Source: Streptomyces sp. CA-278952 (lineage in GTDB: Bacteria; Actinomycetota; Actinomycetes; Streptomycetales; Streptomycetaceae). Taken from it: a stretch of 64,000 nt of DNA. Below the pieces are notes generated by a model. That model saw only the letters and a list, made by a program, of their open reading frames with translations, was not told the origin of the DNA and did not search any database. The position numbers were made by a program, and so were the translations under genes. Every line of letters starts with the position of its first letter. Position 1 is the stretch's first letter. Of the stretch, positions 1-64,000 are shown one piece after another. The stretch covers positions 1,550,001 to 1,614,000 of the forward strand of contig NZ_CP112880.1 in the NCBI RefSeq assembly GCF_028747205.1. The letters run 5' to 3'.

Positions 1-308
1 GCGTTCGCCCTGCTGGCGGTGGTCATCGGCGGTACGACGTCGGTGATCGGCGCCCTGCTGGGCGCCGGGCTCATCGTCGCCACCCGGGACTGGGTCGCCG
101 GTTCCTGGCCCGGGCACGGGCCGCTGCTGCTCGGCGTGCTCTTCGTCGCCACCGTGTACCTGCTGCCGCGCGGCCTCGCGGGGCTGCGCGGTGGGTCCGG
201 CGGCGGGAGCGGGCCGCCGTCCGAGGCTCCCGTGGCCGGGGACGAGCCCCCGTCGGCACCCGCCCCCCACCTGGCGCCCGCCCCCGACCCCGCCGGGAAG
301 GTCTCCCC

Positions 309-312
<4 letters not shown>
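1..312 (+). CDS. Branched-chain amino acid type ABC transporter permease, C-terminal part
   Basis: The gene begins before the window; 103 codons and the stop are present. The visible part holds hydrophobic segments in the style of a LivM/LivH inner-membrane permease, with the Gly-rich turn GGTTSVIGALLGA near residues 10-22 that is typical of the last membrane helices, then a Pro/Ala-rich cytoplasmic tail. Its stop overlaps the next start by 4 bases (ATGA at 309), and two LivG/LivF-like ATPases follow, so it is the membrane subunit of that importer. The substrate (branched-chain amino acid, urea, aromatic acid or other) cannot be read from the sequence. Confidence 0.8.
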
Positions 313-1118
<806 letters not shown>

Positions 1119-1128
1119 CCGACGCCCG

Positions 1129-1857
1129 ATGCTCGAACTCACCGGCCTGACCGCGGGCTACCACGGCGGCACCGTCCTGCACGGGCTCGACCTGTCGGTC
1201 CCCGCCGGCACGGTCCACGCCGTCGTCGGCCACAACGGCGCCGGCAAGACCACCCTCGTCCACACCGTCGCCGGACTGATGCGCCCGAGCGCGGGAACCG
1301 TACGCCTCGACGGCCGCGAGGTGACGGGGCAGCCCGCTCACCGGATCGCCCGTGCCGGGATCGGGCTCGTACCGCAGGGCCGCCGGGTGTTCGCCGGGCT
1401 CACCGTCGACGAGCACCTGCGGCTGTCGTACCGGCCGCCGCGCCGGGGCGACCCGGAGCGCCCCAGCGTGTGGACCCCCGCGCGCGTTGCGGAGCTGCTG
1501 CCCCGGCTGGGCGAACGCCGGGGCAACCGGGGTGCGGAGCTGTCCGGCGGCGAGCAGCAGATGCTGGCGCTGGCCCGTGCCCTGCTCGGTTCGCCGCGGC
1601 TGCTGCTCCTCGACGAGCCGACCGAGGGCCTCGCCCCGGTGCTCGTCCGGCAGGTCCACGAGCTGGTGGCCACGCTGGCGGCCGAGGGCATCGCCGTGCT
1701 GCTGGTCTCCCCCAGCCCCGCCCAGGCCGTCGAGTCCGCCGGGGCGCTCACGGTCCTCACCTCGGGGCGGACGACGCTGCGCATGGACGGTGCGGACGCC
1801 CGCGCCGACGGCACCGCGTTGCACGCGGCGCTGGAGCTGGCGCCGACGGCGGTCTGA
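1129..1857 (+). CDS. ABC transporter ATP-binding protein, LivF type
   Basis: 242-residue second ATPase of the importer. Walker A GHNGAGKTT is at residues 34-42, signature LSGGEQQ at 138-144 and Walker B with LDEPTEGLAP at about 161-170; the TEGLAP sequence is characteristic of LivF. After Walker B, LivF proteins normally carry VEQN where other ABC ATPases have the H-loop; here the stretch reads VSPSPAQA (193-200), so neither the EQN signature nor a His is present. It is the last gene of the operon; a GC-rich hairpin with a TTTT tract follows. Confidence 0.87.
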   Translation: MLELTGLTAGYHGGTVLHGLDLSVPAGTVHAVVGHNGAGKTTLVHTVAGLMRPSAGTVRLDGREVTGQPAHRIARAGIGLVPQGRRVFAGLTVDEHLRLSYRPPRRGDPERPSVWTPARVAELLPRLGERRGNRGAELSGGEQQMLALARALLGSPRLLLLDEPTEGLAPVLVRQVHELVATLAAEGIAVLLVSPSPAQAVESAGALTVLTSGRTTLRMDGADARADGTALHAALELAPTAV

Positions 1858-1864
1858 CACGCGA

Positions 1865-1908
1865 GCGGGAAGGGGCGCGGCGCGGTCCAGGGCCGCCCCC
1901 TTTTCCCG
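1865..1908 (+). terminator. Hairpin with T-run after the ABC transporter operon
   Basis: GCGGGAAGGGG is mirrored by CCCCTTTTCCCGC with a 2-base bulge, enclosing an inner GC-rich stem. It lies 7 bases after the stop of the LivF-like gene and between convergent genes, so it is a plausible rho-independent terminator. Confidence 0.5.
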
Positions 1909-1910
1909 CC

Positions 1911-1949
1911 GACTTCCCGCCCTCTTCCCGCCCTCTTCCCGCCCTCGGG
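1911..1949. repeat. Short tandem repeat CTTCCCGCCCT between convergent genes
   Basis: An 11-12 base unit (CTTCCCGCCCT) occurs about three times in a row between the end of the ABC operon and the end of the minus-strand monooxygenase gene. No coding role is evident. Confidence 0.6.
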
Positions 1950-1953
1950 AGGC

Positions 1954-3171
1954 CTACCCGGCCTTCAGGCGGTGGCCGCCGAAGCCGCTGCGCCGGTCGG
2001 AGCCCTGGTTCTGGTCCTGCCACCACGTGTCGAACGCCGTCCGGTCCATGGCGGACCAGTCGGGTGTCCGCTCGACCTGCGCGGCGCCCATCCGGCGGGC
2101 GAGCGCGACCATGGCCGACCCGACGGGCCCGCGCCCGGCGTCGTAGCTCTCCAGCACCCCCTTCCAGCTGCCCCCGGCCGTCCAGGCGGCCTCCAGGGCG
2201 GTGGCGTCCTGGAGCGCCTTCACGCTGCCGCCGCCGATGTGCGGCCGGGCGACACTGGCGGCATCACCGACGAGCACCATCCGCCCCGAGGTGTAGTGCG
2301 GCGCCTCCAGGTCGTAGATGGGCTGGATGAAGGTGGTCTCGGCGGGGGTGCGGAGCACCCTGGCCGCCCAGTACGGCGGGAAGTTGTCCGCGACCAGGGC
2401 CCTCAGGTGCGCGGTCAGCTCGGAGTTGAGCCGCCCCGGCGGGAGGGAGGTGGGGGTCCGCAGGTCGGGGTGGAGGCCGTCCGCCTCGGGGGGCGCGGTG
2501 TAGAGGACCCAGTTGAGCCGGTGTCCGCCGACGCCGTCCGGGATGCGGTAGATCATGCAGTGACCGCCGGGGAAGACGATGTTGTGGGCGTCGTGGCCGT
2601 CCGACGGGAGGCCGGCGACCTCCGGCGACGTGCCGCGCCATCCGATGTATCCGGCGTACGTGGCGTCCGCGCCGGGGAACATGGCCTCGCGGACGACGGA
2701 GCGGTATCCGTCCGCCCCGATCACGGCGTCGAAGTGCTCCCGGTGCCCGTCCGCCAGGCGCAGCGTCACCCCGTCGGCGTCCGGCTCCACCCCGGTGACC
2801 ACCGCGCCGGACCGGTAGGAGACCTTCTCGGGCACCCGGTGGCGCAGTTCGCTCCACAGGGAGCCCCAGCTGTAGGCGCGGAAGGGGAACGGCTGCTCGC
2901 CGACGACCCGGCCGTGCTCGGCCTCGCCGTCCCGCACGCTCCACACCCGCCGGGTCAGCGGCGCCCAGGGCATCTCCGGGGCGACGTACCCGGCCTCCCT
3001 CAACTCGTCGTAGCGGTCGCTGTGGAGGGCGATTCCCACCCCTCTGTCACGGAGCCGGGCGTCCGCGCGTTCCAGGACGGTGATCCGCTCGGCTCCCCCG
3101 CGCGAGGCGGCCAGGGCCGCGGCACACCCCGCTATGCTGCCGCCGACCACGGCGACGCTGCCTCCACGCAT
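1954..3171 (-). CDS. FAD-dependent monooxygenase (p-hydroxybenzoate hydroxylase-like)
   Basis: 405 residues. The N-terminus has the FAD-binding dinucleotide fold GGSIAG within the first 15 residues; the conserved GADGYRS and the late GDAASVARPHIGGG motif that contacts FAD and NAD(P)H are both present. The protein is therefore a class A flavoprotein aromatic hydroxylase; the substrate is not evident. The start at 3171 is chosen because GGAG lies 8 bases upstream and the next residues enter the flavin fold at once. It sits 73 bases downstream of a CHMI-like tautomerase on the same strand, so the two may be co-transcribed and act on an aromatic compound. Confidence 0.85.
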   Translation of the reverse strand: MRGGSVAVVGGSIAGCAAALAASRGGAERITVLERADARLRDRGVGIALHSDRYDELREAGYVAPEMPWAPLTRRVWSVRDGEAEHGRVVGEQPFPFRAYSWGSLWSELRHRVPEKVSYRSGAVVTGVEPDADGVTLRLADGHREHFDAVIGADGYRSVVREAMFPGADATYAGYIGWRGTSPEVAGLPSDGHDAHNIVFPGGHCMIYRIPDGVGGHRLNWVLYTAPPEADGLHPDLRTPTSLPPGRLNSELTAHLRALVADNFPPYWAARVLRTPAETTFIQPIYDLEAPHYTSGRMVLVGDAASVARPHIGGGSVKALQDATALEAAWTAGGSWKGVLESYDAGRGPVGSAMVALARRMGAAQVERTPDWSAMDRTAFDTWWQDQNQGSDRRSGFGGHRLKAG

Positions 3172-3244
3172 GTCTGGCACTCCACTCACTCGACGTTCCG
3201 GCCTTCCTGTCCTGCCCACCCGACCTACCCGACGCGGTACCCGT

Positions 3245-3595
3245 TCAGCGCTTCCGGAAGGCCGCGTCCAGGTCGGGGACCTCGACGGAGGCGTGCAGGG
3301 TCACGCCGTCGCCCGGCTCGACCCGGGCGGCGATCAGATCGAGTACGGCGTCCGCGAGGCGGATCTTGGTCGCGTCGGTGCGGCCGTGGAGCAGGCGTAT
3401 CTCGATGTGCAGGACGGCGTGACCTTCGACCCGGTCGCCGATGACGAAGTCGTCGACGCGGCGGAAGCGGGTCTTGCAGGCCTCCGGGCGGGTGTCGACG
3501 GTGGCGGCTATGAGCGGGTGCAGGGCGAACGCAAAGGCCTGGCGGTCGAAGGTCGCGGCGAGCGTGCCGGAGTAGTCGACGGTGATCTGCGGCAT
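3245..3595 (-). CDS. 5-carboxymethyl-2-hydroxymuconate isomerase-like tautomerase
   Basis: 116 residues beginning MPQITVDYS. After Met removal the N-terminal Pro would be the catalytic base, as in the CHMI/4-oxalocrotonate tautomerase superfamily, and the length matches CHMI (about 115-126). In homoprotocatechuate breakdown CHMI isomerises 5-carboxymethyl-2-hydroxymuconate; no other gene of that pathway is nearby, so the real substrate is open. The start at 3595 is supported by GGAG 8 bases upstream and by the need for Pro at position 2. The FAD monooxygenase lies directly downstream. Confidence 0.8.
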   Translation of the reverse strand: MPQITVDYSGTLAATFDRQAFAFALHPLIAATVDTRPEACKTRFRRVDDFVIGDRVEGHAVLHIEIRLLHGRTDATKIRLADAVLDLIAARVEPGDGVTLHASVEVPDLDAAFRKR

Positions 3596-3853
3596 GGGGG
3601 CAACTCCACGGAGAACAAGGTGGGATGGGACTTCCGCTCGTACGGAGGGAACGGTAGCCGAACACGGGCGCGGGTCGGAGCTCGCCTGTCGTCCGTGCGG
3701 AGCACTCGGCAGCCGCCCCGGCCGGCGCCTGCTCCGGTCGGCCCCGCCCGCACTGCGCACCCGGGCGCACGGTCCTACCGTCCGTGCTGACCTCGTCACC
3801 CGGAGACCCGGTCGTCGATCTGATCAAGGAAGGGTGAGCCGGAGTTCCGCCGC
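3596..3853. other. Intergenic stretch between the divergent tautomerase and alkB-like genes
   Basis: About 260 bases without a convincing reading frame. It must contain the promoter of the minus-strand tautomerase/monooxygenase pair; I do not see a clear -35/-10 pair for it. The alkB promoter elements start at 3854. Confidence 0.5.
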
Positions 3854-3911
3854 CGAACGCTGTTCGCCCACGCTATTCGCACACCTGCTCGAATAGCGTT
3901 AGGCTCTCCCC
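3854..3911 (+). promoter_or_regulatory. alkB-like promoter with inverted repeats and leaderless start
   Basis: A -35 TTCGCA (3876-3881) and -10 TAGGCT (3900-3905) are separated by 18 bases. Six bases lie between the -10 and ATG 3912, which places the predicted transcript start on the A of the start codon; no Shine-Dalgarno is visible. A perfect 10-base inverted repeat, ACGCTATTCG (3870-3879) and CGAATAGCGT (3890-3899), covers the -35 and abuts the -10, as an operator would. A second small dyad CGAACGCTGTTCG (3854-3866) lies just upstream; it resembles a LexA site but has 3 rather than 4 central bases. Confidence 0.7.
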
Positions 3912-4541
3912 ATGGCCGTACACCTGCAAAGCTCGCTTTTCGACCAGGAGGCCGAGGTCGGAACCGGCCCCCTGAGCGGACTTCGGCGTACCGATCTGGG
4001 CCACGGGGCCTGGATCGACGTACTGCCGCAGTGGCTCCGGGGCGCGGACACCCTGTTCCAGACGTTGGTCCGCGAGGTCGATTGGCGGGCCGAGCAGCGC
4101 GTCATGTACGAGCGCGTGGTGGCGGTCCCCCGGCTGCTGGCCTTCTTCGGCCGCCGCGACCCCCTTCCGCATCCGGCCCTGGAAGCCGCCCGCACCGCGC
4201 TGGGCAGGCACTACGCGGCCGAGCTGGGCGAACCGTTCACCACGGCGGGGCTGTGCTTCTACCGGGACGGACAGGACGGGGTGGCCTGGCACGGCGACAC
4301 CATCGGCCGCGGCGGCACCGAGGACACGATGGTCGCGATCCTCTCGCTGGGCGCCCCCCGGCACCTCGCGCTCCGACCACGCCGCCCGGGTCCCACCCCC
4401 GTCCGCAGGCCGCTCGGGCACGGTGACCTGATCGTCATGGGCGGCAGTTGCCAGCGCACCTGGGAGCACGCGATCCCGAAGACCGCGCGGGCCGTCGGAC
4501 CGCGCATCAGTGTGCAGTTCCGGCCCGACGGGGTGCGCTGA
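3912..4541 (+). CDS. alkB: AlkB-type 2-oxoglutarate/Fe(II)-dependent dioxygenase
   Basis: 209 residues, the usual AlkB length. Iron ligands His127 and Asp129 (WHGD) and His186 (HAIPK) are all present, and the 2-oxoglutarate-binding Arg pair appears as GPRISVQFR (about 198 and 204). AlkB proteins remove methyl groups from N1-methyladenine and N3-methylcytosine in damaged DNA or RNA by oxidation. The gene stands alone, with a probable leaderless promoter carrying a strong inverted repeat, which suggests damage-responsive control. The DNA substrate preference is inferred from the family. Confidence 0.88.
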   Translation: MAVHLQSSLFDQEAEVGTGPLSGLRRTDLGHGAWIDVLPQWLRGADTLFQTLVREVDWRAEQRVMYERVVAVPRLLAFFGRRDPLPHPALEAARTALGRHYAAELGEPFTTAGLCFYRDGQDGVAWHGDTIGRGGTEDTMVAILSLGAPRHLALRPRRPGPTPVRRPLGHGDLIVMGGSCQRTWEHAIPKTARAVGPRISVQFRPDGVR

Positions 4542-4675
4542 GCCCGGCGGGCGCGGGCTCCGGACCATCCGGACCGAGCAGGCCCTGCCGTCGGCCTGAA
4601 CCGGCTGACGCCCGCACCGCCATGGACCCGCCATTGGGCGCTGCCCGTGAACAGCACCCGTGGCCAGCAGCGTTG

Positions 4676-4717
4676 TTGACAACCCAACAGACATCGACTT
4701 AGGTATGCCTTACCTAA
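4676..4717 (+). promoter_or_regulatory. Iron-box promoter (DmdR/IdeR-type operator)
   Basis: TTGACA (4676-4681) is followed after 17 bases by TTAGGT (4699-4704), a good vegetative promoter. The -10 lies inside TTAGGTATGCCTTACCTAA (4699-4717), which matches the 19-base iron box bound by DmdR/IdeR. The dyad extends to perfect 11-base arms, CGACTTAGGTA (4695-4705) and TACCTAAGTCG (4711-4721), with 5 bases between. A repressor bound here would block the polymerase when iron is plentiful. The first downstream gene starts at 4772. The rest of 4542-4675 shows nothing I can name. Confidence 0.88.
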
Positions 4718-4771
4718 GTCGACTGGGTGTCCGTGGTCCTGGTTACCGATGCCGAGAAAGGTGCTCATCTC

Positions 4772-5308
4772 ATGAGTGCTGTTCCCTCCACCCGCACCGT
4801 CGCCCGCGCGGGCCTCGCCGCGTTCGCCGCCGCCGCGCTGGCCCTGACCTTCGCCTCCCCCGCCGCCGCCGCGACCGGCACCCGTACGGTCACCGACGGG
4901 GGCGCCACCTACAACCTGTCGCTCTCCGGGCCCGACACCGCAGCCGCCGCGGGCGCCAACATCACCGTCACCGGTAGCGGTTACAACACCGGCCAGGGCG
5001 TCTACGTGAGCCTGTGCGTGGTGAACGGGGCCCAGGGCGCCAACAAGCCCTCGCCCTGCCTCGGCGGCCAGGACCAGTCCGGCACCACCGGCGCCTCGCA
5101 CTGGGTGTCCGGTCTGGGCGGCGGCCTCCCCAACACCTCGCCGTTCGGAGCGGGCGGCACCTTCAGCGTCCGGATACACGTCAAGGCCGACCTCGGCGGC
5201 GGCAACGTCTGCGGTGACACCGTCGAGTGCGCCATCGTGACCCGCGCCGACCACACCGACACCAACGACCGCAAGTACGACGTCCACGCGCCGATCAACT
5301 TCGTGTAA
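4772..5308 (+). CDS. Iron-regulated secreted protein with neocarzinostatin-like domain
   Basis: 178 residues. A Sec signal peptide (basic start, Ala/Leu core, cleavage near ASPAAAA at about residue 33) leads into one domain with GxNITVTGSGY, then two Cys pairs (SLC...SPC and NVC...VEC) and the ending AIVTRADH. This pattern recalls the Ig-like neocarzinostatin/antibiotic-apoprotein fold and is repeated in the N-terminal domain of the next gene, so the two are paralogues. The start at 4772 has GAGAAAGG upstream. The iron box implies expression under iron limitation, and export suggests a role in surface iron or haem handling, which is inference; no known haem-binding motif is visible. Confidence 0.75.
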   Translation: MSAVPSTRTVARAGLAAFAAAALALTFASPAAAATGTRTVTDGGATYNLSLSGPDTAAAAGANITVTGSGYNTGQGVYVSLCVVNGAQGANKPSPCLGGQDQSGTTGASHWVSGLGGGLPNTSPFGAGGTFSVRIHVKADLGGGNVCGDTVECAIVTRADHTDTNDRKYDVHAPINFV

Positions 5309-5351
5309 CGGGGACCGACTGCGAGCAGCACCGCATCACTCCGTCCAGCAC

Positions 5352-5370
5352 TGCTCAACTCCCTTGAGCA
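5352..5370 (+). other. Small hairpin between the two iron-regulated genes
   Basis: TGCTCAA and TTGAGCA form a perfect 7-bp stem with a 5-base loop in the 133-base gap between the paired genes. It could trim or stabilise the transcript so that the small secreted protein is made in excess of the anchored one; this role is inference. Confidence 0.45.
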
Positions 5371-5441
5371 TCCCAGCCATTCGCCCGGTCCCGGCCGCTC
5401 GTGCCGGGGCCGGGCTCCCCCGCGTCGTGACGAGGAATGAC

Positions 5442-7688
5442 ATGACATCCACTCCGGGCACCGCTCCCGGCACCCCGCCGAGCGGCCGCCGCAGACTCGG
5501 ACCCCGGGCGGGCACGGCCGCCGTCGCCGCCCTGCTGCTCGCGGCGATCCCCACGGGCGCGGCGGTCAGCGCCGACGCCGGCACCCCGAAGACCGGCACC
5601 GGCCCCCGGGGACAGAAGCTGACCGTCTCGGCCACCACCGGACTCGACCCGGCCGGTGAGAAGGTCCGCGTCACCGGCGAGGGGTACGGCCTCACATCCG
5701 GCATCTACGTCGCCCTGTGCAAGGACAACGGTGACAACCGGGTGCCCTCCCCCTGCCTCGGCGGCGCGGACATGAGCGGCGGCTCGAAGACCTCGCAGTG
5801 GATCGTGCCGCCGGGCGACCCGTACGAGGGCGAACTCGCCCGCGCCTTCGGGCCCGGCGGAACCTTCGACGTGGAGATCGAGATCCCGGCGAAGGGCGAC
5901 GGCCTCGACTGCGCCACGGTGGCCTGCTCCCTCGTCACCCGGGCCGACCACCGCTCCAGTGGCGACCGGTCGCAGGACGTCCGCATACCCGTCGCCTTCG
6001 CGGGCCAGGAGCCGGGCGAACCGGGCGGCGAGGGCGTCGACGTGCCCGCGGGGACCGTCTCCTACCAGGCCGCCGCCGACTTCACCGCGGCCGGCAAGCC
6101 GCTGGACCTGCTGCTGCACCCCGACTCGAAGAAGCTGTACGTCGGCGCGGACAACCTCCCCGACACCGCGGACGTCGACGAGCGCGGGCTGCATATGCTG
6201 AACCCCGAGGACGGCAAGGCCGAGAGCTGGATCAGCCAGGCCCCCGGGCCCACCGGGGAGGTGCGCGCCTCGGCGGCCGCCCGCATCGCGGGACCGCTGC
6301 CGGGCGACGGTGTCGTCTACAACTACCCGCTGCGAGGCGTCGGGAGCGCCAAGGCCGGCGACGAGAAGGCCTCGGGCGTCTGGCTCACCGGGTCCACCAT
6401 CACCGACATCGCCCCTGGTACGACCCCGCGCACGGTGCTGGTCGCCCAGGGCGCGAAGCTCTCCGAGATCGACCGGGGCACCGGAACGGCGACCCGGAGC
6501 CTCACCCTCCCCGGCGGCACGCAGTTCGCCGCCGACCCCGCCCGGGGCGCGCTCTGGTTCAGCGACTTCGCGGCCGGGCAGCTGCACCGGGTGGACCTCG
6601 CGTCGTTCACGGTCACCGCCTCCTTTGCACTGCCCGGCGCCGAGGGCATGGCCGGATTCACCGAGACGGACCCGGCCACCGGCGCGGTGTGGGTCGGCGT
6701 CAACCGGTCCGTACTGGTCCTCGACGCCGCCGGCAAGCCGCTCAAGACGCTCGTCGGGGCGGACCTGGCCCGCGACGCCGCCTTCGACGAGGCGACGGGC
6801 CGGGCCTACGTGGCCTGGCAGGACGGCGGGGACCTCTCCGATCCGGCCAACGACAACAACGGCACGCTGACCGTGTACGACACCGAGGACTTCGCCGTGG
6901 CCGCGAAGGACGTGTCGCTGCCCGGCAACCACTCCCAGTCCGGCGCGGCCTCGCTCGCCGTCGAGCCGGGCGGGGCCACCGTCTTCGTGACGAACCCCGC
7001 CGAGGGCAAGATCACCAAGCTGGTCCGGCAGGTGTCGCCGCTGGTGACCCGCGCGCCCGCCGACCTGGCGGCCGAGGACGGCGAGGAAGTCACCCTCACC
7101 GCGGCGGCGCAGGGTTCCCCGGAGCCCACGCTCCGCTGGCAGGTCAGCACCGATGACTCGGTGACCTGGCAGGACGTCGAGGGCGCGACCGGGCCGGCCC
7201 TCAGGTTCACCGCGAGGACCGCGCAGGACGGCTACCGCTACCGCGCCGAGTTCCGCAACGACGTCGGCACCACCCGCACCTCGGCCGCGACGCTCACCGT
7301 CACGGCGCCGCCCACCGGAGGCGGGGAGACAGGCGGCGACAGCGGCGGTGGCGCCTCGACCGGCGGCGGCAGCACGGAAGGTGACGGGACGGCAGGTGGT
7401 GCGGTCGGTACGCGGTCGGGCGGCGGCTCCACCACCGGGGGCTCCGGCTCCAGCGGTACGGCCGACGGCGCCACCGGTACGGCCGACGGCTCCGGCGCGT
7501 CCGGTGGCGCCGGTTCCACGGTCGCCGGTGGCGCCGGCGGCGGCACCGGGGCCGCCGCCACGTCCGGTGGCGGCCTGGCCGCCACCGGGGTCTCGGTGAT
7601 GTCGGCAACTCTCGTGGCAGCGGGACTCGTTGGCGCCGGGCTGCTGGTCCACCGGCGCACCAGGAGGCGCACGGACGGCGTGTCCTGA
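5442..7688 (+). CDS. Cell-wall-anchored propeller/Ig protein with neocarzinostatin-like N-domain and LAATG sorting signal
   Basis: 748 residues. In order: signal peptide (about 1-45); a domain homologous to the preceding small secreted protein, with the same Cys pattern and the ending SLVTRADH (about 60-190); a large YVTN/propeller-like region (about 200-530, with KKLYVGADN and TVFVTNPAEGK strands); an Ig-like domain with RWQVSTDDSVTWQ (about 545-635); a Gly/Ser/Thr linker; then LAATG (712-716), a hydrophobic helix and HRRTRRR. LAXTG with such a tail is the substrate motif of streptomycete class E sortases, so the protein should be covalently attached to the wall. GAGGAA precedes ATG 5442. 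It is probably co-transcribed from the iron-box promoter. Confidence 0.8.
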   Translation: MTSTPGTAPGTPPSGRRRLGPRAGTAAVAALLLAAIPTGAAVSADAGTPKTGTGPRGQKLTVSATTGLDPAGEKVRVTGEGYGLTSGIYVALCKDNGDNRVPSPCLGGADMSGGSKTSQWIVPPGDPYEGELARAFGPGGTFDVEIEIPAKGDGLDCATVACSLVTRADHRSSGDRSQDVRIPVAFAGQEPGEPGGEGVDVPAGTVSYQAAADFTAAGKPLDLLLHPDSKKLYVGADNLPDTADVDERGLHMLNPEDGKAESWISQAPGPTGEVRASAAARIAGPLPGDGVVYNYPLRGVGSAKAGDEKASGVWLTGSTITDIAPGTTPRTVLVAQGAKLSEIDRGTGTATRSLTLPGGTQFAADPARGALWFSDFAAGQLHRVDLASFTVTASFALPGAEGMAGFTETDPATGAVWVGVNRSVLVLDAAGKPLKTLVGADLARDAAFDEATGRAYVAWQDGGDLSDPANDNNGTLTVYDTEDFAVAAKDVSLPGNHSQSGAASLAVEPGGATVFVTNPAEGKITKLVRQVSPLVTRAPADLAAEDGEEVTLTAAAQGSPEPTLRWQVSTDDSVTWQDVEGATGPALRFTARTAQDGYRYRAEFRNDVGTTRTSAATLTVTAPPTGGGETGGDSGGGASTGGGSTEGDGTAGGAVGTRSGGGSTTGGSGSSGTADGATGTADGSGASGGAGSTVAGGAGGGTGAAATSGGGLAATGVSVMSATLVAAGLVGAGLLVHRRTRRRTDGVS

Positions 7689-7695
7689 CCCCGAA

Positions 7696-7776
7696 GCGCC
7701 CGCCCACCCCCCTCGGGATGGGCGGGCGCATCCGCGAACCCCCTGGCCGGGCACGCCGCCGGCCAGGGGGTTCGCG
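7696..7776 (+). terminator. Two consecutive strong hairpins (tandem terminator)
   Basis: First hairpin: GCGCCCGCCCA (7696-7706) with TGGGCGGGCGC (7719-7729), 11 bp, loop 12. Second: perfect 18-bp stem between 7733-7750 and 7759-7776 (arms start CGCGAACCCCC and end GGGGGTTCGCG), loop 8. They lie immediately after the wall-protein stop and should isolate the iron-regulated pair from the polysaccharide locus. The remaining 7777-8064 must hold the promoter of the next gene; I see only a possible -10 TATCGT near 7975. Confidence 0.85.
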
Positions 7777-8064
7777 CGTTCCCGCCGGAGCGCACCGGAG
7801 CCGGGGCCCCGTCGGCCGCCCTCCCGCGCCGCCCGCCACAAGCGCTTACCGGTCCGCCCCTCCCTCAACATCCGTACGCACAAGGCGACATCGGATGGTT
7901 CCGGCCGATCGGAGGCGTCTGGAACGGGCCGTCTGAACTTCACGAGAACTCCAGCGAAATGGCACGTGTGTGGATATCGTGCACCGAGCGAGGGCGCATC
8001 CGTCAGTCCATGGGATCGGCGGATGCGTCCCGTTTGTGGGGGTGCGACTGTGACTGGGGGGTTC

Positions 8065-9615
8065 ATGGGGCATGTCGAAATACCTGATACCGACCTAACC
8101 GGACCGGTGGGGCTCCGGGGCGCGCCGCGCCCCCGCACCGCCGCGTCCCGGAACCGCACGGCGGCCCTGGAACAACTGTGGAGGGCCCCGACAGCACAGC
8201 GCGACCCGGCCGGCCGGACGCCGGCCCGGCGGAAGCCGGCCCCCGGCCCGGCCCTCGCCGCGCTGACCGACCTGCTGGGCCTGGCCGGTCCGGCCTGGCT
8301 CCTGCTGCGCGTCGGCGACCAGCCGCGCCCGGTGGCGGCCGCCGCCGTGGCGGGGCTCCTCTGGGCCGGGCTGCGCGGCGGCCGGGGGCGGTACACGGAC
8401 CGGCCGGGGGCCGGGCCCGCCGGCGTGCTCGGCCCGGTCGGGGACTGGCTCGTGCTGATCGGTCTGCTGGCCGTCCTGCACACGGCGGCGGGCAGCCCGG
8501 TGGACCCGGCGACGGCCGTGGTGTCCGTGACACCGGGGCTGCTCATCGCCACGGCGGTGGCGGGGCTGCGCCGGTGGCAGCGCTCCGGGCGGCGGGGCCG
8601 CCGGGCCCGCAGGGTGCTGCTGGTCGGCGAGGCCTCGGGCGTGGGCCGGGCGGCCGAGCTGCTCAACTCCGGTACGGCCCATGACTATTGTCTGGTCGCC
8701 GCCATACCGGTGGGCACCGACCGGTTGGAGCTGGACGGTGTGCAGATGCCCGGGCGCCTCGCGGCCTGCCCGGCCGACGACGACGTGACGACGGTGCTCG
8801 GCGGGGTCTACGCCCACGCGGCGGACCTGGTGCTGGTGGCTCCCGGGCCCCAGCTGACCGGGGACCGGCTGCGCCGGCTCGGCTGGGGGCTGCACGACGG
8901 GGGCGTCGCCCTGTCCGTGGTCTCGGAGCTGTCCGGGGTGGCGGCCGAGCGGGTGCGTCCCGCCACCGCGGCCGGGCTCACCCTGCTGCACATCGCGCCG
9001 CCGCTGCGCGGGGGGCCGCAGACGGTGCTGAAGAACGTGCTGGACCGTACGGGGGCCCTGTTCGGGCTGCTGGCCCTGACGCCCCTGCTCCTGGCGGTGG
9101 CGCTCAGCGTCCGGCTGTCCTCGCGGGGGCCCGTCTTCCACCGGCAGGTCCGGCAGGGGCAGCACAACAGGCCGTTCACCATGTGGAAGTTCCGCACGAT
9201 GGTGGCCGACGCGGAGAGTCTCAAGGCGCGGCTGGCCCCGAGCAACGAGGCGGACGGACCGCTGTTCAAGATGCGCGGCGATCCGCGGGTGACGCCGGTC
9301 GGGCGGCTGCTGCGGCGGACGTCGATCGATGAACTCCCGCAATTGGTCAACGTGTTGCTGGGCCAGATGTCGCTGGTGGGCCCGAGGCCGCCGCTGCCGG
9401 AGGAGGCCTCGCGGTACGACGAGCGGGAGCACCGCCGGCTCGCCGTGAAACCGGGCCTCACGGGGCTGTGGCAGGTGAGCGGCCGCTCCGATCTGACCTG
9501 GCAGGAGACCGTCTCGCTCGATCTCTGGTACGTCGACAACTGGTCGGTCGCCGCCGACATGGGACTTCTCGCCCGCACCGTGCGCGCCGTCGCCCACGGT
9601 CGCGGGGCGTACTGA
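8065..9615 (+). CDS. Polyprenyl-phosphate sugar-1-phosphate transferase (WcaJ/WbaP-like)
   Basis: 516 residues. The N-terminal half has several membrane helices and a CoA-binding-like fold; the last 190 residues are the bacterial sugar transferase domain, with a membrane re-entrant helix (KNVLDRTGALFGLLALTP), MWKFRTM, SIDELPQL, VGPRPPLPEE and KPGLTGLWQVSGR. Such enzymes start repeat-unit synthesis by moving hexose-1-phosphate from a nucleotide sugar to undecaprenyl phosphate on the inner leaflet. It is the likely first enzyme of the polysaccharide locus that follows. ATG 8065 follows a G-run; GTG 8050 in the same frame is an alternative start. Confidence 0.88.
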   Translation: MGHVEIPDTDLTGPVGLRGAPRPRTAASRNRTAALEQLWRAPTAQRDPAGRTPARRKPAPGPALAALTDLLGLAGPAWLLLRVGDQPRPVAAAAVAGLLWAGLRGGRGRYTDRPGAGPAGVLGPVGDWLVLIGLLAVLHTAAGSPVDPATAVVSVTPGLLIATAVAGLRRWQRSGRRGRRARRVLLVGEASGVGRAAELLNSGTAHDYCLVAAIPVGTDRLELDGVQMPGRLAACPADDDVTTVLGGVYAHAADLVLVAPGPQLTGDRLRRLGWGLHDGGVALSVVSELSGVAAERVRPATAAGLTLLHIAPPLRGGPQTVLKNVLDRTGALFGLLALTPLLLAVALSVRLSSRGPVFHRQVRQGQHNRPFTMWKFRTMVADAESLKARLAPSNEADGPLFKMRGDPRVTPVGRLLRRTSIDELPQLVNVLLGQMSLVGPRPPLPEEASRYDEREHRRLAVKPGLTGLWQVSGRSDLTWQETVSLDLWYVDNWSVAADMGLLARTVRAVAHGRGAY

Positions 9616-9650
9616 GGGCGGCGGGCGTGCGGATGCGAGGAACACAGCCG

Positions 9651-9687
9651 GTTCGCCGCCGCGAGACACCTCTCGGCGGCGGCGAAC
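9651..9687. terminator. Bidirectional hairpin between convergent genes
   Basis: GTTCGCCGCCGC-GAGA (9651-9666) pairs with TCTCGGCGGCGGCGAAC (9671-9687) with a single-base bulge and a 4-base loop. It sits between the converging phosphoglycosyltransferase and fcl stops and can end both transcripts. Confidence 0.75.
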
Positions 9688-9689
9688 GG

Positions 9690-10673
9690 TCACTGTCCGG
9701 ACTGGAGTTGGCCGAGCCACCAGGCGTACGTGCGGGCGATGCCGTCGCGCAGCGGGATCCGCGGGGTGAAGCCGAGGGAGGAGAGGCGGGTGACGTCGAG
9801 CAGCTTGCGGGGGGTCCCGTCGGGCTTCGACGTGTCCCAGCCGATGCTTCCCCGGTATCCGGTCACCTCCCGTACGGTCTCGGCGAGTTCGCGGATGGTG
9901 AGGTCGTCGCCGCAGCCGATGTTGACGGGTTCGTCGCCGTCGTAGGCCTCCAGCAGGGTGACGCAGGCGGCGGCGAGGTCGTCGACATGGAGGAATTCAC
10001 GACGCGGGGAGCCGGACCCCCACAGGGTCACCTCGGGGGCCCCGTCCCGCCGCGCCTCGTGGAAGCGGCGGATCAGCGCGGGCAGCACGTGCGAGGTCTC
10101 CAGGTCGAAGTTGTCGCCGGGCCCGTAGAGATTGGTCGGCATGGCGCTGACGTAGGAAGCGCCGTACTGCCGCCGGTACGACTGGATCTGGACGATTCCG
10201 GCGATCTTGGCGAGGGCGTAGGCCTCGTTGGTGGGCTCCAGCTCGCCGGTGAGCAGCGCGTCCTCACGGATCGGCTGGGGGGCGAGCCGGGGGTAGATGC
10301 ACGACGAGCCGAGGAAGAGCAGCCGCTGGACCCCGGCCGCGTGCGCACCGGCGATCACGCTGAGCTGGATGCGCAGGTTGTCCTCCAGGAACTGCACGGG
10401 ATATGTGCTGTTGGCCATGATCCCGCCGACCTTGGCGGCGGCCAGCACCACGGCGTCCGGGCGCACGTCCTTCAGATACGCCCCGGTCCGCGCGGCGTCA
10501 CGCAGGTCGAGGAGGTCGCGGCCGCGGGTGAGCACCTCGTGGCCGTCGTCGGCGAGGCGGCGGGCCACCGCCGAGCCGACCAGGCCGCGGTGGCCCGCGA
10601 CGAATATGCGGGAGCCGGGCCGCAGTAGGGAGCGGTCGGATTCCTGGGAAGGGACGGGAAGTTCGGTCGTCAT
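9690..10673 (-). CDS. fcl: GDP-L-fucose synthase-like (GDP-4-keto-6-deoxymannose epimerase/reductase)
   Basis: 327 residues of the extended short-chain dehydrogenase fold. The NADP-binding GHRGLVGS lies near residue 25, followed by the family-typical AAAKVGGI, SSCIYP and the catalytic YALAK (Tyr-xxx-Lys). These residues identify GDP-fucose synthase, which epimerises and reduces the product of Gmd. gmd is divergent 114 bases away. The start at 10673 lacks a clear Shine-Dalgarno; CACAAT lies 7 bases upstream and would give a leaderless message. An in-frame start at 10712 is possible but would lie inside the promoter. Confidence 0.88.
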   Translation of the reverse strand: MTTELPVPSQESDRSLLRPGSRIFVAGHRGLVGSAVARRLADDGHEVLTRGRDLLDLRDAARTGAYLKDVRPDAVVLAAAKVGGIMANSTYPVQFLEDNLRIQLSVIAGAHAAGVQRLLFLGSSCIYPRLAPQPIREDALLTGELEPTNEAYALAKIAGIVQIQSYRRQYGASYVSAMPTNLYGPGDNFDLETSHVLPALIRRFHEARRDGAPEVTLWGSGSPRREFLHVDDLAAACVTLLEAYDGDEPVNIGCGDDLTIRELAETVREVTGYRGSIGWDTSKPDGTPRKLLDVTRLSSLGFTPRIPLRDGIARTYAWWLGQLQSGQ

Positions 10674-10787
10674 GGCTCGGATTGTGCCAGCAGAAAGGGA
10701 CTGCGGTGACACTTCGCCGCAGAACGCCCCAATTCAGATATGTCGGTGAACGCCGCCGGCGAGGCGATCAGCAGAGAAGGGGGAATC

Positions 10788-11801
10788 GTGGCGAAGACCG
10801 CGCTCATCACCGGAGTGACCGGCCAGGACGGTTCGTATCTGGCCGAGTTGTTGCTCGACAAGGGGTACACGGTGCACGGCCTCATACGCCGCTCCTCCAG
10901 CTTCAACACCGAGCGGATCGATCACATCTACCAGGGGCCCGAGGAGCCGGAGCGCTCCTTCGTCCTGCACCACGCGGACCTGTCCGACGGTGTGGCCCTG
11001 GTGAACCTGCTGCGCGACATCCAGCCCGACGAGGTCTACAACCTGGGCGCGCAGTCGCATGTGCGGGTGTCCTTCGACGCCCCGCTGTACACCGGTGACG
11101 TCACGGGCCTCGGCACCATCCGGCTCCTGGAGGCGGTCCGGGCCAGCGGCATCGAGACCCGGATCTACCAGGCCTCGTCCTCCGAGATGTTCGGCGCCAG
11201 CCCGCCCCCGCAGAACGAGAACACCTCGTTCCACCCGCGGAGCCCGTACAGCGTGGCGAAGGTCTACGCCTACTGGGCCACGGTCAACTACCGCGAGGCG
11301 TACGGCATGTTCGCGGTGAACGGGATCCTCTTCAACCATGAGTCGCCGCGCCGGGGCGAGACCTTCGTGACCCGGAAGATCACCCGGGGCGTCGCCCGGA
11401 TCAAGGCCGGGCTCCAGGACCGTCTGCACCTGGGCAATCTGGACGCGGTCCGGGACTGGGGGTACGCGCCGGAGTACGTGGACGCCATGTGGCGGATGCT
11501 CCAGTGCGACACCCCCGACGACTATGTGGTCGCCACCGGTGAGGGCGTCAGCGTCCGGCAGTTCGTGGAGTTCGCCTTCGAACACGCGGGGCTGGACTGG
11601 CGCGAGCACGTGCGGTACGACCCGAAGTACGAACGCCCCAGCGAGGTCGACGCGTTGATCGGTGACGCGTCCAAGGCCGGGGAGCTGCTGGGCTGGAAGC
11701 CCGAGGTGAGGTCGCGCGAGCTGGCCCGCATCATGGTCGACGCCGACATCCGCCGACTGGACGACCAGCTGAGCGGCGCCGCCGTCCGGGTGGACAGGTG
11801 A
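10788..11801 (+). CDS. gmd: GDP-mannose 4,6-dehydratase
   Basis: 337 residues. [12 protein letters not shown] near the N-terminus is the hallmark nucleotide-binding loop of Gmd; YSVAKVYAY supplies the catalytic Tyr and Lys, and [15 protein letters not shown] is conserved substrate-binding sequence. It converts GDP-D-mannose to GDP-4-keto-6-deoxymannose, which Fcl turns into GDP-L-fucose for the polysaccharide made by this locus. The GTG start at 10788 has AGAAGGGGGA just upstream, better than the in-frame upstream ATG. Its stop overlaps a possible GTG of a short downstream frame. Confidence 0.93.
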
Positions 11802-12154
11802 ACGGGCCGGACGGCACGCTCCCGCGGGTCCGCCCGGCGGACCCGTCCGGCCCGATGACCGCCTCCACCGACAGCGGCCGCGCGGTGCCGCTCACCGGTG
11901 CCCGGACCGCATCGTCGGTCACCCCCAACTCCCGGCCGGCGCCAGCCGCGCCCGTGCTCGGGACGATCACCGGCGCGACCGCCGTCTCCACCGACCCCTC
12001 GGTGGAGGCTCACCGCGCCGGCACCGGGCGGAGCCCTCGGCTCCGCCTACTCACTCACCCGACCGGCGGCGGGAGCGACAGTCCGCGCGTCCGGTCGGGC
12101 GAGGCAAAATCCGCGGCCTCCAGGCCGCAGCTCGAATCTCACCTTCGGAGCTGA
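11798..12154 (+). CDS. Doubtful short reading frame between gmd and the propeller gene
   Basis: 118 codons, starting at a GTG that overlaps the gmd stop by 4 bases and ending one base before the next ATG. The first two thirds have Streptomyces-like third-position GC but a composition of Pro, Thr and Ala without recognisable domain; the last third does not and is crossed by three hairpins. I think it more likely intergenic than coding, but the coupled start and flush end are worth recording. Confidence 0.2.
12027..12128 (+). terminator. Three hairpins upstream of the propeller/LamG gene
   Basis: GGCGGAGCC (12027-12035) and GGCTCCGCC (12039-12047) form a 9-bp stem with a 3-base loop, a good terminator for gmd. 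CCCGACCGG (12058-12066) and CCGGTCGGG (12091-12099) form a second 9-bp dyad. GCGGCCT (12113-12119) and AGGCCGC (12122-12128) form a third, about 30 bases before the next start, and may lie in its leader. Confidence 0.6.
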
Positions 12155-12157
12155 ATG

Positions 12158-14413
12158 ATGAACGGAAGTACGGGGCGGAGAACCGGAGGACGCGGCCGAG
12201 TACGGGCCGCTTCCGCCGCTCTCGGCCTGCTGGCCGGAGCCCTGACCGCGACCGCGGCCGGGTCCTCTCCGGCGGCGGCGCTGACACCACCGGTCGCCAT
12301 CACCGCGGACGACCTCACCACCTGGCAGACCAACGGCATCGTCTGGTCGATGGCCGCCGGCGACGGCGTCGTCTACGCGGGCGGCACCTTCTCGACCCTG
12401 CGGCCCCCCACCGCCGCCCCCGGAACGGGCGAACAGCCCGCGGTGAACTTCGCCGCGTTCGACGCGGCGACCGGGGCGCCCACCGACTGCTCGCTGTCCT
12501 TCACCATCTCCTCGGGAACCGCGACCGTCCGGGCCCTGGCGCTGTCCCCGGACGGCGGCACCCTGTACGCGGGCGGCCAGTTCGGGGCGGTGAACGGCGT
12601 CGGGGTGAGCAACATCGCGGCGATCGACACCGAGAGCTGCACCGTCCGCAACACCTTCAAGATCGGGGTCTCGGCGACCGTACGGGGGCTCGCCGTCACC
12701 GACGACACGGTCTACCTGGCGGGCGACTTCACCACGGTCGGCGGGCAGACCAGGAACCACTTCGCCGCCGTCACGACCGGAGCCTCACTGCTGCCCTTCA
12801 GGGCCGACGCCGACGAGGTGGCCCGGGCCGTCGAGGTGACCCCCGACGGGCGGAACGTGCTGCTCGGCGGGGACTTCCTCCGGATCAACGGAACGAACAC
12901 CCACGCCCTGGCCGTGGTCGACGCCACCACCGGACAGCTCACCAAGTCCTACCCGGGGTTCATCCACGACAACTCCACCGTCCAGGACATCACCACCGAC
13001 GCCACCGGCTTCTACACCGCCAACGAGGGCACCGGCGGCGGGGTGTTCGACGGGCGCATCGCACTGAACCTCGACGACTTCGACCAGCGCTGGCGGGACA
13101 CCTGCCTCGGCGCGACCCAGGCGGTGCTGGTGCACTCGGGCGTGCTGTACAGCGGCAGCCACGCCCACGACTGCTCCAGCATGGGGGCCTTCCCCGACCA
13201 GCCGCGCAAGCATCTGCTGGCCCAGTCGGTCGACGACCCGAAGCTGCTCCCGTGGTTCCCGGACACCAACGACGGGATCGGCGAGCCCGTCGGACCACGG
13301 GTGATGAGCCAGACGAGCAGCAGCGGCCGCCACTACCTGTGGGTGGGCGGCGAGTTCACCACGGTCAACGGCGACCGGCAGCAAGGGCTGACCCGGTTCG
13401 CGGACGGCCCCGACACGGGCGCGCCCTGGGTGCCCAACGTCAGCCTGTCCACGCTGACTCCCGGGCAGATCGACGTGAACTGGCAGACCAGTTTCGACAC
13501 CGACGACGGGGAGCTGACCTACCGGATCTACAAGGACGGCTCGAACACCCCGATCCACACGACGACCGGCTACTCGGTCTTCTGGGACAGGCCCCAGCTG
13601 ACCTGGACGGACACCGACGTCGCGCCCGGCGAGGAGCACGCGTACCGGATCACCGCGAGCGACGGCACCAACACCAGCGCGAAGTCCCCGGCCCAGTCGG
13701 CCACCGTGGCCGGCGCGACGGAGGCGTACCCGGCCCGGGTCAGGTCCGACGGGGCGAGCCTCTTCTGGCGCTACGACGAGGGCACGTCCACGTTCGCCCA
13801 CGACAGCAGCGGGAACCTGGACAACGGCTTCCTGCGCAACGGCCCCGCCCACCGGCAGACCCCGGCGGCGGTCGCCGGGCCCTCGACGGCGATCGGCTTC
13901 GGCGGCACCGACGAATACGCGTACAGCAACCGGCTGCACGCCGCGCCGGCCCGGTTCTCGGTGGAGACCTGGATCAGGACCACCACCACGCGGGGCGGGA
14001 AGATCATCGGCTTCGGGAACAGGACGCAGCAGAACAGCACCCGTCACGACAAGCACGTCTACATGCGCAACGACGGGCGGCTCGTGTTCGGCGTGCAGAG
14101 CAATGGGGCGCGGACCGTCACCACCCGGGACGCCTACAACGACGGCCAGTGGCACCACGTCGTCGCCACCCAGGGCCCCCTCGGGCAGGGCATGTCGCTG
14201 TACGTCGACGGGCAGCTGCGCGCCTCGAACTTCCTGATCTCCGGCAACGACGGCTACCCCGGCTACTGGCGGGTCGGCGGGGACAACCTTGCCGGCTGGC
14301 CGAACCGTCCGACGAGCAACTTCTTCGCCGGGCAGATCGACGAGACCGCCGTCTATCCGACCGCGCTGACCGCTTCGCAGGTCAGCGCGCACTACGCCCT
14401 GAGGAATGGCTGA
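12158..14413 (+). CDS. Secreted beta-propeller, fibronectin-like and LamG-domain protein
   Basis: 751 residues. A signal peptide (about 1-42, cleavage near SPAAA) is followed by a repeated propeller region (about 50-420) with units such as VYAGGTFST, LYAGGQFGAVNG, VYLAGDFTTVGG and LWVGGEFTTVNG, a fibronectin type III-like module (about 425-520), and a C-terminal LamG/concanavalin-like domain (about 525-750) with FSVETWIRT and GQWHHVVATQ. LamG domains often bind glycans, so a polysaccharide-binding surface protein is likely. ATG 12158 is preferred to ATG 12155 because GGAG is then 7 bases away. The following lipoprotein and GT2 genes are tightly packed behind it. Confidence 0.78.
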   Translation: MNGSTGRRTGGRGRVRAASAALGLLAGALTATAAGSSPAAALTPPVAITADDLTTWQTNGIVWSMAAGDGVVYAGGTFSTLRPPTAAPGTGEQPAVNFAAFDAATGAPTDCSLSFTISSGTATVRALALSPDGGTLYAGGQFGAVNGVGVSNIAAIDTESCTVRNTFKIGVSATVRGLAVTDDTVYLAGDFTTVGGQTRNHFAAVTTGASLLPFRADADEVARAVEVTPDGRNVLLGGDFLRINGTNTHALAVVDATTGQLTKSYPGFIHDNSTVQDITTDATGFYTANEGTGGGVFDGRIALNLDDFDQRWRDTCLGATQAVLVHSGVLYSGSHAHDCSSMGAFPDQPRKHLLAQSVDDPKLLPWFPDTNDGIGEPVGPRVMSQTSSSGRHYLWVGGEFTTVNGDRQQGLTRFADGPDTGAPWVPNVSLSTLTPGQIDVNWQTSFDTDDGELTYRIYKDGSNTPIHTTTGYSVFWDRPQLTWTDTDVAPGEEHAYRITASDGTNTSAKSPAQSATVAGATEAYPARVRSDGASLFWRYDEGTSTFAHDSSGNLDNGFLRNGPAHRQTPAAVAGPSTAIGFGGTDEYAYSNRLHAAPARFSVETWIRTTTTRGGKIIGFGNRTQQNSTRHDKHVYMRNDGRLVFGVQSNGARTVTTRDAYNDGQWHHVVATQGPLGQGMSLYVDGQLRASNFLISGNDGYPGYWRVGGDNLAGWPNRPTSNFFAGQIDETAVYPTALTASQVSAHYALRNG

Positions 14414-14417
14414 TCCG

Positions 14418-15149
14418 ATGAGGAACCCGTTCCTGGCCGGCGCCGTCGTCGTCATGACGACGGCGGCGCTGGCCGCCTGCGGTTCGTCCGCCGGCGGGAA
14501 CGGTCCGGAGGCCGCGGGCGCCCAGCGCCCCGCGGCCTCCGGGCCCGCCGTCCCCGGCCCGTCCGCCGGCACGCCCACCCCACCCGCCACGCCCTCCTCC
14601 GGGGAGCCCGAGGCCCCGGAGGCCGTCGGCCCGTCCGCTCCCGCCACGGGCCCGAAGACACCGGCCGACGAGATCACCCCGGCCACCGGGACGTTCACGA
14701 AGAAGCAGCAGGAGTATCTGGAGGACCGGGTGCCCAAGGGCATGGACCCGGCCGCCGTGCTCCAGACCGGCCAGGAGACCTGCGACAAGCTCCGCTACCT
14801 GGTCAAGGCCGACCGGGACACCGCCGTCGGCGCCATCGCGACGGACGAGATCCCGGACGCGGCGGACGCGGTCGCCGGACTCTGCCCCCAGCACCAGGAC
14901 CTGGTGGACGAGGCCGCGTACGCCTACCCGGACGGCACGCACACCGGGAAGAAGCTCCGGGCGGGCGCCTACCGGTCCGCCTCCCCCACCACGGGCTGCT
15001 CCTGGCAGATCACCGGGGCCGGCGGCAAGGAGCTGTCCTCGGGCACGTCCGACACCGGCACCTCCCGCACGATCACGATCCCGAAGCCCGCCCACACGTT
15101 CACCTCCACAGGCTGCTACGCCTGGCTGCCCGAAGGAGCCGAGGGATGA
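14418..15149 (+). CDS. Putative lipoprotein of the polysaccharide locus
   Basis: 243 residues. MRNPFLAGAVVVMTTAALAAC is a type II signal peptide with lipobox LAAC, so the mature protein is attached to the outer face of the membrane. A Pro/Ala/Ser-rich linker (about 25-90) leads to a globular part with four Cys and no family I recognise. An in-frame ATG at 14406 overlaps the previous gene, but 14418 gives the proper signal peptide. The stop overlaps the GT2 start by 4 bases, so the two proteins are probably made together. Confidence 0.7.
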   Translation: MRNPFLAGAVVVMTTAALAACGSSAGGNGPEAAGAQRPAASGPAVPGPSAGTPTPPATPSSGEPEAPEAVGPSAPATGPKTPADEITPATGTFTKKQQEYLEDRVPKGMDPAAVLQTGQETCDKLRYLVKADRDTAVGAIATDEIPDAADAVAGLCPQHQDLVDEAAYAYPDGTHTGKKLRAGAYRSASPTTGCSWQITGAGGKELSSGTSDTGTSRTITIPKPAHTFTSTGCYAWLPEGAEG

Positions 15150-15985
15150 CCGCAGGAAAGCCGAAGCTGCCGATAGTCGTGGCGATCCCCACGAAGAACG
15201 AGGGGCTGAACATCGCGGAGGCGGTGAGATCGGTGCTCGGCCACTTCGAGGCGGTCGTGGTGGTGGACTCCCACAGCACCGACGACACCGTCAAGATCGC
15301 CGAGGAGTGCGGGGCCGAGGTGATCACCTACACCTGGGACGGGGGCCACCCGCGGAAGAAGCAGTGGTGCCTGGGACACGTCCGCCCCGACCTGGACTGG
15401 ATCCTGCTCCTGGACGGCGACGAGCGGCTCAGCCCAGGGCTGCTGGCCGAGTTGCGGGAAACCTTCCGGGACCCGTCGGCCCCGAAGCCGGCCGCGTACG
15501 ACATACCGCTCGGCTACTGGTTCTCGGGGAAGCGGCTGCGGCACGGATACACCATTCGCAAGCGGTCGTTGACCGATCGGACCCGCTCCCACTACCCGGA
15601 GGTCGGGGACCTCGACGCCCCGGGCATCGGTGAGGTGGAGGGCCACTACCAGCCGGTCGCGGCGACGGTGGGGACGCTCACCCATCCGATCGAGCACCAG
15701 GACCTCGACCCGGTGACCGCCTGGTTCGAGCGGCACAACCGCTACTCGGACTGGGAGGCGTGGCTGGAGCAGCATCCCGGGGTGAAGGAGCAGGTGCGCC
15801 AGGTGAAGTCGCGTCAGGGGCAGTTGTTCCACAAGGCGCCGTTCAAGCCGGTGGTCTCCTTCGCCTACATGTATCTCTACAAGCGGGGTTTCCTGGACGG
15901 CCGGGCGGGTTTCGACTTCGCGCTGGCGATGAGCTTCTACCGCTGGCAGATCGCCCTCAAGTCGAGGGAGAAGCCGTTGCGTTGA
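15146..15985 (+). CDS. Family 2 glycosyltransferase (WaaE/KdtX-like)
   Basis: 279 residues. The N-terminus VVAIPTKNEGLNI and the DSHSTDDT and LLLDGDERLS motifs are the GT-A nucleotide-sugar and metal sites of GT2 enzymes (DGDE is the metal-binding DxD). The later pattern resembles the WaaE-like branch that adds a sugar to a lipid-linked or heptose-like acceptor. It probably adds one residue of the repeat unit on the cytoplasmic side of the membrane. Coupled by ATGA to the lipoprotein gene. Confidence 0.85.
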   Translation: MTAGKPKLPIVVAIPTKNEGLNIAEAVRSVLGHFEAVVVVDSHSTDDTVKIAEECGAEVITYTWDGGHPRKKQWCLGHVRPDLDWILLLDGDERLSPGLLAELRETFRDPSAPKPAAYDIPLGYWFSGKRLRHGYTIRKRSLTDRTRSHYPEVGDLDAPGIGEVEGHYQPVAATVGTLTHPIEHQDLDPVTAWFERHNRYSDWEAWLEQHPGVKEQVRQVKSRQGQLFHKAPFKPVVSFAYMYLYKRGFLDGRAGFDFALAMSFYRWQIALKSREKPLR

Positions 15986-15997
15986 CGAGCGGCCCGG

Positions 15998-17164
15998 TCA
16001 CCGTCCCCGCCTCCGGCGGACCACGTCCTCGTAGGTCCGCCGGAGGGTGGCGGTGACGGCCTCAATGGTGAACCGCTCGTTCACCATCTCCCAGGCTGCC
16101 TTGCCCGCCTGCTCGGCGGCCTCCGGCTCCAGCAGCTCCAGGATCGCGTCGGCGACCTTGCGGGCGTTGGCCGCGTCCTCGCCGACCCGGCTGTCGATGA
16201 CCCGGCCCGACCCCGCCCCGGCCACATCGGGAGCCTGCCCGCAGGTGCGGGTGATGACGACCGGGGTGCCGACCGACATCGCCTCCAGCACCGAGACCGG
16301 GAACGGCTCCTCGATCGCCGGCAGCACATACACATCGGCCTCGCGGTCGGCGGCCAGGACCTGATCGTGCTCCAACGGGCCTACGTGGTCGAGGGAGTCG
16401 GCCACACCCAGCTTCCGGGCGAGGGCGAGGGTGCCGGCCAGCGCGCCGGTGTCCGGCCCGGCCAGCACGAACCGGGCGTCCGGGTGGCGGGCGAGGACGT
16501 GCGGCATCGCGGCGACGAAGTCCTCGGGCCGCTTGCGCTCCTGGATCCGGGCGAGGAAGAGCACGGTGGGCGGGCGGCCGGGGGCGCGGGCGGGCTTGCG
16601 CTCCTGCGGGCGCACTCCGTTGACCAGCCGGACGGTACGGGTGAGCGGGACGGGGGCGGCGACGGCGTTCACGTCGACCCGCTCCATCTCGGTGAGGTGC
16701 AGGACGGCGTCGGCGTCGCGCAGCACCTTGCGGACGCCGAGCAGGTCGGTGAGCTGGGCGGCCTTCTTCTCGGTGGGGTCGATCATGCCGTGGGTCTGGA
16801 CGACCAGGGGCGTCCGGGTCGCGAGCGCGAGGAGCGCCGCGGGCAGGGTCACCAGGTCCCGCATCAGATGGACGTGCACGAGGTCGGCGCCGCGCATCAT
16901 GCGGCGCGCGGTGTTCAGCAGCGCCGCGGAGGTGATGCCGCTGACCTCGAACATCGGGAGCACGTGCCGCGCCTGGAAGAGGTGGACCGGAACTCCCTCC
17001 ACCTGGCGGGGCAAGTCACCGTCGGGGAAGCCATCGCCGAGGGCCATGACGCGGGCGTCGTCCCCGGCCGCCCGCTGGACCCTGGACAGGTTGAACGCCA
17101 CCCGGGTCGGACCGCCGAAGGCGTGGTCCGGAGTGTGGAGCGTGACAACGTGCAGGATTTTCAC
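15998..17164 (-). CDS. Family 4 glycosyltransferase
   Basis: 388 residues of GT-B fold. The N-terminal acceptor domain starts MKILHVVTLHTPDHAFGGPTRVA, and the C-terminal donor domain has FLARIQERKRPEDF and the GT4 EX7E signature (EEPFPVSVLE). It should transfer a sugar from a nucleotide donor to the growing lipid-linked repeat unit. It ends 12 bases from the converging GT2 gene and is divergent from the polymerase gene; a -10-like TACTCT lies about 40 bases upstream of its start. Confidence 0.87.
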   Translation of the reverse strand: MKILHVVTLHTPDHAFGGPTRVAFNLSRVQRAAGDDARVMALGDGFPDGDLPRQVEGVPVHLFQARHVLPMFEVSGITSAALLNTARRMMRGADLVHVHLMRDLVTLPAALLALATRTPLVVQTHGMIDPTEKKAAQLTDLLGVRKVLRDADAVLHLTEMERVDVNAVAAPVPLTRTVRLVNGVRPQERKPARAPGRPPTVLFLARIQERKRPEDFVAAMPHVLARHPDARFVLAGPDTGALAGTLALARKLGVADSLDHVGPLEHDQVLAADREADVYVLPAIEEPFPVSVLEAMSVGTPVVITRTCGQAPDVAGAGSGRVIDSRVGEDAANARKVADAILELLEPEAAEQAGKAAWEMVNERFTIEAVTATLRRTYEDVVRRRRGR

Positions 17165-17272
17165 CGGAGTTCCCCTCGATCACGGCCACTTGTTCACAGA
17201 GTAGCCATCGCTCTTCCTCACGTGGGCGGATTCGTTAGAGTGTTCAGCGGTTCACTGATCCCTGGGGGGCGC

Positions 17273-18814
17273 ATGACGTCGGTGCACACGTCGGCGCGGG
17301 GGGAGGCCGACCGCGTGGCCGCTCGTCCGGCGGGGCCGGGAGCTCCGGGCGGCCCTCCGGAGCCGCCCGAGCGGCCGATCGCCTGGTCGATGCTGTCGCG
17401 GGCGCTGTCCGTGCCGCTCATCCTGGGGCTGGTCTGCTTCCTGCCCGCGGTGATCGCCGCCCAGCCCGGCAGCGGGGTCCGGGACACGGCCTACTGGCTC
17501 CAGCTGGTGCTGACCTGCTATGCGGGGGCCCGGCTGGCGACGATGATCCTCTCGACCCGGCGGCGGCTGCTCCAGGGCGTCTTCTGGATGTTCGTGTACA
17601 TCGCGATGGGCGTGGCGCCGTTCGCCCAGGTGGTGATCGGGCAGACGCCGACGCCGATGGTGGGGCCGCGTCAGGACCTGGTGACCGCGATCGCGATGAT
17701 CCTGGTGGGGTGTGCGGCCTACGACCTGGGGGCGCTGCTGGCCTCGCGGCGTCCGCTGCGCCGCCGTTCCCCCTCCGTGCGGGGCTCGGGCGGAGGGCCC
17801 GCCCGGGCACATCCGGTGCGGCTGCGGCTCCTCGTGCTGCTGGCCTTCGCGGCGAGCGCGTTCTACGTGCTGAAGCTGGGCGGGCCCGCGGTCTTCTTCT
17901 CCAGCCGGCAGGAGATCAACGAGACCGTCGCGGCGAGCGGGGTGGTGACGGAGGGGTCGAATGTGGGCTCGGCGTTCATCAAGGGCTTCGGCCAGGTCCC
18001 GGCGCTGCTGGCGCTGCTGTTCTACACCCGCCGGCTGGCGACCTCCCGGCGTGCCCGGCGCACCCCGTCGACGGTGCTGGTGTGGGTGGCGCTGGCGGCG
18101 TTGAACCTCGTAGTGAACAACCCGGTCTCCAACGCCCGTTACTGGTTCCTGACGGTGCTGATGGCGTTCGTGTTCACCGCGTTCCCGAGCAGTGCGGCGT
18201 TCTACCGCACGGTGCTGACGACGGGGGTGGTGGGGGCGCTGGTGGTGTTCCCGTACGCGGACAAGTTCCGGTACGAGGAGGGGGGCGAGCGGCCCGTGCA
18301 GTCGGCCTCGGTCTTCGATCCGCTGGTGACCAAGGACTACGACCAGATGGTGATGTTCGCCAACACCATCTCGTGGGTCGATACCCGGGGGCACACCTAC
18401 GGCCGCCAGCTGACGGGCTCCGCGCTGTTCTTCGTGCCGCGCGCGGTGTGGAGCGGGAAGCCGGAGGACACCGGGGTCCGGGTCGGGCAGTGGATGGGGC
18501 TGCGGATGACCAACCTCTCGGCCCCGCTGTGGACCGAGTTCTGGGTCGATCTCGGCCCGGCCGGGATGGTCGGCGGGCTGGCGCTGATCGGCTACGCGTC
18601 GGCCCGCACCGACCGCAGGTACGCCCTCGCGGTGACCCGGGCGGGGCCGGGGGCCGGCAGTGTGCTGGCGATCGCGGCCCCGCTGATCGCCGGATACACC
18701 TTCATCCTGTTGCGCGGGCCGCTGTTGCAGGCGGTGGGGAAGCTGGCCATCGCGGCGCTGTGCCTGATGCTGATCACCACGTTCAGGGAGCAGCGGGCAG
18801 CGCGTCGGCGCTGA
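17273..18814 (+). CDS. Wzy-like polysaccharide polymerase, integral membrane protein
   Basis: 513 residues with about 10-12 hydrophobic helices and a large extracytoplasmic loop (about residues 330-400, with VDTRGHTYGRQL and PRAVWSGKP). This layout and the sequence at the loop fit O-antigen/capsule polymerases of the Wzy/oligosaccharide repeat type, which join lipid-linked repeat units outside the membrane. The start at 17273 follows GGGGGGCGC; TAGAGT at 17236 is a possible -10. The 3' end overlaps the convergent flippase gene by 32 bases. Confidence 0.72.
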   Translation: MTSVHTSARGEADRVAARPAGPGAPGGPPEPPERPIAWSMLSRALSVPLILGLVCFLPAVIAAQPGSGVRDTAYWLQLVLTCYAGARLATMILSTRRRLLQGVFWMFVYIAMGVAPFAQVVIGQTPTPMVGPRQDLVTAIAMILVGCAAYDLGALLASRRPLRRRSPSVRGSGGGPARAHPVRLRLLVLLAFAASAFYVLKLGGPAVFFSSRQEINETVAASGVVTEGSNVGSAFIKGFGQVPALLALLFYTRRLATSRRARRTPSTVLVWVALAALNLVVNNPVSNARYWFLTVLMAFVFTAFPSSAAFYRTVLTTGVVGALVVFPYADKFRYEEGGERPVQSASVFDPLVTKDYDQMVMFANTISWVDTRGHTYGRQLTGSALFFVPRAVWSGKPEDTGVRVGQWMGLRMTNLSAPLWTEFWVDLGPAGMVGGLALIGYASARTDRRYALAVTRAGPGAGSVLAIAAPLIAGYTFILLRGPLLQAVGKLAIAALCLMLITTFREQRAARRR

Positions 18815-20027
18815 CGGGCTCCCGGGGCGCGGGCCCCCGGCGGCGGAGCCGGGCCACCCTGGTCCAGGTCGCGACGGCCTTGCAGAGCGAGCCCAGGGCG
18901 AGCCCCCAGGCGGCGCCCGGGACGCCCCCGATGACGTAACCGCCCGCGAGGAGCGCCACGGCGGTGAGCGAGAAGACGACCTGGATGGAGAGCGTGGTGC
19001 GCGGGTCGAGCATGCGCAGGGCGAGCAGCCCGCAGGTGCCGACCGCCATCGCCGCGTACTGGCTGCCGGTCGCGGGGAGCAGGGCGGCGGCCGTGGGCCA
19101 GGTGTCGCCGAGCAGTTCGCGTCCGGCGCTCTCGGGCAGCAGGGCGAGCACGGTGGCCCAGAGCGCGGCGGTCCCCGCGAGGACGGCGGCGAGGGCGGCG
19201 GTGGCCCGGACCCGGCGGCGCTCGTCGCCGATGCGGCCGAGCAGCGGGGGGCCGAAGGAGGTGGCCGAGGTGTAGAGCACGTTGAGCGGTCCGAAGAGGG
19301 TGGTCGCCCCGCGCAGCGCGCCGACCAGGAGCGGGTTGCCGACCGCTCCGAGGCCGAGCACGGACAGCTGGCCGGTCGCGTTGCCCACGCCGAACTCGAC
19401 GGTGAAGCGCTGCCCGAGATGGCCCCGCCGCAGCATCGGGCGCAGTCGGGTCCGGGCCCCCGCGGTGGCCCGGTGGAGGAGGGCGGCGGACAGGAGCAGC
19501 GCGGGCAGCGCGGAGAGGCCCCAGAGTGCGATCAGCCGGGCGGGGGTTGCCCCGTGGTCCTGCACGGCGAGGGCCCCCAGCACGCAGGCGAGCCGCAACA
19601 GGTCGGCGGTCAGGGCGAGATGGGGGCGCTGGAGGGTGGCGAAGGCGTACCGTCCCGCGTCCTGCCCCAGCACCACGGGGAGCACGAGGCCGAGCGTCAT
19701 CAGCGCGCGGGCGGTGTCGCCGGGGACGAGGAGGCAGACGGCCGCCAGCAGGGCGCCGAGGGCGGTCGAGGCGAGCAGGGTGAAGGCGAGCGCGGACCGG
19801 CAGGCGCTCCGGGTCTCCTCCCCCGCGCCGCGCTTGAGGACCAGCGGCTGCCCGGTGTACGCGCCCGCGACGCCGAGGAGCACGGTGAAGACCAGGTAGA
19901 CCGCGGAGAAGCGGGCGAAGTCGGAGACGGTGGAGAGCCGGGCGGCGGCGAGGAGCACCAGGATGTTGGTGAGCGCCGCCACACCCTGGTCCGCGACCGA
20001 GCAGAGGACGGCGGTGCGGGCTCTCAC
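18783..20027 (-). CDS. Wzx-like oligosaccharide flippase
   Basis: 414 residues with about 12 membrane helices in the pattern of the MOP/Wzx superfamily (N-terminal SVADQGVAALTNILVLLAAAR, later GVPGAAWGLALGSL). Such proteins flip undecaprenyl-linked repeat units to the outer leaflet for polymerisation. The start overlaps the end of the chain-length gene by 4 bases, making it the third gene of a GT4-Wzz-Wzx operon, and the stop overlaps the Wzy gene by 32 bases. Confidence 0.78.
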   Translation of the reverse strand: MRARTAVLCSVADQGVAALTNILVLLAAARLSTVSDFARFSAVYLVFTVLLGVAGAYTGQPLVLKRGAGEETRSACRSALAFTLLASTALGALLAAVCLLVPGDTARALMTLGLVLPVVLGQDAGRYAFATLQRPHLALTADLLRLACVLGALAVQDHGATPARLIALWGLSALPALLLSAALLHRATAGARTRLRPMLRRGHLGQRFTVEFGVGNATGQLSVLGLGAVGNPLLVGALRGATTLFGPLNVLYTSATSFGPPLLGRIGDERRRVRATAALAAVLAGTAALWATVLALLPESAGRELLGDTWPTAAALLPATGSQYAAMAVGTCGLLALRMLDPRTTLSIQVVFSLTAVALLAGGYVIGGVPGAAWGLALGSLCKAVATWTRVARLRRRGPAPREPVSADALPAAP

Positions 20028-21709
20028 CTGCGCGCGGCCGGCTGGGTGAAGGCGCGCAGGCCGAGGGTCTCGGTGGGATCGCCGGTGGTCTCGGGAGCGT
20101 CCGGCCCGGCGGTGGGGGCGGGGCCGCCGCCACCGCCCCGGCGTCGGGTCGGCTTCGCCCGTCGCTCCGCGCGCCGCAGCCGCCTGCGGCCGGGGTGGAG
20201 CAGCGCGCCGAGGACGGCGCCGCCGGAGGCGCCGATGATCTCGCGGATGCGTTCGAGGTCGCTGCGGTGCACCTCGCGCGGGTCGCAGACGACCATGACG
20301 CCCTCCACCCGGTCGACCAGGGCGACCGCGTCCGCGTAGGACAGGACGGGCGGGGCGAGGACGATGACGACGTTGCCGGTCCGGTCCGCCTCGGCGACGA
20401 TGCGGCCGACGGGCGGGGAGGTCAGGGCGCGCGGGACGTTGTCGACGGTGGTCCCGGGGATCAGGGCGAAGGCGCCGGAGCCGGGCACGTCCACGTTGGT
20501 GCGGCCGCCGGCGGGCCAGCCGCCGCCCTCCGCGGCGGCCCAGCGCGGCGGGCGCACCTCGTGGGAGCCGGAGCCGAGGTCGCGGGCGAGCGAGGGGGTG
20601 CGCAGGTCGGCCTCGACGAGCAGGACGTCGCGGCCCATCTCGGCGAAGGCGGCGGCCAGGTTGGCGGCCGCGGCGGCGGCCGCCGTGTTGTCGCCGCGGG
20701 GGGCGGTGACCAGCAGACGGCGGCTCTCGGCGAACGACGGGTCGTAGGCGAGCCGGAAGGCGACGGCGCGGTACTCCTCGGCCAGCCGGGAGGTGCCGCG
20801 CCCGATGGCGAGCATGCTGCCGGCGGCGGCGCGTTCCCGGGGCAGGGTGCCGAGCAGGGGCGCGCCGAGCGAGCGGACCAGTTCGCGGGGGGAGCGTACG
20901 GCGGGGTCGAAGACGAGGCGCACCCAGGAGAGCAGCAGTCCCAGGGCGAGGCCGACGACGCCGCCGAGCCCGAGGAGCAGGGGCAGTCCCGGGCCGGTGG
21001 GCGACGTGGGGGCGACGGGCTTCTTGTTGAGGTAGCCGGGGGTGGTGTCCAGGGCCTTCAGTTCGGAGATCTTCCGGCTCAGCTCGGAGATGGAGACGAT
21101 GATGTTGGCGCGGGCGCTGCTGACGTCGTCCTCGGCGCCCGTTCCTGTCTGGTCCTCCAGCAGGTCGCGCTTCTCCTCCAGCGGGCGGAGCTGGGCCCGG
21201 TAGCCGTCGGACATGTTCTGGATGCTCTCCAGGGTGCGCGCCTTGCGGTGGGCCAGGTAGGCCCCGGCGAGGGCTTCGGCGCGGGCGCGGGCCTGCTCGG
21301 GGGTGGCGGCCGTGTAGGAGAAGCGGAGGGTGAGGGTGTTGGGCGGGTTGGTGACCTGGAGCCCGGTGAGCAGCTTGCGGGCGGTGACGTCGTCGCCCGC
21401 CTTGAGCAGGTTCCCGGCGGCGAGGGTGCCCACCGTGTCGCTGACGGCGGTCTGGCGCTCGGAGCCGATGTTGATGCCCTTGTCCGCGGTGGATCCGGCG
21501 GCGAAGGGGTCGGAGATCGCGGAGCGGACGAGCACCTCGCCGGTGGCGGTGTAGGTGTCCTCGCCGCCGAGAGCGAGATAGCCGCCGCCGAGCAGGCCGA
21601 CGACGACTCCGCAGGCCAGCAGGGAGCGGTAGCGCAGGAGTTGGCGGAACTGGTCGCGCAGGAGCGCCGGCTCGTCCTGGTCGTCCGGGGCGCGGTGGTG
21701 CGACGTCAT
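20024..21709 (-). CDS. Wzz/BY-kinase-like chain-length protein with degenerate P-loop
   Basis: 561 residues. One membrane helix lies near residue 32-50 and another near 245-265, enclosing an extracytoplasmic coiled-coil region, followed by a cytoplasmic ATPase-like domain: the polysaccharide co-polymerase plus bacterial tyrosine kinase arrangement. In the kinase domain the second Asp motif (VLLVEADLRTP) is kept, but the first Walker motif reads TAPRGDNTAAA instead of the usual PGEGKST, so the ATP-binding Lys is missing, and there is no C-terminal Tyr cluster. It probably sets chain length without kinase activity. Overlaps both neighbours by 4 bases. Confidence 0.85.
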   Translation of the reverse strand: MTSHHRAPDDQDEPALLRDQFRQLLRYRSLLACGVVVGLLGGGYLALGGEDTYTATGEVLVRSAISDPFAAGSTADKGINIGSERQTAVSDTVGTLAAGNLLKAGDDVTARKLLTGLQVTNPPNTLTLRFSYTAATPEQARARAEALAGAYLAHRKARTLESIQNMSDGYRAQLRPLEEKRDLLEDQTGTGAEDDVSSARANIIVSISELSRKISELKALDTTPGYLNKKPVAPTSPTGPGLPLLLGLGGVVGLALGLLLSWVRLVFDPAVRSPRELVRSLGAPLLGTLPRERAAAGSMLAIGRGTSRLAEEYRAVAFRLAYDPSFAESRRLLVTAPRGDNTAAAAAAANLAAAFAEMGRDVLLVEADLRTPSLARDLGSGSHEVRPPRWAAAEGGGWPAGGRTNVDVPGSGAFALIPGTTVDNVPRALTSPPVGRIVAEADRTGNVVIVLAPPVLSYADAVALVDRVEGVMVVCDPREVHRSDLERIREIIGASGGAVLGALLHPGRRRLRRAERRAKPTRRRGGGGGPAPTAGPDAPETTGDPTETLGLRAFTQPAARR

Positions 21710-22968
21710 CGGCGGGGGCTCCTCTGTGCGGCCGGCAGGGCCTCGGCGAGCAGGTCGTCGAAGCGTGCGAGGCCCGCTTCCCGGCTCAGGTGGCGGGCGA
21801 CGTAGTGCGGGCCCCCGGCCCCGAGAGCGTCGGCGGCGGCCGGGTCGGCGGCCAGCTTCCGGACCGCTTCGAGCAGGGCGGCCGGGTCCTCCGGGGCCAC
21901 GAGGACCCCGGCGCCCGAGCGGCGGACCTCGTCGGCGGTGCCGCCCTCGTCGGCGACGGAGGCGATCACGGGGCGTCCGGAGGTGAAGTAGGAGGTGAGC
22001 TTGGAGGGGACGCTCATGTCGAGGACCGAGGCGCGCTGGGTGACCGCGAGGACGTCGGCGGCGGCCAGGACGTCGGTGAACTCCTCGGCCGCCGCGGGCT
22101 CCAGGAAGTCCACGTTGGCCAGTCCCTCGGCGCGGGCACGCAGGGCGTCGCGCTGGTTGCCGTCGCCCATCAGGACGACGCGGACGTCGGGGGCGAGGCG
22201 GGCGGTGTCCACCAGGACGTCCAGACCCTGCTTGAGCCCCATGTTGCCGGAGTGCAGGACGACCGGGGTGTTCTCGGGCCAGCCGAGCCGGGCGCGGGTC
22301 GCGGCCCGGTCGGCGGTGGGGCCCTGCACATGGGTCCAGTTGGGGACGAGGCGGATACGGCCGGGGTCGACGCCGAGAGCGGTGACGCCGGGGACGAAGC
22401 TCTCATGGATGACGCCGACGAGGGCGGCCCCGCGCAGTGCGTACCGCTCGGCGGCCGCGGCGACGGCGGCGGCCCTGCCTCCGCCCCGGATGCCGCTCTG
22501 TGCGGCGGCGGCGCCCATCAGGTCCTGGACGACGGGCAGATGGGGGACGCGGTGGCGACGGGCGAGGCGGGCTCCGACGACGCCACCCGCGAGGCTGGGC
22601 ATCTGCGAGATCACGGCGTCGGGGCGTCCGGGCGGCGGGGCGAACAGTCCGGTCGCGAGGACGCTCGCCTCGAACGCGGCACGCCGCAGAGCGGTCTGAC
22701 GGGACGGCACATAGTGCCGGCGCCGGTGTACGCCGACGCCGCCGCGTATCTCCACCGTCCTCCAGACGCCCCGGTACGCCTCCTCCAGCCGCCAGGAGGG
22801 GTAGTGCGGCATACCGGTGAGTGCCCGGACCCGGGCTCCGGACGCGGCCCAGTGCTCGGCCAGTTGGGTGGCGTACGGGCCTATGCCCGTGAGCTCCGGT
22901 GCGTAGTTGGTCGAAACCACCAGAAGTCGGCGGCCTCGGATCGGACTGGGCCTTGACGCTTCGGACAT
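21706..22968 (-). CDS. Family 4 glycosyltransferase (WcaI-like)
   Basis: 420 residues. The N-terminus LLVVSTNYAPELTGIGPYATQLAEHW is typical of WcaI-type GT4 enzymes; the donor domain has SGNMGLKQGLDVL, DMSVPSKLTSYFTSGRPV and a late Glu-rich site. WcaI-like enzymes add fucose in colanic acid synthesis, and GDP-fucose genes are in this locus, so fucosyl transfer is a reasonable but unproven guess. The start at 22968 is preceded by GGGGAAGG. It is the first gene of the GT4-Wzz-Wzx operon. Confidence 0.85.
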   Translation of the reverse strand: MSEASRPSPIRGRRLLVVSTNYAPELTGIGPYATQLAEHWAASGARVRALTGMPHYPSWRLEEAYRGVWRTVEIRGGVGVHRRRHYVPSRQTALRRAAFEASVLATGLFAPPPGRPDAVISQMPSLAGGVVGARLARRHRVPHLPVVQDLMGAAAAQSGIRGGGRAAAVAAAAERYALRGAALVGVIHESFVPGVTALGVDPGRIRLVPNWTHVQGPTADRAATRARLGWPENTPVVLHSGNMGLKQGLDVLVDTARLAPDVRVVLMGDGNQRDALRARAEGLANVDFLEPAAAEEFTDVLAAADVLAVTQRASVLDMSVPSKLTSYFTSGRPVIASVADEGGTADEVRRSGAGVLVAPEDPAALLEAVRKLAADPAAADALGAGGPHYVARHLSREAGLARFDDLLAEALPAAQRSPRR

Positions 22969-23119
22969 CGGACGATCGCCTTCCCCCCACGACAGCCGCT
23001 GTCCCCACCGGGGAACAGCCCCTGCCGAGCTTATCCGTTCACGGCTTGCACAAGTGTTCTTCACAGTAAGGTCGTTGGAACATCACCGGATCATGTTCAC
23101 CGTGGGGGGAGAGATACGG

Positions 23120-23569
23120 ATGGTGCAGCACAGGGTGGGTTACGCACCCGGGGTGTACGACCTGTTCCACGTCGGGCACCTCAACATCCTTCGGCACGCC
23201 CGCAGTCAGTGCGACTACCTGGTCGCGGGGGTCGTGTCGGACGAGATGGCCGCCCTCGCCAAGGGCCACACGCCGGTGATCCCGCTCCGCGAACGACTGG
23301 AGATCGTCCGCAGCGTGCGCTTCGTGGACGCCGCGTTCGTGGAGACCGTGCCGGACAAGGTCGAGACCTGGCAGCAGGTCCGGTTCGACGTGATCTTCAA
23401 GGGAGACGACTGGCGGGGCACGGACAAGGGGGAGAAGCTGGAGCGCGACTTCGCCGAAGTGGGCGTGGAGGTCGTCTACTTCCCGTACACCGTGCACACG
23501 TCCAGCACCCAGCTGCGCCGGGCGCTGGACGTGCTCGTCAACCGGCCCGGAGCGCTTTCAGCTCCCTGA
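23120..23569 (+). CDS. TagD-like cytidylyltransferase
   Basis: 149 residues, the size of glycerol-3-phosphate cytidylyltransferase. The HxGH nucleotide-binding motif is in GVYDLFHVGHLNIL, RSVRFVD matches the RtxgxSTT-preceding core, and FKGDDW with the final SSTQLRR corresponds to the MGDDW and ISTT parts of TagD. It would activate an alcohol phosphate as a CDP derivative. The start is set by GGGGGGAGAG 8 bases upstream. A CDP-alcohol phosphotransferase faces it and overlaps by 32 bases, so they may work in sequence; the alcohol (glycerol, inositol or other) is unknown. Confidence 0.82.
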   Translation: MVQHRVGYAPGVYDLFHVGHLNILRHARSQCDYLVAGVVSDEMAALAKGHTPVIPLRERLEIVRSVRFVDAAFVETVPDKVETWQQVRFDVIFKGDDWRGTDKGEKLERDFAEVGVEVVYFPYTVHTSSTQLRRALDVLVNRPGALSAP

Positions 23570-24278
23570 ACCACTTGGCGAGGAAGGCCGCCAGGAACAC
23601 CGCTTGCACCACCGCGAGCACGGCGTACCCGGCGCGGAAGGCCCCGGGTGCGCCGAGCAGCAGGAACACCAGGCAGAACACCCCGTAGTCGGCGGGCAGC
23701 AGCGCCACGGCCCGCACCCGGGAGACGGGCGCCGTCGCGTCCGGCGCCGCCCAGGACGGACCCCGGGCGCTCGCCGCCGCCTTGCCGAGCTGTTCGCGCA
23801 GCAGCCCCGCGCAGAAGGTCACCACCGCCGCCAGCTGGAAGCCCAGCGGAAGCAACAGCCAGGCCTCGGAGTGCAGTTCGCCGAAGCGGTAGAAGGAGAT
23901 CAGGACGGCGGCGTGGACGAGCAGCAGCTTCCCGCAGTCCACGACATGGTCCAGCCACTCCCCGTCGGGCCCGCCCCTTCCGGTGAGCCGGGCGAGCTGC
24001 CCGTCGGCGGAGTCGAAGGCGAAGCCGACCGCGAGGGCCGCCCAGACCAGGACGCCGAGCGCCCAGGACGGTTCGACGAGCGCGACCGAAGCCACCGCTC
24101 CGTACGTGAACAGCGCGCTCGTCAGCGTGACCTGATTGGGCGTCATCCCCATGCGATACGCCCCGGCCGCGAGCACCCGCCCGGCGGGCCGGTTCACGTA
24201 CCGCGAATAGAGCGAGACGCCCTTGGCGCTCTTCTGTGCGCCGCGCAGTTCGCGCAGCACTGTGCCCGTGTTTCCCAT
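23538..24278 (-). CDS. CDP-alcohol phosphatidyltransferase family membrane protein
   Basis: 246 residues with about six membrane helices. The family signature DxxDGxxARx8Gx3Dx3D is complete (DSADGQLARLTGRGG then DGEWLDHVVD, about residues 80-105). Enzymes of this family join a CDP-activated alcohol to a second alcohol with loss of CMP. The start at 24278 follows GGGGGG closely; upstream in-frame Met codons at 24296 and earlier are possible. The gene converges on, and overlaps, the cytidylyltransferase gene, which suggests a two-step route to a phosphodiester-linked lipid or polysaccharide decoration. Confidence 0.85.
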   Translation of the reverse strand: MGNTGTVLRELRGAQKSAKGVSLYSRYVNRPAGRVLAAGAYRMGMTPNQVTLTSALFTYGAVASVALVEPSWALGVLVWAALAVGFAFDSADGQLARLTGRGGPDGEWLDHVVDCGKLLLVHAAVLISFYRFGELHSEAWLLLPLGFQLAAVVTFCAGLLREQLGKAAASARGPSWAAPDATAPVSRVRAVALLPADYGVFCLVFLLLGAPGAFRAGYAVLAVVQAVFLAAFLAKWFRELKALRAG

Positions 24279-24366
24279 ACGCCCCCCAGCGTCCGGCATT
24301 GCCCGCATCATGGCATGCGCACACCGGCCCGTGGGCGCTTTGGCGGGGACGGGACCGGTGCGGGGA

Positions 24367-24912
24367 TCAGACGCGTTCCAGCGGGCGGTGCGGCCCGGCG
24401 GGGAGTTCGGCGGCGACCGTGTCTCCGGGACGGACCACACCGCCCCGGCGGACCACGCTCATGACACCCGCCTTGCGCACGACCGCGCCCGTCGCGTCCC
24501 GGCCGACGACCTGCTTCAGCAGCCCTTCCTGGAACGCCTCGATCTGGAGGCAGGGGTTACGCAGGCCGGTGACCTCGACGACCGCGTCGTCGCCGATCCT
24601 CAAGCGGGTGCCGGTGGGGAGGGCGAGCAGATCGATGCCCCGGGTGGTGATGTTCTCGCCCAGCTCTCCGGGGGCCACGGTGAATCCGGCGTCGGCCAGC
24701 TCCGTGAACAGTTCCTCGTGGATCAGGTGGACCTGTCGCAGATTGGGCTGGGTGGGGTCCTGCGCGACGCGGGACCGGTGCTTGACCGTCTCGCCCGCGT
24801 GGGCGTCGCCCTCGACGCCGAGTCCGGCGAGCAGCGTCACGCTGTCCCGGCTCTCCTTGCTGAACGTGTGCCCGCCACTGGTGCTGACCGTCGTGACCGT
24901 TCCGTACGCCAT
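24367..24912 (-). CDS. MOSC-domain protein
   Basis: 181 residues. The pattern GVEGDAHAG, QVHLIHEE, GELGENITTRGIDL and TGLRNPCLQIE with its conserved Cys is that of MOSC domains, which in molybdenum cofactor sulfurases and the YiiM/YuaD group bind the cofactor or a related sulfur carrier. A stand-alone MOSC protein of this size may detoxify N-hydroxylated compounds, but its substrate cannot be inferred. No operon partner is evident. Confidence 0.85.
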   Translation of the reverse strand: MAYGTVTTVSTSGGHTFSKESRDSVTLLAGLGVEGDAHAGETVKHRSRVAQDPTQPNLRQVHLIHEELFTELADAGFTVAPGELGENITTRGIDLLALPTGTRLRIGDDAVVEVTGLRNPCLQIEAFQEGLLKQVVGRDATGAVVRKAGVMSVVRRGGVVRPGDTVAAELPAGPHRPLERV

Positions 24913-24995
24913 GGTTCCCTGCCCCCGCTCGTCCTACGCGATGCGCGATCTCCTTCGACCCTACGCCCGGCGGCGGAGCGGCACACGAAGCCCCC

Positions 24996-25010
24996 TTACC
25001 TCCGGGGTAA
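24996..25010. promoter_or_regulatory. Short dyad upstream of the SnoaL-like gene
   Basis: TTACC and GGTAA are separated by 5 bases, about 80 bases before ATG 25089 and 84 bases upstream of the MOSC start. It could be an operator for either gene; there is no further support. Confidence 0.3.
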
Positions 25011-25088
25011 TCGACCGTGCCCGGCCCCCGGGACCAAGGTGGGGTCACCGCCCCGGACCGCCGGGGCGACCCGAGGAGAGGGCACACC

Positions 25089-25457
25089 ATGACCGCGTAC
25101 GACGAGGCCGTCCAGCGCTACTTCGCCGCCTGGAACACCACCGGGGCCGAGGAGCGGGTGAGGGCCGTGGCCGCCGCGTTCACCGCCGACGCCCGCTACA
25201 CCGACCCGCTGGCCGACGTGCAGGGGCACGAGGGGCTGGCGGCCGTGATCGGCGGAGTGCACGAGCAGTTCCCCGGCTTCCGGTTCCGCCCCGCCGGAAC
25301 GGCCGACGGGCACCACGACCTGGTCCGGTTCTCCTGGGAGCTGGTCTCCCCCGCGGACGGCTCCGCGCCGGTGGCCGGGTTCGATGTGGTCCGTCTCGCC
25401 GAGGACGGCCGGATCGGTTCGGTGAGCGGATTCCTGGACAGGGTACCGGGGGCGTGA
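25089..25457 (+). CDS. SnoaL-like/NTF2-fold protein
   Basis: 122 residues with the SnoaL-2 pattern: YFAAWN, FTADARYTDPLADVQGHEGL and a final hydrophobic sheet. The fold is a small cone that binds hydrophobic ligands or acts as a cyclase/isomerase; no substrate is evident. The start has GAGGAGAGGG upstream. It stands alone and converges with the Mrp operon. Confidence 0.8.
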   Translation: MTAYDEAVQRYFAAWNTTGAEERVRAVAAAFTADARYTDPLADVQGHEGLAAVIGGVHEQFPGFRFRPAGTADGHHDLVRFSWELVSPADGSAPVAGFDVVRLAEDGRIGSVSGFLDRVPGA

Positions 25458-25471
25458 AGCCCGACACGCGC

Positions 25472-25825
25472 TCACTTGCCGTCGGTGAGCTGCTCGTCGA
25501 GTTCGTCGAAGAGCAGCTCACCGTGTTCGACCTGGCCGGTGCGGTACGCGGAACGGGCCACCAGGTGCGAGGCCACCGGGCCGGTCAGCATCTGGAAGAA
25601 GGCGATGAGGCCGAGCGTGGCGAGTTCCATGCCGCCGCGCAGCCGTAGCGCGACCCCGGCCAGGACCAGGATCATGCCGAGGGTCTGCGGCTTGGTCGCC
25701 GCGTGGCTGCGGGAGAGGACGTCCGGGAGCCGGATCATGCCGATCACCCCGAGCAGACAGATCGCGGCGCCGACGAGGAGCAGGGCGGCGCCGGCCGTGT
25801 CGGCGATCTGGTGCCAGACGCTCAT
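25472..25825 (-). CDS. mrpG: Mrp Na+/H+ antiporter subunit G
   Basis: 117 residues with three membrane helices; GVIGMIRLPDVLSRSHAATKPQTLG is the characteristic core of MrpG/MnhG/PhaG. The protein is a small subunit of the multi-subunit cation/proton antiporter. Start 25825 has GAGGAGGG upstream and overlaps the MrpF stop by 4 bases. Last gene of the six-gene operon. Confidence 0.93.
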   Translation of the reverse strand: MSVWHQIADTAGAALLLVGAAICLLGVIGMIRLPDVLSRSHAATKPQTLGMILVLAGVALRLRGGMELATLGLIAFFQMLTGPVASHLVARSAYRTGQVEHGELLFDELDEQLTDGK

Positions 25826-26145
25826 CGCGGGCCCTCCTCGGTGTCGTCGGGGCGTGGGGGGCGGGGCCGGTCGCGTACGGCGATGAAGCGGGCGATGCCC
25901 ACCGAGCCGGTGAACCCGAGGAAGGCCAGCACCAGCATGATCGGGAAGTAGAACTGGTCGCGGAGGAAGGCCGATTTGGCGGCGAGGCCGGCGATGATCA
26001 GGGCGGCGCACACGTCCAGTGAGATGGCCCGGTCCAGCATGGAGGGGCCCCGCCAGATCCGGGCCAGCAGCAGGGCCCCGGCGAGCAGGATCAGGACGAC
26101 GGCGGTGGTCAGCAGGGCGTGGTCGACCTGTTCGGGCACGGTCAT
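25822..26145 (-). CDS. mrpF: Mrp Na+/H+ antiporter subunit F
   Basis: 107 residues with three helices; RIWRGPSMLDRAISLD and KSAFLRDQFYFPIMLVLAFLGF-like sequence match MrpF/MnhF. The C-terminal tail is Arg/Pro-rich. Overlaps both mrpE and mrpG by 4 bases, so all are translated together. Confidence 0.92.
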   Translation of the reverse strand: MTVPEQVDHALLTTAVVLILLAGALLLARIWRGPSMLDRAISLDVCAALIIAGLAAKSAFLRDQFYFPIMLVLAFLGFTGSVGIARFIAVRDRPRPPRPDDTEEGPR

Positions 26146-26768
26146 GGTGCGGGCCTCCCGGCGGCGAGCTGGGGCGGTGGCGGGGGTTCGGCGACCCGGG
26201 CGATCTCGTCGGGGGTGCCGAAGGCCCGTACGGTCAGTTCCTCGATCCGCCACACCTGGCGCCGGGCGGCTTCCAGCTCCTCGGGGCGGTCGGCGTCCAG
26301 GACGTGCAGGAAGACGGTGGCGGTGGCCCGGCGCACCTCGATGATGGATCCGCCGGGGACGTTGGAGACGGCGACGGCGGTGGCCGCGAGCATCAGATCG
26401 CTGCGGCAGCGCAGGGGCACCCCGATCACGGCGGCCCGGTGCGGAAGGCCCAGGAAGGTCTGCCGGGTGACCTTCACCCCGGAGGTGTACATGTCGTAGA
26501 GGAGGTAGCCGACCAGGCGCAGGATGCCCCAGAGGTGGAGCCGCAGTCCGAGGTCGACCCGGGGCAGCGGGAAGGCGAGGCAGACGGCGACCGAGACGAC
26601 CAGGCCGGTGAGGACGTTGGCCCAGGCGAGGGTGGACCAGAGCAGGACCCAGATGAGGGTGAGCCAGGCGATCAGCGGCAGGTCCAGCACACGGCGGCGG
26701 GAGCCGAGTTCGCAGCTCAGCGGCGGCAGATCGGCGTTGCGGAACGAGAGGCGCAGGATGCGTTTCAC
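26142..26768 (-). CDS. mrpE: Mrp Na+/H+ antiporter subunit E
   Basis: 208 residues. Two or three N-terminal helices and the conserved RLVGYLLYDMYTSGVKV, then a cytoplasmic part with SNVPGGSIIEVR and FLHVLDAD, are typical of MrpE/MnhE. The protein ends in a Pro-rich tail, making it somewhat longer than usual (about 160-170). Overlaps mrpD and mrpF by 4 bases. Confidence 0.92.
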   Translation of the reverse strand: MKRILRLSFRNADLPPLSCELGSRRRVLDLPLIAWLTLIWVLLWSTLAWANVLTGLVVSVAVCLAFPLPRVDLGLRLHLWGILRLVGYLLYDMYTSGVKVTRQTFLGLPHRAAVIGVPLRCRSDLMLAATAVAVSNVPGGSIIEVRRATATVFLHVLDADRPEELEAARRQVWRIEELTVRAFGTPDEIARVAEPPPPPQLAAGRPAP

Positions 26769-28417
26769 CGGCCCAGCACCTCCTGGACGTAAGGGGTCCG
26801 CTGGAGGATCTCGGCGGCCGTGCGGTCGGTGAAGGCGGTCAGCGGATCGGCGAACACCGTGAAGGCGAGGCCGATCGCGACGGTCGCCGCGGTGGCCGCG
26901 ACCATCGGGCGGGGCAGCCGGCTGGTGGTGATGACGGCCCGTCCGTGCAGGGTCGCGGCGACGGCCTGCCCCGCCGGCCGGTGGGCCGGGGCGATGCCCT
27001 CGTCACCGGTGCCGTGGATCCGGTCGGGGCCCGGGTCCGGGTCGTCGTCGCTGTCGTCGCCGGACTCCAGGACCGTGCCCGCGGCGGCCTGGCCGGGCGG
27101 AGCGGAGCGCCAGAAGGCCAGGTTCCAGACCTTGGCGACCACGTACAGCGTCAGCAGGCTGGTGGCCGCCGAGCCCGCGACCAGCAGCCAGGCCCAGCCG
27201 CCGCCGTCGGCGACGCCGGCGCGCATCAGCCCGAGCTTGCCGATGAAGCCGGACAGCGGGGGGATTCCGGCGAGGTTCATCGCGGGGACGAAGAACAGCA
27301 CGGCGAGCATCGGCGCGGCCCTGGCCAGACCGCCGAGCCGGGTCAGCTCCGTGGTGCCGCCCCGGCGTTCGATGAGCCCGGCGACGAGGAAGAGGGTCGT
27401 CTGGACGGTGATGTGGTGGGCGACGTACACGATGGCCCCGCCGTACGCCTCGCGGGTGGCGAGGCCGATCCCGAAGACCATGTAGCCGATGTGGCTGATC
27501 AGGGTGAAGGAGAGCAGCCGCTTCAGGTCGGTCTGGGCGACCGCGCCGAGGATGCCGATGACCATCGAGGCCAGCGCGATGGCCATCAGGAGGTCGCCGA
27601 GACGGTTGCCGGGGAAGAGCAGGGTCTCGGTGCGGAGCATGCAGTAGACGCCGACCTTGGTGAGCAGTCCGGCGAAGACGGCGGTCACGGGGGCCGGGGC
27701 CGTGGGGTAGGAGTCGGGGAGCCAGGCGGCGAGCGGGAAGACGGCTGCCTTGATCGCGAAGACGGTCAGCAGCAGCGCCTGGATCAGCGTCTGTACGCCG
27801 ATGGGGAGGTCGGCCAGCCGTCCCGCGAGCTGGCCGAAGTTGGCGGTGCCGGTGGCCGCGTACGTCATGGCGATGGCGGTGAGGAAGAGCATCGAGGAGA
27901 ACAGCGAGATGATCACGTAGGTGGAGCCCGCCCGCATCCGGGGTCCGGTGCCGCCGAGGGTGAGCAGGACGAAGCTGGCGACCAGCATGATCTCGAAGCC
28001 GACGTAGAGGTTGACGAGGTCGCCGGCGAGGAAGGTGCAGGAGACCCCGGCGACGAGGATCAGATAGGCGGGGTGGAAGACGGCGAGCGGGGTCTCCTTG
28101 TCCCGGTCGGTCATGCCCTGGCCGAGGGAGTAGACGAGCACGCAGAGCGTGATGGCCGAGGAGACCGTGAGCATCAGCCCGGACAGCCGGTCGGCGACCA
28201 GGGTGATCCCGAGCGGCGGGGCGAAGTCGCCGAGGTGGACGGAGAGCGGGCCCTGCCGGTCGGCGGCGATCATGAGGATCACCGAGAGTGCGAGCACGGC
28301 GGTCAGCACGGCGACGCTGATGAAGCGCTGGAAGCGCCCCAGGCGGGTGCCGAAGGCGAGGCTGAGACCGGTGGCGCACAGGGGCAGCAGCACGGGCAGC
28401 GGGACGAGCGCGTTCAT
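26765..28417 (-). CDS. mrpD: Mrp Na+/H+ antiporter subunit D
   Basis: 550 residues with about 14 membrane helices, homologous to NuoN-type complex I subunits. The proton-channel core (AAVFPLAAWLPDSYPTAPAPV, with its conserved Lys before it) and LLSFTLISHIGYM are clear. A loop near residues 460-500 is rich in Asp (DDSDDDPDPGPD), unlike most MrpD proteins. Start ATG 28417 overlaps the mrpC stop by 4 bases. Confidence 0.93.
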   Translation of the reverse strand: MNALVPLPVLLPLCATGLSLAFGTRLGRFQRFISVAVLTAVLALSVILMIAADRQGPLSVHLGDFAPPLGITLVADRLSGLMLTVSSAITLCVLVYSLGQGMTDRDKETPLAVFHPAYLILVAGVSCTFLAGDLVNLYVGFEIMLVASFVLLTLGGTGPRMRAGSTYVIISLFSSMLFLTAIAMTYAATGTANFGQLAGRLADLPIGVQTLIQALLLTVFAIKAAVFPLAAWLPDSYPTAPAPVTAVFAGLLTKVGVYCMLRTETLLFPGNRLGDLLMAIALASMVIGILGAVAQTDLKRLLSFTLISHIGYMVFGIGLATREAYGGAIVYVAHHITVQTTLFLVAGLIERRGGTTELTRLGGLARAAPMLAVLFFVPAMNLAGIPPLSGFIGKLGLMRAGVADGGGWAWLLVAGSAATSLLTLYVVAKVWNLAFWRSAPPGQAAAGTVLESGDDSDDDPDPGPDRIHGTGDEGIAPAHRPAGQAVAATLHGRAVITTSRLPRPMVAATAATVAIGLAFTVFADPLTAFTDRTAAEILQRTPYVQEVLGR

Positions 28418-29031
28418 CCGTCGGCTCCTCGGTCGCGGGGGTAGCGGTCGTCGGCCTTGGCGTCGCCGTCGCGTGCGTAGTCCTCCGGGTCCGCGCCCAG
28501 CACGTCGTTCCACAGGTTCCCCGAGGCGTCGCGGCCCCGGGCCTGGCGGGCGCGGTCGGCGCGGAGCCGGTCGCGGAGCCGGCGGCGCTCCTCCCGGTAA
28601 CGTTCGCGCTCCTTGGCGGTGGGCTCGGCCCCCGACCGGAACTGTTCGCGCAACTGGGCGCGTTCGCCGAGGACTTCGGCGCGCAGCACGACGCGGCGGT
28701 CCTCCAGGTCGTCGTGGACCTCGTCGGTGCCGGTGATCTGGTGGCTGCGGTAGGCCATGGCCAGCAGGAAGGCGGTGGTGGCCAGGGTGATGACGATGGC
28801 GGTCAGCGCGATGGCCTGGGGCAGCGGGTCGGTGACCCGGCTCAGGGACACCCCGTAGAGCAGGGGTGCGGCGCCGGCCCGGCCGGTGGAGGAGAGGACC
28901 AGCAGGTTGATGCCGTTGCCGAGGATGACGGCGCCGAGCAGGATGCGGGTCAGCGGACGGGTGAGCATGAGGATGCCGCCGACGGCGCAGAGCACGACGG
29001 CGGTGGTGAGGAGCGAGGCGCTGACGATCAT
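28414..29031 (-). CDS. mrpC: Mrp Na+/H+ antiporter subunit C with long charged tail
   Basis: 205 residues. The first 105 are MrpC/NuoK-like, three helices with LLGAVILGNGINLLVLSS and DPLPQAIALTAIVI. MrpC is normally about 110-125 residues; here an extra 90-residue hydrophilic tail rich in Arg, Glu and Asp (probably coiled coil, REERRRLRDRLRADRAR) is added. The tail would be cytoplasmic. Overlaps mrpA and mrpD by 4 bases. Confidence 0.9.
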   Translation of the reverse strand: MIVSASLLTTAVVLCAVGGILMLTRPLTRILLGAVILGNGINLLVLSSTGRAGAAPLLYGVSLSRVTDPLPQAIALTAIVITLATTAFLLAMAYRSHQITGTDEVHDDLEDRRVVLRAEVLGERAQLREQFRSGAEPTAKERERYREERRRLRDRLRADRARQARGRDASGNLWNDVLGADPEDYARDGDAKADDRYPRDRGADG

Positions 29032-31931
29032 CGGGGGGAGCCTCCCGCCTCGGGGCCGCCTTCGGGGGCGAGGACGCCCGCCGCCCGTTCGATCTGCCGG
29101 TCGACCTTGGCGCCGAGGGCCCGCACGATGTCCAGGACGACGCCGAGGACCAGCAGGTAGACGCCGAAGTCGAAGAGGACCGAGGTGCTCAGGTGGTATG
29201 CGCCGAAGACCGGCAGGTGGCCGTAGTACGTGAAGGCGTGCAGGACGGTGCCGTCGGCGAGTCCGAGGAGGCCCACGCCGGTGGAGATGAAGAGGCCGAG
29301 CCCGGTGAAGAGCCCTGGTTGCAGGGGGGCCGCCTGGGCCAGTTCGAAGCGGCCGCCCGCCAGGTAGCGGGTGATCAGGGCGAGTCCGGCCACGAGTCCG
29401 GCGACGAACCCGCCGCCGGGCAGGGACTCGGCGCAGAACAGCAGATAGACCGAGAGCACGAGGATCGGGTGGAACAGCAGCCGGGCCACCACTTCGAAGA
29501 CGATCGAGCGGTGCTCGGGGGCGAGGGTGGCTCCGGCGGCCAGCCAGCCGCGTTCGGGGGCCGCGTCGTCGCCCTGCGGCAGTCTGGAGGCGTGGTGCGC
29601 CGACAGCGACCAGGCGGTGCGGCCCCGCAACTCCTCCTGGACCATGGTGCCTTCGCTGCGGCGGTGCAGGTAGATGAGGCTGGTGACGCCGATCGCGGCG
29701 GCGGCGAGCACGGCGGACTCCCCCATCGTGTCCCAGGCGCGCAGGTCGACGAGGATGGTGGCCACGACGTCCTTGAGCCCGTGGTCGGCGACCTCCTGGA
29801 CCATGGCGGCGCCGGCCGGTTCGGCGGTGCGCGCGGCGGCGGCGACCCACATGCCGACGCCGACGGTGGCGGCCGCCGCGAGGGCCATCGGGATGCGGGC
29901 GGCCCGCCGCCAGGTGCTGACGGTCTCGTGGAAGTGGACGGGCATCCGGCGCAGGACCAGCACGAAGACGATCATCGAGACGGTCTCGACGCAGAACTGG
30001 GTGAGCGCCAGGTCGGGCGCTCCCTGGACGACGAAGAGCAGGGCTGCGCCGTAACCGGTGAGGCCGGCCAGGACGACGGCCTTCATGCGCCGGCGCACCG
30101 TCAGGCAGAGCAGGGCGGCGGCGCAGGTCAGGGTGGCGACCGCGCCCTGGAGCGGGTTGTCCCAGAGCCGGGGGCGCACCGCCCCGACCCAGGGGGTGTC
30201 GACCACGAGGACGGTGAGCTGTCCGGCGAGCATGACGAGGAGGGTGGTGGCGAGGTACACGGAGAGGGAGCCGCGCTGGATGAAGCCGGTGACCTGGAGG
30301 GCGAGACGTTCCTGCCCGAGCAGCAGATGGCCGAAGACGCTGTCGGCGGTGGGCCAGGCGATCCGGCGGGAGAGCCGGGTGACGTGGGCGCGGCCGAGGA
30401 AGAGCACGGCGCCGGCGGCCCAGGCGAGGGCCGACAGGAGCAGCGCGGTACCGAACCCGTGCCAGAGGGCGAGGTGGTACGGCTTCCCCTCGGCCGGGAA
30501 CGTGTCGGCGTACGCGCCCAGCAGCCGGTCGGTCCAGCCGACGCCGGGGCCGAGGACCAGGCCGAGGGCCGCGAGCAGGGCGGGCGGGGCGAGGAAGGCC
30601 CACCCGACGCGGTGGACGGGGGTGTCGGGGACCCCGGGCTTGCGGGCGAACGCGCCCCAGACGAACCGCAGGCTGTAGGCGGTGGTCAGCGCGGACCCGG
30701 CGACGACGACGGCCAGCGCCCACCGGTCGGCGGCGGAGCCGTGCAGCAGCGCCTCGAACGCGGCCTCCTTCGCGGCGAAGCCGAGCAGCGGCGGGAGGGC
30801 GGCCATGGAGGCGGCGGCGAGGGCGCCGACGCCGGCGACGTACGGCAGGGAGCGGCCGACGCCGGACAGTTCGCGCAGGTCACGGGTGCCGGCGGCATGG
30901 TCGACGATGCCGGTGACGAGGAACAGCGGGGCCTTGAAGAGGGCGTGCCCGAGGATCAGCGCCGCGGCGGCCAGCGCGGCGTCGCGATTGCCGGTCCCGG
31001 CGAGCAGGATGAGGAACCCGAGTTGGCTGACGGTCCCGTAGGCGAGGACGAGCTTGAGGTCGTTCAGGCGCAGCGCGCGCCAGCCGCCGAGCAGCATGGT
31101 CGCGCCGCCGAGGACGAGCACGACGGGTTTCCAGACGGGGACGTCGGCGAAGGCGGGGGCGAGCCGGGCGACCAGGTAGACGCCGGCCTTGACCATCGCG
31201 GCGGCGTGCAGATAGGCGCTGACGGGGGTCGGAGCGGCCATGGCGTTCGGCAGCCACATGGAGAACGGCCAGATCGCGGACTTCGACAGGGCCCCGCACA
31301 GCACGAGGACGACGGCGACGGACACGGCGAGGGTCGTCTCGGGCGGGTCGGCGACGATCGCGGAGATCCGGTACGTACCGGCGGCCTGACCGAGGATCAG
31401 GAAGCCGACGAGCATGGCGAGGCCGCCGAACGTGGTGACGACGAGGGCCTGGAGGGCGGAGCGGCGGCTGTGCCGGTGTTCGCTGCCGTGGCCGATCAGC
31501 AGGTAGGAGAAGACCGTGGTCAGTTCCCAGAACACATAGAGCGTGATCAGGTCGTCGGCGAGGACGAGGGCGAGCATCGCGCCCGCGAAGGCGAGGAGAT
31601 TCCCCGCGAAGCGGCCCAGCTGCGGGGTGTCGTCCGTGAAGTAGGAGGCGCAGTAGAGCAGAACGAGCGCGCCGACCCCGGCGGCGAGCAGCACCATCAG
31701 TTCGGCCAGCGCGTCCAGGCGCAGGTCGAGGGCGACGCCGTAGTCCGGGATCCACTGCCAGGACCAGGTGTCCGCGCCCGAGGACGCTACGGTGCTCCAG
31801 CGGGTGAGGGCCCAGACGGTGGCCGCCGCCGGGGGCAGGGCCAGCACGACGAAGGCCCGTCGGCCGAGCCGGTGCACCAGCGGGCCCGCGCAGGCCGCGA
31901 GCGCGAAGTGGGCGACGATGAGCGCGATCAC
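29028..31931 (-). CDS. mrpA: Mrp Na+/H+ antiporter subunit A fused to subunit B
   Basis: 967 residues. The first about 650 are MrpA/NuoL-like with the channel motifs KSAIWPFSMWLPNAMAAPTPVSAYLHAAAMVKAG; a middle MbhD/MbhE-like part (GAPDLALTQFCVETVSM) follows; the last about 170 are MrpB-like (SLPGGGFVAGLVAGLAL). Thus A and B are one polypeptide and no separate mrpB exists. With C-G it forms an antiporter that exchanges Na+ for H+ and supports salt and alkali tolerance. The predicted start is GTG 31931, without a good Shine-Dalgarno. Confidence 0.92.
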   Translation of the reverse strand: MIALIVAHFALAACAGPLVHRLGRRAFVVLALPPAAATVWALTRWSTVASSGADTWSWQWIPDYGVALDLRLDALAELMVLLAAGVGALVLLYCASYFTDDTPQLGRFAGNLLAFAGAMLALVLADDLITLYVFWELTTVFSYLLIGHGSEHRHSRRSALQALVVTTFGGLAMLVGFLILGQAAGTYRISAIVADPPETTLAVSVAVVLVLCGALSKSAIWPFSMWLPNAMAAPTPVSAYLHAAAMVKAGVYLVARLAPAFADVPVWKPVVLVLGGATMLLGGWRALRLNDLKLVLAYGTVSQLGFLILLAGTGNRDAALAAAALILGHALFKAPLFLVTGIVDHAAGTRDLRELSGVGRSLPYVAGVGALAAASMAALPPLLGFAAKEAAFEALLHGSAADRWALAVVVAGSALTTAYSLRFVWGAFARKPGVPDTPVHRVGWAFLAPPALLAALGLVLGPGVGWTDRLLGAYADTFPAEGKPYHLALWHGFGTALLLSALAWAAGAVLFLGRAHVTRLSRRIAWPTADSVFGHLLLGQERLALQVTGFIQRGSLSVYLATTLLVMLAGQLTVLVVDTPWVGAVRPRLWDNPLQGAVATLTCAAALLCLTVRRRMKAVVLAGLTGYGAALLFVVQGAPDLALTQFCVETVSMIVFVLVLRRMPVHFHETVSTWRRAARIPMALAAAATVGVGMWVAAAARTAEPAGAAMVQEVADHGLKDVVATILVDLRAWDTMGESAVLAAAAIGVTSLIYLHRRSEGTMVQEELRGRTAWSLSAHHASRLPQGDDAAPERGWLAAGATLAPEHRSIVFEVVARLLFHPILVLSVYLLFCAESLPGGGFVAGLVAGLALITRYLAGGRFELAQAAPLQPGLFTGLGLFISTGVGLLGLADGTVLHAFTYYGHLPVFGAYHLSTSVLFDFGVYLLVLGVVLDIVRALGAKVDRQIERAAGVLAPEGGPEAGGSPR

Positions 31932-31965
31932 CGAGGGGTGTCCGGTTCGGGCGGCGGAGCATCCT

Positions 31966-31998
31966 GAATAAAGGGCACTAAATACAGATATATCCCTC
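31966..31998 (-). promoter_or_regulatory. AT-rich island upstream of the Mrp operon, probable promoter
   Basis: About 33 bases rich in A and T (GAATAAAGGGCACTAAATAC then AGATATATCC on the plus strand) lie 35 bases before the mrpA start in a sequence otherwise over 70% GC. Read on the minus strand, CAGGAT or TTTATT could serve as a -10. I cannot fix the exact promoter elements. Confidence 0.45.
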
Positions 31999-32024
31999 AG
32001 GCCGATTCACCCGACCGGCGCGCC

Positions 32025-32059
32025 GCGCGCCTCCCGGCCGCTGTCTCCGGGAGGGGCGC
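32025..32059 (-). terminator. Hairpin downstream of ridA and the CDGSH-like frame
   Basis: CCTCCCGG (32030-32037) and CCGGGAGG (32047-32054) form an 8-bp stem with a 9-base loop, lengthened by 4 more pairs after one mismatch. It directly follows the short CDGSH-like frame and probably ends the acyl-CoA dehydrogenase-ridA transcript. Confidence 0.65.
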
Positions 32060-32060
32060 C

Positions 32061-32138
32061 TCAGCCGTGTCCGGCGCAGGGTCCGCCGTGATCGCAGTAC
32101 GGCGTGTTGCCGGTGGCGCCGCAGCCGCAGAGCGTCAC
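32061..32138 (-). pseudogene. CDGSH-like iron-sulfur peptide in frame after the ridA stop
   Basis: After the ridA TGA (32184-32186) the same frame stays open for 40 codons and ends VTLCGCGATGNTPYCDHGG then PCAGHG. This fits the CDGSH pattern CxCxx(S/T)xxxPxCD, but the fourth ligand (His three residues after Asp) is replaced by Gly, with a His and a Cys close by. The coordinates given start at the first GTG; there is no ATG. It may be a decayed CDGSH gene, a small independent peptide, or a tail reached by stop-codon readthrough. It has no Shine-Dalgarno that I can see. Confidence 0.45.
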
Positions 32139-32183
32139 CCGGGTCTCGTGGCGCGGTGCCGAGCCGCTGCTCGGGCGCCGGCC

Positions 32184-32585
32184 TCACGGCAGGACCGCGA
32201 CCCCGTCGATCTCGATCATCGCCTGCTCGTCCCAGAGCCGGGCCACCCCGATGACGGCCATCGCCGGGTAGTCGCGTCCCGCGAGCCTGCGCCAGATCCG
32301 GCCCAGTTCGGGGGCGTGGGAGCGGTAGTCGGCGATGTCCGTGGCGTAGACGGTGACCCGGGCGAGGTCGGCGGGGGCGCCGCCGGCGGCGTGGAGAGCG
32401 GTGAGCAGATTGCCCAGGGCGACGGTGAACTGGTCGGGCAGGGTGGCCCCGACGACCTTTCCGTCCGGGTCGAGTGCGGTCTGCCCGGCGAGGAAGACCA
32501 GGTGCCCGCCGGTGGCGACGACCGCGTGGCTGAAGCCGGTGGGCGGGGAGAGTTCGGCCGGGTTGATCCGGTGGGACGGACTCAT
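32184..32585 (-). CDS. RidA/YjgF-family enamine/imine deaminase
   Basis: 133 residues. INPAELSPPTGFSHAVVATGG, FLAGQTALDPDGKVVG, VTVYATDIADY and the final IEIDGVAVLP are RidA-family sequence; however the catalytic-type Arg normally seen in the xxGxxR region must be the one in VGVARLWDE. RidA proteins hydrolyse reactive enamines and imines. Position behind an acyl-CoA dehydrogenase (ATGA overlap) and inside a 2-aminobenzoyl-CoA-type cluster suggests that it helps remove the amino group from ring-reduction products. Confidence 0.87.
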   Translation of the reverse strand: MSPSHRINPAELSPPTGFSHAVVATGGHLVFLAGQTALDPDGKVVGATLPDQFTVALGNLLTALHAAGGAPADLARVTVYATDIADYRSHAPELGRIWRRLAGRDYPAMAVIGVARLWDEQAMIEIDGVAVLP

Positions 32586-33883
32586 GCGGGCGGCTCCTGG
32601 GTGAGGCCCGCGGGCTCCACGGGCTCCTGAGTGCGGCCCGCGGGCTCCACGCACTCCTGGGCGGCGGGCTGCCGGGAGAGAGGCTGCTGGGCGAGGGGTT
32701 GCTGGGCGAGGGGCTGGTCGAGGGACCACTCGGCACGGGGCTGCTGGGCGGGGGACTCGGACCGCTCGGCGCCGTTCGCGTACAGCTCCTTGGCGATGAT
32801 GGTGCGCTGCACCTCGCTCGCGCCCTCGTAGATCCGCGGCGCGCGGACCTCGCGGTAGAGGTGTTCGAGCAGATGGCCCCGGCGCAGGGCGCGGGCGCCG
32901 TGCAGCTGGACGGCGGCGTCGACGACGTACTGCGCGGTCTCGGTGGCGTACAGCTTGGCCATCGCCGCCCGGCGCGGCACGCCGCTCTCCCCCGCGTCGT
33001 ACGCGGCGGCCGCCGCGTACACCAGGAGGCGGGCGGCCTCGGTGCGGGTGGCCATCTCCGCGACCTGGTGCGAGACGGCCTGGAGGTCGCTCAGCGGGCC
33101 GCCGAACGCGGTGCGGTGGGCGGTGTGGTCCAGGGTCGCGTCCAGGGCGGCGCGGGCCATCCCCACGGCGAACGCCCCGACGCTGGGCCGGAAGAGGTTG
33201 AGGGTGTTCATCGCGACGCGGAAGCCCCGGTCGGGCTCGCCGAGCACGTCGTCCGCGGTGACCGGTACGCCGTTGAACTCCAGGGTCCCGATGGGGTGCG
33301 GGGAGAGCATGTCGAGGGCGGCGCCGGTGAGTCCGGGGCGGTCGGACGGGACCAGGAACGCGGTGATGCCGCGAGACCCCGCCCCGGGCGTCGTCCGGGC
33401 GAAGACCACCGCGAAGTCGGCCTCGGGGGCGTTGGAGATCCAGCACTTCTCGCCGGTGAGCGCCCATCCCGCCGGGGTGTGTTCGGCGGCCAGGCTCAGG
33501 GCCGCCGCGTCGGAACCCGCACCCGGCTCGCTCAGCGCGAAGGCGGCGACGGCCCGCCCGGCCCGCACCTCGGGGAGCCAGCGCTCGCGGTGGGCGGCGG
33601 TGCCGGCCTGGACGATCGGGGTGGTGCCGAGGCCCTGGAGGGCGAGGGCGGTCTCGGCCTCGGTGCAGCCCCGGGCCAGGGACTCGCGCAGCAGGCACAG
33701 GTCCAGCGCCCCGGAGCCCAGCATCCGGCCGAGGAGGCCCAGCTCGCCGAGAGCGGCCAGCAGTGGGCGGTTGACGCGCCCGGGCTCCCCCTTCTCCGCC
33801 AGCGGGCGCAGCTCCTGTGCGGCAAGGGTGCGGAGCTCCTCGCACCAGGCGATGTGTTCTGGTTCGAGGGAGAATGCCGTCAT
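32582..33883 (-). CDS. Acyl-CoA dehydrogenase with repetitive C-terminal tail
   Basis: 433 residues. FALSEPGAGSDAAAL and CWISNAPEADFAVVFA are flavin-binding motifs; QLHGARALRRGHLLEHLYREVRA-like sequence and RIYEGASEVQR contain the conserved C-terminal site with the catalytic Glu. The enzyme oxidises an acyl-CoA to the 2,3-enoyl-CoA. The last 50 residues are not part of the fold; they consist of PLAQQ and VEPAGxTQEP repeats. Start 33883 has GAGAGG 7 bases upstream. It heads the minus-strand operon with ridA, read from a promoter at 33978-34005. Confidence 0.9.
   Translation of the reverse strand: MTAFSLEPEHIAWCEELRTLAAQELRPLAEKGEPGRVNRPLLAALGELGLLGRMLGSGALDLCLLRESLARGCTEAETALALQGLGTTPIVQAGTAAHRERWLPEVRAGRAVAAFALSEPGAGSDAAALSLAAEHTPAGWALTGEKCWISNAPEADFAVVFARTTPGAGSRGITAFLVPSDRPGLTGAALDMLSPHPIGTLEFNGVPVTADDVLGEPDRGFRVAMNTLNLFRPSVGAFAVGMARAALDATLDHTAHRTAFGGPLSDLQAVSHQVAEMATRTEAARLLVYAAAAAYDAGESGVPRRAAMAKLYATETAQYVVDAAVQLHGARALRRGHLLEHLYREVRAPRIYEGASEVQRTIIAKELYANGAERSESPAQQPRAEWSLDQPLAQQPLAQQPLSRQPAAQECVEPAGRTQEPVEPAGLTQEPPA
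32605..32715 (-). repeat. Tandem repeats encoding the acyl-CoA dehydrogenase tail
   Basis: GGCCCGCGGGCTCCACG occurs at 32605-32621 and 32635-32651 (30-base period), and a 15-base unit GCTGCTGGGCGAGGG/GTTGCTGGGCGAGGG follows near 32681-32710. Both keep the reading frame and give the Pro/Gln/Glu-rich repeats at the protein end. Confidence 0.75.
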
Positions 33884-33889
33884 GGCGGC

Positions 33890-33976
33890 GCCTCTCTTGT
33901 CGCGTCGTGTCCCGTCGTGTCGCGTGCCCTGTCGCGTCGCATGGCATCACGTCGCATCGCATCGCATCGCACGTCA
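33890..33976 (-). repeat. Degenerate GCGAC/GATGC pentamer repeat filling the acyl-CoA dehydrogenase leader
   Basis: On the plus strand this is a run of GTCGC, GTCGT and ATCGC pentamers, including three consecutive ATCGC units around 33955-33970. It occupies nearly the whole predicted 5' leader (about 88 bases) between the minus-strand promoter and the start at 33883. No coding frame is evident. Confidence 0.7.
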
Positions 33977-33977
33977 T

Positions 33978-34021
33978 GTCTTATCGCGGACCGTTGACTA
34001 CCGTCACCCAAACGATACGCT
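33978..34021. promoter_or_regulatory. Divergent promoter with shared operator, copy A
   Basis: TTGAC-TACC-GTCAC (33994-34007) is a palindrome with one arm mismatch. On the plus strand it supplies the -35 TTGACT (33994-33999), with -10 TACGCT at 34016-34021, for the CoA ligase. On the minus strand it supplies -35 TGACGG, followed 17 bases later by -10 TAAGAC (33978-33983), for the acyl-CoA dehydrogenase. CGATACG (34013-34019) lies beside it. The same palindrome, the same minus-strand -35 and spacing, and CGATACG occur at 41194-41237. The likely binder is the PaaX-type regulator encoded nearby. Confidence 0.72.
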
Positions 34022-34048
34022 CCAGAGGCGACAAGGGGGCGATCCTTC

Positions 34049-35761
34049 ATGGAGCCGAATTCCTCGCCGAACACGCCCACAGCCGCCGCCGACGCGTCCG
34101 TACGCGTCCCCGGCGCGTATCCCGAGCCGTCCGGGAACGCCGCGGGCGCCCACGCCGACACGTTCACGCGCGACCATCTCCCGCCGCCGGAGCAGTGGCC
34201 CGTGCTCCTCCTGGACGATCCCGCGCCGCGCTACCCCGACCGGCTGAACTGCGGGCACGAACTCCTGGACCGGACCGTGGAGGACCGGGGCGCGGACCGC
34301 CCCGCGCTGCTCTCCGGCGACGGGAGCGTCTGGAGCTACGGAGAGCTGCGGGAGACGGTGGACCGCATCGCCCATGTGCTGACGGACGACCTGGGCGTCG
34401 TGCCGGGCAACCGGGTGCTGCTGCGCGGGCCGACGACGCCCTGGCTGGCCGCCTGCTGGCTCGCCGTCATGAAGGCGGGCGCGGTCGCCGTCACCGTACT
34501 GGCGCAGGCGCGCGCGGCGGAGCTGGCCACCATCTGTTCGCTGGCGCGGATCGGCCACGCCCTGTGCGACGCCCGGTCGGCGCGGGACCTGGCGGAGGCG
34601 GATGTGGAGGGCCTGCGGGTCACCCTGTTCGGCGGGGGAGCGCCCGGGGACCTGACCCGGCTGGCCGAGGCCAGGACCGGGCCGTACCGGGCGGTCGACA
34701 CCGCCGCCGACGAGGTCGCGCTCATCGCGTTCACCTCGGGGACCACCGGACGCCCCAAGGGCTGCATGCACCTGCACCGGGACCTCCTGGCCATCGCCGA
34801 CACCTTCTCCGAGCACGTGCTGCGCCCCTGTGCGGACGACGTGTTCGCGGGCAGTCCGCCGCTGGGCTTCACGTTCGGCCTGGGCGGGCTGCTGGTCTTC
34901 CCGCTGCGGGCCGGGGCCTCGACGCTGCTGCTGGAGCAGGCGGGCCCGCGGCAGCTGCTGCCCGCCCTGGTCCGGCACCGGGTCTCGGTGCTGTTCACCG
35001 CGCCCACGGCCTACCGCACCATGCTCGGGCAGCTGGACGGCCACGACCTCTCGGCGCTGCGGCGCTGCGTGTCGGCCGGGGAGAACCTCCCCGAGGCGAC
35101 CTGGCAGGCCTGGTACGAGGCGACGGGGCTGCGCATCATCAACGGCATCGGGGCCACCGAACTGCTCCACATCTTCATCTCCGCCGCCGACGACGCGATC
35201 CGGCCGGGCACGACGGGGGTGCCCGTGCCGGGGTGGCAGGCCCGGGTGGTGGACGAGCGCGGGGACGAACTGCCCGACGGCGAGGCGGGACTGCTGGCCG
35301 TACGCGGTCCGGTCGGCTGCCGCTACCTCTCCGACCCCCGGCAGACGGAGTACGTCCGGCACGGCTGGAACATGACCGGCGACACCTTCGTCCGCGAACC
35401 GGACGGCTACTTCCGCTACGTGGCCCGCGCCGACGACATGATCATCTCCTCCGGCTACAACATCGCGGGCCCCGAGGTGGAGGACGCCCTGCTGCGCCAT
35501 CCGGAGGTCGCGGAGGCCGCCGTGGTGGGCCGGGCGGACGCACTGCGCGGCGAGATCGTGGTGGCGCACGTGGTGCTGCGGCAAGGCTCGGAGCAGACCG
35601 CGGACTCGCTGCGCGCCCACATGAAGGCCAACCTGGCCCCGCACAAGTGCCCGCGCGTCTTCGTCTTCCAGGAGTCGCTGCCCCGTACGGCCACCGGAAA
35701 ACTCCAGCGGTTCCTGCTGCGGGACCGGCCCGACTCTCCCCCGGCCCGGCCTCTAGAGTGA
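34049..35761 (+). CDS. Benzoate/2-aminobenzoate-CoA ligase-type AMP-binding enzyme
   Basis: 570 residues. The P-loop FTSGTTGRPKGCMH (about residue 230), the adenine-binding NGIGATELLHIF, GWNMTGDTFV and the C-terminal catalytic Lys in RTATGKLQRF are all present. NGIGATELLHIFIS is typical of the benzoate-CoA ligase subgroup of the ANL superfamily. It would make aryl-CoA from aromatic acid, ATP and CoA. With the monooxygenase/reductase gene nearby, 2-aminobenzoate is the best substrate guess; salicylate or benzoate remain possible. AAGGGGG precedes ATG 34049; paaX follows after 4 bases. Confidence 0.87.
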   Translation: MEPNSSPNTPTAAADASVRVPGAYPEPSGNAAGAHADTFTRDHLPPPEQWPVLLLDDPAPRYPDRLNCGHELLDRTVEDRGADRPALLSGDGSVWSYGELRETVDRIAHVLTDDLGVVPGNRVLLRGPTTPWLAACWLAVMKAGAVAVTVLAQARAAELATICSLARIGHALCDARSARDLAEADVEGLRVTLFGGGAPGDLTRLAEARTGPYRAVDTAADEVALIAFTSGTTGRPKGCMHLHRDLLAIADTFSEHVLRPCADDVFAGSPPLGFTFGLGGLLVFPLRAGASTLLLEQAGPRQLLPALVRHRVSVLFTAPTAYRTMLGQLDGHDLSALRRCVSAGENLPEATWQAWYEATGLRIINGIGATELLHIFISAADDAIRPGTTGVPVPGWQARVVDERGDELPDGEAGLLAVRGPVGCRYLSDPRQTEYVRHGWNMTGDTFVREPDGYFRYVARADDMIISSGYNIAGPEVEDALLRHPEVAEAAVVGRADALRGEIVVAHVVLRQGSEQTADSLRAHMKANLAPHKCPRVFVFQESLPRTATGKLQRFLLRDRPDSPPARPLE

Positions 35762-35765
35762 TCAC

Positions 35766-36587
35766 GTGGCCGAGTTGCGCACCCCCCGTTCCCTGATCGT
35801 CACGCTCTACGGCGCCTACGGCCGCCCGCCGGACGGCGCACCGTTCGCCGTGTCGGAGCTGATCCGTCTGCTGCACGCCGTCGGTGTCGACGCCCCTTCC
35901 GTACGCTCGTGCGTCTCGCGGCTGAAGCGGCGCGGGCTGCTGGTGGCCGCCCGTGCGGCGGACGGTTCGGCGGGGTACGCGCTGTCGCCGGACGCCCGGC
36001 AACTGCTGGACGACGGGGACCGGAGGATCTACGGGCGGCCCGGGCCGCGGCTCTCCGAAGGCTGGGTGCTCGCGGTGTTCTCCGTGCCCGAGGCGGAGCG
36101 CAACAAGCGCCATCTGCTGCGCTCCCGGCTGGCCCGGCTCGGCTTCGGTACGGCCGCGCCCGGGGTGTGGATCGCGCCGGCCGGGCTGTACGAGGAGACC
36201 CGGCACACCCTGGAGCGGCTCGGACTCGCCCCGTACGTGGACCTGTTCCGCGGCGAGCACCTCGGCTTCGCCGCCACCCGCGAGGCGGTGGCCCGCTGGT
36301 GGGACCTGCCGGCGGTGGCGCGGCTGCACCGCGAGTTCCTGGAGCTGCACGAGCCGGTGCTGCGGGACTGGGAGGCGTCCGGGGACACCGAGGACGCGCC
36401 CCGCCCGCAGACCGCCTACCGGGACTATCTGCTGGCCCTGGACTCATGGCGGCAACTCCCCTATGCGGACCCGGGTCTGCCGTCGCAGCTGCTGCCCGGG
36501 GACTGGCCGGGCGGGCGGTCGGCGGAGGTGTTCGGCCGGCTGCACGAGCGGCTGCGGGACGCCGGGGAGCGGTACGTGCGGCCGTGA
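35766..36587 (+). CDS. PaaX-family transcriptional regulator
   Basis: 273 residues. The N-terminal winged helix (RTPRSLIVTLYGAYGR, then SVRSCVSRLKRRGLL) and the central EGWVLAVFSVPE and GFGTAAPGVWIAP segments define PaaX-like repressors, which sense aryl-CoA (phenylacetyl-CoA in the model protein). It is 4 bases behind the CoA ligase, so it is made with the enzyme that generates its probable effector. It is the natural candidate to bind the palindromes at 33994 and 41210. GTG start at 35766. Confidence 0.88.
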   Translation: MAELRTPRSLIVTLYGAYGRPPDGAPFAVSELIRLLHAVGVDAPSVRSCVSRLKRRGLLVAARAADGSAGYALSPDARQLLDDGDRRIYGRPGPRLSEGWVLAVFSVPEAERNKRHLLRSRLARLGFGTAAPGVWIAPAGLYEETRHTLERLGLAPYVDLFRGEHLGFAATREAVARWWDLPAVARLHREFLELHEPVLRDWEASGDTEDAPRPQTAYRDYLLALDSWRQLPYADPGLPSQLLPGDWPGGRSAEVFGRLHERLRDAGERYVRP

Positions 36588-36643
36588 CCCCGCCGGGGTG
36601 AAATCCAGGTGCCCCGGGCCCCGGCCCACGGGCAGGATGAGGC

Positions 36644-37474
36644 ATGACCTGGACCCTCACGAACGACGTCGCCACGTTCCTCGCCGCGGCCGGCGCGTCG
36701 CTCGCCGCGCGGCCCGTCGAGCACACGGTGGCGCTGACCGTCACCGAGCGGCTGAGATGTGCGGGCCCGCACCACTACGGCGGGGGCGATCCGGTGCTCG
36801 GCTGGTGGCGCGGGGCGGACGGGGCGGTGGCGGGGACCGTGCTGCGCACGCCGCCGCATCCCGCGCTGCTGAACGCCGTGCCGGCCAAGGCGGTGGGTCC
36901 GCTGGCCGACGCCCTGGGTTCGGGCCAGGATCTGGACGCCGTCAACGCGGACCGGGACACCGCGGCGCTGCTGGCCGCCCGGCTCCCCGGCTACCGGACC
37001 GAGCAGGAGCAGCGGCTGTACCGGCTGGGCCCGGCGCGACCGCCCTCCCCCGCGCCGGGGGGCCGGGCCAGGGCGGCGACGCCGGCGGACCGGGCGCTGC
37101 TGGTGGAGTGGGTGCGCGGGTTCGCCGAGGAGACCGGGCAGTCGAAGTCCTCGGCCGAGTGGCTGGTGGACGAGGGCACGGAACGCGGGGCGCTCACTCT
37201 CTGGGAGAACGGCGGGGCTCCGGTGGCTCTCGCCGGCCGCTCCCGGATGCTGGCGGGCACGGTGCGGGTGACCTTGGTGTACACCCCGCCGGGGTTGCGC
37301 GGCCGGGGGTACGCGGCCGCCGTGACGGATGAGGCCGGGCGGGCGGCCCGGGAGGCGGGGGCGACGGAGGTCGTGCTCTTCGCCGACCTCGCCAATCCGA
37401 CGAGCAACGGCGTGTATCTGCGCATCGGCTACGAAGCGGTGGCGGACCGGCTGCTGTTGACGAGGACCTCGTGA
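36644..37474 (+). CDS. GNAT-family N-acetyltransferase
   Basis: 276 residues. The C-terminal half is a GNAT domain with the acetyl-CoA loop in TPPGLRGRGYAAAVT and the NPTSNGVYLRIGYE ending; the N-terminal half resembles the degenerate first domain of tandem GNAT proteins. Acceptor unknown. The stop overlaps the start of a hypothetical gene by 4 bases. Confidence 0.85.
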   Translation: MTWTLTNDVATFLAAAGASLAARPVEHTVALTVTERLRCAGPHHYGGGDPVLGWWRGADGAVAGTVLRTPPHPALLNAVPAKAVGPLADALGSGQDLDAVNADRDTAALLAARLPGYRTEQEQRLYRLGPARPPSPAPGGRARAATPADRALLVEWVRGFAEETGQSKSSAEWLVDEGTERGALTLWENGGAPVALAGRSRMLAGTVRVTLVYTPPGLRGRGYAAAVTDEAGRAAREAGATEVVLFADLANPTSNGVYLRIGYEAVADRLLLTRTS

Positions 37475-37977
37475 GCGCGGAGCCCGTGTCGGCGGAGCCG
37501 GTGGCCGAGGAGCCCGTGACCGTCCCCGTGGCTGAGGAGCCCGCGTCGGCGGAGCCGCTGTGGCTCGTCGCCGCGAACGTGGTGCGGTGGCGGCGGTACG
37601 GCGACGGCGGGCAGGAACTGAGGCCCGGGACCAAGTCGTACCGGGGCGGGTCGAAGGTGCACGTCGTCGGCGCCTACGGGGGCATGGGGCACGAGCAGCT
37701 GACCACCGTCGGGCGCGGCCGGCACACCGGGGCGTACATCACCATCGACATGGCGACCCGCAACCTCCACACCTTCCGGCCCGTCGCGGTGTACAGCCCG
37801 GCGGTACTGCGCCGCGTGGCGGCGGTGGGCGTCGACGGATCATGGGCCACGCGGGAGCATGCGGAGGAGCTGGCCGCCCTGCTCGGGCGCCTGGCCCCGG
37901 CCTACCGCGAGGAACACTGGGGCGGTGTGCCGCACCCGGTCCCCTGCCGGTGCCACGGCTGCCTCAGCCCAGCGTGA
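37471..37977 (+). CDS. Hypothetical protein with repetitive N-terminus and Cys-rich end
   Basis: 168 residues, family not recognised. The first 30 are repeats of SAEPV and AEEPV, probably disordered. The rest is globular with GTKSYRGGSKVHVVGAYGGMGHEQLTTVGR and ends PVPCRCHGCLSPA, three Cys and a His that could hold a metal. It is coupled (GTGA) to the GNAT gene and its 3' end overlaps the monooxygenase/reductase gene on the other strand by 14 bases. Confidence 0.65.
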   Translation: MSAEPVSAEPVAEEPVTVPVAEEPASAEPLWLVAANVVRWRRYGDGGQELRPGTKSYRGGSKVHVVGAYGGMGHEQLTTVGRGRHTGAYITIDMATRNLHTFRPVAVYSPAVLRRVAAVGVDGSWATREHAEELAALLGRLAPAYREEHWGGVPHPVPCRCHGCLSPA

Positions 37978-40300
37978 GCCGGGGCTTCGGTCCGTCGGTG
38001 CGGCCGGTGGGCGGGGGACGGCTGCCCGCACCGTACGGAAGGGGCCAGGGAACGCCGGGGCCGCTGTAGCCCTGTTCGGCCGCCGCGTGCAGGGTCCAGT
38101 GCGGGTCGTACAGATGGGGGCGGGCCAGGGCGCAGAGGTCGGCGCGGCCTGCCAGGAGCAGGGAGTTGACGTCGTCCCAGGAGGAGATCGCGCCGACCGC
38201 GATGACGGGGACGCCGACGGTGTTGCGGATCCGGTCGGCGTACGGGGTCTGGTAGGAGCGGCCGTACTCGGGGCGCTCATCGGCCACGACCTGGCCGGTG
38301 GAGACGTCGATGGCGTCGGCCCCGTGGTCGGCGAAGGCGCGGGCGATCGTGACGGCGTCCTCGGCGTCGGTGCCGCCCTCGGCCCAGTCGGTGGCCGAGA
38401 TCCGCACGGTCATCGGCCGCTCCCCCGGCCAGACTTCACGGACGGCGTCGAAGACCTCCAGGGGGAAGCGGAGCCGCCCGGCCAGCGCCCCGCCGTGGGC
38501 GTCGGTGCGGCGGTTGGTGAGCGGGGACAGGAAGCCGGAGAGCAAGTAGCCGTGGGCGCAGTGGAGCTCGAGGAGGTCGAAGCCGGAGTCGGCGGCGCGC
38601 CGGGCGGCCGCCACGAACTGCCTGCGCACGGCGTCCAGTCCGGCCCGGTCCAGCTCCGCGGGGACCTGACTGACGCCCGGCTCGTACGGCAGCGGGGAGG
38701 CGGCCGTCAGCGACCAGTTGCCGCCCTCCAGGGGCTGGTCGATGCCCTCCCACATCAGCTTCGTGGAGCCCTTGCGGCCGGAGTGGCCGAGCTGCACGCC
38801 GATGGCGGCGCCGGGTGCGGAGGTGTGGACGAAGTCGGTGATCCGCCGCCAGGCGGCGGCCTGTTCGTCGTTCCACAGACCCGTGCAGCCGGGGGTGATA
38901 CGGCCCTCGGGGCTGACGCAGACCATCTCGGTCATGGTGAGTCCCGCGCCGCCGAGCGCCCGGGCCCCGAGGTGGACGAGGTGGAAGTCGGCGGGCAGCC
39001 CGTCGGTGGCCGCGTACATGTCCATGGGCGAGACGACGACGCGGTTGCGCAGTTCGAGGCCGCGCAGGCGCAGCGGGGTGAACATCGGCGGGGTGTCCGG
39101 CGGGCAGCCGAACTCCTCCTCGACGGCGGCGGTGAACGAGGCGTCGCGCAGCCGGAGGTTGTCGTGCGTGACCCGGCGGCTGCGGGTGAGCAGGTTGAAC
39201 GCGAAGCGGCGGGGCGGCTGGTCCACGTAGGTGGCCAGCTCCTCGAACCAGCGCAGGCTGGCGGCGGCGGCGCGCTGGGTGGAGGCGACGACCGGGCGGC
39301 GCTCGGCCTCGTACGCGACGAGGGCCGTCGGCAGGTCCGGCTGTTCCTCGACGCAGGCGGCCAGCGCGAGGGCGTCCTCGACGGCGAGCTTGGTGCCGGA
39401 GCCGATGGAGAAATGGGCGGTGTGGGCCGCGTCGCCGATGAGCACCGTGCTGCCGTGGGACCAGCGGGAGTTGGTGACCGTGCGGAAGGCGAGCCAGGAG
39501 GATCTGTTGCCGCGCAGCGGGCGGCCGTCCAGCGCTTCGGTGAAGAACTTGGCGCAGCGGGCGGTGGATTCGGCCGCGTCGCAGGTGTCGAGCCCGGCGG
39601 CACGCCAGACCTCCTCGCGCATCTCGACGATGACGGTGGAGGCGTCTGCCGCGTACGGGTAGCCGTGCAACTGCATGACGCCGTACGGGGTTTCGGCGAT
39701 CTCGAAGCGGAAGGCGTCGAGCGCGAAGTCGGCGGCGAGCCAGATGTAGCGGTTGCGGTGCTCGGTGATGGTCGGGCCGAAGGATGTGGCGTGGGCCGTG
39801 CGGGTGGCGCTGTGCACCCCGTCGGCGGCGATGACCAGGTCGTGGTGGGCGGCGAGCTCGGCGGTGGGCGGGGCCGGGACGCGGAAGCGGAGGTCGACGC
39901 CGAGGCCGGCGCAGCGCTCGTGGAGGATCTCCAGGAGCCGGCGGCGGCCGAGGGCGGCGAAGCCGTGGCCGCCGGAGGTGTGGGTCCGGCCCCGGTGGAC
40001 GATGTCGATGGTGTCCCAGCGGACGAACTCGGCTCTCAGCGCCCGGTACACCTCGGGGTCGGCGTGTTCGATGCCACCCAGGGTCTCGTCGGAGAGGACG
40101 ACGCCGAAGCCGAAGGTGTCGTCGGGGGCGTTGCGCTCGAAGACGGTGACGGCGCGGTCCGGGTCGAGCCGTTTGAGGAGGGCCGCGGCGTAGAGCCCGC
40201 CGGGGCCGCCGCCGACGACCGCGATCCGGTGCACCGACGAGGAGCCCCGGCGGGGCCCGGCCCCGGCGTCAGGGGGCCGGGCTGCCTCGGGGGCGGGCAC
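37964..40300 (-). CDS. Bifunctional 2-aminobenzoyl-CoA (or salicylyl-CoA) monooxygenase/reductase
   Basis: 778 residues, two fused enzymes. Residues 1-about 380 are a flavoprotein hydroxylase (IAVVGGGPGGLYAAALLK, VLSDETLGGI, LIGDAAHTAHFSIGSG). Residues about 400-770 are an Old Yellow Enzyme-type domain (FTPLRLRGLELRNRVVVSPMDMY, QLGHSGRKGS, HCAHGYLLSGFLSPLTNRR). This fusion is found in 2-aminobenzoyl-CoA monooxygenase/reductase and salicylyl-CoA 5-hydroxylase, which oxygenate and partly reduce the ring. GTG 40300 is chosen because GGGGAGG lies 5 bases upstream; an in-frame ATG at 40318 has no such site and would overlap the hydratase gene. Confidence 0.9.
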   Translation of the reverse strand: MPAPEAARPPDAGAGPRRGSSSVHRIAVVGGGPGGLYAAALLKRLDPDRAVTVFERNAPDDTFGFGVVLSDETLGGIEHADPEVYRALRAEFVRWDTIDIVHRGRTHTSGGHGFAALGRRRLLEILHERCAGLGVDLRFRVPAPPTAELAAHHDLVIAADGVHSATRTAHATSFGPTITEHRNRYIWLAADFALDAFRFEIAETPYGVMQLHGYPYAADASTVIVEMREEVWRAAGLDTCDAAESTARCAKFFTEALDGRPLRGNRSSWLAFRTVTNSRWSHGSTVLIGDAAHTAHFSIGSGTKLAVEDALALAACVEEQPDLPTALVAYEAERRPVVASTQRAAAASLRWFEELATYVDQPPRRFAFNLLTRSRRVTHDNLRLRDASFTAAVEEEFGCPPDTPPMFTPLRLRGLELRNRVVVSPMDMYAATDGLPADFHLVHLGARALGGAGLTMTEMVCVSPEGRITPGCTGLWNDEQAAAWRRITDFVHTSAPGAAIGVQLGHSGRKGSTKLMWEGIDQPLEGGNWSLTAASPLPYEPGVSQVPAELDRAGLDAVRRQFVAAARRAADSGFDLLELHCAHGYLLSGFLSPLTNRRTDAHGGALAGRLRFPLEVFDAVREVWPGERPMTVRISATDWAEGGTDAEDAVTIARAFADHGADAIDVSTGQVVADERPEYGRSYQTPYADRIRNTVGVPVIAVGAISSWDDVNSLLLAGRADLCALARPHLYDPHWTLHAAAEQGYSGPGVPWPLPYGAGSRPPPTGRTDGPKPRLTLG

Positions 40301-40302
40301 GG

Positions 40303-41130
40303 TTACCTCCCCTGCCATTTCGGCGGCCGTTTCTCGGTGAAGGCGGCGTGGAACTCGGCGTAGTCCTCGCCGTGCATCAGAAGGGCCTGGGTGTTGGCGT
40401 CCAGCTCGACGGAGGCGGCGAGCGGCATGTCCAGCTCGGCGGTGAGCAGGGCCTTGGTCTGGGCGAGCGCGAGGGCGGGGCCGTCGGCGAGGCGGCGGGC
40501 CAGCTCGGCGGCGCGCTCGGCGGCCCTGCCCTCTTCGGCCAGCTCGCTGATCAGCCCGATGCGCTCCGCCTCGGGGGCGCGGACGGCGTCCCCGAGCATC
40601 AGGAGCCGGGTGGCGTGGCCGAGGCCGACGACCCGGGGCAGCAGATAGGCCGCGCCCATGTCCCCGCCGGAGAGGCCGACGCGGGTGAAGAGGAAGGAGA
40701 AGCGGGCCGACGGGTCGGCGATCCGGAAGTCCGCCGCCAGGGCCAGCACGGCTCCTGCTCCGGCGGCGACGCCGTGGATGGCGGCGATGACGGGGAAGGG
40801 GCACTCCCGCAGAGCCCGGACGACCTGGCCGGTCATGCGGTTGAAGTCGAGGAGCTGCGCGGTGTCCATGGCGAGCGTGGCGCCGATGATCTCGTCGACG
40901 TCGCCGCCGGAGCAGAACCCGCGCCCCTCACCGGCGAGAACGAGGGCGCGGACGGAACGTTCCCGGGACAGCTCGGCGAGGAGGTCGCGCAGATCCGCGT
41001 AGGCGCCGAAGGTGAGCGCGTTGAGCTTCTCGGGGCGGGCCAATGTGACGGTGGCCACACCGTCGTCCCGGGTCAGCCGCAGATGACGCCATTCCTCGGT
41101 GCTCGGGGCCGAGCTGGGAAACGGGCTCAT
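40303..41130 (-). CDS. Enoyl-CoA hydratase/isomerase family protein
   Basis: 276 residues. The crotonase oxyanion-hole motifs GRGFCSGGDVDEI and AAIHGVAAGAGAVLALAADFRIA, and the later GLSGGDMGAAYLLPR with an acidic residue, are conserved. It should hydrate the enoyl-CoA made during breakdown of the dearomatised ring. It is the first gene of the operon with the monooxygenase/reductase, 2 bases apart, and is read from the operator-bearing promoter at 41194-41237. Start 41130 has AAGGGG upstream. Confidence 0.9.
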   Translation of the reverse strand: MSPFPSSAPSTEEWRHLRLTRDDGVATVTLARPEKLNALTFGAYADLRDLLAELSRERSVRALVLAGEGRGFCSGGDVDEIIGATLAMDTAQLLDFNRMTGQVVRALRECPFPVIAAIHGVAAGAGAVLALAADFRIADPSARFSFLFTRVGLSGGDMGAAYLLPRVVGLGHATRLLMLGDAVRAPEAERIGLISELAEEGRAAERAAELARRLADGPALALAQTKALLTAELDMPLAASVELDANTQALLMHGEDYAEFHAAFTEKRPPKWQGR

Positions 41131-41193
41131 GGAGGGGTCCCCTTCAGCGATCGGGCTGGCTGCCGGCCATGCGCGGGTCGCGTTCCGCATCCG

Positions 41194-41237
41194 AAGTTAT
41201 CACCCTTACGTGACTGCCGTCACGAGGTCGCGATACG
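41194..41237 (-). promoter_or_regulatory. Promoter with shared operator, copy B
   Basis: GTGAC-TGCC-GTCAC (41210-41223) is a perfect 5-base-arm palindrome. On the minus strand it gives -35 TGACGG, then 17 bases, then -10 TAACTT (complement of 41194-41199), placing the transcript start about 57 bases before the hydratase ATG. CGATACG lies at 41231-41237. All three features match copy A at 33978-34021, so both operons should answer to one regulator. Confidence 0.72.
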
Positions 41238-41331
41238 GCATCCATGAGACCGTTGTGGCGAAAGTCCCCTTTGCTCCGGCCGACCGCCTCTATGGCCGGA
41301 CCGGAGCGGTTCGTATGGTTGAAACCAGGAA

Positions 41332-41371
41332 GTCTCGACACGAGTACCGCGTGAACCCCAGAAGTCGAGAC
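41332..41371. promoter_or_regulatory. Inverted repeat upstream of the RsbW-like gene
   Basis: GTCTCGAC (41332-41339) and GTCGAGAC (41364-41371) form a perfect 8-base dyad with 24 bases between, 44 bases before the GTG start at 41415. It may be an operator or a leader hairpin. Confidence 0.45.
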
Positions 41372-41414
41372 CTCCCGCTTCGAGGAAGACCCGCTCCCGA
41401 ACGGAAACCCTGCC

Positions 41415-41864
41415 GTGCCGCCCGACGTCCCCGTCCCCGCCTCCTGGCGCATCGCCCTGCCGCACTCCACCGCGGCCGTGCCGATCGCCCGCGCTCTCAT
41501 CCGCACGGCCCTGTCGGACATCGACGCCCCGGCCGACAGCGACACCGCCGAGCTGCTGACGGCCGAGCTGGTGGCCAACGCCGTCGAGCACACGCTGGGC
41601 GGTGAGCCCATCGAGCTGGTCGTGGAGCTGCTGCCCACCGGCTGCCAGGTCGAGGTGCACGACCGCGACCCCGCCCCGCCGGGCGACCTGTCCCGGCCGC
41701 AACCGGGCTGCGAGGTCGATCCCTGGCAGGAGCACGGCCGCGGCCTGCTGCTGATCCGGACCCTCAGCTCCGCGTGCGGTCACCGCACCACGGAGCACGG
41801 CAAGGCCGTCTGGTTCACGCTTCCGGCGATACCGGCGCAGCCGGGTCCGTCCCCGGGGAGCTGA
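41415..41864 (+). CDS. ATP-binding anti-sigma/RsbW-like histidine-kinase-fold protein
   Basis: 149 residues. A lone HATPase_c domain: N-box ELLTAELVANAVEH, then DRDPAPP (G1 position) and EHGRGLLLIRTLSS (G2). Streptomyces carry many such small RsbW-type proteins, which bind anti-anti-sigma factors or sigma factors. The binding partner is not in the window. GTG start at 41415. The 3' end overlaps the convergent transporter gene by 50 bases. Confidence 0.82.
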   Translation: MPPDVPVPASWRIALPHSTAAVPIARALIRTALSDIDAPADSDTAELLTAELVANAVEHTLGGEPIELVVELLPTGCQVEVHDRDPAPPGDLSRPQPGCEVDPWQEHGRGLLLIRTLSSACGHRTTEHGKAVWFTLPAIPAQPGPSPGS

Positions 41865-43302
41865 CCAGCCGGGAGCGCTTGCGCCCGTAACCGGCGTACA
41901 GCAGCGAGCCCACGGCGAGGAAGACGGCGAACTGGACCCAGGTCGTCCAGCCGGTCCCGTACATCAGATACAGACAGCACAAGACGCCCAGCAGCGGGCT
42001 CACCGGGTAGAGCGGCACCCGGAAGGTCCGCTTCAGCCCGGGGGCGCTCCGCCGGAGCACCACCACCGCGACATTGACGGCGACCATCGTGGCGAGCGTG
42101 CCGATGGTCGTCAGGTTCACGACGACGTCGAGCGGGACGAACGCGGCGGGGACCGCGAAGACGCAGGCCACGATCCAGGTGTTGGCGACCGGGGTGTGGG
42201 TCCTGGGCGAGATCCGCTCGAAGACGCGCGGGATAAGCCCGTCGCGGGACATCGACATGAGGATGCGGGTCTGCCCGTACATCACGGCGAGCACCACCGA
42301 GGCGATGGCGACGACCGCGCCGAAGGCGATGATGCCGCCGCCGACCGTGGAGTCGGTGACCTGGTTGACGGCGATCGAGAGGGCCGCGCTCTTGTCGGCG
42401 ACGGCGTCCGAGCCGATCGCGCCGATGGCCGAGAGCGCCACCGCGCAGTAGAGCAGGGTGACGACGCCGATGCAGATCAGGATGGCGACGGGGATGTTCC
42501 GCCGGGGGTTCTTGACCTCTTCGCCGGCGGTGGTGATGGCGTCGAAGCCGATGTAGGAGAAGAACGCGAGTGAGGCGCCCGCTGTGATGCCGCCGAGCCC
42601 GTGGGTCGCGAACGGCATGAGGTTGTCGTCCTCGAACGCGCTGAACGCCACGGCGCAGAACGCGATCAGGATGCCGATCTTGAGGATCGCCATGGCGGCG
42701 GTCGCGGTGGCACTCTCCCGGACACCGCGCACCAGCAGCGCGGCGGCCAGGGCGATCACGACGATCGCGGGCAGATTGACCACACCGCCTTCGGCGGGAC
42801 CGGCGGACAGGGCCTCGGGGAGTCGCAGGCCGATCACGCTGTTCAGCAGCTCGTTGACGTACTGGCTCCAGCCCACCGCGACGGCGGAGACCGACACGCC
42901 GTACTCCAGCAGCAGGCACCAGCCGACGAGGAAGGCGGTGCGCTCGCCGAGCGCCGCGTAGGCGAAGGAGTACGAGCTTCCGGAGACCGGGATGGCGCTG
43001 CCCAGCTCCGCGAAGGAGAGGGCGGTGAAGATGCAGGTGATCGCCGCGAGGAGATACGAGATCACGACGGCGGGGCCGGCCTCGGCGACGCTGTCGGACA
43101 GGCCGACGAAGATGCCGGTGCCGACGATCGCGCCGACCCCGAAGCAGACGAGCTGGAAGAGGCCCATCGTGCGCTTGAGGCCGTGGCCCTCCAGGTCGCC
43201 GCCGGACTCGGCGATGAGCTGATCGGGGCTCTTGCGGCGCAGCCCCGGCTTCGAGGGGCCGGGGCGCTGCGGGGTGCCGGAATGCGGCAGACCGGTGCTC
43301 AT
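41815..43302 (-). CDS. APC-family amino acid permease (cationic amino acid transporter type)
   Basis: 495 residues with about 12-13 helices. After a short cytoplasmic start, KRTMGLFQLVCFGVGAIVGTGIFVGL is the first APC helix with the GVGAIVGTGIF substrate motif; SYIGFDAITTAGEEVKNPRRNIP is the conserved helix 6 region of the CAT branch. It probably imports arginine or exchanges it with ornithine, given the arginine deiminase genes upstream on the same strand. Start 43302 is a choice; 43317 is in frame and possible. Confidence 0.85.
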   Translation of the reverse strand: MSTGLPHSGTPQRPGPSKPGLRRKSPDQLIAESGGDLEGHGLKRTMGLFQLVCFGVGAIVGTGIFVGLSDSVAEAGPAVVISYLLAAITCIFTALSFAELGSAIPVSGSSYSFAYAALGERTAFLVGWCLLLEYGVSVSAVAVGWSQYVNELLNSVIGLRLPEALSAGPAEGGVVNLPAIVVIALAAALLVRGVRESATATAAMAILKIGILIAFCAVAFSAFEDDNLMPFATHGLGGITAGASLAFFSYIGFDAITTAGEEVKNPRRNIPVAILICIGVVTLLYCAVALSAIGAIGSDAVADKSAALSIAVNQVTDSTVGGGIIAFGAVVAIASVVLAVMYGQTRILMSMSRDGLIPRVFERISPRTHTPVANTWIVACVFAVPAAFVPLDVVVNLTTIGTLATMVAVNVAVVVLRRSAPGLKRTFRVPLYPVSPLLGVLCCLYLMYGTGWTTWVQFAVFLAVGSLLYAGYGRKRSRLVSSPGTDPAAPVSPEA

Positions 43303-43562
43303 GCGGGACGTTCTCATCTCTGGTGGTGCAGTGGGGGGACGTCTCCCGGTGCGCACGGCGGCCGTGGGGACCGCGGGCGGCACATGGGAAGGGGGTCCGG
43401 GCATCGCGAGCCCGGACCCCACCAAGAGGCGACATCGTAGCCACCCCTACGCATGTTCACCCAATCGGGTGCATGAGCATACGAACCCTGCTGCGTGCTC
43501 GTACCGGCGCCTCGTACCCGTACCGGGTACCCGTACCCGTGCTCGAACCCGTACCGGCGGGG

Positions 43563-44567
43563 CTACTTCCCCGCGAGCGTCGCCACCAGCACGGCCTTGA
43601 TCGTGTGCATCCGGTTCTCCGCCTGGTCGAAGACGACCGAGTGCGCGGACTCGAAGACCTCGTCGCTGACTTCCAGCTCGGTCAGCCCGTACCGGGCGTG
43701 GATGTCCCGGCCGACCTGGGTGCCGAGGTCGTGGAAGGCGGGCAGGCAGTGCAGGAATTTCACGTCCGGGTTCCCGGTGGCCCGCAGGACGTCCATCGTC
43801 ACGGCGTAGGGGCCGAGGGCGGCGATGCGCTCGGCCCACACCTCCTTGGGCTCCCCCATGGAGACCCAGACGTCGGTGGCGACGAAGTCGGCGCCCCGGA
43901 CACCCTCGGCGACATCGCCGGTGAGGGTGATCGTCGCGCCGCTGACCTCGGCGAGCTTCCGGGCCCGCGCCACGACGGCCTCGGCCGGCCAGTAGGCCTC
44001 GGGGGCGACGATCCTGACGTCCAGGCCGAGCAGCGCTCCGGTGATCAGGTAGGAGTTGCCCATGTTGAAGCGGGCGTCGCCGAGGTAGGCGAAGGCCGTC
44101 CCCGCGACGGGCCCCTCGCGGAACTCGGTCATGGTGAGCACGTCGGCGAGCATCTGGGTGGGGTGCCAGTCGTCCGTGAGCCCGTTGAAGACCGGCACCC
44201 CGCCGTACGCGGCCAGCTCCTCGACGGCCTGCTGGCTGTCGCCCCGGTACTCGATCCCGTCGAACATCCGGCCGAGCACCCGGGCGGTGTCCCTGACGGA
44301 CTCCTTGTGGCCCATCTGGGAGCCCGACGGGTCGAGGTAGGTGGTGGAGGCGCCCTGGTCGGCTGCGGCGACCTCGAAGGCGCAGCGCGTACGGGTCGAG
44401 GTCTTCTCGAAGATCAGCGCGATGTTCTTCCCGCGCAGCCGCTGGACCTCTGCCCCGGCCTTCTTGGCCGCCTTGAGCTCGGCGGCCAGGGAGACCAGGC
44501 CGAGAAACTCCTCGGAGGTGAAGTCCAGCTCCTTGAGGAAGTGGCGGCCGGTGAGGTCTATGGCCAT
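43563..44567 (-). CDS. arcB: Ornithine carbamoyltransferase
   Basis: 334 residues. The carbamoyl-phosphate site EKTSTRTR (STRT at 57-60), the [10 protein letters not shown] motif and HCLPAFH identify the enzyme. Next to arginine deiminase it probably works in the catabolic direction, splitting citrulline into ornithine and carbamoyl phosphate, hence arcB rather than argF; no carbamate kinase gene is in the window. Start 44567 has AGGAG 8 bases upstream. Confidence 0.92.
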
Positions 44568-44625
44568 GATGACTGCTCCTGGGTCGGACGGGGATCGGCG
44601 CACTGCGCGCGGGCAGAACTGGAAG

Positions 44626-44652
44626 TCTATACGATTACCCGCATCTCTATAC
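44626..44652 (-). promoter_or_regulatory. Direct repeat in the arcA-arcB gap
   Basis: TCTATAC occurs at 44626-44632 and 44646-44652, exactly 20 bases apart (two helical turns), within the 113-base gap before arcB. On the minus strand this reads GTATAGA twice; TAGACT in the second copy may be a -10. It could be a regulator site, for example for an ArgR-like protein, although it is not a clear ARG box. Confidence 0.45.
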
Positions 44653-44680
44653 AGGCCTGGGTTCGTGGTCCGCACCCCTC

Positions 44681-45916
44681 TCAGGCCACGGGGTCCCGCT
44701 CCACCGGGCAGCTCATACAGCGCGGCCCGCCACGTCCCCGGCCCAGCTCGCTGCCCCGGATCTCGATCACCTCGATGCCCTGCTTGCGCAGGTGGGTGTT
44801 GGTCGTGGCGTTGCGCTCGTACGCGACGACGACCCCGGGCTCGACCGCGAGCACGTTGCAGCCGTCGTCCCACTGCTCGCGCTCGGCCGCGTGCACGTCC
44901 TGGGTGGCGGTGAGCACCCGGATGGAGTCGAGGCCGAGGGCGGCGGCGATGGCGCGGTGCATGTGCTCGGGCGGATGGTCGGTGACCTTCAGCTCGCGGG
45001 GGCCGCTGCCGGGCTCGATGGTGTAAGAGCGCAGCATGCCGAGACCGGCGTACTGGGTGAACGTGTCGCCGTCGATCATCGTCATCACCGTGTCCAGGTG
45101 CATGAACGCCCGGGCCTTGGGCATGTCGAGCGCCACGATCGTGTGCGCCGAGCCCGCGTCGAAGAGGCCCCGGGCCAGCATCTCCACGGCCTGCGGCGTG
45201 GTGCGCTCGCTCATCCCGATGAGGACGGCGCCCTCTCCGATGACCAGGACGTCACCGCCCTCGATGGTGGAGGGATAGTCGTCCTGACCCTCCGACCAGT
45301 GGTGGAAGACCCCCGCCTCCGCGCCGGTGAACAGGGGATGGTGCCGGTAGATCGCCTCGAAGTGGACGGTCTCGCGCTGCCTGGCGGGCCAGCGCATCGC
45401 GTTGATGGAGACCCCGTCGTAGATCCATGCCGAGGTGTCCCGGGTGAAGAGGTGGTTCGGCAGCGGGCCGAGCAGGAAGTCGTCCAGGTCCATCACGTGG
45501 AAGCGGACGGAGGTCGGCTCGCTGTGCCGCTCCAGGAACTCCCGCTTGGTCATGCCACCGACCAGCGCATCCGCCAGCTCGTCCGAGGACAGTTCCTCGA
45601 AGGCGGCCCGCAGATGCTCGGTGGCGAGCGGACCGTACTCCTTCTCGTCGAAGACCCGGTCGAGCACGAGCCGCCGGGCGACCGGGATGTCGAGGGACTC
45701 CCGCAGGAGATCGCCGAAGAGATGCACGGCGACCCCCCGGTCGCGCAGCACGTCGGCGAAGCCGTCGTGCTCCTCCCGGGCGCGGCGCACCCACAGGACG
45801 TCGTCGAACAGGAGCGCGTCCTTGTTCCTGGGGGTGAGCCGCTTCAGCTCCAGATCGGGGCGGTGCAGTATGACGCGGCGCAGCCGCCCGGCTTCGGAGT
45901 CGACGTGGAATCCCAT
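44681..45916 (-). CDS. arcA: Arginine deiminase
   Basis: 411 residues, standard length. Catalytic features are present: [20 protein letters not shown] with the catalytic His, and Cys400 in [11 protein letters not shown], which attacks the guanidinium carbon. It converts arginine to citrulline and ammonia. With arcB and the APC permease downstream on the same strand, it forms an arginine deiminase module that can feed ornithine, ammonia and carbamoyl phosphate. Start 45916 is supported by GAGGAT upstream. Confidence 0.95.
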
Positions 45917-45979
45917 GCCTTCATCCTCACCGCGCGGAGCGCCGTTCACCCCGCGAATCGCCCACGGGTTGGGCGGCTC

Positions 45980-48592
45980 TCAGAGGCGGGGGTCCACCGG
46001 CTCCGACTCCAGGGCCAGGACGGCGAACACCGCCTCGTGGACCCGCCACAGCGGCTCCCCCTCCGCCAGCCGGTCCAGGGCCTCCAGACCGAGCGCGTAC
46101 TCCCGCAGCGCCAACGAGCGCTTGTGGCCGAGGAACCGGGAGCGCAGGCGCTCCAGATTCTCCGGGCGGGTGTACTCGGGGCCGTAGATGATGCGGAGAT
46201 ACTCCCGGCCGCGCACCTTGATGCCGGGCTGGACGAGCCGGCCCTTGGCGTCCCGGACGAGGGCGCCGAGCGGCTTGACGACCATGCCCTCGCCGCCCCG
46301 CCCGGTCATCTCCAGCCACCAGTCCACGCCCGCGCGCACGGAGGCCTCGTCCCCGGTGTCGACGAGGAGCCGGCGGGTGACCTGGAGCAGCCCGGTCGGG
46401 TCGTGCTCCACGAGCCGGTCCAGCCAGGCGAGCTGCTCGTCGTGCGGCACGGAGGCCAGCGAGCGGCCCTGGACGGCGAGGATCTGGAACGGTGCGAGCC
46501 GCACCCCGTCCAGCCCCTCCGTGGGCCAGCAGTAGCGCCGGTACGCCTGGGTGAACGCGGCCGCGTCCCTGGCGCGGGCTCGCTGGTACCCGGCGAGGCC
46601 CGCCACCTCGACACCCCGGGCGACCGCCTGCTCCAGAGCGGCGACGGCCGGCGGGAAGACCGCGCCGGACGCGGCGCCGACGGCGGCGTACTGCGAGCGC
46701 AGCAGCCCGCCGGCCTTGAGCGACCACGGCATCAGCTCGGCGTCCAGGAGCACCCAGTCGGTGTCCCACTCCTCCCAGAGCCCGGCGGCGGCGACGGCGG
46801 CGCGGAGCCGGCCCAGGACCGCCTCGGTCATCGCCCTGTCGTCCAGGAACGGGCGCCCGGTACGGGTGTACAGCGCGCCGGTGGGGCCCGCCGTGCCGAA
46901 GCGCGCGGTGGCGGCCCCGGCGTCCTTGCAGACCAGGGCGACGGCCCGGGAGCCCATGTGCTTCTCCTCGCACACGACCCGCTCGACGCCGTCGCCGGCG
47001 TACTGCGCGAAGGCCTCGGCCGGGTGCTCCAGGAAGCCGTCCTCGCGGGAGGTGGCGGTGGGCGCCATGGTGGGCGGGAGGTAGGCGAGGAGCTGCGGGT
47101 CGACGGCGAACCGGCTCATGACCTCGAGCGCGGCGGCGGCGTTCTCCTCGCGCACGGCGACGCGGCCCAGGTGCCGGGTCTCCACGACCCTGCGGCCCTG
47201 GACGTCGGCGATGTCCAGCGGGCGGCCCTCCCGGCCCCCGGGCGCCTCGGTGGTCAGCGGTTTGACGGGCTCGTACCAGACCTTCTCGGCGGGTACGTCG
47301 ACCAGTTCGCGCTCGGGCCAGCGCAGAGCGGTCATCTTCCCGCCGAAGACGGCCCCCGTGTCCAGGCAGATGGTGTTGTTGATCCAGGAGGTGGTGGGCA
47401 CCGGGGTGTGGCCGTAGACCACGGTGGCGCGGCCCCGGTACTCCTCGGCCCACGGGTAGCGCACGGGCAAACCGAACTCGTCGGTCTCCCCCGTCGTGTC
47501 CCCGTACAGCGCGTGCGAGCGGACCCGGCCGGAGGTGCGGCCGTGGTACTTCTCGGGCAGCCCGGCGTGAGCGACCACCAGCTTGCCGTCGTCCAGGACG
47601 TAGTGGCTGACCAGCCCGTCGACGAACTTCCGCACCTGCCCCCGGAACTCGGGGTGTTCGACGTCCTCGCGCTCCAGCTGCTCGACGGTCTCGGCGAGCC
47701 CATGGGTGAGCTGGACCTTGCGGCCCGCGAGGTAGCGGCCGAGCTTGTTCTCGTGGTTGCCGGGGACGCACAGGGCGGTGCCCGCCGACACCATGGACAT
47801 GACGCGGCGCAGCACGCCGGGGCTGTCGGGGCCCCGGTCGACGAGGTCCCCGACGAACACGGCCGTACGCCCTTCGGGGTGGGCGCCGTCCACGTAACCG
47901 AGCTTGCCGAGCAGGGTGTCCAGCTCGGAGCGGCAGCCGTGGATGTCCCCGATGATGTCGAACGGGCCGGTGAGGTGGCGCAGGTCGTTGTAGCGGCGCT
48001 CCAGGACCACCTCGGCGCTCTCGGCCTCCTCCTCGGTGCGCAGGACGTGCACCTTGCGGAAGCCCTCGCGCTCCAGGCCGCGCAGGGAACGCCGCAGCTC
48101 GCGGCGGTGCCGCTGGATGACGTGGCGCGGCATGGAGGCGCGGTCCGGGCGGGCCGCGTTGCGGGCGGCGCAGACCTCTTCGGGGAGGTCGAGGACGATG
48201 GCGATGGGCAGGACGTCGTACTTCCGGGCCAGCTGGACCAGCTGCTTGCGGCTCTCGGACTGGACGCTGGTGGCGTCGATCACGGTGAGCCGCCCGGCCT
48301 CCAGGCGCTTGCCGGCGATGTAGTGCAGCACGTCGAAGGCGTCGCGGCTGGCGCTCTGGTCGTTCTCGTCGTCGGCGACCAGCCCCCGGCAGAAGTCCGA
48401 GGAGATGATCTCGGTCGGCTTGAAGTGCTGGTGGGCGAAGGTGGACTTGCCCGATCCGCTGGCGCCGATGAGGACGACGAGGGAGAGGTCGGTCACCGGC
48501 AGCTTGCGCCCGCCCGTGGCGGTGGCGGTGGCGGTGGCGGTGGCGGTGGCGGTGGCCGATTCTGTACCGGCGTCGCTGTGCTCGTTGTTCAT
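45980..48592 (-). CDS. pnkp: Polynucleotide kinase-phosphatase-ligase of the Pnkp/Hen1 RNA repair system
   Basis: 870 residues, three enzymes in one chain. Kinase: P-loop GASGSGKST (43-51). Binuclear metallophosphatase: GDIHG (215-219), GDLVDRG (248-254), GNHE (278-281). Nucleotidyltransferase/ligase: EKHMGSR with the adenylated Lys544 and a C-terminal module with GEGMVVKP. Bacterial Pnkp heals and, with Hen1, seals RNAs such as tRNAs cut by ribotoxins, leaving a 2'-O-methyl mark. The N-terminus holds a Thr-Ala repeat encoded by a hexamer repeat. Overlaps the hen1 stop by 4 bases. Confidence 0.95.
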   Translation of the reverse strand: MNNEHSDAGTESATATATATATATATGGRKLPVTDLSLVVLIGASGSGKSTFAHQHFKPTEIISSDFCRGLVADDENDQSASRDAFDVLHYIAGKRLEAGRLTVIDATSVQSESRKQLVQLARKYDVLPIAIVLDLPEEVCAARNAARPDRASMPRHVIQRHRRELRRSLRGLEREGFRKVHVLRTEEEAESAEVVLERRYNDLRHLTGPFDIIGDIHGCRSELDTLLGKLGYVDGAHPEGRTAVFVGDLVDRGPDSPGVLRRVMSMVSAGTALCVPGNHENKLGRYLAGRKVQLTHGLAETVEQLEREDVEHPEFRGQVRKFVDGLVSHYVLDDGKLVVAHAGLPEKYHGRTSGRVRSHALYGDTTGETDEFGLPVRYPWAEEYRGRATVVYGHTPVPTTSWINNTICLDTGAVFGGKMTALRWPERELVDVPAEKVWYEPVKPLTTEAPGGREGRPLDIADVQGRRVVETRHLGRVAVREENAAAALEVMSRFAVDPQLLAYLPPTMAPTATSREDGFLEHPAEAFAQYAGDGVERVVCEEKHMGSRAVALVCKDAGAATARFGTAGPTGALYTRTGRPFLDDRAMTEAVLGRLRAAVAAAGLWEEWDTDWVLLDAELMPWSLKAGGLLRSQYAAVGAASGAVFPPAVAALEQAVARGVEVAGLAGYQRARARDAAAFTQAYRRYCWPTEGLDGVRLAPFQILAVQGRSLASVPHDEQLAWLDRLVEHDPTGLLQVTRRLLVDTGDEASVRAGVDWWLEMTGRGGEGMVVKPLGALVRDAKGRLVQPGIKVRGREYLRIIYGPEYTRPENLERLRSRFLGHKRSLALREYALGLEALDRLAEGEPLWRVHEAVFAVLALESEPVDPRL
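48516..48557. repeat. Seven tandem hexamers (GTGGCG) inside pnkp
   Basis: Six exact GTGGCG units and one GTGGCC follow one another. On the coding strand they give the alternating Thr-Ala stretch at about residues 14-26 of Pnkp, just before the kinase domain. Changes in copy number would keep the frame and only alter linker length. Confidence 0.9.
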
Positions 48593-50082
48593 GCGGCTTT
48601 CGCCCCCTTCGTCTTCTTCTCGGTCGTCCCGGTGGTGGTGGCGTCGGCCCGGGTGAACACGGCCAGCTGGGTCGGCGGCCCCACCTCGGGGTCGTCCGGC
48701 CCGACCGGCGCGTACCGCACGGTGTATCCGTGCCGTTCGGCGACCTGCCCCGCCCACTCCCGGAATTCGGCCCGGGTCCACTCGAAACGGTGGTCCCCGT
48801 GCCGGACGTGCCCGGCCGGGAGGGTCTCCCAGCGGACGTTGTACTCGACGTTCGGCGTGGTCACGAGCACCGTCCCCGGTCGCGCCGCGCCGAACACCGC
48901 GTACTCCAGGGCGGGCAGGCGGTCCAGGTCCAGGTGCTCGATCACCTCACTGAGCACCGCGGCGTCGTATCCCGCGAGCCGCTTGTCGGTGTAGGTGAGC
49001 GACCCCTGCCGGAGGGTGACCCGGTCCGCCCGGCGCTCTCCCATCCGGTCCAGCTTCAGCCGCCGCGAGGCGATGGTGAGGGCGCGCATCGAGACATCGA
49101 CGCCCACGATCTCGGTGAAGCGCACGTCCTTGAGAAGGGCCTGCACCAACTGGCCCTGGCCGCAGCCGAGGTCGAGCACCCGGCTCGCCCCGGCGGCACG
49201 CAGCGCGTCGAGGATCGCGGTGCGCCGCTGCTCGGCGAGCGGGACCGGCTTCTCCTCGGTGTCGGTGCTCTCGTCCACCGCGTTGTCCACGCTGTCGACG
49301 TCGAGGTCGTCCGACTCGGCGAGCCGGACCAGCTCCAGGGCCTGGTCGGCCTGGCGCGTCAGCCCCCAGCGGTGGGAGAGGTAGCGCCGGGTGATCAGCG
49401 GCCGCTCGGGGTGGTCGGCCAGCCAGCCCTCTCCCGCGCGCAGCAGCTTGTCCACCTCGTCGGGCGCGACCCAGTAGTGCTTGGCGTCGTCGAGCACCGG
49501 GAGCAGGACATAGAGCTGGCGCAGCGCGTCCGCGAGCCGCAACTCGCCCTCCAGCACCAGGCGTACGTAGCGGGAGTCGCCCCACGCGGGGAACTCCTCG
49601 TCCAGCGGTACGGCCGTGACGTCGACCCGCGACCAGCCGAGCGGCGCGAACAGCCTGTGCACCAGCTCGGCACCGCCCCTGGCGGGCAGGGCGGGCACCT
49701 CGATCCGCAGCGGCAACGGGCTCCCGGCCCGCTCGGGCATGGCCCGGCAGACACCGCCGAGCGCGGACTTGAACACGGCGGCGAGAGCGACCGACAGCAG
49801 CGAGGACGCCGCGTAGGGGCGGTCGTTGACGTACTGCGCGAGCGCCGCGTCGGGCGCGCCGCCCCGGCCCTTGCCCTTGCCGCGCCGCACCAGCGCCACC
49901 GGATCCACCTCCAGCAGGAGCGCGGCCGTGCAGCGCTCGGCGGACGCCTCGGGGTAGAAGACGTGCGCGGAGCCGTGCGAGGTGGAGAACGCCTGCGCCT
50001 TGTCGGGATGCTTGTGCAGCAGAAAGCCCAGGTCCGTGGCGGGACGCTCTTGGGTGCCGGTCGTACCGATTGTCAGGAACAC
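48589..50082 (-). CDS. hen1: 3' terminal RNA ribose 2'-O-methyltransferase Hen1
   Basis: 497 residues. The N-terminal half is the bacterial Hen1 domain that activates Pnkp ligase; the C-terminal half is a SAM methyltransferase with VLDLGCGQGQL (302-312) and the Hen1 metal site ExxEH (Glu379, Glu382, His383) plus HVRHGDHRFEW later. It methylates the 3' end of broken RNA before sealing, so that the repaired RNA resists a second cut. The GTG start at 50082 lacks a Shine-Dalgarno; CATACT 7 bases upstream could make it leaderless. Co-transcribed with pnkp. Confidence 0.94.
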   Translation of the reverse strand: MFLTIGTTGTQERPATDLGFLLHKHPDKAQAFSTSHGSAHVFYPEASAERCTAALLLEVDPVALVRRGKGKGRGGAPDAALAQYVNDRPYAASSLLSVALAAVFKSALGGVCRAMPERAGSPLPLRIEVPALPARGGAELVHRLFAPLGWSRVDVTAVPLDEEFPAWGDSRYVRLVLEGELRLADALRQLYVLLPVLDDAKHYWVAPDEVDKLLRAGEGWLADHPERPLITRRYLSHRWGLTRQADQALELVRLAESDDLDVDSVDNAVDESTDTEEKPVPLAEQRRTAILDALRAAGASRVLDLGCGQGQLVQALLKDVRFTEIVGVDVSMRALTIASRRLKLDRMGERRADRVTLRQGSLTYTDKRLAGYDAAVLSEVIEHLDLDRLPALEYAVFGAARPGTVLVTTPNVEYNVRWETLPAGHVRHGDHRFEWTRAEFREWAGQVAERHGYTVRYAPVGPDDPEVGPPTQLAVFTRADATTTGTTEKKTKGAKAA

Positions 50083-50175
50083 CTGTCCGAGTATGGTCGT
50101 CGCCCCCTGCCCCTACCAGGCATTTTCGCCCCTCCCGGAACACAGCGATCTCCGGGACGGTCCCGGGGGCGCCCG

Positions 50176-51105
50176 CTACGGCGGCCCCTGACGCTCCAGC
50201 CGTCCGTCCAGCTCCGTGATGAGCTCCGGCCCCACCCGGCAGCAGCCTCCGACGAGCCTGGCCCCGGCCCGCGTCCACGCCCGCACCCGCCCCGGGTCGA
50301 ACGTGCCGCGCCCGGTCCACCCCCGCGCTCCGGCGTCCCATCCCTCCCCGCTGTTCGGGTAGACCACGGCGGGCCTGCCCGTGACCGCCACCGCCTGCTC
50401 CACCGCCCCCTGTGCCTCCTGGGGATCGCAGCAGTTGACCCCGACCGCGAGGACGGAGTCCCGCCCCGCCGCCACCGCGAACGCCTCCTCCAGCGGCTGA
50501 CCGGCCCTGGTCCGGCCGCCCGCGACGCTGTACGAGAGCCAGTACGGCAGTCCGGTCTCCTCGGCCACCCGGACCAGGGCCTCGGCCTCGTCCAGGTCGG
50601 GCACCGTCTCCAGCGCCAGCGCGTCGGGCCCGGCAGCGGCCAGCGCCGCCACCCGGGGGCGGTGGAAGCGCTCCAGCTCCCGGACGCTCAGCCCGTAGCG
50701 GCCCCGGTACTCGCTGCCGTCCGCGAGCATCGCCCCGTACGGTCCGACCGACGCGGCGACCCAGGTCTCCCGCCCGGGGTCGGCCCGGCGCGCCGTGTCG
50801 GCGGCGCGCCGGGCCAGCTCCACGCTGCGGGCGAGCAGGGCCCCGGTCCCGGCCCGGTCGATCCCGTACCGCCCGAACCCTTCGAAGGTGGCCTGATAGC
50901 TGGCCGTGATGAGCACGCGCGCGCCCGCCCGGAGATAGGCGAGGTGAGCGGCCTCGATCTGTTCCGGCGCGTCGGCCAGCAACCGGGCCGACCACAGCGC
51001 GTCGGACAGATCGCAGCCCTGCGCCTCCAATTGGCTGGAGAGCCCGCCGTCCAGCAGGACAGGTCCGGCGTCCAGCGCGTCGGCGAGCGTGCGCACGGTA
51101 CGCAC
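50176..51105 (-). CDS. mmuM: Homocysteine S-methyltransferase
   Basis: 309 residues. LLDGGLSSQLEAQG, VGVNCCDPQEA and LVGGCCRVGPELI supply the three zinc-binding Cys (one in VNC, two in GGCC) of the Hcy-methyltransferase family. It methylates homocysteine to methionine, usually with S-methylmethionine. GTG 51105 is preferred because AGGAGG is then 6 bases away; a GTG at 51111 would abut the ribosome site. The pentamer repeat described below precedes it. Confidence 0.88.
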   Translation of the reverse strand: MRTVRTLADALDAGPVLLDGGLSSQLEAQGCDLSDALWSARLLADAPEQIEAAHLAYLRAGARVLITASYQATFEGFGRYGIDRAGTGALLARSVELARRAADTARRADPGRETWVAASVGPYGAMLADGSEYRGRYGLSVRELERFHRPRVAALAAAGPDALALETVPDLDEAEALVRVAEETGLPYWLSYSVAGGRTRAGQPLEEAFAVAAGRDSVLAVGVNCCDPQEAQGAVEQAVAVTGRPAVVYPNSGEGWDAGARGWTGRGTFDPGRVRAWTRAGARLVGGCCRVGPELITELDGRLERQGPP

Positions 51106-51124
51106 AGCCACCCTCCTCCTCCTC

Positions 51125-51154
51125 GTCAGGTCAGGTCAGGTCAGGTCAGGTCAG
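51125..51154. repeat. Six tandem pentamers (GTCAG) across a gene end
   Basis: GTCAG is repeated six times. On the minus strand the units read CTGAC and contain the stop TGA of the F420-type oxidoreductase, ending 20 bases before the mmuM start. Gain or loss of a unit would shift frame but soon meet another TGA. Confidence 0.9.
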
Positions 51155-52069
51155 CTGGGACTGGATCTGCGAGGAGATCAGTTCCAGATGGTCCAGGTCC
51201 TCCAGATCGAGGACCTGGAGGTAGATCCTCGACGAGCCGATCGCCTCGAAGCTGCCGATCTTGTCGACCACCTCGGCGGGCGATCCCGCCAGCCCGTTCG
51301 CCTTGAGCTCCTCCACGTCCCGGCCGATGGCCGCCGCGCGCCGGGCGACCTCGGCGTCGTCCTTGCCCGTGCAGACGATCAGCGCGTTGGAGTACACGAG
51401 GTCGTCCGGAGAGCGCCCGTGCGCCTGCGCGGCGGCCCGGACCCGGCCGAACTGCTTTTCGCTGTCCTCCAGCGAGGCGAACGGGATGTTGAACTCGTCC
51501 GCGTACTGCGCGGCGAGGCGCGGGGTGCGCGTCGCACCGTGGCCGCCGATCAGGACGGGCACCTTGGTCTGGGCCGGCTTGGGCAGCGCGGGCGAATCAG
51601 TGAGTTGGTAGTAGGTGCCGTCGTAGCTGAAGGTCTCGCCGACCTCCGTCGCCCACAGACCCGTGATGATCGCGAGCTGCTCCTCCAGGCGGCCGAACTT
51701 CTCCTTCGGGAACGGAATGCCGTAGGCCTTGTGCTCCTCCTCGAACCAGCCTGCGCCCAGGCCCAGTTCGACCCGGCCGCCGGACATCTGGTCGACCTGG
51801 GCCACCTGGATGGCCAGCACTCCCGGCAGCCGGAACGTGCCAGCGGTCATCAGCGTGCCGAGCCGGATCCGCCGGGTCTCGCGCGCCAGCCCGGCCAGGG
51901 TGATCCAGGCGTCCGTCGGTCCGGGCAGACCGTCGCCGGAGCCCATGCGGAGATAGTGGTCGGAGCGGTAGAAGGCGTCGAAGCCCAGGTCCTCGGCGGC
52001 CTTGGCGACGGTGAGCAAGGTGTCGTAGTCGGCCCCTTGCTGGGGCTCGGTGAAGATGCGAAGATCCAT
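51146..52069 (-). CDS. LLM-class F420-dependent oxidoreductase
   Basis: 307 residues of luciferase-like TIM-barrel. FDAFYRSDHYLRMGSG, LGTLMTAGTFRLPGVLAIQVAQVD and ELGLGAGWFEEEHKAYGIPFP are F420-family sequence. The redox substrate is unknown. Start 52069 matches the usual family N-terminus (MDLRIFTEPQQG); an ATG three codons earlier (52078) has better Shine-Dalgarno spacing. It is followed by mmuM on the same strand with only the repeat between. Confidence 0.86.
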   Translation of the reverse strand: MDLRIFTEPQQGADYDTLLTVAKAAEDLGFDAFYRSDHYLRMGSGDGLPGPTDAWITLAGLARETRRIRLGTLMTAGTFRLPGVLAIQVAQVDQMSGGRVELGLGAGWFEEEHKAYGIPFPKEKFGRLEEQLAIITGLWATEVGETFSYDGTYYQLTDSPALPKPAQTKVPVLIGGHGATRTPRLAAQYADEFNIPFASLEDSEKQFGRVRAAAQAHGRSPDDLVYSNALIVCTGKDDAEVARRAAAIGRDVEELKANGLAGSPAEVVDKIGSFEAIGSSRIYLQVLDLEDLDHLELISSQIQSQLT

Positions 52070-52250
52070 GCCCTCCATCCTGCCTCTCCGGCACCCGGTC
52101 CCGCCCACCAGCCAGGCCGGACCTCCCCGGCATCTCCCCCTGCCCGCAGCCCCCTGCCCCCGCCTTTCCTGCCCCGCGCCTCCCCTCGGGCCGTCGTCTC
52201 CCCTCAGACATCGGCATCGGCGTCTCCTCCCGCCGCTCCGCCGCCTCCCC

Positions 52251-52751
52251 TCAGGGACCTGCCGCCGATGCCGCAGGGCCGCGTATACCGCCATAGGGGC
52301 CGTCGCGCTCCCTCTCCCGCTCCGCAAGCCGCCTCAGCATCCCGTGCACGCGCTCCAGTGATTCGTCGGCGGCGTCCATGGCCTCGATGCACTGCCAGTA
52401 CAGACCATCCTCCCCCGTGTCGCAGGCCACCCCGACCAGGGCGATCCCGGCCTCACTGAGCAACAGCGCGAGCCCGGCCAGGGACCGCCGCACATCGGCG
52501 ATTTCGGACAACTGGGCCGCCCTGGCACCGCCGGAGAGGACCGTCGGGTGATCCAGCGCCGAACATCCGGCGCCGATCTCCCCCAGCGCCCGCGCCTCGC
52601 TCCGTAACTCCACCGGGCCGTACAGCGCCAGCCGACTGCCGACCGCCCGGGCGAGCGCCTGAGCCTGCCAGGCCTCCGCCATGACATCCAGCGCACCCCG
52701 GCTGCCCGCCAGAGCCCGCCGCCCCGCCTCGATGACTCGCTCCGCTTCCAT
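52251..52751 (-). CDS. Conserved Streptomyces helical protein (probably DUF6099)
   Basis: 166 residues, all-helical, no catalytic motif. The stretches DVMAEAWQAQALARAVGSRLA and ALVGVACDTGEDGLYWQCIEAMDAADES look like a family found next to MazG-like and SepF-like genes in streptomycetes, which I recall as DUF6099 but cannot verify here. Start 52751 has GGGGGAGAG upstream. Function unknown. Confidence 0.7.
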   Translation of the reverse strand: MEAERVIEAGRRALAGSRGALDVMAEAWQAQALARAVGSRLALYGPVELRSEARALGEIGAGCSALDHPTVLSGGARAAQLSEIADVRRSLAGLALLLSEAGIALVGVACDTGEDGLYWQCIEAMDAADESLERVHGMLRRLAERERERDGPYGGIRGPAASAAGP

Positions 52752-52875
52752 GACTCTCCCCCGTCCGTACGAAAACCCGCTCACCTCATTCATTACCCAC
52801 AGTGAGGTAGACAGCACCGTAAGGCCAGAGGAAATCGGAAATCTGTGGACAGGAAGTCGACTGTGGATATCTCAC

Positions 52876-53235
52876 TCACTCCGAAGAGTGACGATCGAGG
52901 GGTTCCGGAGCGCTCGGCAGGGGGAAGCGCTTCTCGTTCCGCTCCAACTTGGCGACCAGCGCGGCCGTCGGATCGACGCCCAACACCGTGCAGAACTGCA
53001 GGAGATAGGCGAGCACGTCCGCCACCTCGTCGGCGACCCGGTGCGCCGATTCGGGGTTCTCCATGATCCCCGCCGACTGTTCGGGCGTCAGCCACTGGAA
53101 GATCTCCAGCAGTTCGGAGGCCTCGACGCTGAGCGCGGCCGCCAGGTTCTTCGGGGTGTGGTACTGCTCCCAGTCGCGCGCCGCAGCGAACGCGACCAGC
53201 CGTCGCTGGAGTTCTGCCACATCGATGTCTGTCAC
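52876..53235 (-). CDS. MazG-like nucleotide pyrophosphohydrolase
   Basis: 119 residues. The all-alpha NTP pyrophosphatase signature is present: ALSVEASELLEIFQWL and, 15 residues later, RVADEVADVLAYLL, giving the ExxE and ExxD metal sites. Small MazG/iMazG proteins hydrolyse (often non-canonical) dNTPs to dNMP and PPi. GTG start at 53235 with GAGG just upstream. Confidence 0.85.
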   Translation of the reverse strand: MTDIDVAELQRRLVAFAAARDWEQYHTPKNLAAALSVEASELLEIFQWLTPEQSAGIMENPESAHRVADEVADVLAYLLQFCTVLGVDPTAALVAKLERNEKRFPLPSAPEPLDRHSSE

Positions 53236-53330
53236 GGCCTCAGGTCTATCACCGGCCACCGACAGTGCCTCCCCGCGCGCCACCCTGCACGAGGGGCCGG
53301 GCGGCCCGGAGAAAGGGGACGGCGCGGCCG

Positions 53331-53360
53331 GGGGCGGCGGTCCGGTCCGGCTGCCGCCCC
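53331..53360 (-). terminator. Hairpin after the SepF-like gene
   Basis: GGGGCGGC (53331-53338) and GCCGCCCC (53353-53360) form an 8-bp stem just downstream of the SepF-like stop at 53373. Confidence 0.55.
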
Positions 53361-53372
53361 GACTGCCGCTTC

Positions 53373-53777
53373 CTAGGACTGGGCGAGACCCGCGGGCGTG
53401 ACCCCCTCGACCTCCATGCCGACCGGCGCGAGCAGGAAGACATTGCGGTCGACGCGGTGCATGCCGCTGCCGAGGCCGAAGACCACACCGCTGCTGAAGT
53501 CGAGGATCCGCTTCGCCACGTCCGTTTCCGCCGCCGTCAGATCGAGCAGCACCGGAACCTGGGCGACCAGGTACTCGGCGACCTCGCGAGCGTCCGCGAA
53601 GACCTGCACCCGCAGCACCACGAGGCGCCGCTGTTCGGCCGCCCGCTCGTCCGGGACGGTGCGGTGGTCGATCCGGGACGGCCACTCGTCGCGGCCGCGC
53701 AGCGGTACGACCTGCGCGAGCCCTTCCCACTGCTCGTCGGTGGCGTCATATCTGTCATACCTGTCGTACCTGCTCAC
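53373..53777 (-). CDS. SepF-like cell division protein paralogue
   Basis: 134 residues. The C-terminal SepF domain is clear: LRVQVFADAREVAEYLVAQVPVLLDL, AKRILDFSSGVVFGLGSGMHRVDRNVFLLAP. The N-terminus has a YDRYDRYD repeat in place of the usual membrane-targeting helix. SepF anchors FtsZ; streptomycetes have extra SepF-like genes, and this is probably one of those, as no fts or ylm genes are nearby. GTG start overlaps a tiny upstream frame by 4 bases. Confidence 0.82.
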   Translation of the reverse strand: MSRYDRYDRYDATDEQWEGLAQVVPLRGRDEWPSRIDHRTVPDERAAEQRRLVVLRVQVFADAREVAEYLVAQVPVLLDLTAAETDVAKRILDFSSGVVFGLGSGMHRVDRNVFLLAPVGMEVEGVTPAGLAQS

Positions 53778-53833
53778 AGGGCCACCCCGTCGTCGAGCCG
53801 GTCGGGTTCCCGCCGGCTGCACTCACTGTTCAT
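53774..53833 (-). CDS. Possible 19-residue peptide coupled to the SepF-like gene
   Basis: ATG 53833 is preceded by AGAGG at 9 bases and the 19 codons end in a TGA that overlaps the SepF-like GTG (GTGA). The arrangement fits translational coupling or a leader peptide. A longer version from ATG 53929 (51 residues) is in the same frame. The peptide resembles nothing I know. Confidence 0.35.
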   Translation of the reverse strand: MNSECSRREPDRLDDGVAL

Positions 53834-53913
53834 CGGGCAATCCTCTCGCCCCTCACCCGTTCGGCGTACCAGCGACACGGCGAAGGCGCCGTCCGTGTCG
53901 CTTCCGGTACCCG

Positions 53914-53946
53914 ACGGGCACTGGTTCATTACGGGCACTGGTTCAT
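53914..53946. repeat. 16-base direct duplication upstream of the SepF-like gene
   Basis: ACGGGCACTGGTTCAT occurs at 53914-53929 and 53931-53946, one base apart. It looks like a recent slippage duplication, in the region that should hold the promoter of the SepF-like gene. Confidence 0.85.
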
Positions 53947-54009
53947 CACGCCCCGCGCCCTCGGGCGCGGCGAGCCGCACCGTATACAGATCCAGCCGGA
54001 CCGCGCCGA

Positions 54010-54807
54010 TCAGACCGTGACGACCTGGACCCCCGCCTCGCCGAACCGGTCCTTCGCCTCCGCACCGATACGGGAGTCGGTGACCAGGACGTCGACCAGT
54101 CCGAGGTCGCAGACCCGGGCGAACGCCCGCTTGCCGATCTTCGACGAGTCCGCCGCCACCACCACCCGCTGGGCCCGCTCCGCGAGCAGCCGGTTGACGC
54201 TGGCCTCGCCCTCGTGGTGGACGTACGCACCGCGTTCGATGTCGATGGCGTTGACCCCGAGAACGGCGACGTCCAGGGTGATCTCGTTCATCACGCCGAC
54301 GGCGAGCGGGCCCGTCAGCTCGTACGACTGGGGCCTCGCGACCCCGCCCGTCACGACCATCTTGATCTGCGGCCGGATCGCCAGCTCGCTGGCGATGTTG
54401 AGGGCGTTGGTCACCACGGTCAGCGTCGGCTGCCCGCCCGCCGCCGCCGTCTCGCCCACGATGTCCGGACGCACCGCCAGCGCCCTGGCCACTTCGGTCA
54501 CGGTCGTTCCCCCGGTCAGGCCGACGACCTCGCCGACGGCGACCAGGCCGGACACGGCGCGGCCGATGGCCTGCTTCTCCGGCGCGTGGCGGCCCGTCTT
54601 GTAGCGGAGCGCCAGTTCGTAGGAGACCCCGTGCGCGACCGCGCCGCCCCTGGTGCGGGTGAGCAGGTGCTGTTCGGCCAGCTGGTCCAGGTCACGGCGG
54701 ATGGTGGCGGCCGAGACGTCGAGCGCCGTCGCCGCCTCCTCGACGTCCACCCTGCCGTGCTTGCCGACCAACTCCAGCAGCGCGTCCCACCGGGCGTCCC
54801 TGGACAA
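54010..54807 (-). CDS. DeoR/GlpR-family transcriptional regulator
   Basis: 265 residues. N-terminal winged helix SRDARWDALLELVGKHGRVDVEEAATALDVS and TIRRDLDQL, then the DeoR sensor domain with GLTGGTTV, VVTNALNIA and ADSSKIGKRAF. Such proteins repress sugar-phosphate genes and release DNA on binding a phosphosugar. TTG 54807 is preferred because GAGGAG lies 6 bases before it and it gives the usual family start; GTG 54837 is also in frame. It is divergent from a SIS-domain isomerase gene, its likely target. Confidence 0.87.
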   Translation of the reverse strand: MSRDARWDALLELVGKHGRVDVEEAATALDVSAATIRRDLDQLAEQHLLTRTRGGAVAHGVSYELALRYKTGRHAPEKQAIGRAVSGLVAVGEVVGLTGGTTVTEVARALAVRPDIVGETAAAGGQPTLTVVTNALNIASELAIRPQIKMVVTGGVARPQSYELTGPLAVGVMNEITLDVAVLGVNAIDIERGAYVHHEGEASVNRLLAERAQRVVVAADSSKIGKRAFARVCDLGLVDVLVTDSRIGAEAKDRFGEAGVQVVTV

Positions 54808-54945
54808 GAGCGTCTCCTCACCGTCCGGCGCGGGCACCGCGTTTCGCGGGAACGCGGTCGCCGGGGGCCGGACCGTCGCAAGCGTCGCACAGGGCCTCCC
54901 GGGAGCCCTTCACCCACCTGCTGGTTGCTTGTTTTTGCTCGATAA

Positions 54946-54962
54946 CTGCATGTAACGTGCAG
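54946..54962. promoter_or_regulatory. Dyad in the DeoR-SIS intergenic region
   Basis: CTGCA and TGCAG are separated by 7 bases in an unusually AT-rich stretch (54924-54970, with TTGCTTGTTTTTGCTCGATA). TAACGT (54953-54958) could be a -10 for the SIS gene. This is the likely control region for both divergent genes. Confidence 0.5.
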
Positions 54963-55036
54963 AATTCTACATCCGGGCTGGTCGGCCCCGCTCAGCCCCG
55001 TTCCCGTGGTCCACCCCGTTCCCGTGGAGTGCAGTC

Positions 55037-55924
55037 GTGTCGTATGCCGAGACCGAGACAGCCAGTCAGCCCGCCTGCTGGCGGCGCGCCGCCGCCTTGG
55101 CGGGCGGCCCCGAGACCGCCGCCCTGCCCGTCGCGGGCGAGCGGATCGCGGTCGTCGGCTGCGGTACCTCCTTCTACATGGCGCAGGCCTACGCCGGGCT
55201 CCGCGAGGGCTCCGGCCAGGGCGAGTCGGATGCCTTCGCCGCCTCCGAGTTCCCCTTCGGGCGCGGCTACGACCGTGTCGTCGCGCTGACCCGCTCGGGG
55301 ACCACGACCGAGGTGCTGGAACTGCTGAACCGGTTGCGCGGGACCACCCGCACGGTGGCCGTCACGGCGGATCCCAAGACCCCGGTCAGGGCGGCGGCCG
55401 ACGATCTCGTCGTCCTGGACTTCGCCGACGAACGGTCCGTCGTCCAGACGCGCTTCGCCACGACCGCCCTCACCCTGCTGCGGGCCCACCTCGGCCTGCA
55501 CTCCGAGGCCGTGGTCACGGACGCGGAGACCGCGCTCGCCGAGCCGCTGCCCGACGGGCTGCTGGAAAGCACCCAGTTCTCCTTCCTCGGCCGGGGGTGG
55601 ACGGTCGGGCTGGCCCACGAGGCGGCGCTGAAGATGAAGGAGGCCTCGCTGTCCTGGACGGAGTCCTATCCCGCGATGGAGTACCGCCACGGCCCCATCA
55701 GCATCTCCACCACGTCCACCGCGACCTGGATGTTCGGCGAGGCGCCCGAGGGCTTGTCCGAGCAGGTGCGCGCGACGGGCGCCCAGTGGGTGGACAGCAC
55801 CCTCGACCCGCTGGCCGATCTCGTACGCGTACAGCGTCTCGCCCTCGCCCGTGCGGCCGCGCGGGGGCTCGACCCGGACCTGCCGCGCCACCTGAGCCGT
55901 TCCGTGGTGCTCGACGAGGCCTGA
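55037..55924 (+). CDS. SIS-domain phosphosugar isomerase/deaminase (AgaS/GlmS-C-like)
   Basis: 295 residues with two SIS folds. VVGCGTSFYMAQAYAGL and ALTRSGTTTEVLELL are the phosphosugar-binding loops of the first; WTESYPAMEYRHGP in the second matches the C-terminal domain of GlmS and AgaS. It should convert an amino- or keto-sugar phosphate, perhaps in N-acetyl sugar breakdown. The adjacent DeoR-type gene probably regulates it. GTG start with GGAG 7 bases upstream. Confidence 0.85.
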   Translation: MSYAETETASQPACWRRAAALAGGPETAALPVAGERIAVVGCGTSFYMAQAYAGLREGSGQGESDAFAASEFPFGRGYDRVVALTRSGTTTEVLELLNRLRGTTRTVAVTADPKTPVRAAADDLVVLDFADERSVVQTRFATTALTLLRAHLGLHSEAVVTDAETALAEPLPDGLLESTQFSFLGRGWTVGLAHEAALKMKEASLSWTESYPAMEYRHGPISISTTSTATWMFGEAPEGLSEQVRATGAQWVDSTLDPLADLVRVQRLALARAAARGLDPDLPRHLSRSVVLDEA

Positions 55925-55938
55925 GGGACCATGGACAC

Positions 55939-56604
55939 ATGCATCTGACCCTGTCAGCCGTCCGGGAACTGCTCGCCGCCCCGGAGCCGCAGGGGGGCGT
56001 CGTCGGCTGGGCCACCGGGCTGGTCGAGACGTTCGGCGGTCCCGGCGCGGGTGCGGCCATCGCGCTGGAGAACCTGTTCCCGCCGCTGCCCAGCGAGGTG
56101 ATTCTGCCCCTGACCGGGTTCGCCGCCTCGCAGGGGGTGCTCAGCATCGCCTCGGCCCTGTTCTGGACGACGCTCGGCTCGGTCGTCGGCGCGGTGGTCC
56201 TGTACGGGATCGGAGCGGTGTTCGGCCGGGAGCGGATGCACGCCTGGTGGGCGAAGCTTCCCCTGGTCAAGGCCTCGGACCTGGTGCGGACGGAGGAGTG
56301 GTTCGCCCGGCACGGCACCAAGGCGGTGCTGCTGGGCCGCATGGTGCCGGTGTTCAGGAGTCTGATCTCGGTGCCCGCGGGCGTGGAGCGCATGCCGCTG
56401 CCGGTGTTCGTCGGGCTGACGACGGCGGGCAGCCTGGTGTGGAACACCGTGCTCGTGATGGCCGGATACTGGCTCGGCGACCAGTGGGACGTGGTCGGGG
56501 CGTACGTCGGTGTCGTGACCAAGATCGTGCTGGCGCTGGCCGCGGTGGCCCTGGTCGGATACGTCGCGATGCGCGTCCGGGGCCGCAACCGCGAGCGGCC
56601 CTGA
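55939..56604 (+). CDS. DedA-family membrane protein
   Basis: 221 residues with about five helices. ENLFPPLPSEVILPLTGFAASQG and GRMVPVFRSLISVPAGVERMPLPVF are the conserved DedA/SNARE-associated segments with the key Glu and Arg. DedA proteins help recycle undecaprenyl phosphate or phospholipids across the membrane. It starts 15 bases after the SIS gene, with GAGGG before ATG 55939. Confidence 0.9.
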   Translation: MHLTLSAVRELLAAPEPQGGVVGWATGLVETFGGPGAGAAIALENLFPPLPSEVILPLTGFAASQGVLSIASALFWTTLGSVVGAVVLYGIGAVFGRERMHAWWAKLPLVKASDLVRTEEWFARHGTKAVLLGRMVPVFRSLISVPAGVERMPLPVFVGLTTAGSLVWNTVLVMAGYWLGDQWDVVGAYVGVVTKIVLALAAVALVGYVAMRVRGRNRERP

Positions 56605-56635
56605 GGAGGCGACCGGGCGCGGCAAGGCACGCCGG

Positions 56636-56668
56636 CCCGTGAGACACCCCGGCGGGGTGTCTCACGGG
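56636..56668. terminator. Bidirectional terminator, 15-bp perfect stem
   Basis: CCCGTGAGACACCCC (56636-56650) and GGGGTGTCTCACGGG (56654-56668) pair perfectly around a 3-base loop. It lies between the converging dedA and acidic-protein genes and can end both messages. Confidence 0.88.
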
Positions 56669-56675
56669 AGACGGC

Positions 56676-57257
56676 TCAGGACTCCTCGAAGTAGGCGTCC
56701 AGGACGGTGTCCAGCTCGGCCGGCCAGCCCTTGAGCTCGGCGCGGCTCGCCGCCTCGACCTCGGCGTTGAACCAGCGGCGGCTCGACAGATGGACGGTCA
56801 CCGTGAACCGGCGGCCGAAGCGCGCCGGGGTGGTCTCCACCGCGCCGATCTCGTCCCAGAGGAACTCGGCCTCCTGGTCGTCCAGCGTGAAGCGGACGCC
56901 TTCCCGGGCCACCCGGATCGAACCGCGCCGGTCGCTGACCTCGAAGACGGGGCCGTCCTCGACGGCATCGCCCTCGGCCCCGCTCGCTGCCTCCGCAGCG
57001 GCGTCGCCCGCCTCCGCTTCCGGTTCCCGGTCGGCGTCGGTCTCCCCCACGGCCGCCAAAGCCCTGTCGTCGCCTTCCGTCTCTGTAGCCGACCCCGACT
57101 CCGGAACAGCGTCCTCCGACTCAGGAACTGCGTCCTCCGATTCCGGTTCGGGCTTCCGGGTCGCGACGGGTGCCGCCAGTCCGGGCAGGGGGATGAACGC
57201 CGGGTCGGTGCCTGCGGCGAACTCGGGCTTCTTGTTCGAATCTATGCTCTGCTCCAC
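56676..57257 (-). CDS. Acidic hypothetical protein with PH-like C-terminal domain
   Basis: 193 residues. Residues about 30-100 are Glu/Ala/Asp-rich with a repeated SEDAVPE unit and are probably disordered. The last 90 residues form a compact beta-rich domain (FEVSDRRGSIRVAREGVRFTLDD, then RFGRRFTVTVHLSSRRW) resembling bacterial PH-like or DUF modules. No signal peptide. Function unknown; it follows the siderophore permease operon on the same strand after 57 bases. Confidence 0.7.
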   Translation of the reverse strand: MEQSIDSNKKPEFAAGTDPAFIPLPGLAAPVATRKPEPESEDAVPESEDAVPESGSATETEGDDRALAAVGETDADREPEAEAGDAAAEAASGAEGDAVEDGPVFEVSDRRGSIRVAREGVRFTLDDQEAEFLWDEIGAVETTPARFGRRFTVTVHLSSRRWFNAEVEAASRAELKGWPAELDTVLDAYFEES

Positions 57258-57314
57258 GGCGGGCAGTATGGTCGACGAACCTGTACGTGACCAGTCGTCA
57301 CCGTCCCGGGCCGC

Positions 57315-58391
57315 TCAGAGCACGCCCTTGCGCCATTCCCGTACCAGCAGATAGCCGAGGTACGCGCCGCCGATCGCCATCGTGTAGATCCCGACCGGCA
57401 GGTCGTCGAAGAGTGCCAGCTGCTGGGAGCAGAGGTCCGCGAGCACCAGCAGCAGGCCGCCGGTGAGGGCGGAGAGCAGCAGGTGCGGGCCGGAGCCGCG
57501 GGGGAGGCGTCTGGCGATCTGCGGCGCGGTCAGGGCGATGAAGGCGATGGGACCCGAGACGCTGACCGCGGCGGCCGAGAGGGCGATGGCCAGGACCACG
57601 GCGAGGGTCTTGGCCTTCTTCGGCTCGGAGCCGAGCCCCTCGGCGATGTCGTCGCCCATCTCTCCGATGTCGAGCCGCCGGGAGATCAGCGCGGTCAGCG
57701 GGGCCGCGGCGAGCAGGACCAGCCAGATGGTGGTGGCGTCGGTCCAGGAGCGAGCGGTCAGGCTGCCGTTGACGTAGGCGGTGAGGACGGAGGCCTTGTC
57801 GCGTTCCAGGGCGTAGACGACGTACTGGGTGACGGCCGCGCCCATCGCGGCGACGCCGATCCCGGCGATGACGAGCCGGGCGGGGTTACGGAAGCCGGTG
57901 CCGGTGGAGACGTACACGAGGGCCATCGCGATGACCGCGCCGATGAGCGCCCCGATGGCGACCGGGATTGTGTCGGGGAACATCAGGGCGCAGATCGCGG
58001 CGCCCGCGCCGGCCCCGGCGGAGAGCCCGATGACGTCCGGGCTGCCGAGCGGGTTGCGGGTGACGGACTGGAACAGGGCGCCGGAGAGGCCGAGCGCCGC
58101 GCCGACCCCGATGGCGACGGTGAGACGGGGGCCGCGCAGCCGGTTGAAGACGAACCGGTCCTTGCCCTCGGCGTCGCCGACGAGCGCGGGGGGCAGGTCG
58201 GCGAGGTCGATGCCGAGGCGCCCCCAGGCCAGCGTCGTGACGGCGGCCGCGAGGAGGAGGACGAAGAGCCCGGCGCCCGCGAGGACGGAGGCCCGGCGCA
58301 TGGGTATCGCCACCGTGCGGCCGACGACCAGATAGCCGCGGGGGGCCTGGGGAGCCTTCCGTACGGGGGCGGTCTGTTCGGTGACGGTCAT
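57315..58391 (-). CDS. Siderophore ABC transporter permease (FecCD/FepG type)
   Basis: 358 residues with about nine helices. GLSGALFQSVTRNPLGSPDVIGLSAGAGAG and VSGPIAFIALTAPQIARRL are the FecCD hallmarks; the latter is the loop that contacts the ATPase. It pairs with the next permease to form the channel for a ferric siderophore. ATGA overlap with the upstream permease gene. No ATPase gene follows. Confidence 0.92.
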   Translation of the reverse strand: MTVTEQTAPVRKAPQAPRGYLVVGRTVAIPMRRASVLAGAGLFVLLLAAAVTTLAWGRLGIDLADLPPALVGDAEGKDRFVFNRLRGPRLTVAIGVGAALGLSGALFQSVTRNPLGSPDVIGLSAGAGAGAAICALMFPDTIPVAIGALIGAVIAMALVYVSTGTGFRNPARLVIAGIGVAAMGAAVTQYVVYALERDKASVLTAYVNGSLTARSWTDATTIWLVLLAAAPLTALISRRLDIGEMGDDIAEGLGSEPKKAKTLAVVLAIALSAAAVSVSGPIAFIALTAPQIARRLPRGSGPHLLLSALTGGLLLVLADLCSQQLALFDDLPVGIYTMAIGGAYLGYLLVREWRKGVL

Positions 58392-59425
58392 GAGGTGCCC
58401 CGCATCCTGCGTACGGCGATGAGCAGCGCGGGTGCGCCGATGAAGGCGGTGACGACGCCGACCATGAGTTCGGTGGGGCGCATCACGACCCGGCCCACCA
58501 CATCCGCGAGGAGCAGGAGAGTGGGGCCGAGCAGGGCGGAGAAGAGGATCTGGGCGCGGAAGTCCACGCCGACCAGGGCCCGTACGACATGCGGGACGGC
58601 GAGGCCGACGAAGGCGATCGGGCCGACGGCGGCGGTCGCGGCGGCGCTGAGCAGCGTCGCGGCGAGCAGTCCGCCGCCCCGGGTCCGCCCGGGGTGCGAG
58701 CCGAGCGCGACAGCCGTGGCGTCGCCCAGGGCCAGGGCGTTGAGGCCGGAGCCCAGGGCGAGGGCGAGCAGGAAACCGAAGGCGGCGAAGGGCAGTACGG
58801 ACCAGAAGACGTCGAAGTCCCGGCCGCCGAGCGCTCCCACGACCCAGTAGCGGTAGCTGTCGAAGACCTGCGGTTTGCTGAGGGTCACCGCCTGGATGAA
58901 CGCCATCAGCACGGCGGTGAGCACGGCTCCGGCGAGCACCAGGCGCACCACGCTCGTCCCCGTACCGGCGGAGCCGATGACATGGACGAGGACACCGGCG
59001 ACCAGCGCACCGGGCAGCGCCCACCACATGGTGGCGGTGGCGCCGGAGGCGCCGAACCAGGCGGTCGCGGCGACGATGCTCGCGGAGGCGCCGGCGTTGA
59101 TGCCCAGGAGTCCCGGTTCGGCCAGCGGGTTGCGCGAGACGCCCTGCATGAGGGTGCCTGCGACCGCGAGGCAGAGTCCGGCGAGGACGCCGAGGACGGT
59201 GCGCGGGTAGCGGCTCTCGATGATGACGGTGATGTTGGGGTCGGCGGTGCCTCCGAGGACGTCGACGACATCACCGAGCGAGGTGCTGCGACTGCCGAAC
59301 ATGACGCTCGCGCAGAGCGCGAGGGCCAGCGCGGCCAGACCGAGGAGCAGGAGGAACGCCAGCCGAGCGGCGGCGGTACGGGGGGTACCGGCGCCGCTCG
59401 GCGGTGCGACCGTGGTGGTTGCCAT
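58388..59425 (-). CDS. Siderophore ABC transporter permease (FecCD/FepD type)
   Basis: 345 residues. VAGTLMQGVSRNPLAEPGLLGINAGAS and VGPIAFVGLAVPHVVRALVG define it as the FepD-like partner of the downstream permease. The two form a heterodimer in the membrane, fed by the lipoprotein encoded upstream. The start lies 140 bases after the binding-protein gene, across a 33-base repeat. Confidence 0.92.
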   Translation of the reverse strand: MATTTVAPPSGAGTPRTAAARLAFLLLLGLAALALALCASVMFGSRSTSLGDVVDVLGGTADPNITVIIESRYPRTVLGVLAGLCLAVAGTLMQGVSRNPLAEPGLLGINAGASASIVAATAWFGASGATATMWWALPGALVAGVLVHVIGSAGTGTSVVRLVLAGAVLTAVLMAFIQAVTLSKPQVFDSYRYWVVGALGGRDFDVFWSVLPFAAFGFLLALALGSGLNALALGDATAVALGSHPGRTRGGGLLAATLLSAAATAAVGPIAFVGLAVPHVVRALVGVDFRAQILFSALLGPTLLLLADVVGRVVMRPTELMVGVVTAFIGAPALLIAVRRMRGTS

Positions 59426-59460
59426 GGGAGTGGAGTGTGCCTTGTGGGCTCGACGGCGCG

Positions 59461-59563
59461 GATACCGGTCCGCTTGGTGGGTCCGGCGGTCCGGATACCG
59501 GTCCGCTTGGTGGGTCCGGCGGTCCGGATGCCGGTCCGCTCGGTGGGTCCGGATGCCGGTCCG
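59461..59563. repeat. 33-base tandem repeat between the binding-protein and permease genes
   Basis: Unit starting GATACCGGTCCGCTTGGTGG: two exact copies (59461-59493, 59494-59526), a third of 25 bases with two changes (59527-59551), and the first 12 bases of a fourth (59552-59563). The repeat fills most of the gap inside an otherwise compact operon. It has no stop in one minus-strand frame, giving an 11-residue Pro/Gly repeat, but no start. Confidence 0.92.
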
Positions 59564-59566
59564 GAA

Positions 59567-60616
59567 TTACTTGCCGGCGGTCTTGACGGCCTTGTCGATG
59601 ATCGGCAGGTAGCGCTCGATCGTCCAGGGCACGGTCAGCGGGTTGATGATCGAGGAGGCGGTGACGAAGGAGTTGTCGTTGCTCGCGACGACGGCGCCCT
59701 TCTTGATCGCGGGGATCGCGCCGTACAGCTTCTGGCCCTCGATCTCCTTGCGGTTCTTCTCGTCCGTGTAGAACGTGAAGACGAGGTCGCTGTCCTTGAG
59801 CTTCTCGGCGTTCTCCAGGCCGATGAGGGCCGAGTCGGTGCCGGGGGTCTCCTTGAAGCCGTTGACGACCGGGTCGACCTTCAGGCCGAGCGAGGAGACC
59901 ATCTTGACGCGCTGCTCCTCGGGCTTGAAGACGCCGAGGGTGCCGGGGCCGGAGTTGTAGATGTAGGAGAAGGTGACGTCCTTGTAGTTCGGCCGGGTGG
60001 CCGCGGCGTCGGCGAGCTGCTTCTCGATCTTCGTCTTGAGACCGTTCGTGTCCTCGGTCCGGCCGAGCGCCTTGCCGATGATGTCGATCTGCTGGTCCCA
60101 GTCGGTGCTCCACGCCTGGTCGGGGTAGGCGACCGTGGGGGCGATGTCCTTGAGAACGTCGTACTGCTTCTGCGTGATGCCCGACCAGGGGGCGAGGATG
60201 ACGTCCGGCTCCAGCTCGGTGATCGCCTCGAAGTCGATCTCCTCACCGCCCGTGAACTGCTTGGGCAGCTTGTCGCCGGACTTCTTGACCGCCTCGTTGA
60301 TCCACGGGAGGTAGCCGGACTTGTCGCTGCCCCAGGGGTAGCTCTCGATGCCGACCGGGGTCTGGCCGAGGGCTATCGCGGTCTCGGCGGAGCCCTGGCC
60401 GAGGGTGACGATGCGCTCGGGCTTCTCCTCGATCTTCGCGGTGCCGAGCGAGCTCTTGATCGAGACGGGGAAGGCGCCCCCGCTCTTCGCCGAGTCCTTC
60501 GCCCCGTCCTTGTCGCCGTCGCCGTCCGAGGAGCAGCCGACCAGGGCGACGGCGAGGGCGACGGTGGTGGCCGTCGCGGCGAGGGTGTGGCGGCGCACGC
60601 GGGTGAAGCCGAGCAT
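59567..60616 (-). CDS. Iron-siderophore-binding lipoprotein
   Basis: 349 residues. The signal peptide ends in the lipobox VGCSS, so the mature protein is tethered outside the membrane. PERIVTLGQGSAETAIALG, ELEPDVILAPWSG and the late IIDKAVK helix fit the FepB/FhuD-like class III binding proteins (periplasmic-binding Fe3+ family). It hands a ferric siderophore to the two FecCD permeases downstream. GAGG 7 bases upstream sets the start at 60616. An iron box lies 28 bases before it. Confidence 0.92.
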   Translation of the reverse strand: MLGFTRVRRHTLAATATTVALAVALVGCSSDGDGDKDGAKDSAKSGGAFPVSIKSSLGTAKIEEKPERIVTLGQGSAETAIALGQTPVGIESYPWGSDKSGYLPWINEAVKKSGDKLPKQFTGGEEIDFEAITELEPDVILAPWSGITQKQYDVLKDIAPTVAYPDQAWSTDWDQQIDIIGKALGRTEDTNGLKTKIEKQLADAAATRPNYKDVTFSYIYNSGPGTLGVFKPEEQRVKMVSSLGLKVDPVVNGFKETPGTDSALIGLENAEKLKDSDLVFTFYTDEKNRKEIEGQKLYGAIPAIKKGAVVASNDNSFVTASSIINPLTVPWTIERYLPIIDKAVKTAGK

Positions 60617-60643
60617 GGAGGGTCCTCAGGTTGGCCGAGCAAG

Positions 60644-60662
60644 TAAGGTTAGGTAAGCCTAA
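60644..60662 (-). promoter_or_regulatory. Iron box upstream of the siderophore uptake operon
   Basis: TAAGGTTAGGTAAGCCTAA matches the 19-base DmdR/IdeR consensus TTAGGTTAGGCTAACCTAA at 15 positions. Its place just before the binding-protein gene means the operon should be repressed when iron is sufficient, as expected for siderophore uptake. The stretch 60663-60904 has no gene or clear signal that I can identify. Confidence 0.83.
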
Positions 60663-60904
60663 GCCAGAGGCGTCGGCACCTCAACAAGCCCCCCTCACGC
60701 ACCACCGGACACCGGGGCCGCGCGGCGGGGTCGCCGGGCCTCACGCCCCTCCTCGGCGCGTCGCCCCGAGGGGGAGTGGATCCGTGGACTGGCCCCGGGG
60801 ACAAGGCTGTTGCTCACCGGGACCACCGGCGAACCCTCTCCGCCCGTACGCGCTCCGCCCGTGTGCTGATCGTTATGCGGTCCGCCCGGGGCTACGCGCC
60901 GCGC

Positions 60905-61870
60905 TCAGTGTCCGTGCTCGGCGGACTCCTCGTTCTCCGGCACGGGATCCCCGGCCGCCGCTCCCCCGGCGTGCACGGTGAAGGCGGCCGTACGGACCTT
61001 CCCCTCGTGCCGGAAGTCGAGGAAGAGGCGGTAGGCGCCCTTGCTCGGGGCGGTCGCGGTGAAGGAGACCTCCGGTCCCGGCTTCGTCCGCCCGTCGCCC
61101 GGTTCGCCGTTCGGGTGGACGTGGAGGTAGGCCAGGTCTCCGGCGCGCAGCGCGACGAGGTGGCCGTACGCACCGAGGTAGGGCTGGAGATCGGTGACCG
61201 GCTTGCCGTCCTTCTCGACCTCCAGCTTCAGCTCGCTGCCCGCACCGGGGCGCAGCGCACCGTCGAGCGTCACCTCGTACCCGTCGACGGTCGCCGTCCG
61301 TTCGGCCTTCGGCAGCGCCTCGGGGCGCGCGTCGCCCGATACGGCGAGGTCGGCGCCCAGGGTGATGCCCTCGGCGTTCTTCACGTCCGGGGTGAAGTCG
61401 GCGAAGACCCGGTAGCCGCCGGCCTCGGGGAGCTCGACGGGGGTGGACCAGGTGCCGTCGGCGGCCCGCTCGGGGTGCAGGTGCCGGTAGGTGGTGAGGT
61501 CGCTCGACGCCACGATCAGGTGCAGTTCCTTGTCGTGCTCGCGGCGGAACGCCGTCACCTTGCGGGAGGTGTCCTCGTCCACGACGGCGAAGCGCAGCTC
61601 GGCGGGCTCACCCGCCTCGACCCGCGGGGTGCTGAGGTCGAGCGCGTAGCCCCCCTGGGAGATCTGCAGGCCGCCGGGAAGCTCCGGGGCCTCACCCGCG
61701 CGCTTCTCCCCCGCACCCTTCTCCGCCGCCTCCTTCGCGCCGTGGCCGTCCTGGTGGGACGGCCCCTGCTCGGCGACGGCGGGATCCATGACCCCGCCCA
61801 CCGCGTACGCCGACCCGAAGGTCGCCGCGAGCGCTGCGGCGAAGGCCGTGATCTTGAGACCGGTATGCAT
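60905..61870 (-). CDS. Secreted protein under a CsoR-like copper operator
   Basis: 321 residues. A signal peptide or N-terminal anchor (residues about 1-28) is followed by a His/Lys/Glu-rich linker and two or three beta-sandwich modules with HLHPE, HLVALRAGDLAYLHVHPNGE and FLDFRHEGKVRTAAF. The repeated HxHP motifs could bind metal. No named family is certain. The CsoR-type box upstream suggests copper-induced expression, and the protein may bind copper outside the membrane. GGAG 8 bases before ATG 61870; an upstream in-frame ATG at 61945 lies past the operator and is unlikely. Confidence 0.75.
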   Translation of the reverse strand: MHTGLKITAFAAALAATFGSAYAVGGVMDPAVAEQGPSHQDGHGAKEAAEKGAGEKRAGEAPELPGGLQISQGGYALDLSTPRVEAGEPAELRFAVVDEDTSRKVTAFRREHDKELHLIVASSDLTTYRHLHPERAADGTWSTPVELPEAGGYRVFADFTPDVKNAEGITLGADLAVSGDARPEALPKAERTATVDGYEVTLDGALRPGAGSELKLEVEKDGKPVTDLQPYLGAYGHLVALRAGDLAYLHVHPNGEPGDGRTKPGPEVSFTATAPSKGAYRLFLDFRHEGKVRTAAFTVHAGGAAAGDPVPENEESAEHGH

Positions 61871-61920
61871 GGCCCACTCCTTCGTCAAGGTCGCCGGGAC
61901 GCGACCACTCACCACCCAAG

Positions 61921-61937
61921 ATACCCCCCAGGGGTAT
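61921..61937. promoter_or_regulatory. CsoR-type copper operator
   Basis: ATACCCC-CCA-GGGGTAT is a 7-base-arm palindrome. It matches the TACCCC...GGGGTA sites bound by actinobacterial CsoR, the Cu(I)-released repressor. It lies 51 bases before the secreted protein gene and 95 bases before a divergent small membrane protein gene, so it could control either or both. Confidence 0.75.
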
Positions 61938-62031
61938 GAAGTCAACTGGAGGGTGACCTTGTGGCGAGGGCACGAGGACAGGAAGGATCCCGCTCACCGG
62001 CTGGACCGAAGCGGATGGGAACGGGGATTCC

Positions 62032-62250
62032 ATGGGGGCGTTCGTCGCACTGATGGCGGGACTGGGCGGGGCGGCCGTGTGGTGCGCGGTGGTGCTGGTC
62101 CGGCGCGGGCGTCGCGGGCCCACCGAGAACGCGGACGGATTGCTGATCGAGCAGGCGGCCCGGCTGCGGGCGCAGCAGATGAAGACCGACGGGCGCGCCT
62201 TCCGGGCCCACCCCCACGGGGAGCGCGGCTCAGGACAGCGGCGTCACTGA
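62032..62250 (+). CDS. Small single-pass membrane protein
   Basis: 72 residues: one N-terminal helix (FVALMAGLGGAAVWCAVVLV) followed by an Arg-rich, His-containing cytoplasmic tail (HPHGERGSGQRRH). No family recognised. It is divergent from the copper-linked secreted protein with the CsoR-like site between them. The 3' end overlaps the convergent regulator gene by 7 bases. Confidence 0.65.
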   Translation: MGAFVALMAGLGGAAVWCAVVLVRRGRRGPTENADGLLIEQAARLRAQQMKTDGRAFRAHPHGERGSGQRRH

Positions 62251-63059
62251 CCCTCGGGGCCCATCGCCGCCAGGGCGCGCAGCAAGGTCTCCGTCTGCTC
62301 GTCCATCGGGAAGAACGACTCCACCGCGAGTTCCGAGAGGGTCACGTCCGCGGGGGCGCCGAAGGTGGCGATGGTGCTGAAGAACGCCATGTCGCCGAGC
62401 GGCGTGCGGATGCGCAACGGGACGACGATGCCCGTCGGGTCCACCGGCCCGGGGTAGGCGTCGAGGTCCGGCGGGGCCGGGTAGGCGGACACCTCCTCGT
62501 ACAGCTCCCGCAGATCGCGGTGGCCGGTGGCGTCGGCCTGGTGCCGCAGCCGGCCGAGTGCATGGGCGCGGACCTGGGCGAAGTTCAGGCACTGGGAGGC
62601 CAGGCCCTCCGGATGGAGGATCAGCCGCATCACGTTGCCGCCGGACTCCGTCAGGTGCGGCGGCACGGTGCCGAGCAGGAGGGACATCGCGTCGTTGCGG
62701 TCGACGATGTTCCAGATCCGGTCGATCGCCGCGGCCGGGTACGGCTCGTGGCCGGCCAGCATCGCCCTGACCGCGGAGCGGACCATGGCCATCCGCTCGC
62801 TGTCGAGCGGCGACTCCCGGTACGCGGGGGCGTAACCGGCCGCCAGCAGCAGGCCGTTGCGGTCCCGCAGCGGGACGTCGAGGTGCTCGGCGAGCCGGAG
62901 GACCATCTCCCGGCTCGGCCGGGCACGGCCGGTCTCCACGCAGGAGAGGTGCCGGGTCGAGGAGTCCGCCAGCAGCGCCAGGTCGAGCTGGCTGAGCTTG
63001 CGGCGGCGGCGCCAATCCCGGAGCAACAGGCCCACCCGGAGCGGTTCTTCGGTCTCCAT
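62244..63059 (-). CDS. HTH (XRE-type) regulator with MmyB-like ligand domain
   Basis: 271 residues. The N-terminal helix-turn-helix (LLLRDWRRRRKLSQLDLALLADSSTRHLSCVETGRARPS) is followed by the MmyB-like PAS-type domain (RNDAMSLLLGTVPPHLT, LNFAQVRAHAL). Such regulators usually control a divergent neighbour; the gene at 63176 is transcribed away from it, with a 23-base dyad between. The start at 63059 has GAGG 2-3 bases upstream, which is close; an in-frame ATG at 63113 would overlap the dyad. Confidence 0.85.
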   Translation of the reverse strand: METEEPLRVGLLLRDWRRRRKLSQLDLALLADSSTRHLSCVETGRARPSREMVLRLAEHLDVPLRDRNGLLLAAGYAPAYRESPLDSERMAMVRSAVRAMLAGHEPYPAAAIDRIWNIVDRNDAMSLLLGTVPPHLTESGGNVMRLILHPEGLASQCLNFAQVRAHALGRLRHQADATGHRDLRELYEEVSAYPAPPDLDAYPGPVDPTGIVVPLRIRTPLGDMAFFSTIATFGAPADVTLSELAVESFFPMDEQTETLLRALAAMGPEGQ

Positions 63060-63093
63060 GACCTCACCGTATCCGTGGTCCGCCGTCCACGCG

Positions 63094-63116
63094 TCCATGA
63101 CCTGGGAGGTCATGGA
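63094..63116. promoter_or_regulatory. 23-base dyad, probable operator of the HTH regulator
   Basis: TCCATGACCT (63094-63103) and AGGTCATGGA (63107-63116) are perfect 10-base arms around GGG, placed between the divergent regulator and membrane-protein genes. Confidence 0.7.
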
Positions 63117-63175
63117 GTGCCGGCCCCTGTGCGTGGCACGGTGTCACCGACCCCACCGGCCGAAGGAGATCCGAG

Positions 63176-63616
63176 ATGACGTACGCCCTCACCCCGTCCA
63201 CGGCGGCGGCTCCCGCACGGGACGCCGCCCGGTTCCTCCGTCTGGTGCTGCGCGTCGACAGTGTGAGCACTGCCGTGATGGGGGTCGTGCTGGTCGCGGC
63301 GGCCGTGCCGCTCGGCTCCGCGACCGGAATGCCGGTGGCCTTCGCCGTGGCGTTCGGGATCTTCCAGATCGGCGGGGCGGCCTCCCTCGCACTGATCGCC
63401 GGCTATCCGGTGATCCCGCCCGCCCTTGCCAGGACCGTCGTCGCGGTGAACGCCCTGTGCGCGGTCGGGTGCGTGGTGACGGCTTTCGCCGACTTCGTGC
63501 CGCTCAACGGGTTCGGGGTGGTGTTCCTGCTGATCGGCGCCCTGATCGTGGCGGTCTACACCGCGCTCCAGTACACGGGGCTGCGGCGGATGACGGCGGC
63601 GTCCTTGTCACGGTAG
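63176..63616 (+). CDS. Four-helix membrane protein
   Basis: 146 residues with four hydrophobic helices, the first starting at about residue 30 (STAVMGVVLVAAAVPLG). No motif that names a family; it resembles small integral membrane proteins found beside MmyB-like regulators in actinomycetes. AAGGAGAT precedes ATG 63176. Probably the regulated target of the divergent HTH gene. Confidence 0.75.
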   Translation: MTYALTPSTAAAPARDAARFLRLVLRVDSVSTAVMGVVLVAAAVPLGSATGMPVAFAVAFGIFQIGGAASLALIAGYPVIPPALARTVVAVNALCAVGCVVTAFADFVPLNGFGVVFLLIGALIVAVYTALQYTGLRRMTAASLSR

Positions 63617-63744
63617 TGCCATGCACCGCCCGGCGGACGGCAGCTCGACGACACCCTCCAGGGCCCGGCGTGGCGTCACGAGGGCCTTCCCTGCCGTCCC
63701 TAGCCTGGCCGGAGCGGTACCCGACGGCAGGACAGGCGCACCTC

Positions 63745-64000
63745 ATGGCACCACGCACCCACTGGCTCTTCGGGGACCAGCTCGGCCCCCACTTCCTGGA
63801 CCCCCGCCGCGGCGGACCGGACGCACACGCCCCCGTCCTGATGATCGAGGCCCGATCCGTGCTGCGCCGACGCCGCTTCCACCGGGCCAAGGCCCACCTC
63901 GTCCTCTCCGCGATGCGGCACCGGGCGGCCGAACTGGGCGACCGCGTCCGTTACGTACAGTCCGAGACCTACGCGGACGGGCTGGCGGAGGCGGGGGTCG
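63745..64000 (+). CDS. Cryptochrome/photolyase-related protein, 5' part
   Basis: The first 85 codons are present; the gene runs off the window. THWLFGDQLGPHFLD, VLMIEARSVLRRRRFHRAKAHLVLSAMRH and the spacing match the N-terminal domain of the iron-sulfur cryptochrome/photolyase (PhrB-like) family, which repairs UV lesions in DNA or senses light. The flavin and cluster ligands lie beyond the window, so activity cannot be judged. The Shine-Dalgarno is weak. Confidence 0.8.
   Translation, partial: MAPRTHWLFGDQLGPHFLDPRRGGPDAHAPVLMIEARSVLRRRRFHRAKAHLVLSAMRHRAAELGDRVRYVQSETYADGLAEAGV

Follow-up and report, generated by a model that had tools for sequence, protein, structure and literature searches.

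Two long operator-promoter sites that probably place both main operons of a Streptomyces aromatic-acid cluster under one PaaX-type repressor

Judged from the sequence, sites A and B of a Streptomyces cluster serve, with a probability of roughly 85%, as the operators of a PaaX-type repressor whose gene (35766-36587) lies between them and which would repress both operons and itself until it is released by an aryl-CoA. This cluster for aromatic-acid degradation, with one kind of long switch before both main operons, is a well-conserved case of a known control type. An earlier note on this DNA had described one operator-promoter module used in two places, and our analysis supports that description. 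The window is the whole stretch of 64,000 nucleotides that was analysed (Streptomyces sp. CA-278952, contig NZ_CP112880.1, positions 1,550,001 to 1,614,000), and the features below are numbered from its first letter.

32582..33883, minus strand: acyl-CoA dehydrogenase, divergent from A
33982..34019, no strand: predicted operator A, 38-bp dyad register TATCGCG-N6-TGACTACCGTCA-N6-CGATACG
33994..34021, plus strand: predicted ligase-paaX promoter, -35 TTGACT 33994-33999, spacer 16, -10 TACGCT 34016-34021
33995..34006, no strand: core palindrome of A, TGACTACCGTCA
34049..35761, plus strand: aryl-CoA ligase, AMP-binding (best NCBIfam match the benzoate-CoA ligase family, under its cut-off)
35766..36587, plus strand: PaaX-type regulator, presumed repressor, with PaaX, PaaX_M and PaaX_C domains
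36644..37474, plus strand: GNAT acetyltransferase, likely the last gene of the ligase-paaX unit
37964..40318, minus strand: bifunctional salicylyl-CoA 5-hydroxylase/oxidoreductase-type protein (NF006101/PRK08255, over cut-off)
40303..41130, minus strand: enoyl-CoA hydratase family protein (NF006107/PRK08258, over cut-off on the 40303-41190 frame)
41194..41222, minus strand: predicted hydratase-hydroxylase promoter, -35 TGACGG 41222-41217, spacer 17, -10 TAACTT 41199-41194
41198..41235, no strand: predicted operator B, full 38-bp dyad TATCACC-N6-TGACTGCCGTCA-N6-CGCGATA
41211..41222, no strand: core palindrome of B, TGACTGCCGTCA

The regulator passes the Pfam cut-offs for PaaX, PaaX_M and PaaX_C (64.7, 89 and 78.9 bits against 24.8, 24 and 22), which describe a wHTH, a Cas2-like and a C-terminal domain, and its wHTH segment around VRSxxSRLKRRG is similar in the orthologues and in almost all aligned homologues. 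It does not reach the TIGR02277 equivalog for the phenylacetate repressor PaaX proper (140.7 bits against a cut-off of 264.55). The pathway, as far as the genes indicate, resembles the anthraniloyl-CoA/salicylyl-CoA type; the hydroxylase scores 1203 against the PRK08255-type cut-off of 1078, and no paa epoxidase subunit was seen among the cluster proteins examined. We preferred the hydratase start at 41130 over that at 41190 because transcription is predicted to begin downstream of the latter, and the hydroxylase start (40318 or 40300) overlaps or adjoins the hydratase stop. A similar GNAT gene follows the ligase in two clusters that lack paaX (L205, by Pfam, and L206, by eye).

Both of the palindromes reported earlier are present, TGACTACCGTCAC at 33995-34007 and TGACTGCCGTCAC at 41211-41223, each starting one base later than had been claimed. 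The CGATACG flank is also found at both sites (34013-34019 and 41231-41237), but its distance from the core differs by 2 bp, which breaks the claimed match of spacing and flank on that side. The right-hand GATA of A lies 2 bp nearer the core than in B and is out of dyad register. The 38-bp dyad TATNNCG-N6-TGACNNNNGTCA-N6-CGNNATA contains the 12-bp palindrome TGAC-N4-GTCA as its core, and at this length the operator looks longer than the palindrome.

That the repeat is unlikely to be chance could not be maintained from the 13-mer alone, which is unremarkable within the window at up to 2 mismatches (5 found against 3.4 expected) and occurs exactly at 3 places in the genome of 8.2 Mb, where a reversed-letter control has 1. 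The full dyad and its conservation in relatives do carry the claim. A matches the dyad with 2 of 18 mismatches and B with 1 of 18, and when the window was resampled 20 times under a Markov model, no resample gave one as good (mean best 5.5 mismatches). In the genome-wide search for further members, the third exact place of the 13-mer (4223912) was judged to be chance, since it has neither the flanking arms nor cluster genes and the best dyad in the 3-kb locus around it has 7 of 18 mismatches; the genome holds two dyads.

The palindrome is present in orthologous clusters. Among 80 named Streptomyces paaX loci that were fetched, counted where the locus holds the stretch, the core is kept at A in 79 of 79 and at B in 75 of 76, L063 being the locus with paaX but without the B core, and this conservation confirms that the sites are real. 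A further TGACNNNNGTCA between -4000 and +9000 of paaX occurs in only 4 of the 80 (L033, L039, L053, L083). The conserved blocks measure 41 bp at A (78 distinct sequences) and 43 bp at B (76 distinct sequences). The promoter-distal arm is preserved as T[AG]TCGCG in 80/80 at A and as TAT[CT]GCG in 73/76 at B. We also observed that no promoter pattern accounts for the preservation of these arms.

The blocks could be promoters only, the palindrome being a -35 box with its mirror image and the arms serving divergent promoters as their -10 boxes. For the plus-strand promoter at A and the minus-strand promoter at B, the -35 and the -10 do fall within the blocks, and the dehydrogenase gene can be placed divergently beside A in 77 of 79 loci. 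We counted TANNNT -10 boxes at 15-19 bp in 80 copies of A and 76 of B, the window included. At the proper distance they accompany every A site on the plus strand (80/80) and every B site on the minus strand (76/76), while the A minus strand has them in only 2/80 and the B plus strand in only 5/76, and promoters on these two strands were rejected. Yet the arms and half-sites are nearly always kept, and the spacing of the dyad is constant in homologues. We therefore consider promoters alone to be a highly improbable explanation.

In the direction of transcription the repeated module consists of a TATCGCG arm, N6, the palindrome with its first half as the -35 and then the -10; copy A has it in plus-strand orientation, copy B in minus-strand orientation. 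The earlier note had instead paired the minus strands of the two copies; its TGACGG-N17-TAAGAC (A) and TGACGG-N17-TAACTT (B) were both found, but conservation picks out the promoters on the plus strand of A and the minus strand of B. It was right to place copy A within the ligase-paaX promoter, a pattern kept in 80/80, so autoregulation of PaaX through this copy is likely on sequence grounds.

If A and B are the operators of PaaX, the repressor would occupy the 38-bp dyads when no inducer is present and block RNA polymerase, the core palindrome covering the -35 and some of the spacer in the ligase-paaX-GNAT promoter at A and in the hydratase-hydroxylase promoter at B. On entry of an aromatic acid, basal ligase would make its CoA thioester, most likely anthraniloyl-CoA and possibly salicylyl-CoA, which would bind PaaX and free both promoters. 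The level of paaX would climb too, and the system would be shut again. PaaX binding, repression, the effector and the operon limits are what we infer here. Such a compact, genus-wide regulon of two operators and one repressor would serve a Streptomyces aromatic-acid pathway, would define more sharply the operator in a family of regulators that has received little study; with its two clean targets, the repressor could also supply an inducible promoter system for Streptomyces.

The closest known system is MeqR2 of Arthrobacter sp. Rue61a plasmid pAL1. Its operator is reportedly the 12-bp palindrome 5'-TGACGNNCGTcA-3', its binding is said to be relieved by anthraniloyl-CoA, and it reportedly has four operators, against two in the Streptomyces cluster. 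The Streptomyces cores TGACTACCGTCA and TGACTGCCGTCA have TGAC and CGTCA without the left-half G of TGACG, and TGACG-type cores occur on pAL1. The plasmid encodes two PaaX-type proteins, each 44% identical to the Streptomyces PaaX, one of whose genes adjoins genes for an aryl-CoA ligase (53%) and for a bifunctional hydroxylase of the type seen in Streptomyces (61%); the Streptomyces PaaX is linked to a PRK08255-type hydroxylase and a ligase, both homologous to those of pAL1 and assigned to a putative anthraniloyl-CoA pathway. TGAC-N4-GTCA occurs 3 times in the pAL1 stretch against 0.5 expected: one copy precedes the PaaX gene beside the ligase, and two lie between the divergent quinaldine genes. 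Unlike pAL1, the Streptomyces cluster has enoyl-CoA hydratase and acyl-CoA dehydrogenase genes, and its fixed-distance arms are strong where those of pAL1 are weak. Plasmid DNA searched for relatives of A gave a single unrelated match. According to PMC3534580, two PaaX-related regulators encoded on pAL1 take part in the control of quinaldine degradation. Titles and abstract beginnings, with most subscription journals outside the scope, held no recognisable account of the Streptomyces regulon or of MeqR2.

Within the operator reading, and compatible with it, PaaX may read only the 12-bp core and leave the TATNNCG arms to a second factor or to DNA bending. The reported length of the MeqR2 operator would fit this, as would the weak pAL1 arms, where the best dyad has 4 mismatches and 4 of 60 resamples were as good as the pAL1 and R. 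qingshengii dyads. Against it, the 6-bp gap between arm and core is constant across PaaX clades. In 25 loci around PaaX homologues of 41-52% identity, the dyad was found with 3 or fewer of 18 mismatches in 9 and with 4 or fewer in 17, whereas 13 other arm spacings gave 0-1 and 0-2 loci and 9 other core spacings gave 0 and 0-1. The arm degeneracy TATNNCG was picked after matches in these loci had been seen, so the test is not blind and the contrast between spacings is the fairer measure. No dyad above chance was found in 8 of the 25, three of which (L216, L225, L227) have ligase and hydroxylase. In other actinobacterial families a shorter pattern led to two loci: in L179 a dyad with 1 mismatch separates a divergent paaX and ligase pair, and in L180 one with 3 mismatches adjoins a homologue of the ligase. 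Arms of nearly equal span, 39 bp against 38 bp, are also present in the E. coli PaaX site given in the review PMC9493321. Together this leaves the core-only variant somewhat unlikely.

The E. coli protein belongs to the same family (PDB 8a39, 60 bits), and PMC9493321 describes divergent operons, autoregulation and an aryl-CoA effector for paa, features that the Streptomyces system would share. It gives the site as TGATTC(N27)GAATCA, and TGATTC-N27-GAATCG is present at E. coli paaA. Here the arms are TATCGCG/TATCAC around a TGAC-N4-GTCA core, so that only span and inversion agree, and a search of the E. coli paa locus gave no dyad (best 6 mismatches). Phenylacetate clusters of Actinomycetes mostly carry a TetR-type PaaR, as stated in PMC13186573.

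A survey of 295 Streptomyces genomes (dyad at up to 2 mismatches, no-PaaX class set at E 1e-50, counts by eye) bears on whether another regulator, a distant protein of any family, reads the sites with paaX merely as a neighbour. The dyad tracks paaX, being present in 248 of 268 genomes with a paaX orthologue against 1 of 19 without PaaX, with 5 of 295 for a reversed-letter control; the other 20 of the 268 have none at this threshold. Additional PaaX accompanies additional dyads, since more than two occur in 16 of 30 genomes with two PaaX and in 6 of 265 others. Among genomes with a single PaaX, the extra dyads in G060, G423 and G440 (third dyads nearly identical in sequence) and in G380, G444 and G466 (one each) were judged to be chance or coding and not regulon members. 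Similar dyads also adjoin diverged PaaX genes in Rhodococcus, in further Streptomyces clusters and in another family. The source genome has two dyads and one PaaX homologue, which agrees with the earlier attribution of the regulon to the local PaaX-type protein and suggests that it is small. What speaks for another regulator is that G072, G075, G023 and G441, from three lineages, keep both sites in a cluster without paaX, and G008, with both sites, no PaaX found and an assembly break at the expected paaX position, may be a fifth case. Each of the four clear exceptions, though, carries an unlinked PaaX paralogue of 46-52% identity, and we regard a foreign regulator as quite improbable.

More tentatively, at less than even odds, we suggest that the four half-sites of the 38-bp operator (TATNNCG-N6-TGAC-N4-GTCA-N6-CGNNATA) are read by repressors of this PaaX clade either as a pair of dimers or as a single dimer whose wings are spread wide. 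This arrangement may reach to E. coli PaaX with its 39-bp span. In the same suggestion, the repressor gene left the cluster in three or more Streptomyces lineages, both operators were retained, and control passed to the unlinked paralogue, which has no dyad nearby. The 10 proteins neighbouring such paralogues (L217, L224, L226) share no common pathway and include an alanine racemase, imelysin, a phosphoesterase, an AraC-like protein, an MFS protein and a thymidine kinase. Clusters that have the sites of a repressor but not its gene amount to a natural experiment. That paaX-less clusters retain both sites was unexpected.

The 13-mer shared by the two sites was located by pattern search in the window, in a genome of 8.2 Mb on one contig whose closest rows in the hydroxylase tree are Streptomyces anulatus JCM 4721 and its relatives. 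The sites and genes are as follows.

33995-34007: 13-mer of site A
41211-41223: 13-mer of site B
plus strand, following A: aryl-CoA ligase, PaaX-type regulator, GNAT protein
minus strand, starting from A: acyl-CoA dehydrogenase
minus strand, starting from B: enoyl-CoA hydratase family (PRK08258), exceeding the NCBIfam cut-off
minus strand, from B: bifunctional salicylyl-CoA 5-hydroxylase/oxidoreductase type (PRK08255), exceeding the NCBIfam cut-off
41415-41864, plus strand, right of B: HATPase_c_2 domain protein
26765-31931, minus strand: multisubunit antiporter-like complex frames (Proton_antipo_M twice, MnhB, MbhD, MbhE, Oxidored_q2)

For the pathway substrate we infer anthranilate as first choice and salicylate as second. 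We read A and B as a conserved two-operator PaaX regulon belonging to an already known kind of control, in which binding by PaaX is predicted from sequence. The earlier note had proposed one operator-promoter module used twice; its two-operator regulon stands, but the operator looks longer than the TGAC-N4-GTCA palindrome it named and its promoter assignment had to be corrected.

Conservation was followed in 80 loci from a PaaX search, the top-ranking among 473 confirmed candidates and every one Streptomyces. Exact TGACNNNNGTCA is found at the A place in 79 of the 80 loci, the remaining one (L070) not covering that stretch. At the B place 75 loci have it, four (L010, L045, L061 and L070) do not cover the stretch, and L063 covers it without TGACNNNNGTCA. 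Column counts over 78 distinct A and 76 distinct B sequences, which include the window and are related and hence non-independent, give conserved blocks from -13 to +27 (A) and -18 to +24 (B) relative to the core's first T, far exceeding the palindrome in length. Conservation drops outside these blocks, except at leader positions +33 to +36 and +45 after A (>90%).

Site B is a 38-bp inverted repeat, TATNNCG-N6-TGACNNNNGTCA-N6-CGNNATA, with one of its 18 specified bases off, and A fits the same dyad with two off. The arms lying away from the promoters are T[AG]TCGCG left of A in 80/80 sites (strict TATCGCG in 70) and TAT[CT]GCG right of B in 73/76 (strictly in 52), and are conserved where no promoter pattern requires them.

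The minus-strand TGACGG, 17 bases and TAAGAC (A) or TAACTT (B) described earlier are indeed there, and CGATACG is present on the opposite side of both cores, at unequal spacing, the B copy lying 2 bp further out. The pairing of A minus with B minus as promoters is not supported: TGACNN-N17-TANNNT is found on B minus in 76/76 sites and on A minus in only 2/80, while A plus carries TTGAC and TANNNT at 16 bp in 80/80. On B plus, the side of the HATPase_c_2 gene, a promoter pattern occurs in only 5/76. Read along transcription, A plus and B minus are one module: TATCGCG, N6, TGAC-N4-GTCA with its first half as the -35, then GATA entering the -10, standing 7 (A) or 9 (B) bases after the palindrome. 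Their downstream parts agree best with a 2-bp shift (0.50 versus 0.26 without), and their upstream arms at 0.51 versus 0.34 for A minus/B minus. Counting against this pairing, agreement over the core by itself is higher in the earlier one (0.89 versus 0.75), which also reaches 0.42 downstream, unshifted. The acyl-CoA dehydrogenase start lies a median of 73 bp from the A core (77/79 loci where placeable). Most of its leader in the window (33890-33975) is, by eye, short near-repeats of CGATG, CGACG and CGACA units.

Across 295 Streptomyces genomes the dyad (<=2 mismatches) occurs in 253, mostly exactly two apiece, and a reversed-letter control in 5. The same genomes were searched with the PaaX protein at E 1e-50, taking as orthologue a match below 1e-85 or a split one (G342 was scored as a two-piece orthologue, like G031), and the two tables were tallied by eye. 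The dyad is present in 248 of 268 genomes with an orthologue, in 4 of 8 with only a more distant paralogue and in 1 of 19 with no PaaX at this threshold; in that one (G008) the ligase and hydroxylase contigs end at the expected place of paaX.

The dyad was also sought in 25 loci around PaaX genes of 41-52% identity: 19 in Streptomyces (L216-L234), the G089 locus L208 and five on plasmids (L211-L215). The best dyad was equalled by at most 2 of 60 resamples in 15 loci and by 4 of 60 in pAL1 and R. qingshengii, and was at chance level in 8/25. Since the arm degeneracy was fixed once these loci had been viewed, comparing spacings makes the fairer test: true spacing gives <=3 mismatches in 9 loci and <=4 in 17, compared with 0-1 and 0-2 for altered arm gaps, 0 and 0-1 for altered core gaps, and 1 and 1 for reversed letters. 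In the best cases the dyad has no mismatch upstream of the ligase in G089, 1 in each of two copies in R. erythropolis BG43, and 1 and 2 in G039. A variant with TCAC replacing TGAC and one arm GTCAATA is seen in a single PaaX subclade, from Streptantibioticus and several members of Streptomyces (L215:8382, L221:10823, L223:7241, L229:8156, L233:6980, L234:10151).

The closest known system is MeqR2, the PaaX-type repressor of Arthrobacter sp. Rue61a plasmid pAL1, whose palindrome operator and effector were reportedly described in a 2013 J Bacteriol study. In pAL1 DNA, TGACGACCGTCA lies upstream of the PaaX gene adjoining the hydroxylase, and TGACGGGCGTCA and TGACGTGCGTCA lie in the quinaldine region, between a gene for a monooxygenase and a divergent one of xanthine dehydrogenase type, which fits the reported operator. 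For E. coli PaaX, a review gives TGATTC(N27)GAATCA (PMC9493321). The K-12 paaA site, TGATTC-N27-GAATCG, spans 39 bp against 38 bp for the Streptomyces dyad, a likeness that is a lead and not a test.

When 197 genomes across the class were scanned for a shorter pattern, 16 of the matches outside the genus were examined as loci of roughly 2-3 kb (L175-L190), apart from six more such matches. Of the 16, only L179 and L180 have a dyad at <=3 mismatches, and these are the sole two adjoining a 61-63% identical ligase, in L179 with a divergent PaaX as well. The remaining 14 show neither paaX nor a close ligase; L175 has a dyad at 4 mismatches and L186 a ligase match of 28%.

Within this conserved regulon, paaX-less clusters keeping both operators stand out as an unexplained set. 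In four genomes (G072, G075, G023, G441; clusters L205, L206, L235, L236) both sites occur along with genes for the ligase, dehydrogenase, hydratase and hydroxylase, with no paaX between ligase and hydroxylase. The A sites of G023 and G441 are identical, at 3 dyad mismatches, and a GNAT gene adjoins the ligase in G072 and G075 (G075 by eye). In the hydroxylase tree, where nearly all rows were picked for having paaX and G441 was left out, L205, L206 and L235 are separated by branches of support 99 and 100. All four genomes carry an unlinked PaaX homologue (46-52%), near which no dyad was found (best 5-7 mismatches in 18 kb). A bold reading is that this paralogue controls the clusters in trans; the plain alternative is that paaX was recently lost from them. 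The link between paaX-less cluster and unlinked paralogue is suggestive only, because the four were recognised among genomes with the paralogue as best PaaX, and a paaX-less cluster without any paralogue would resemble G008.

Two PaaX proteins (E 1e-50) occur in 30/295 genomes, 16 of which have more than two dyads, versus 6 of the 265 others; the window's genome has two dyads and one PaaX. G039 has six dyads in total, and its paralogue looks to have a larger regulon. Near this second PaaX, two dyads stand 81 bp apart (L218:6997 and L218:7078).
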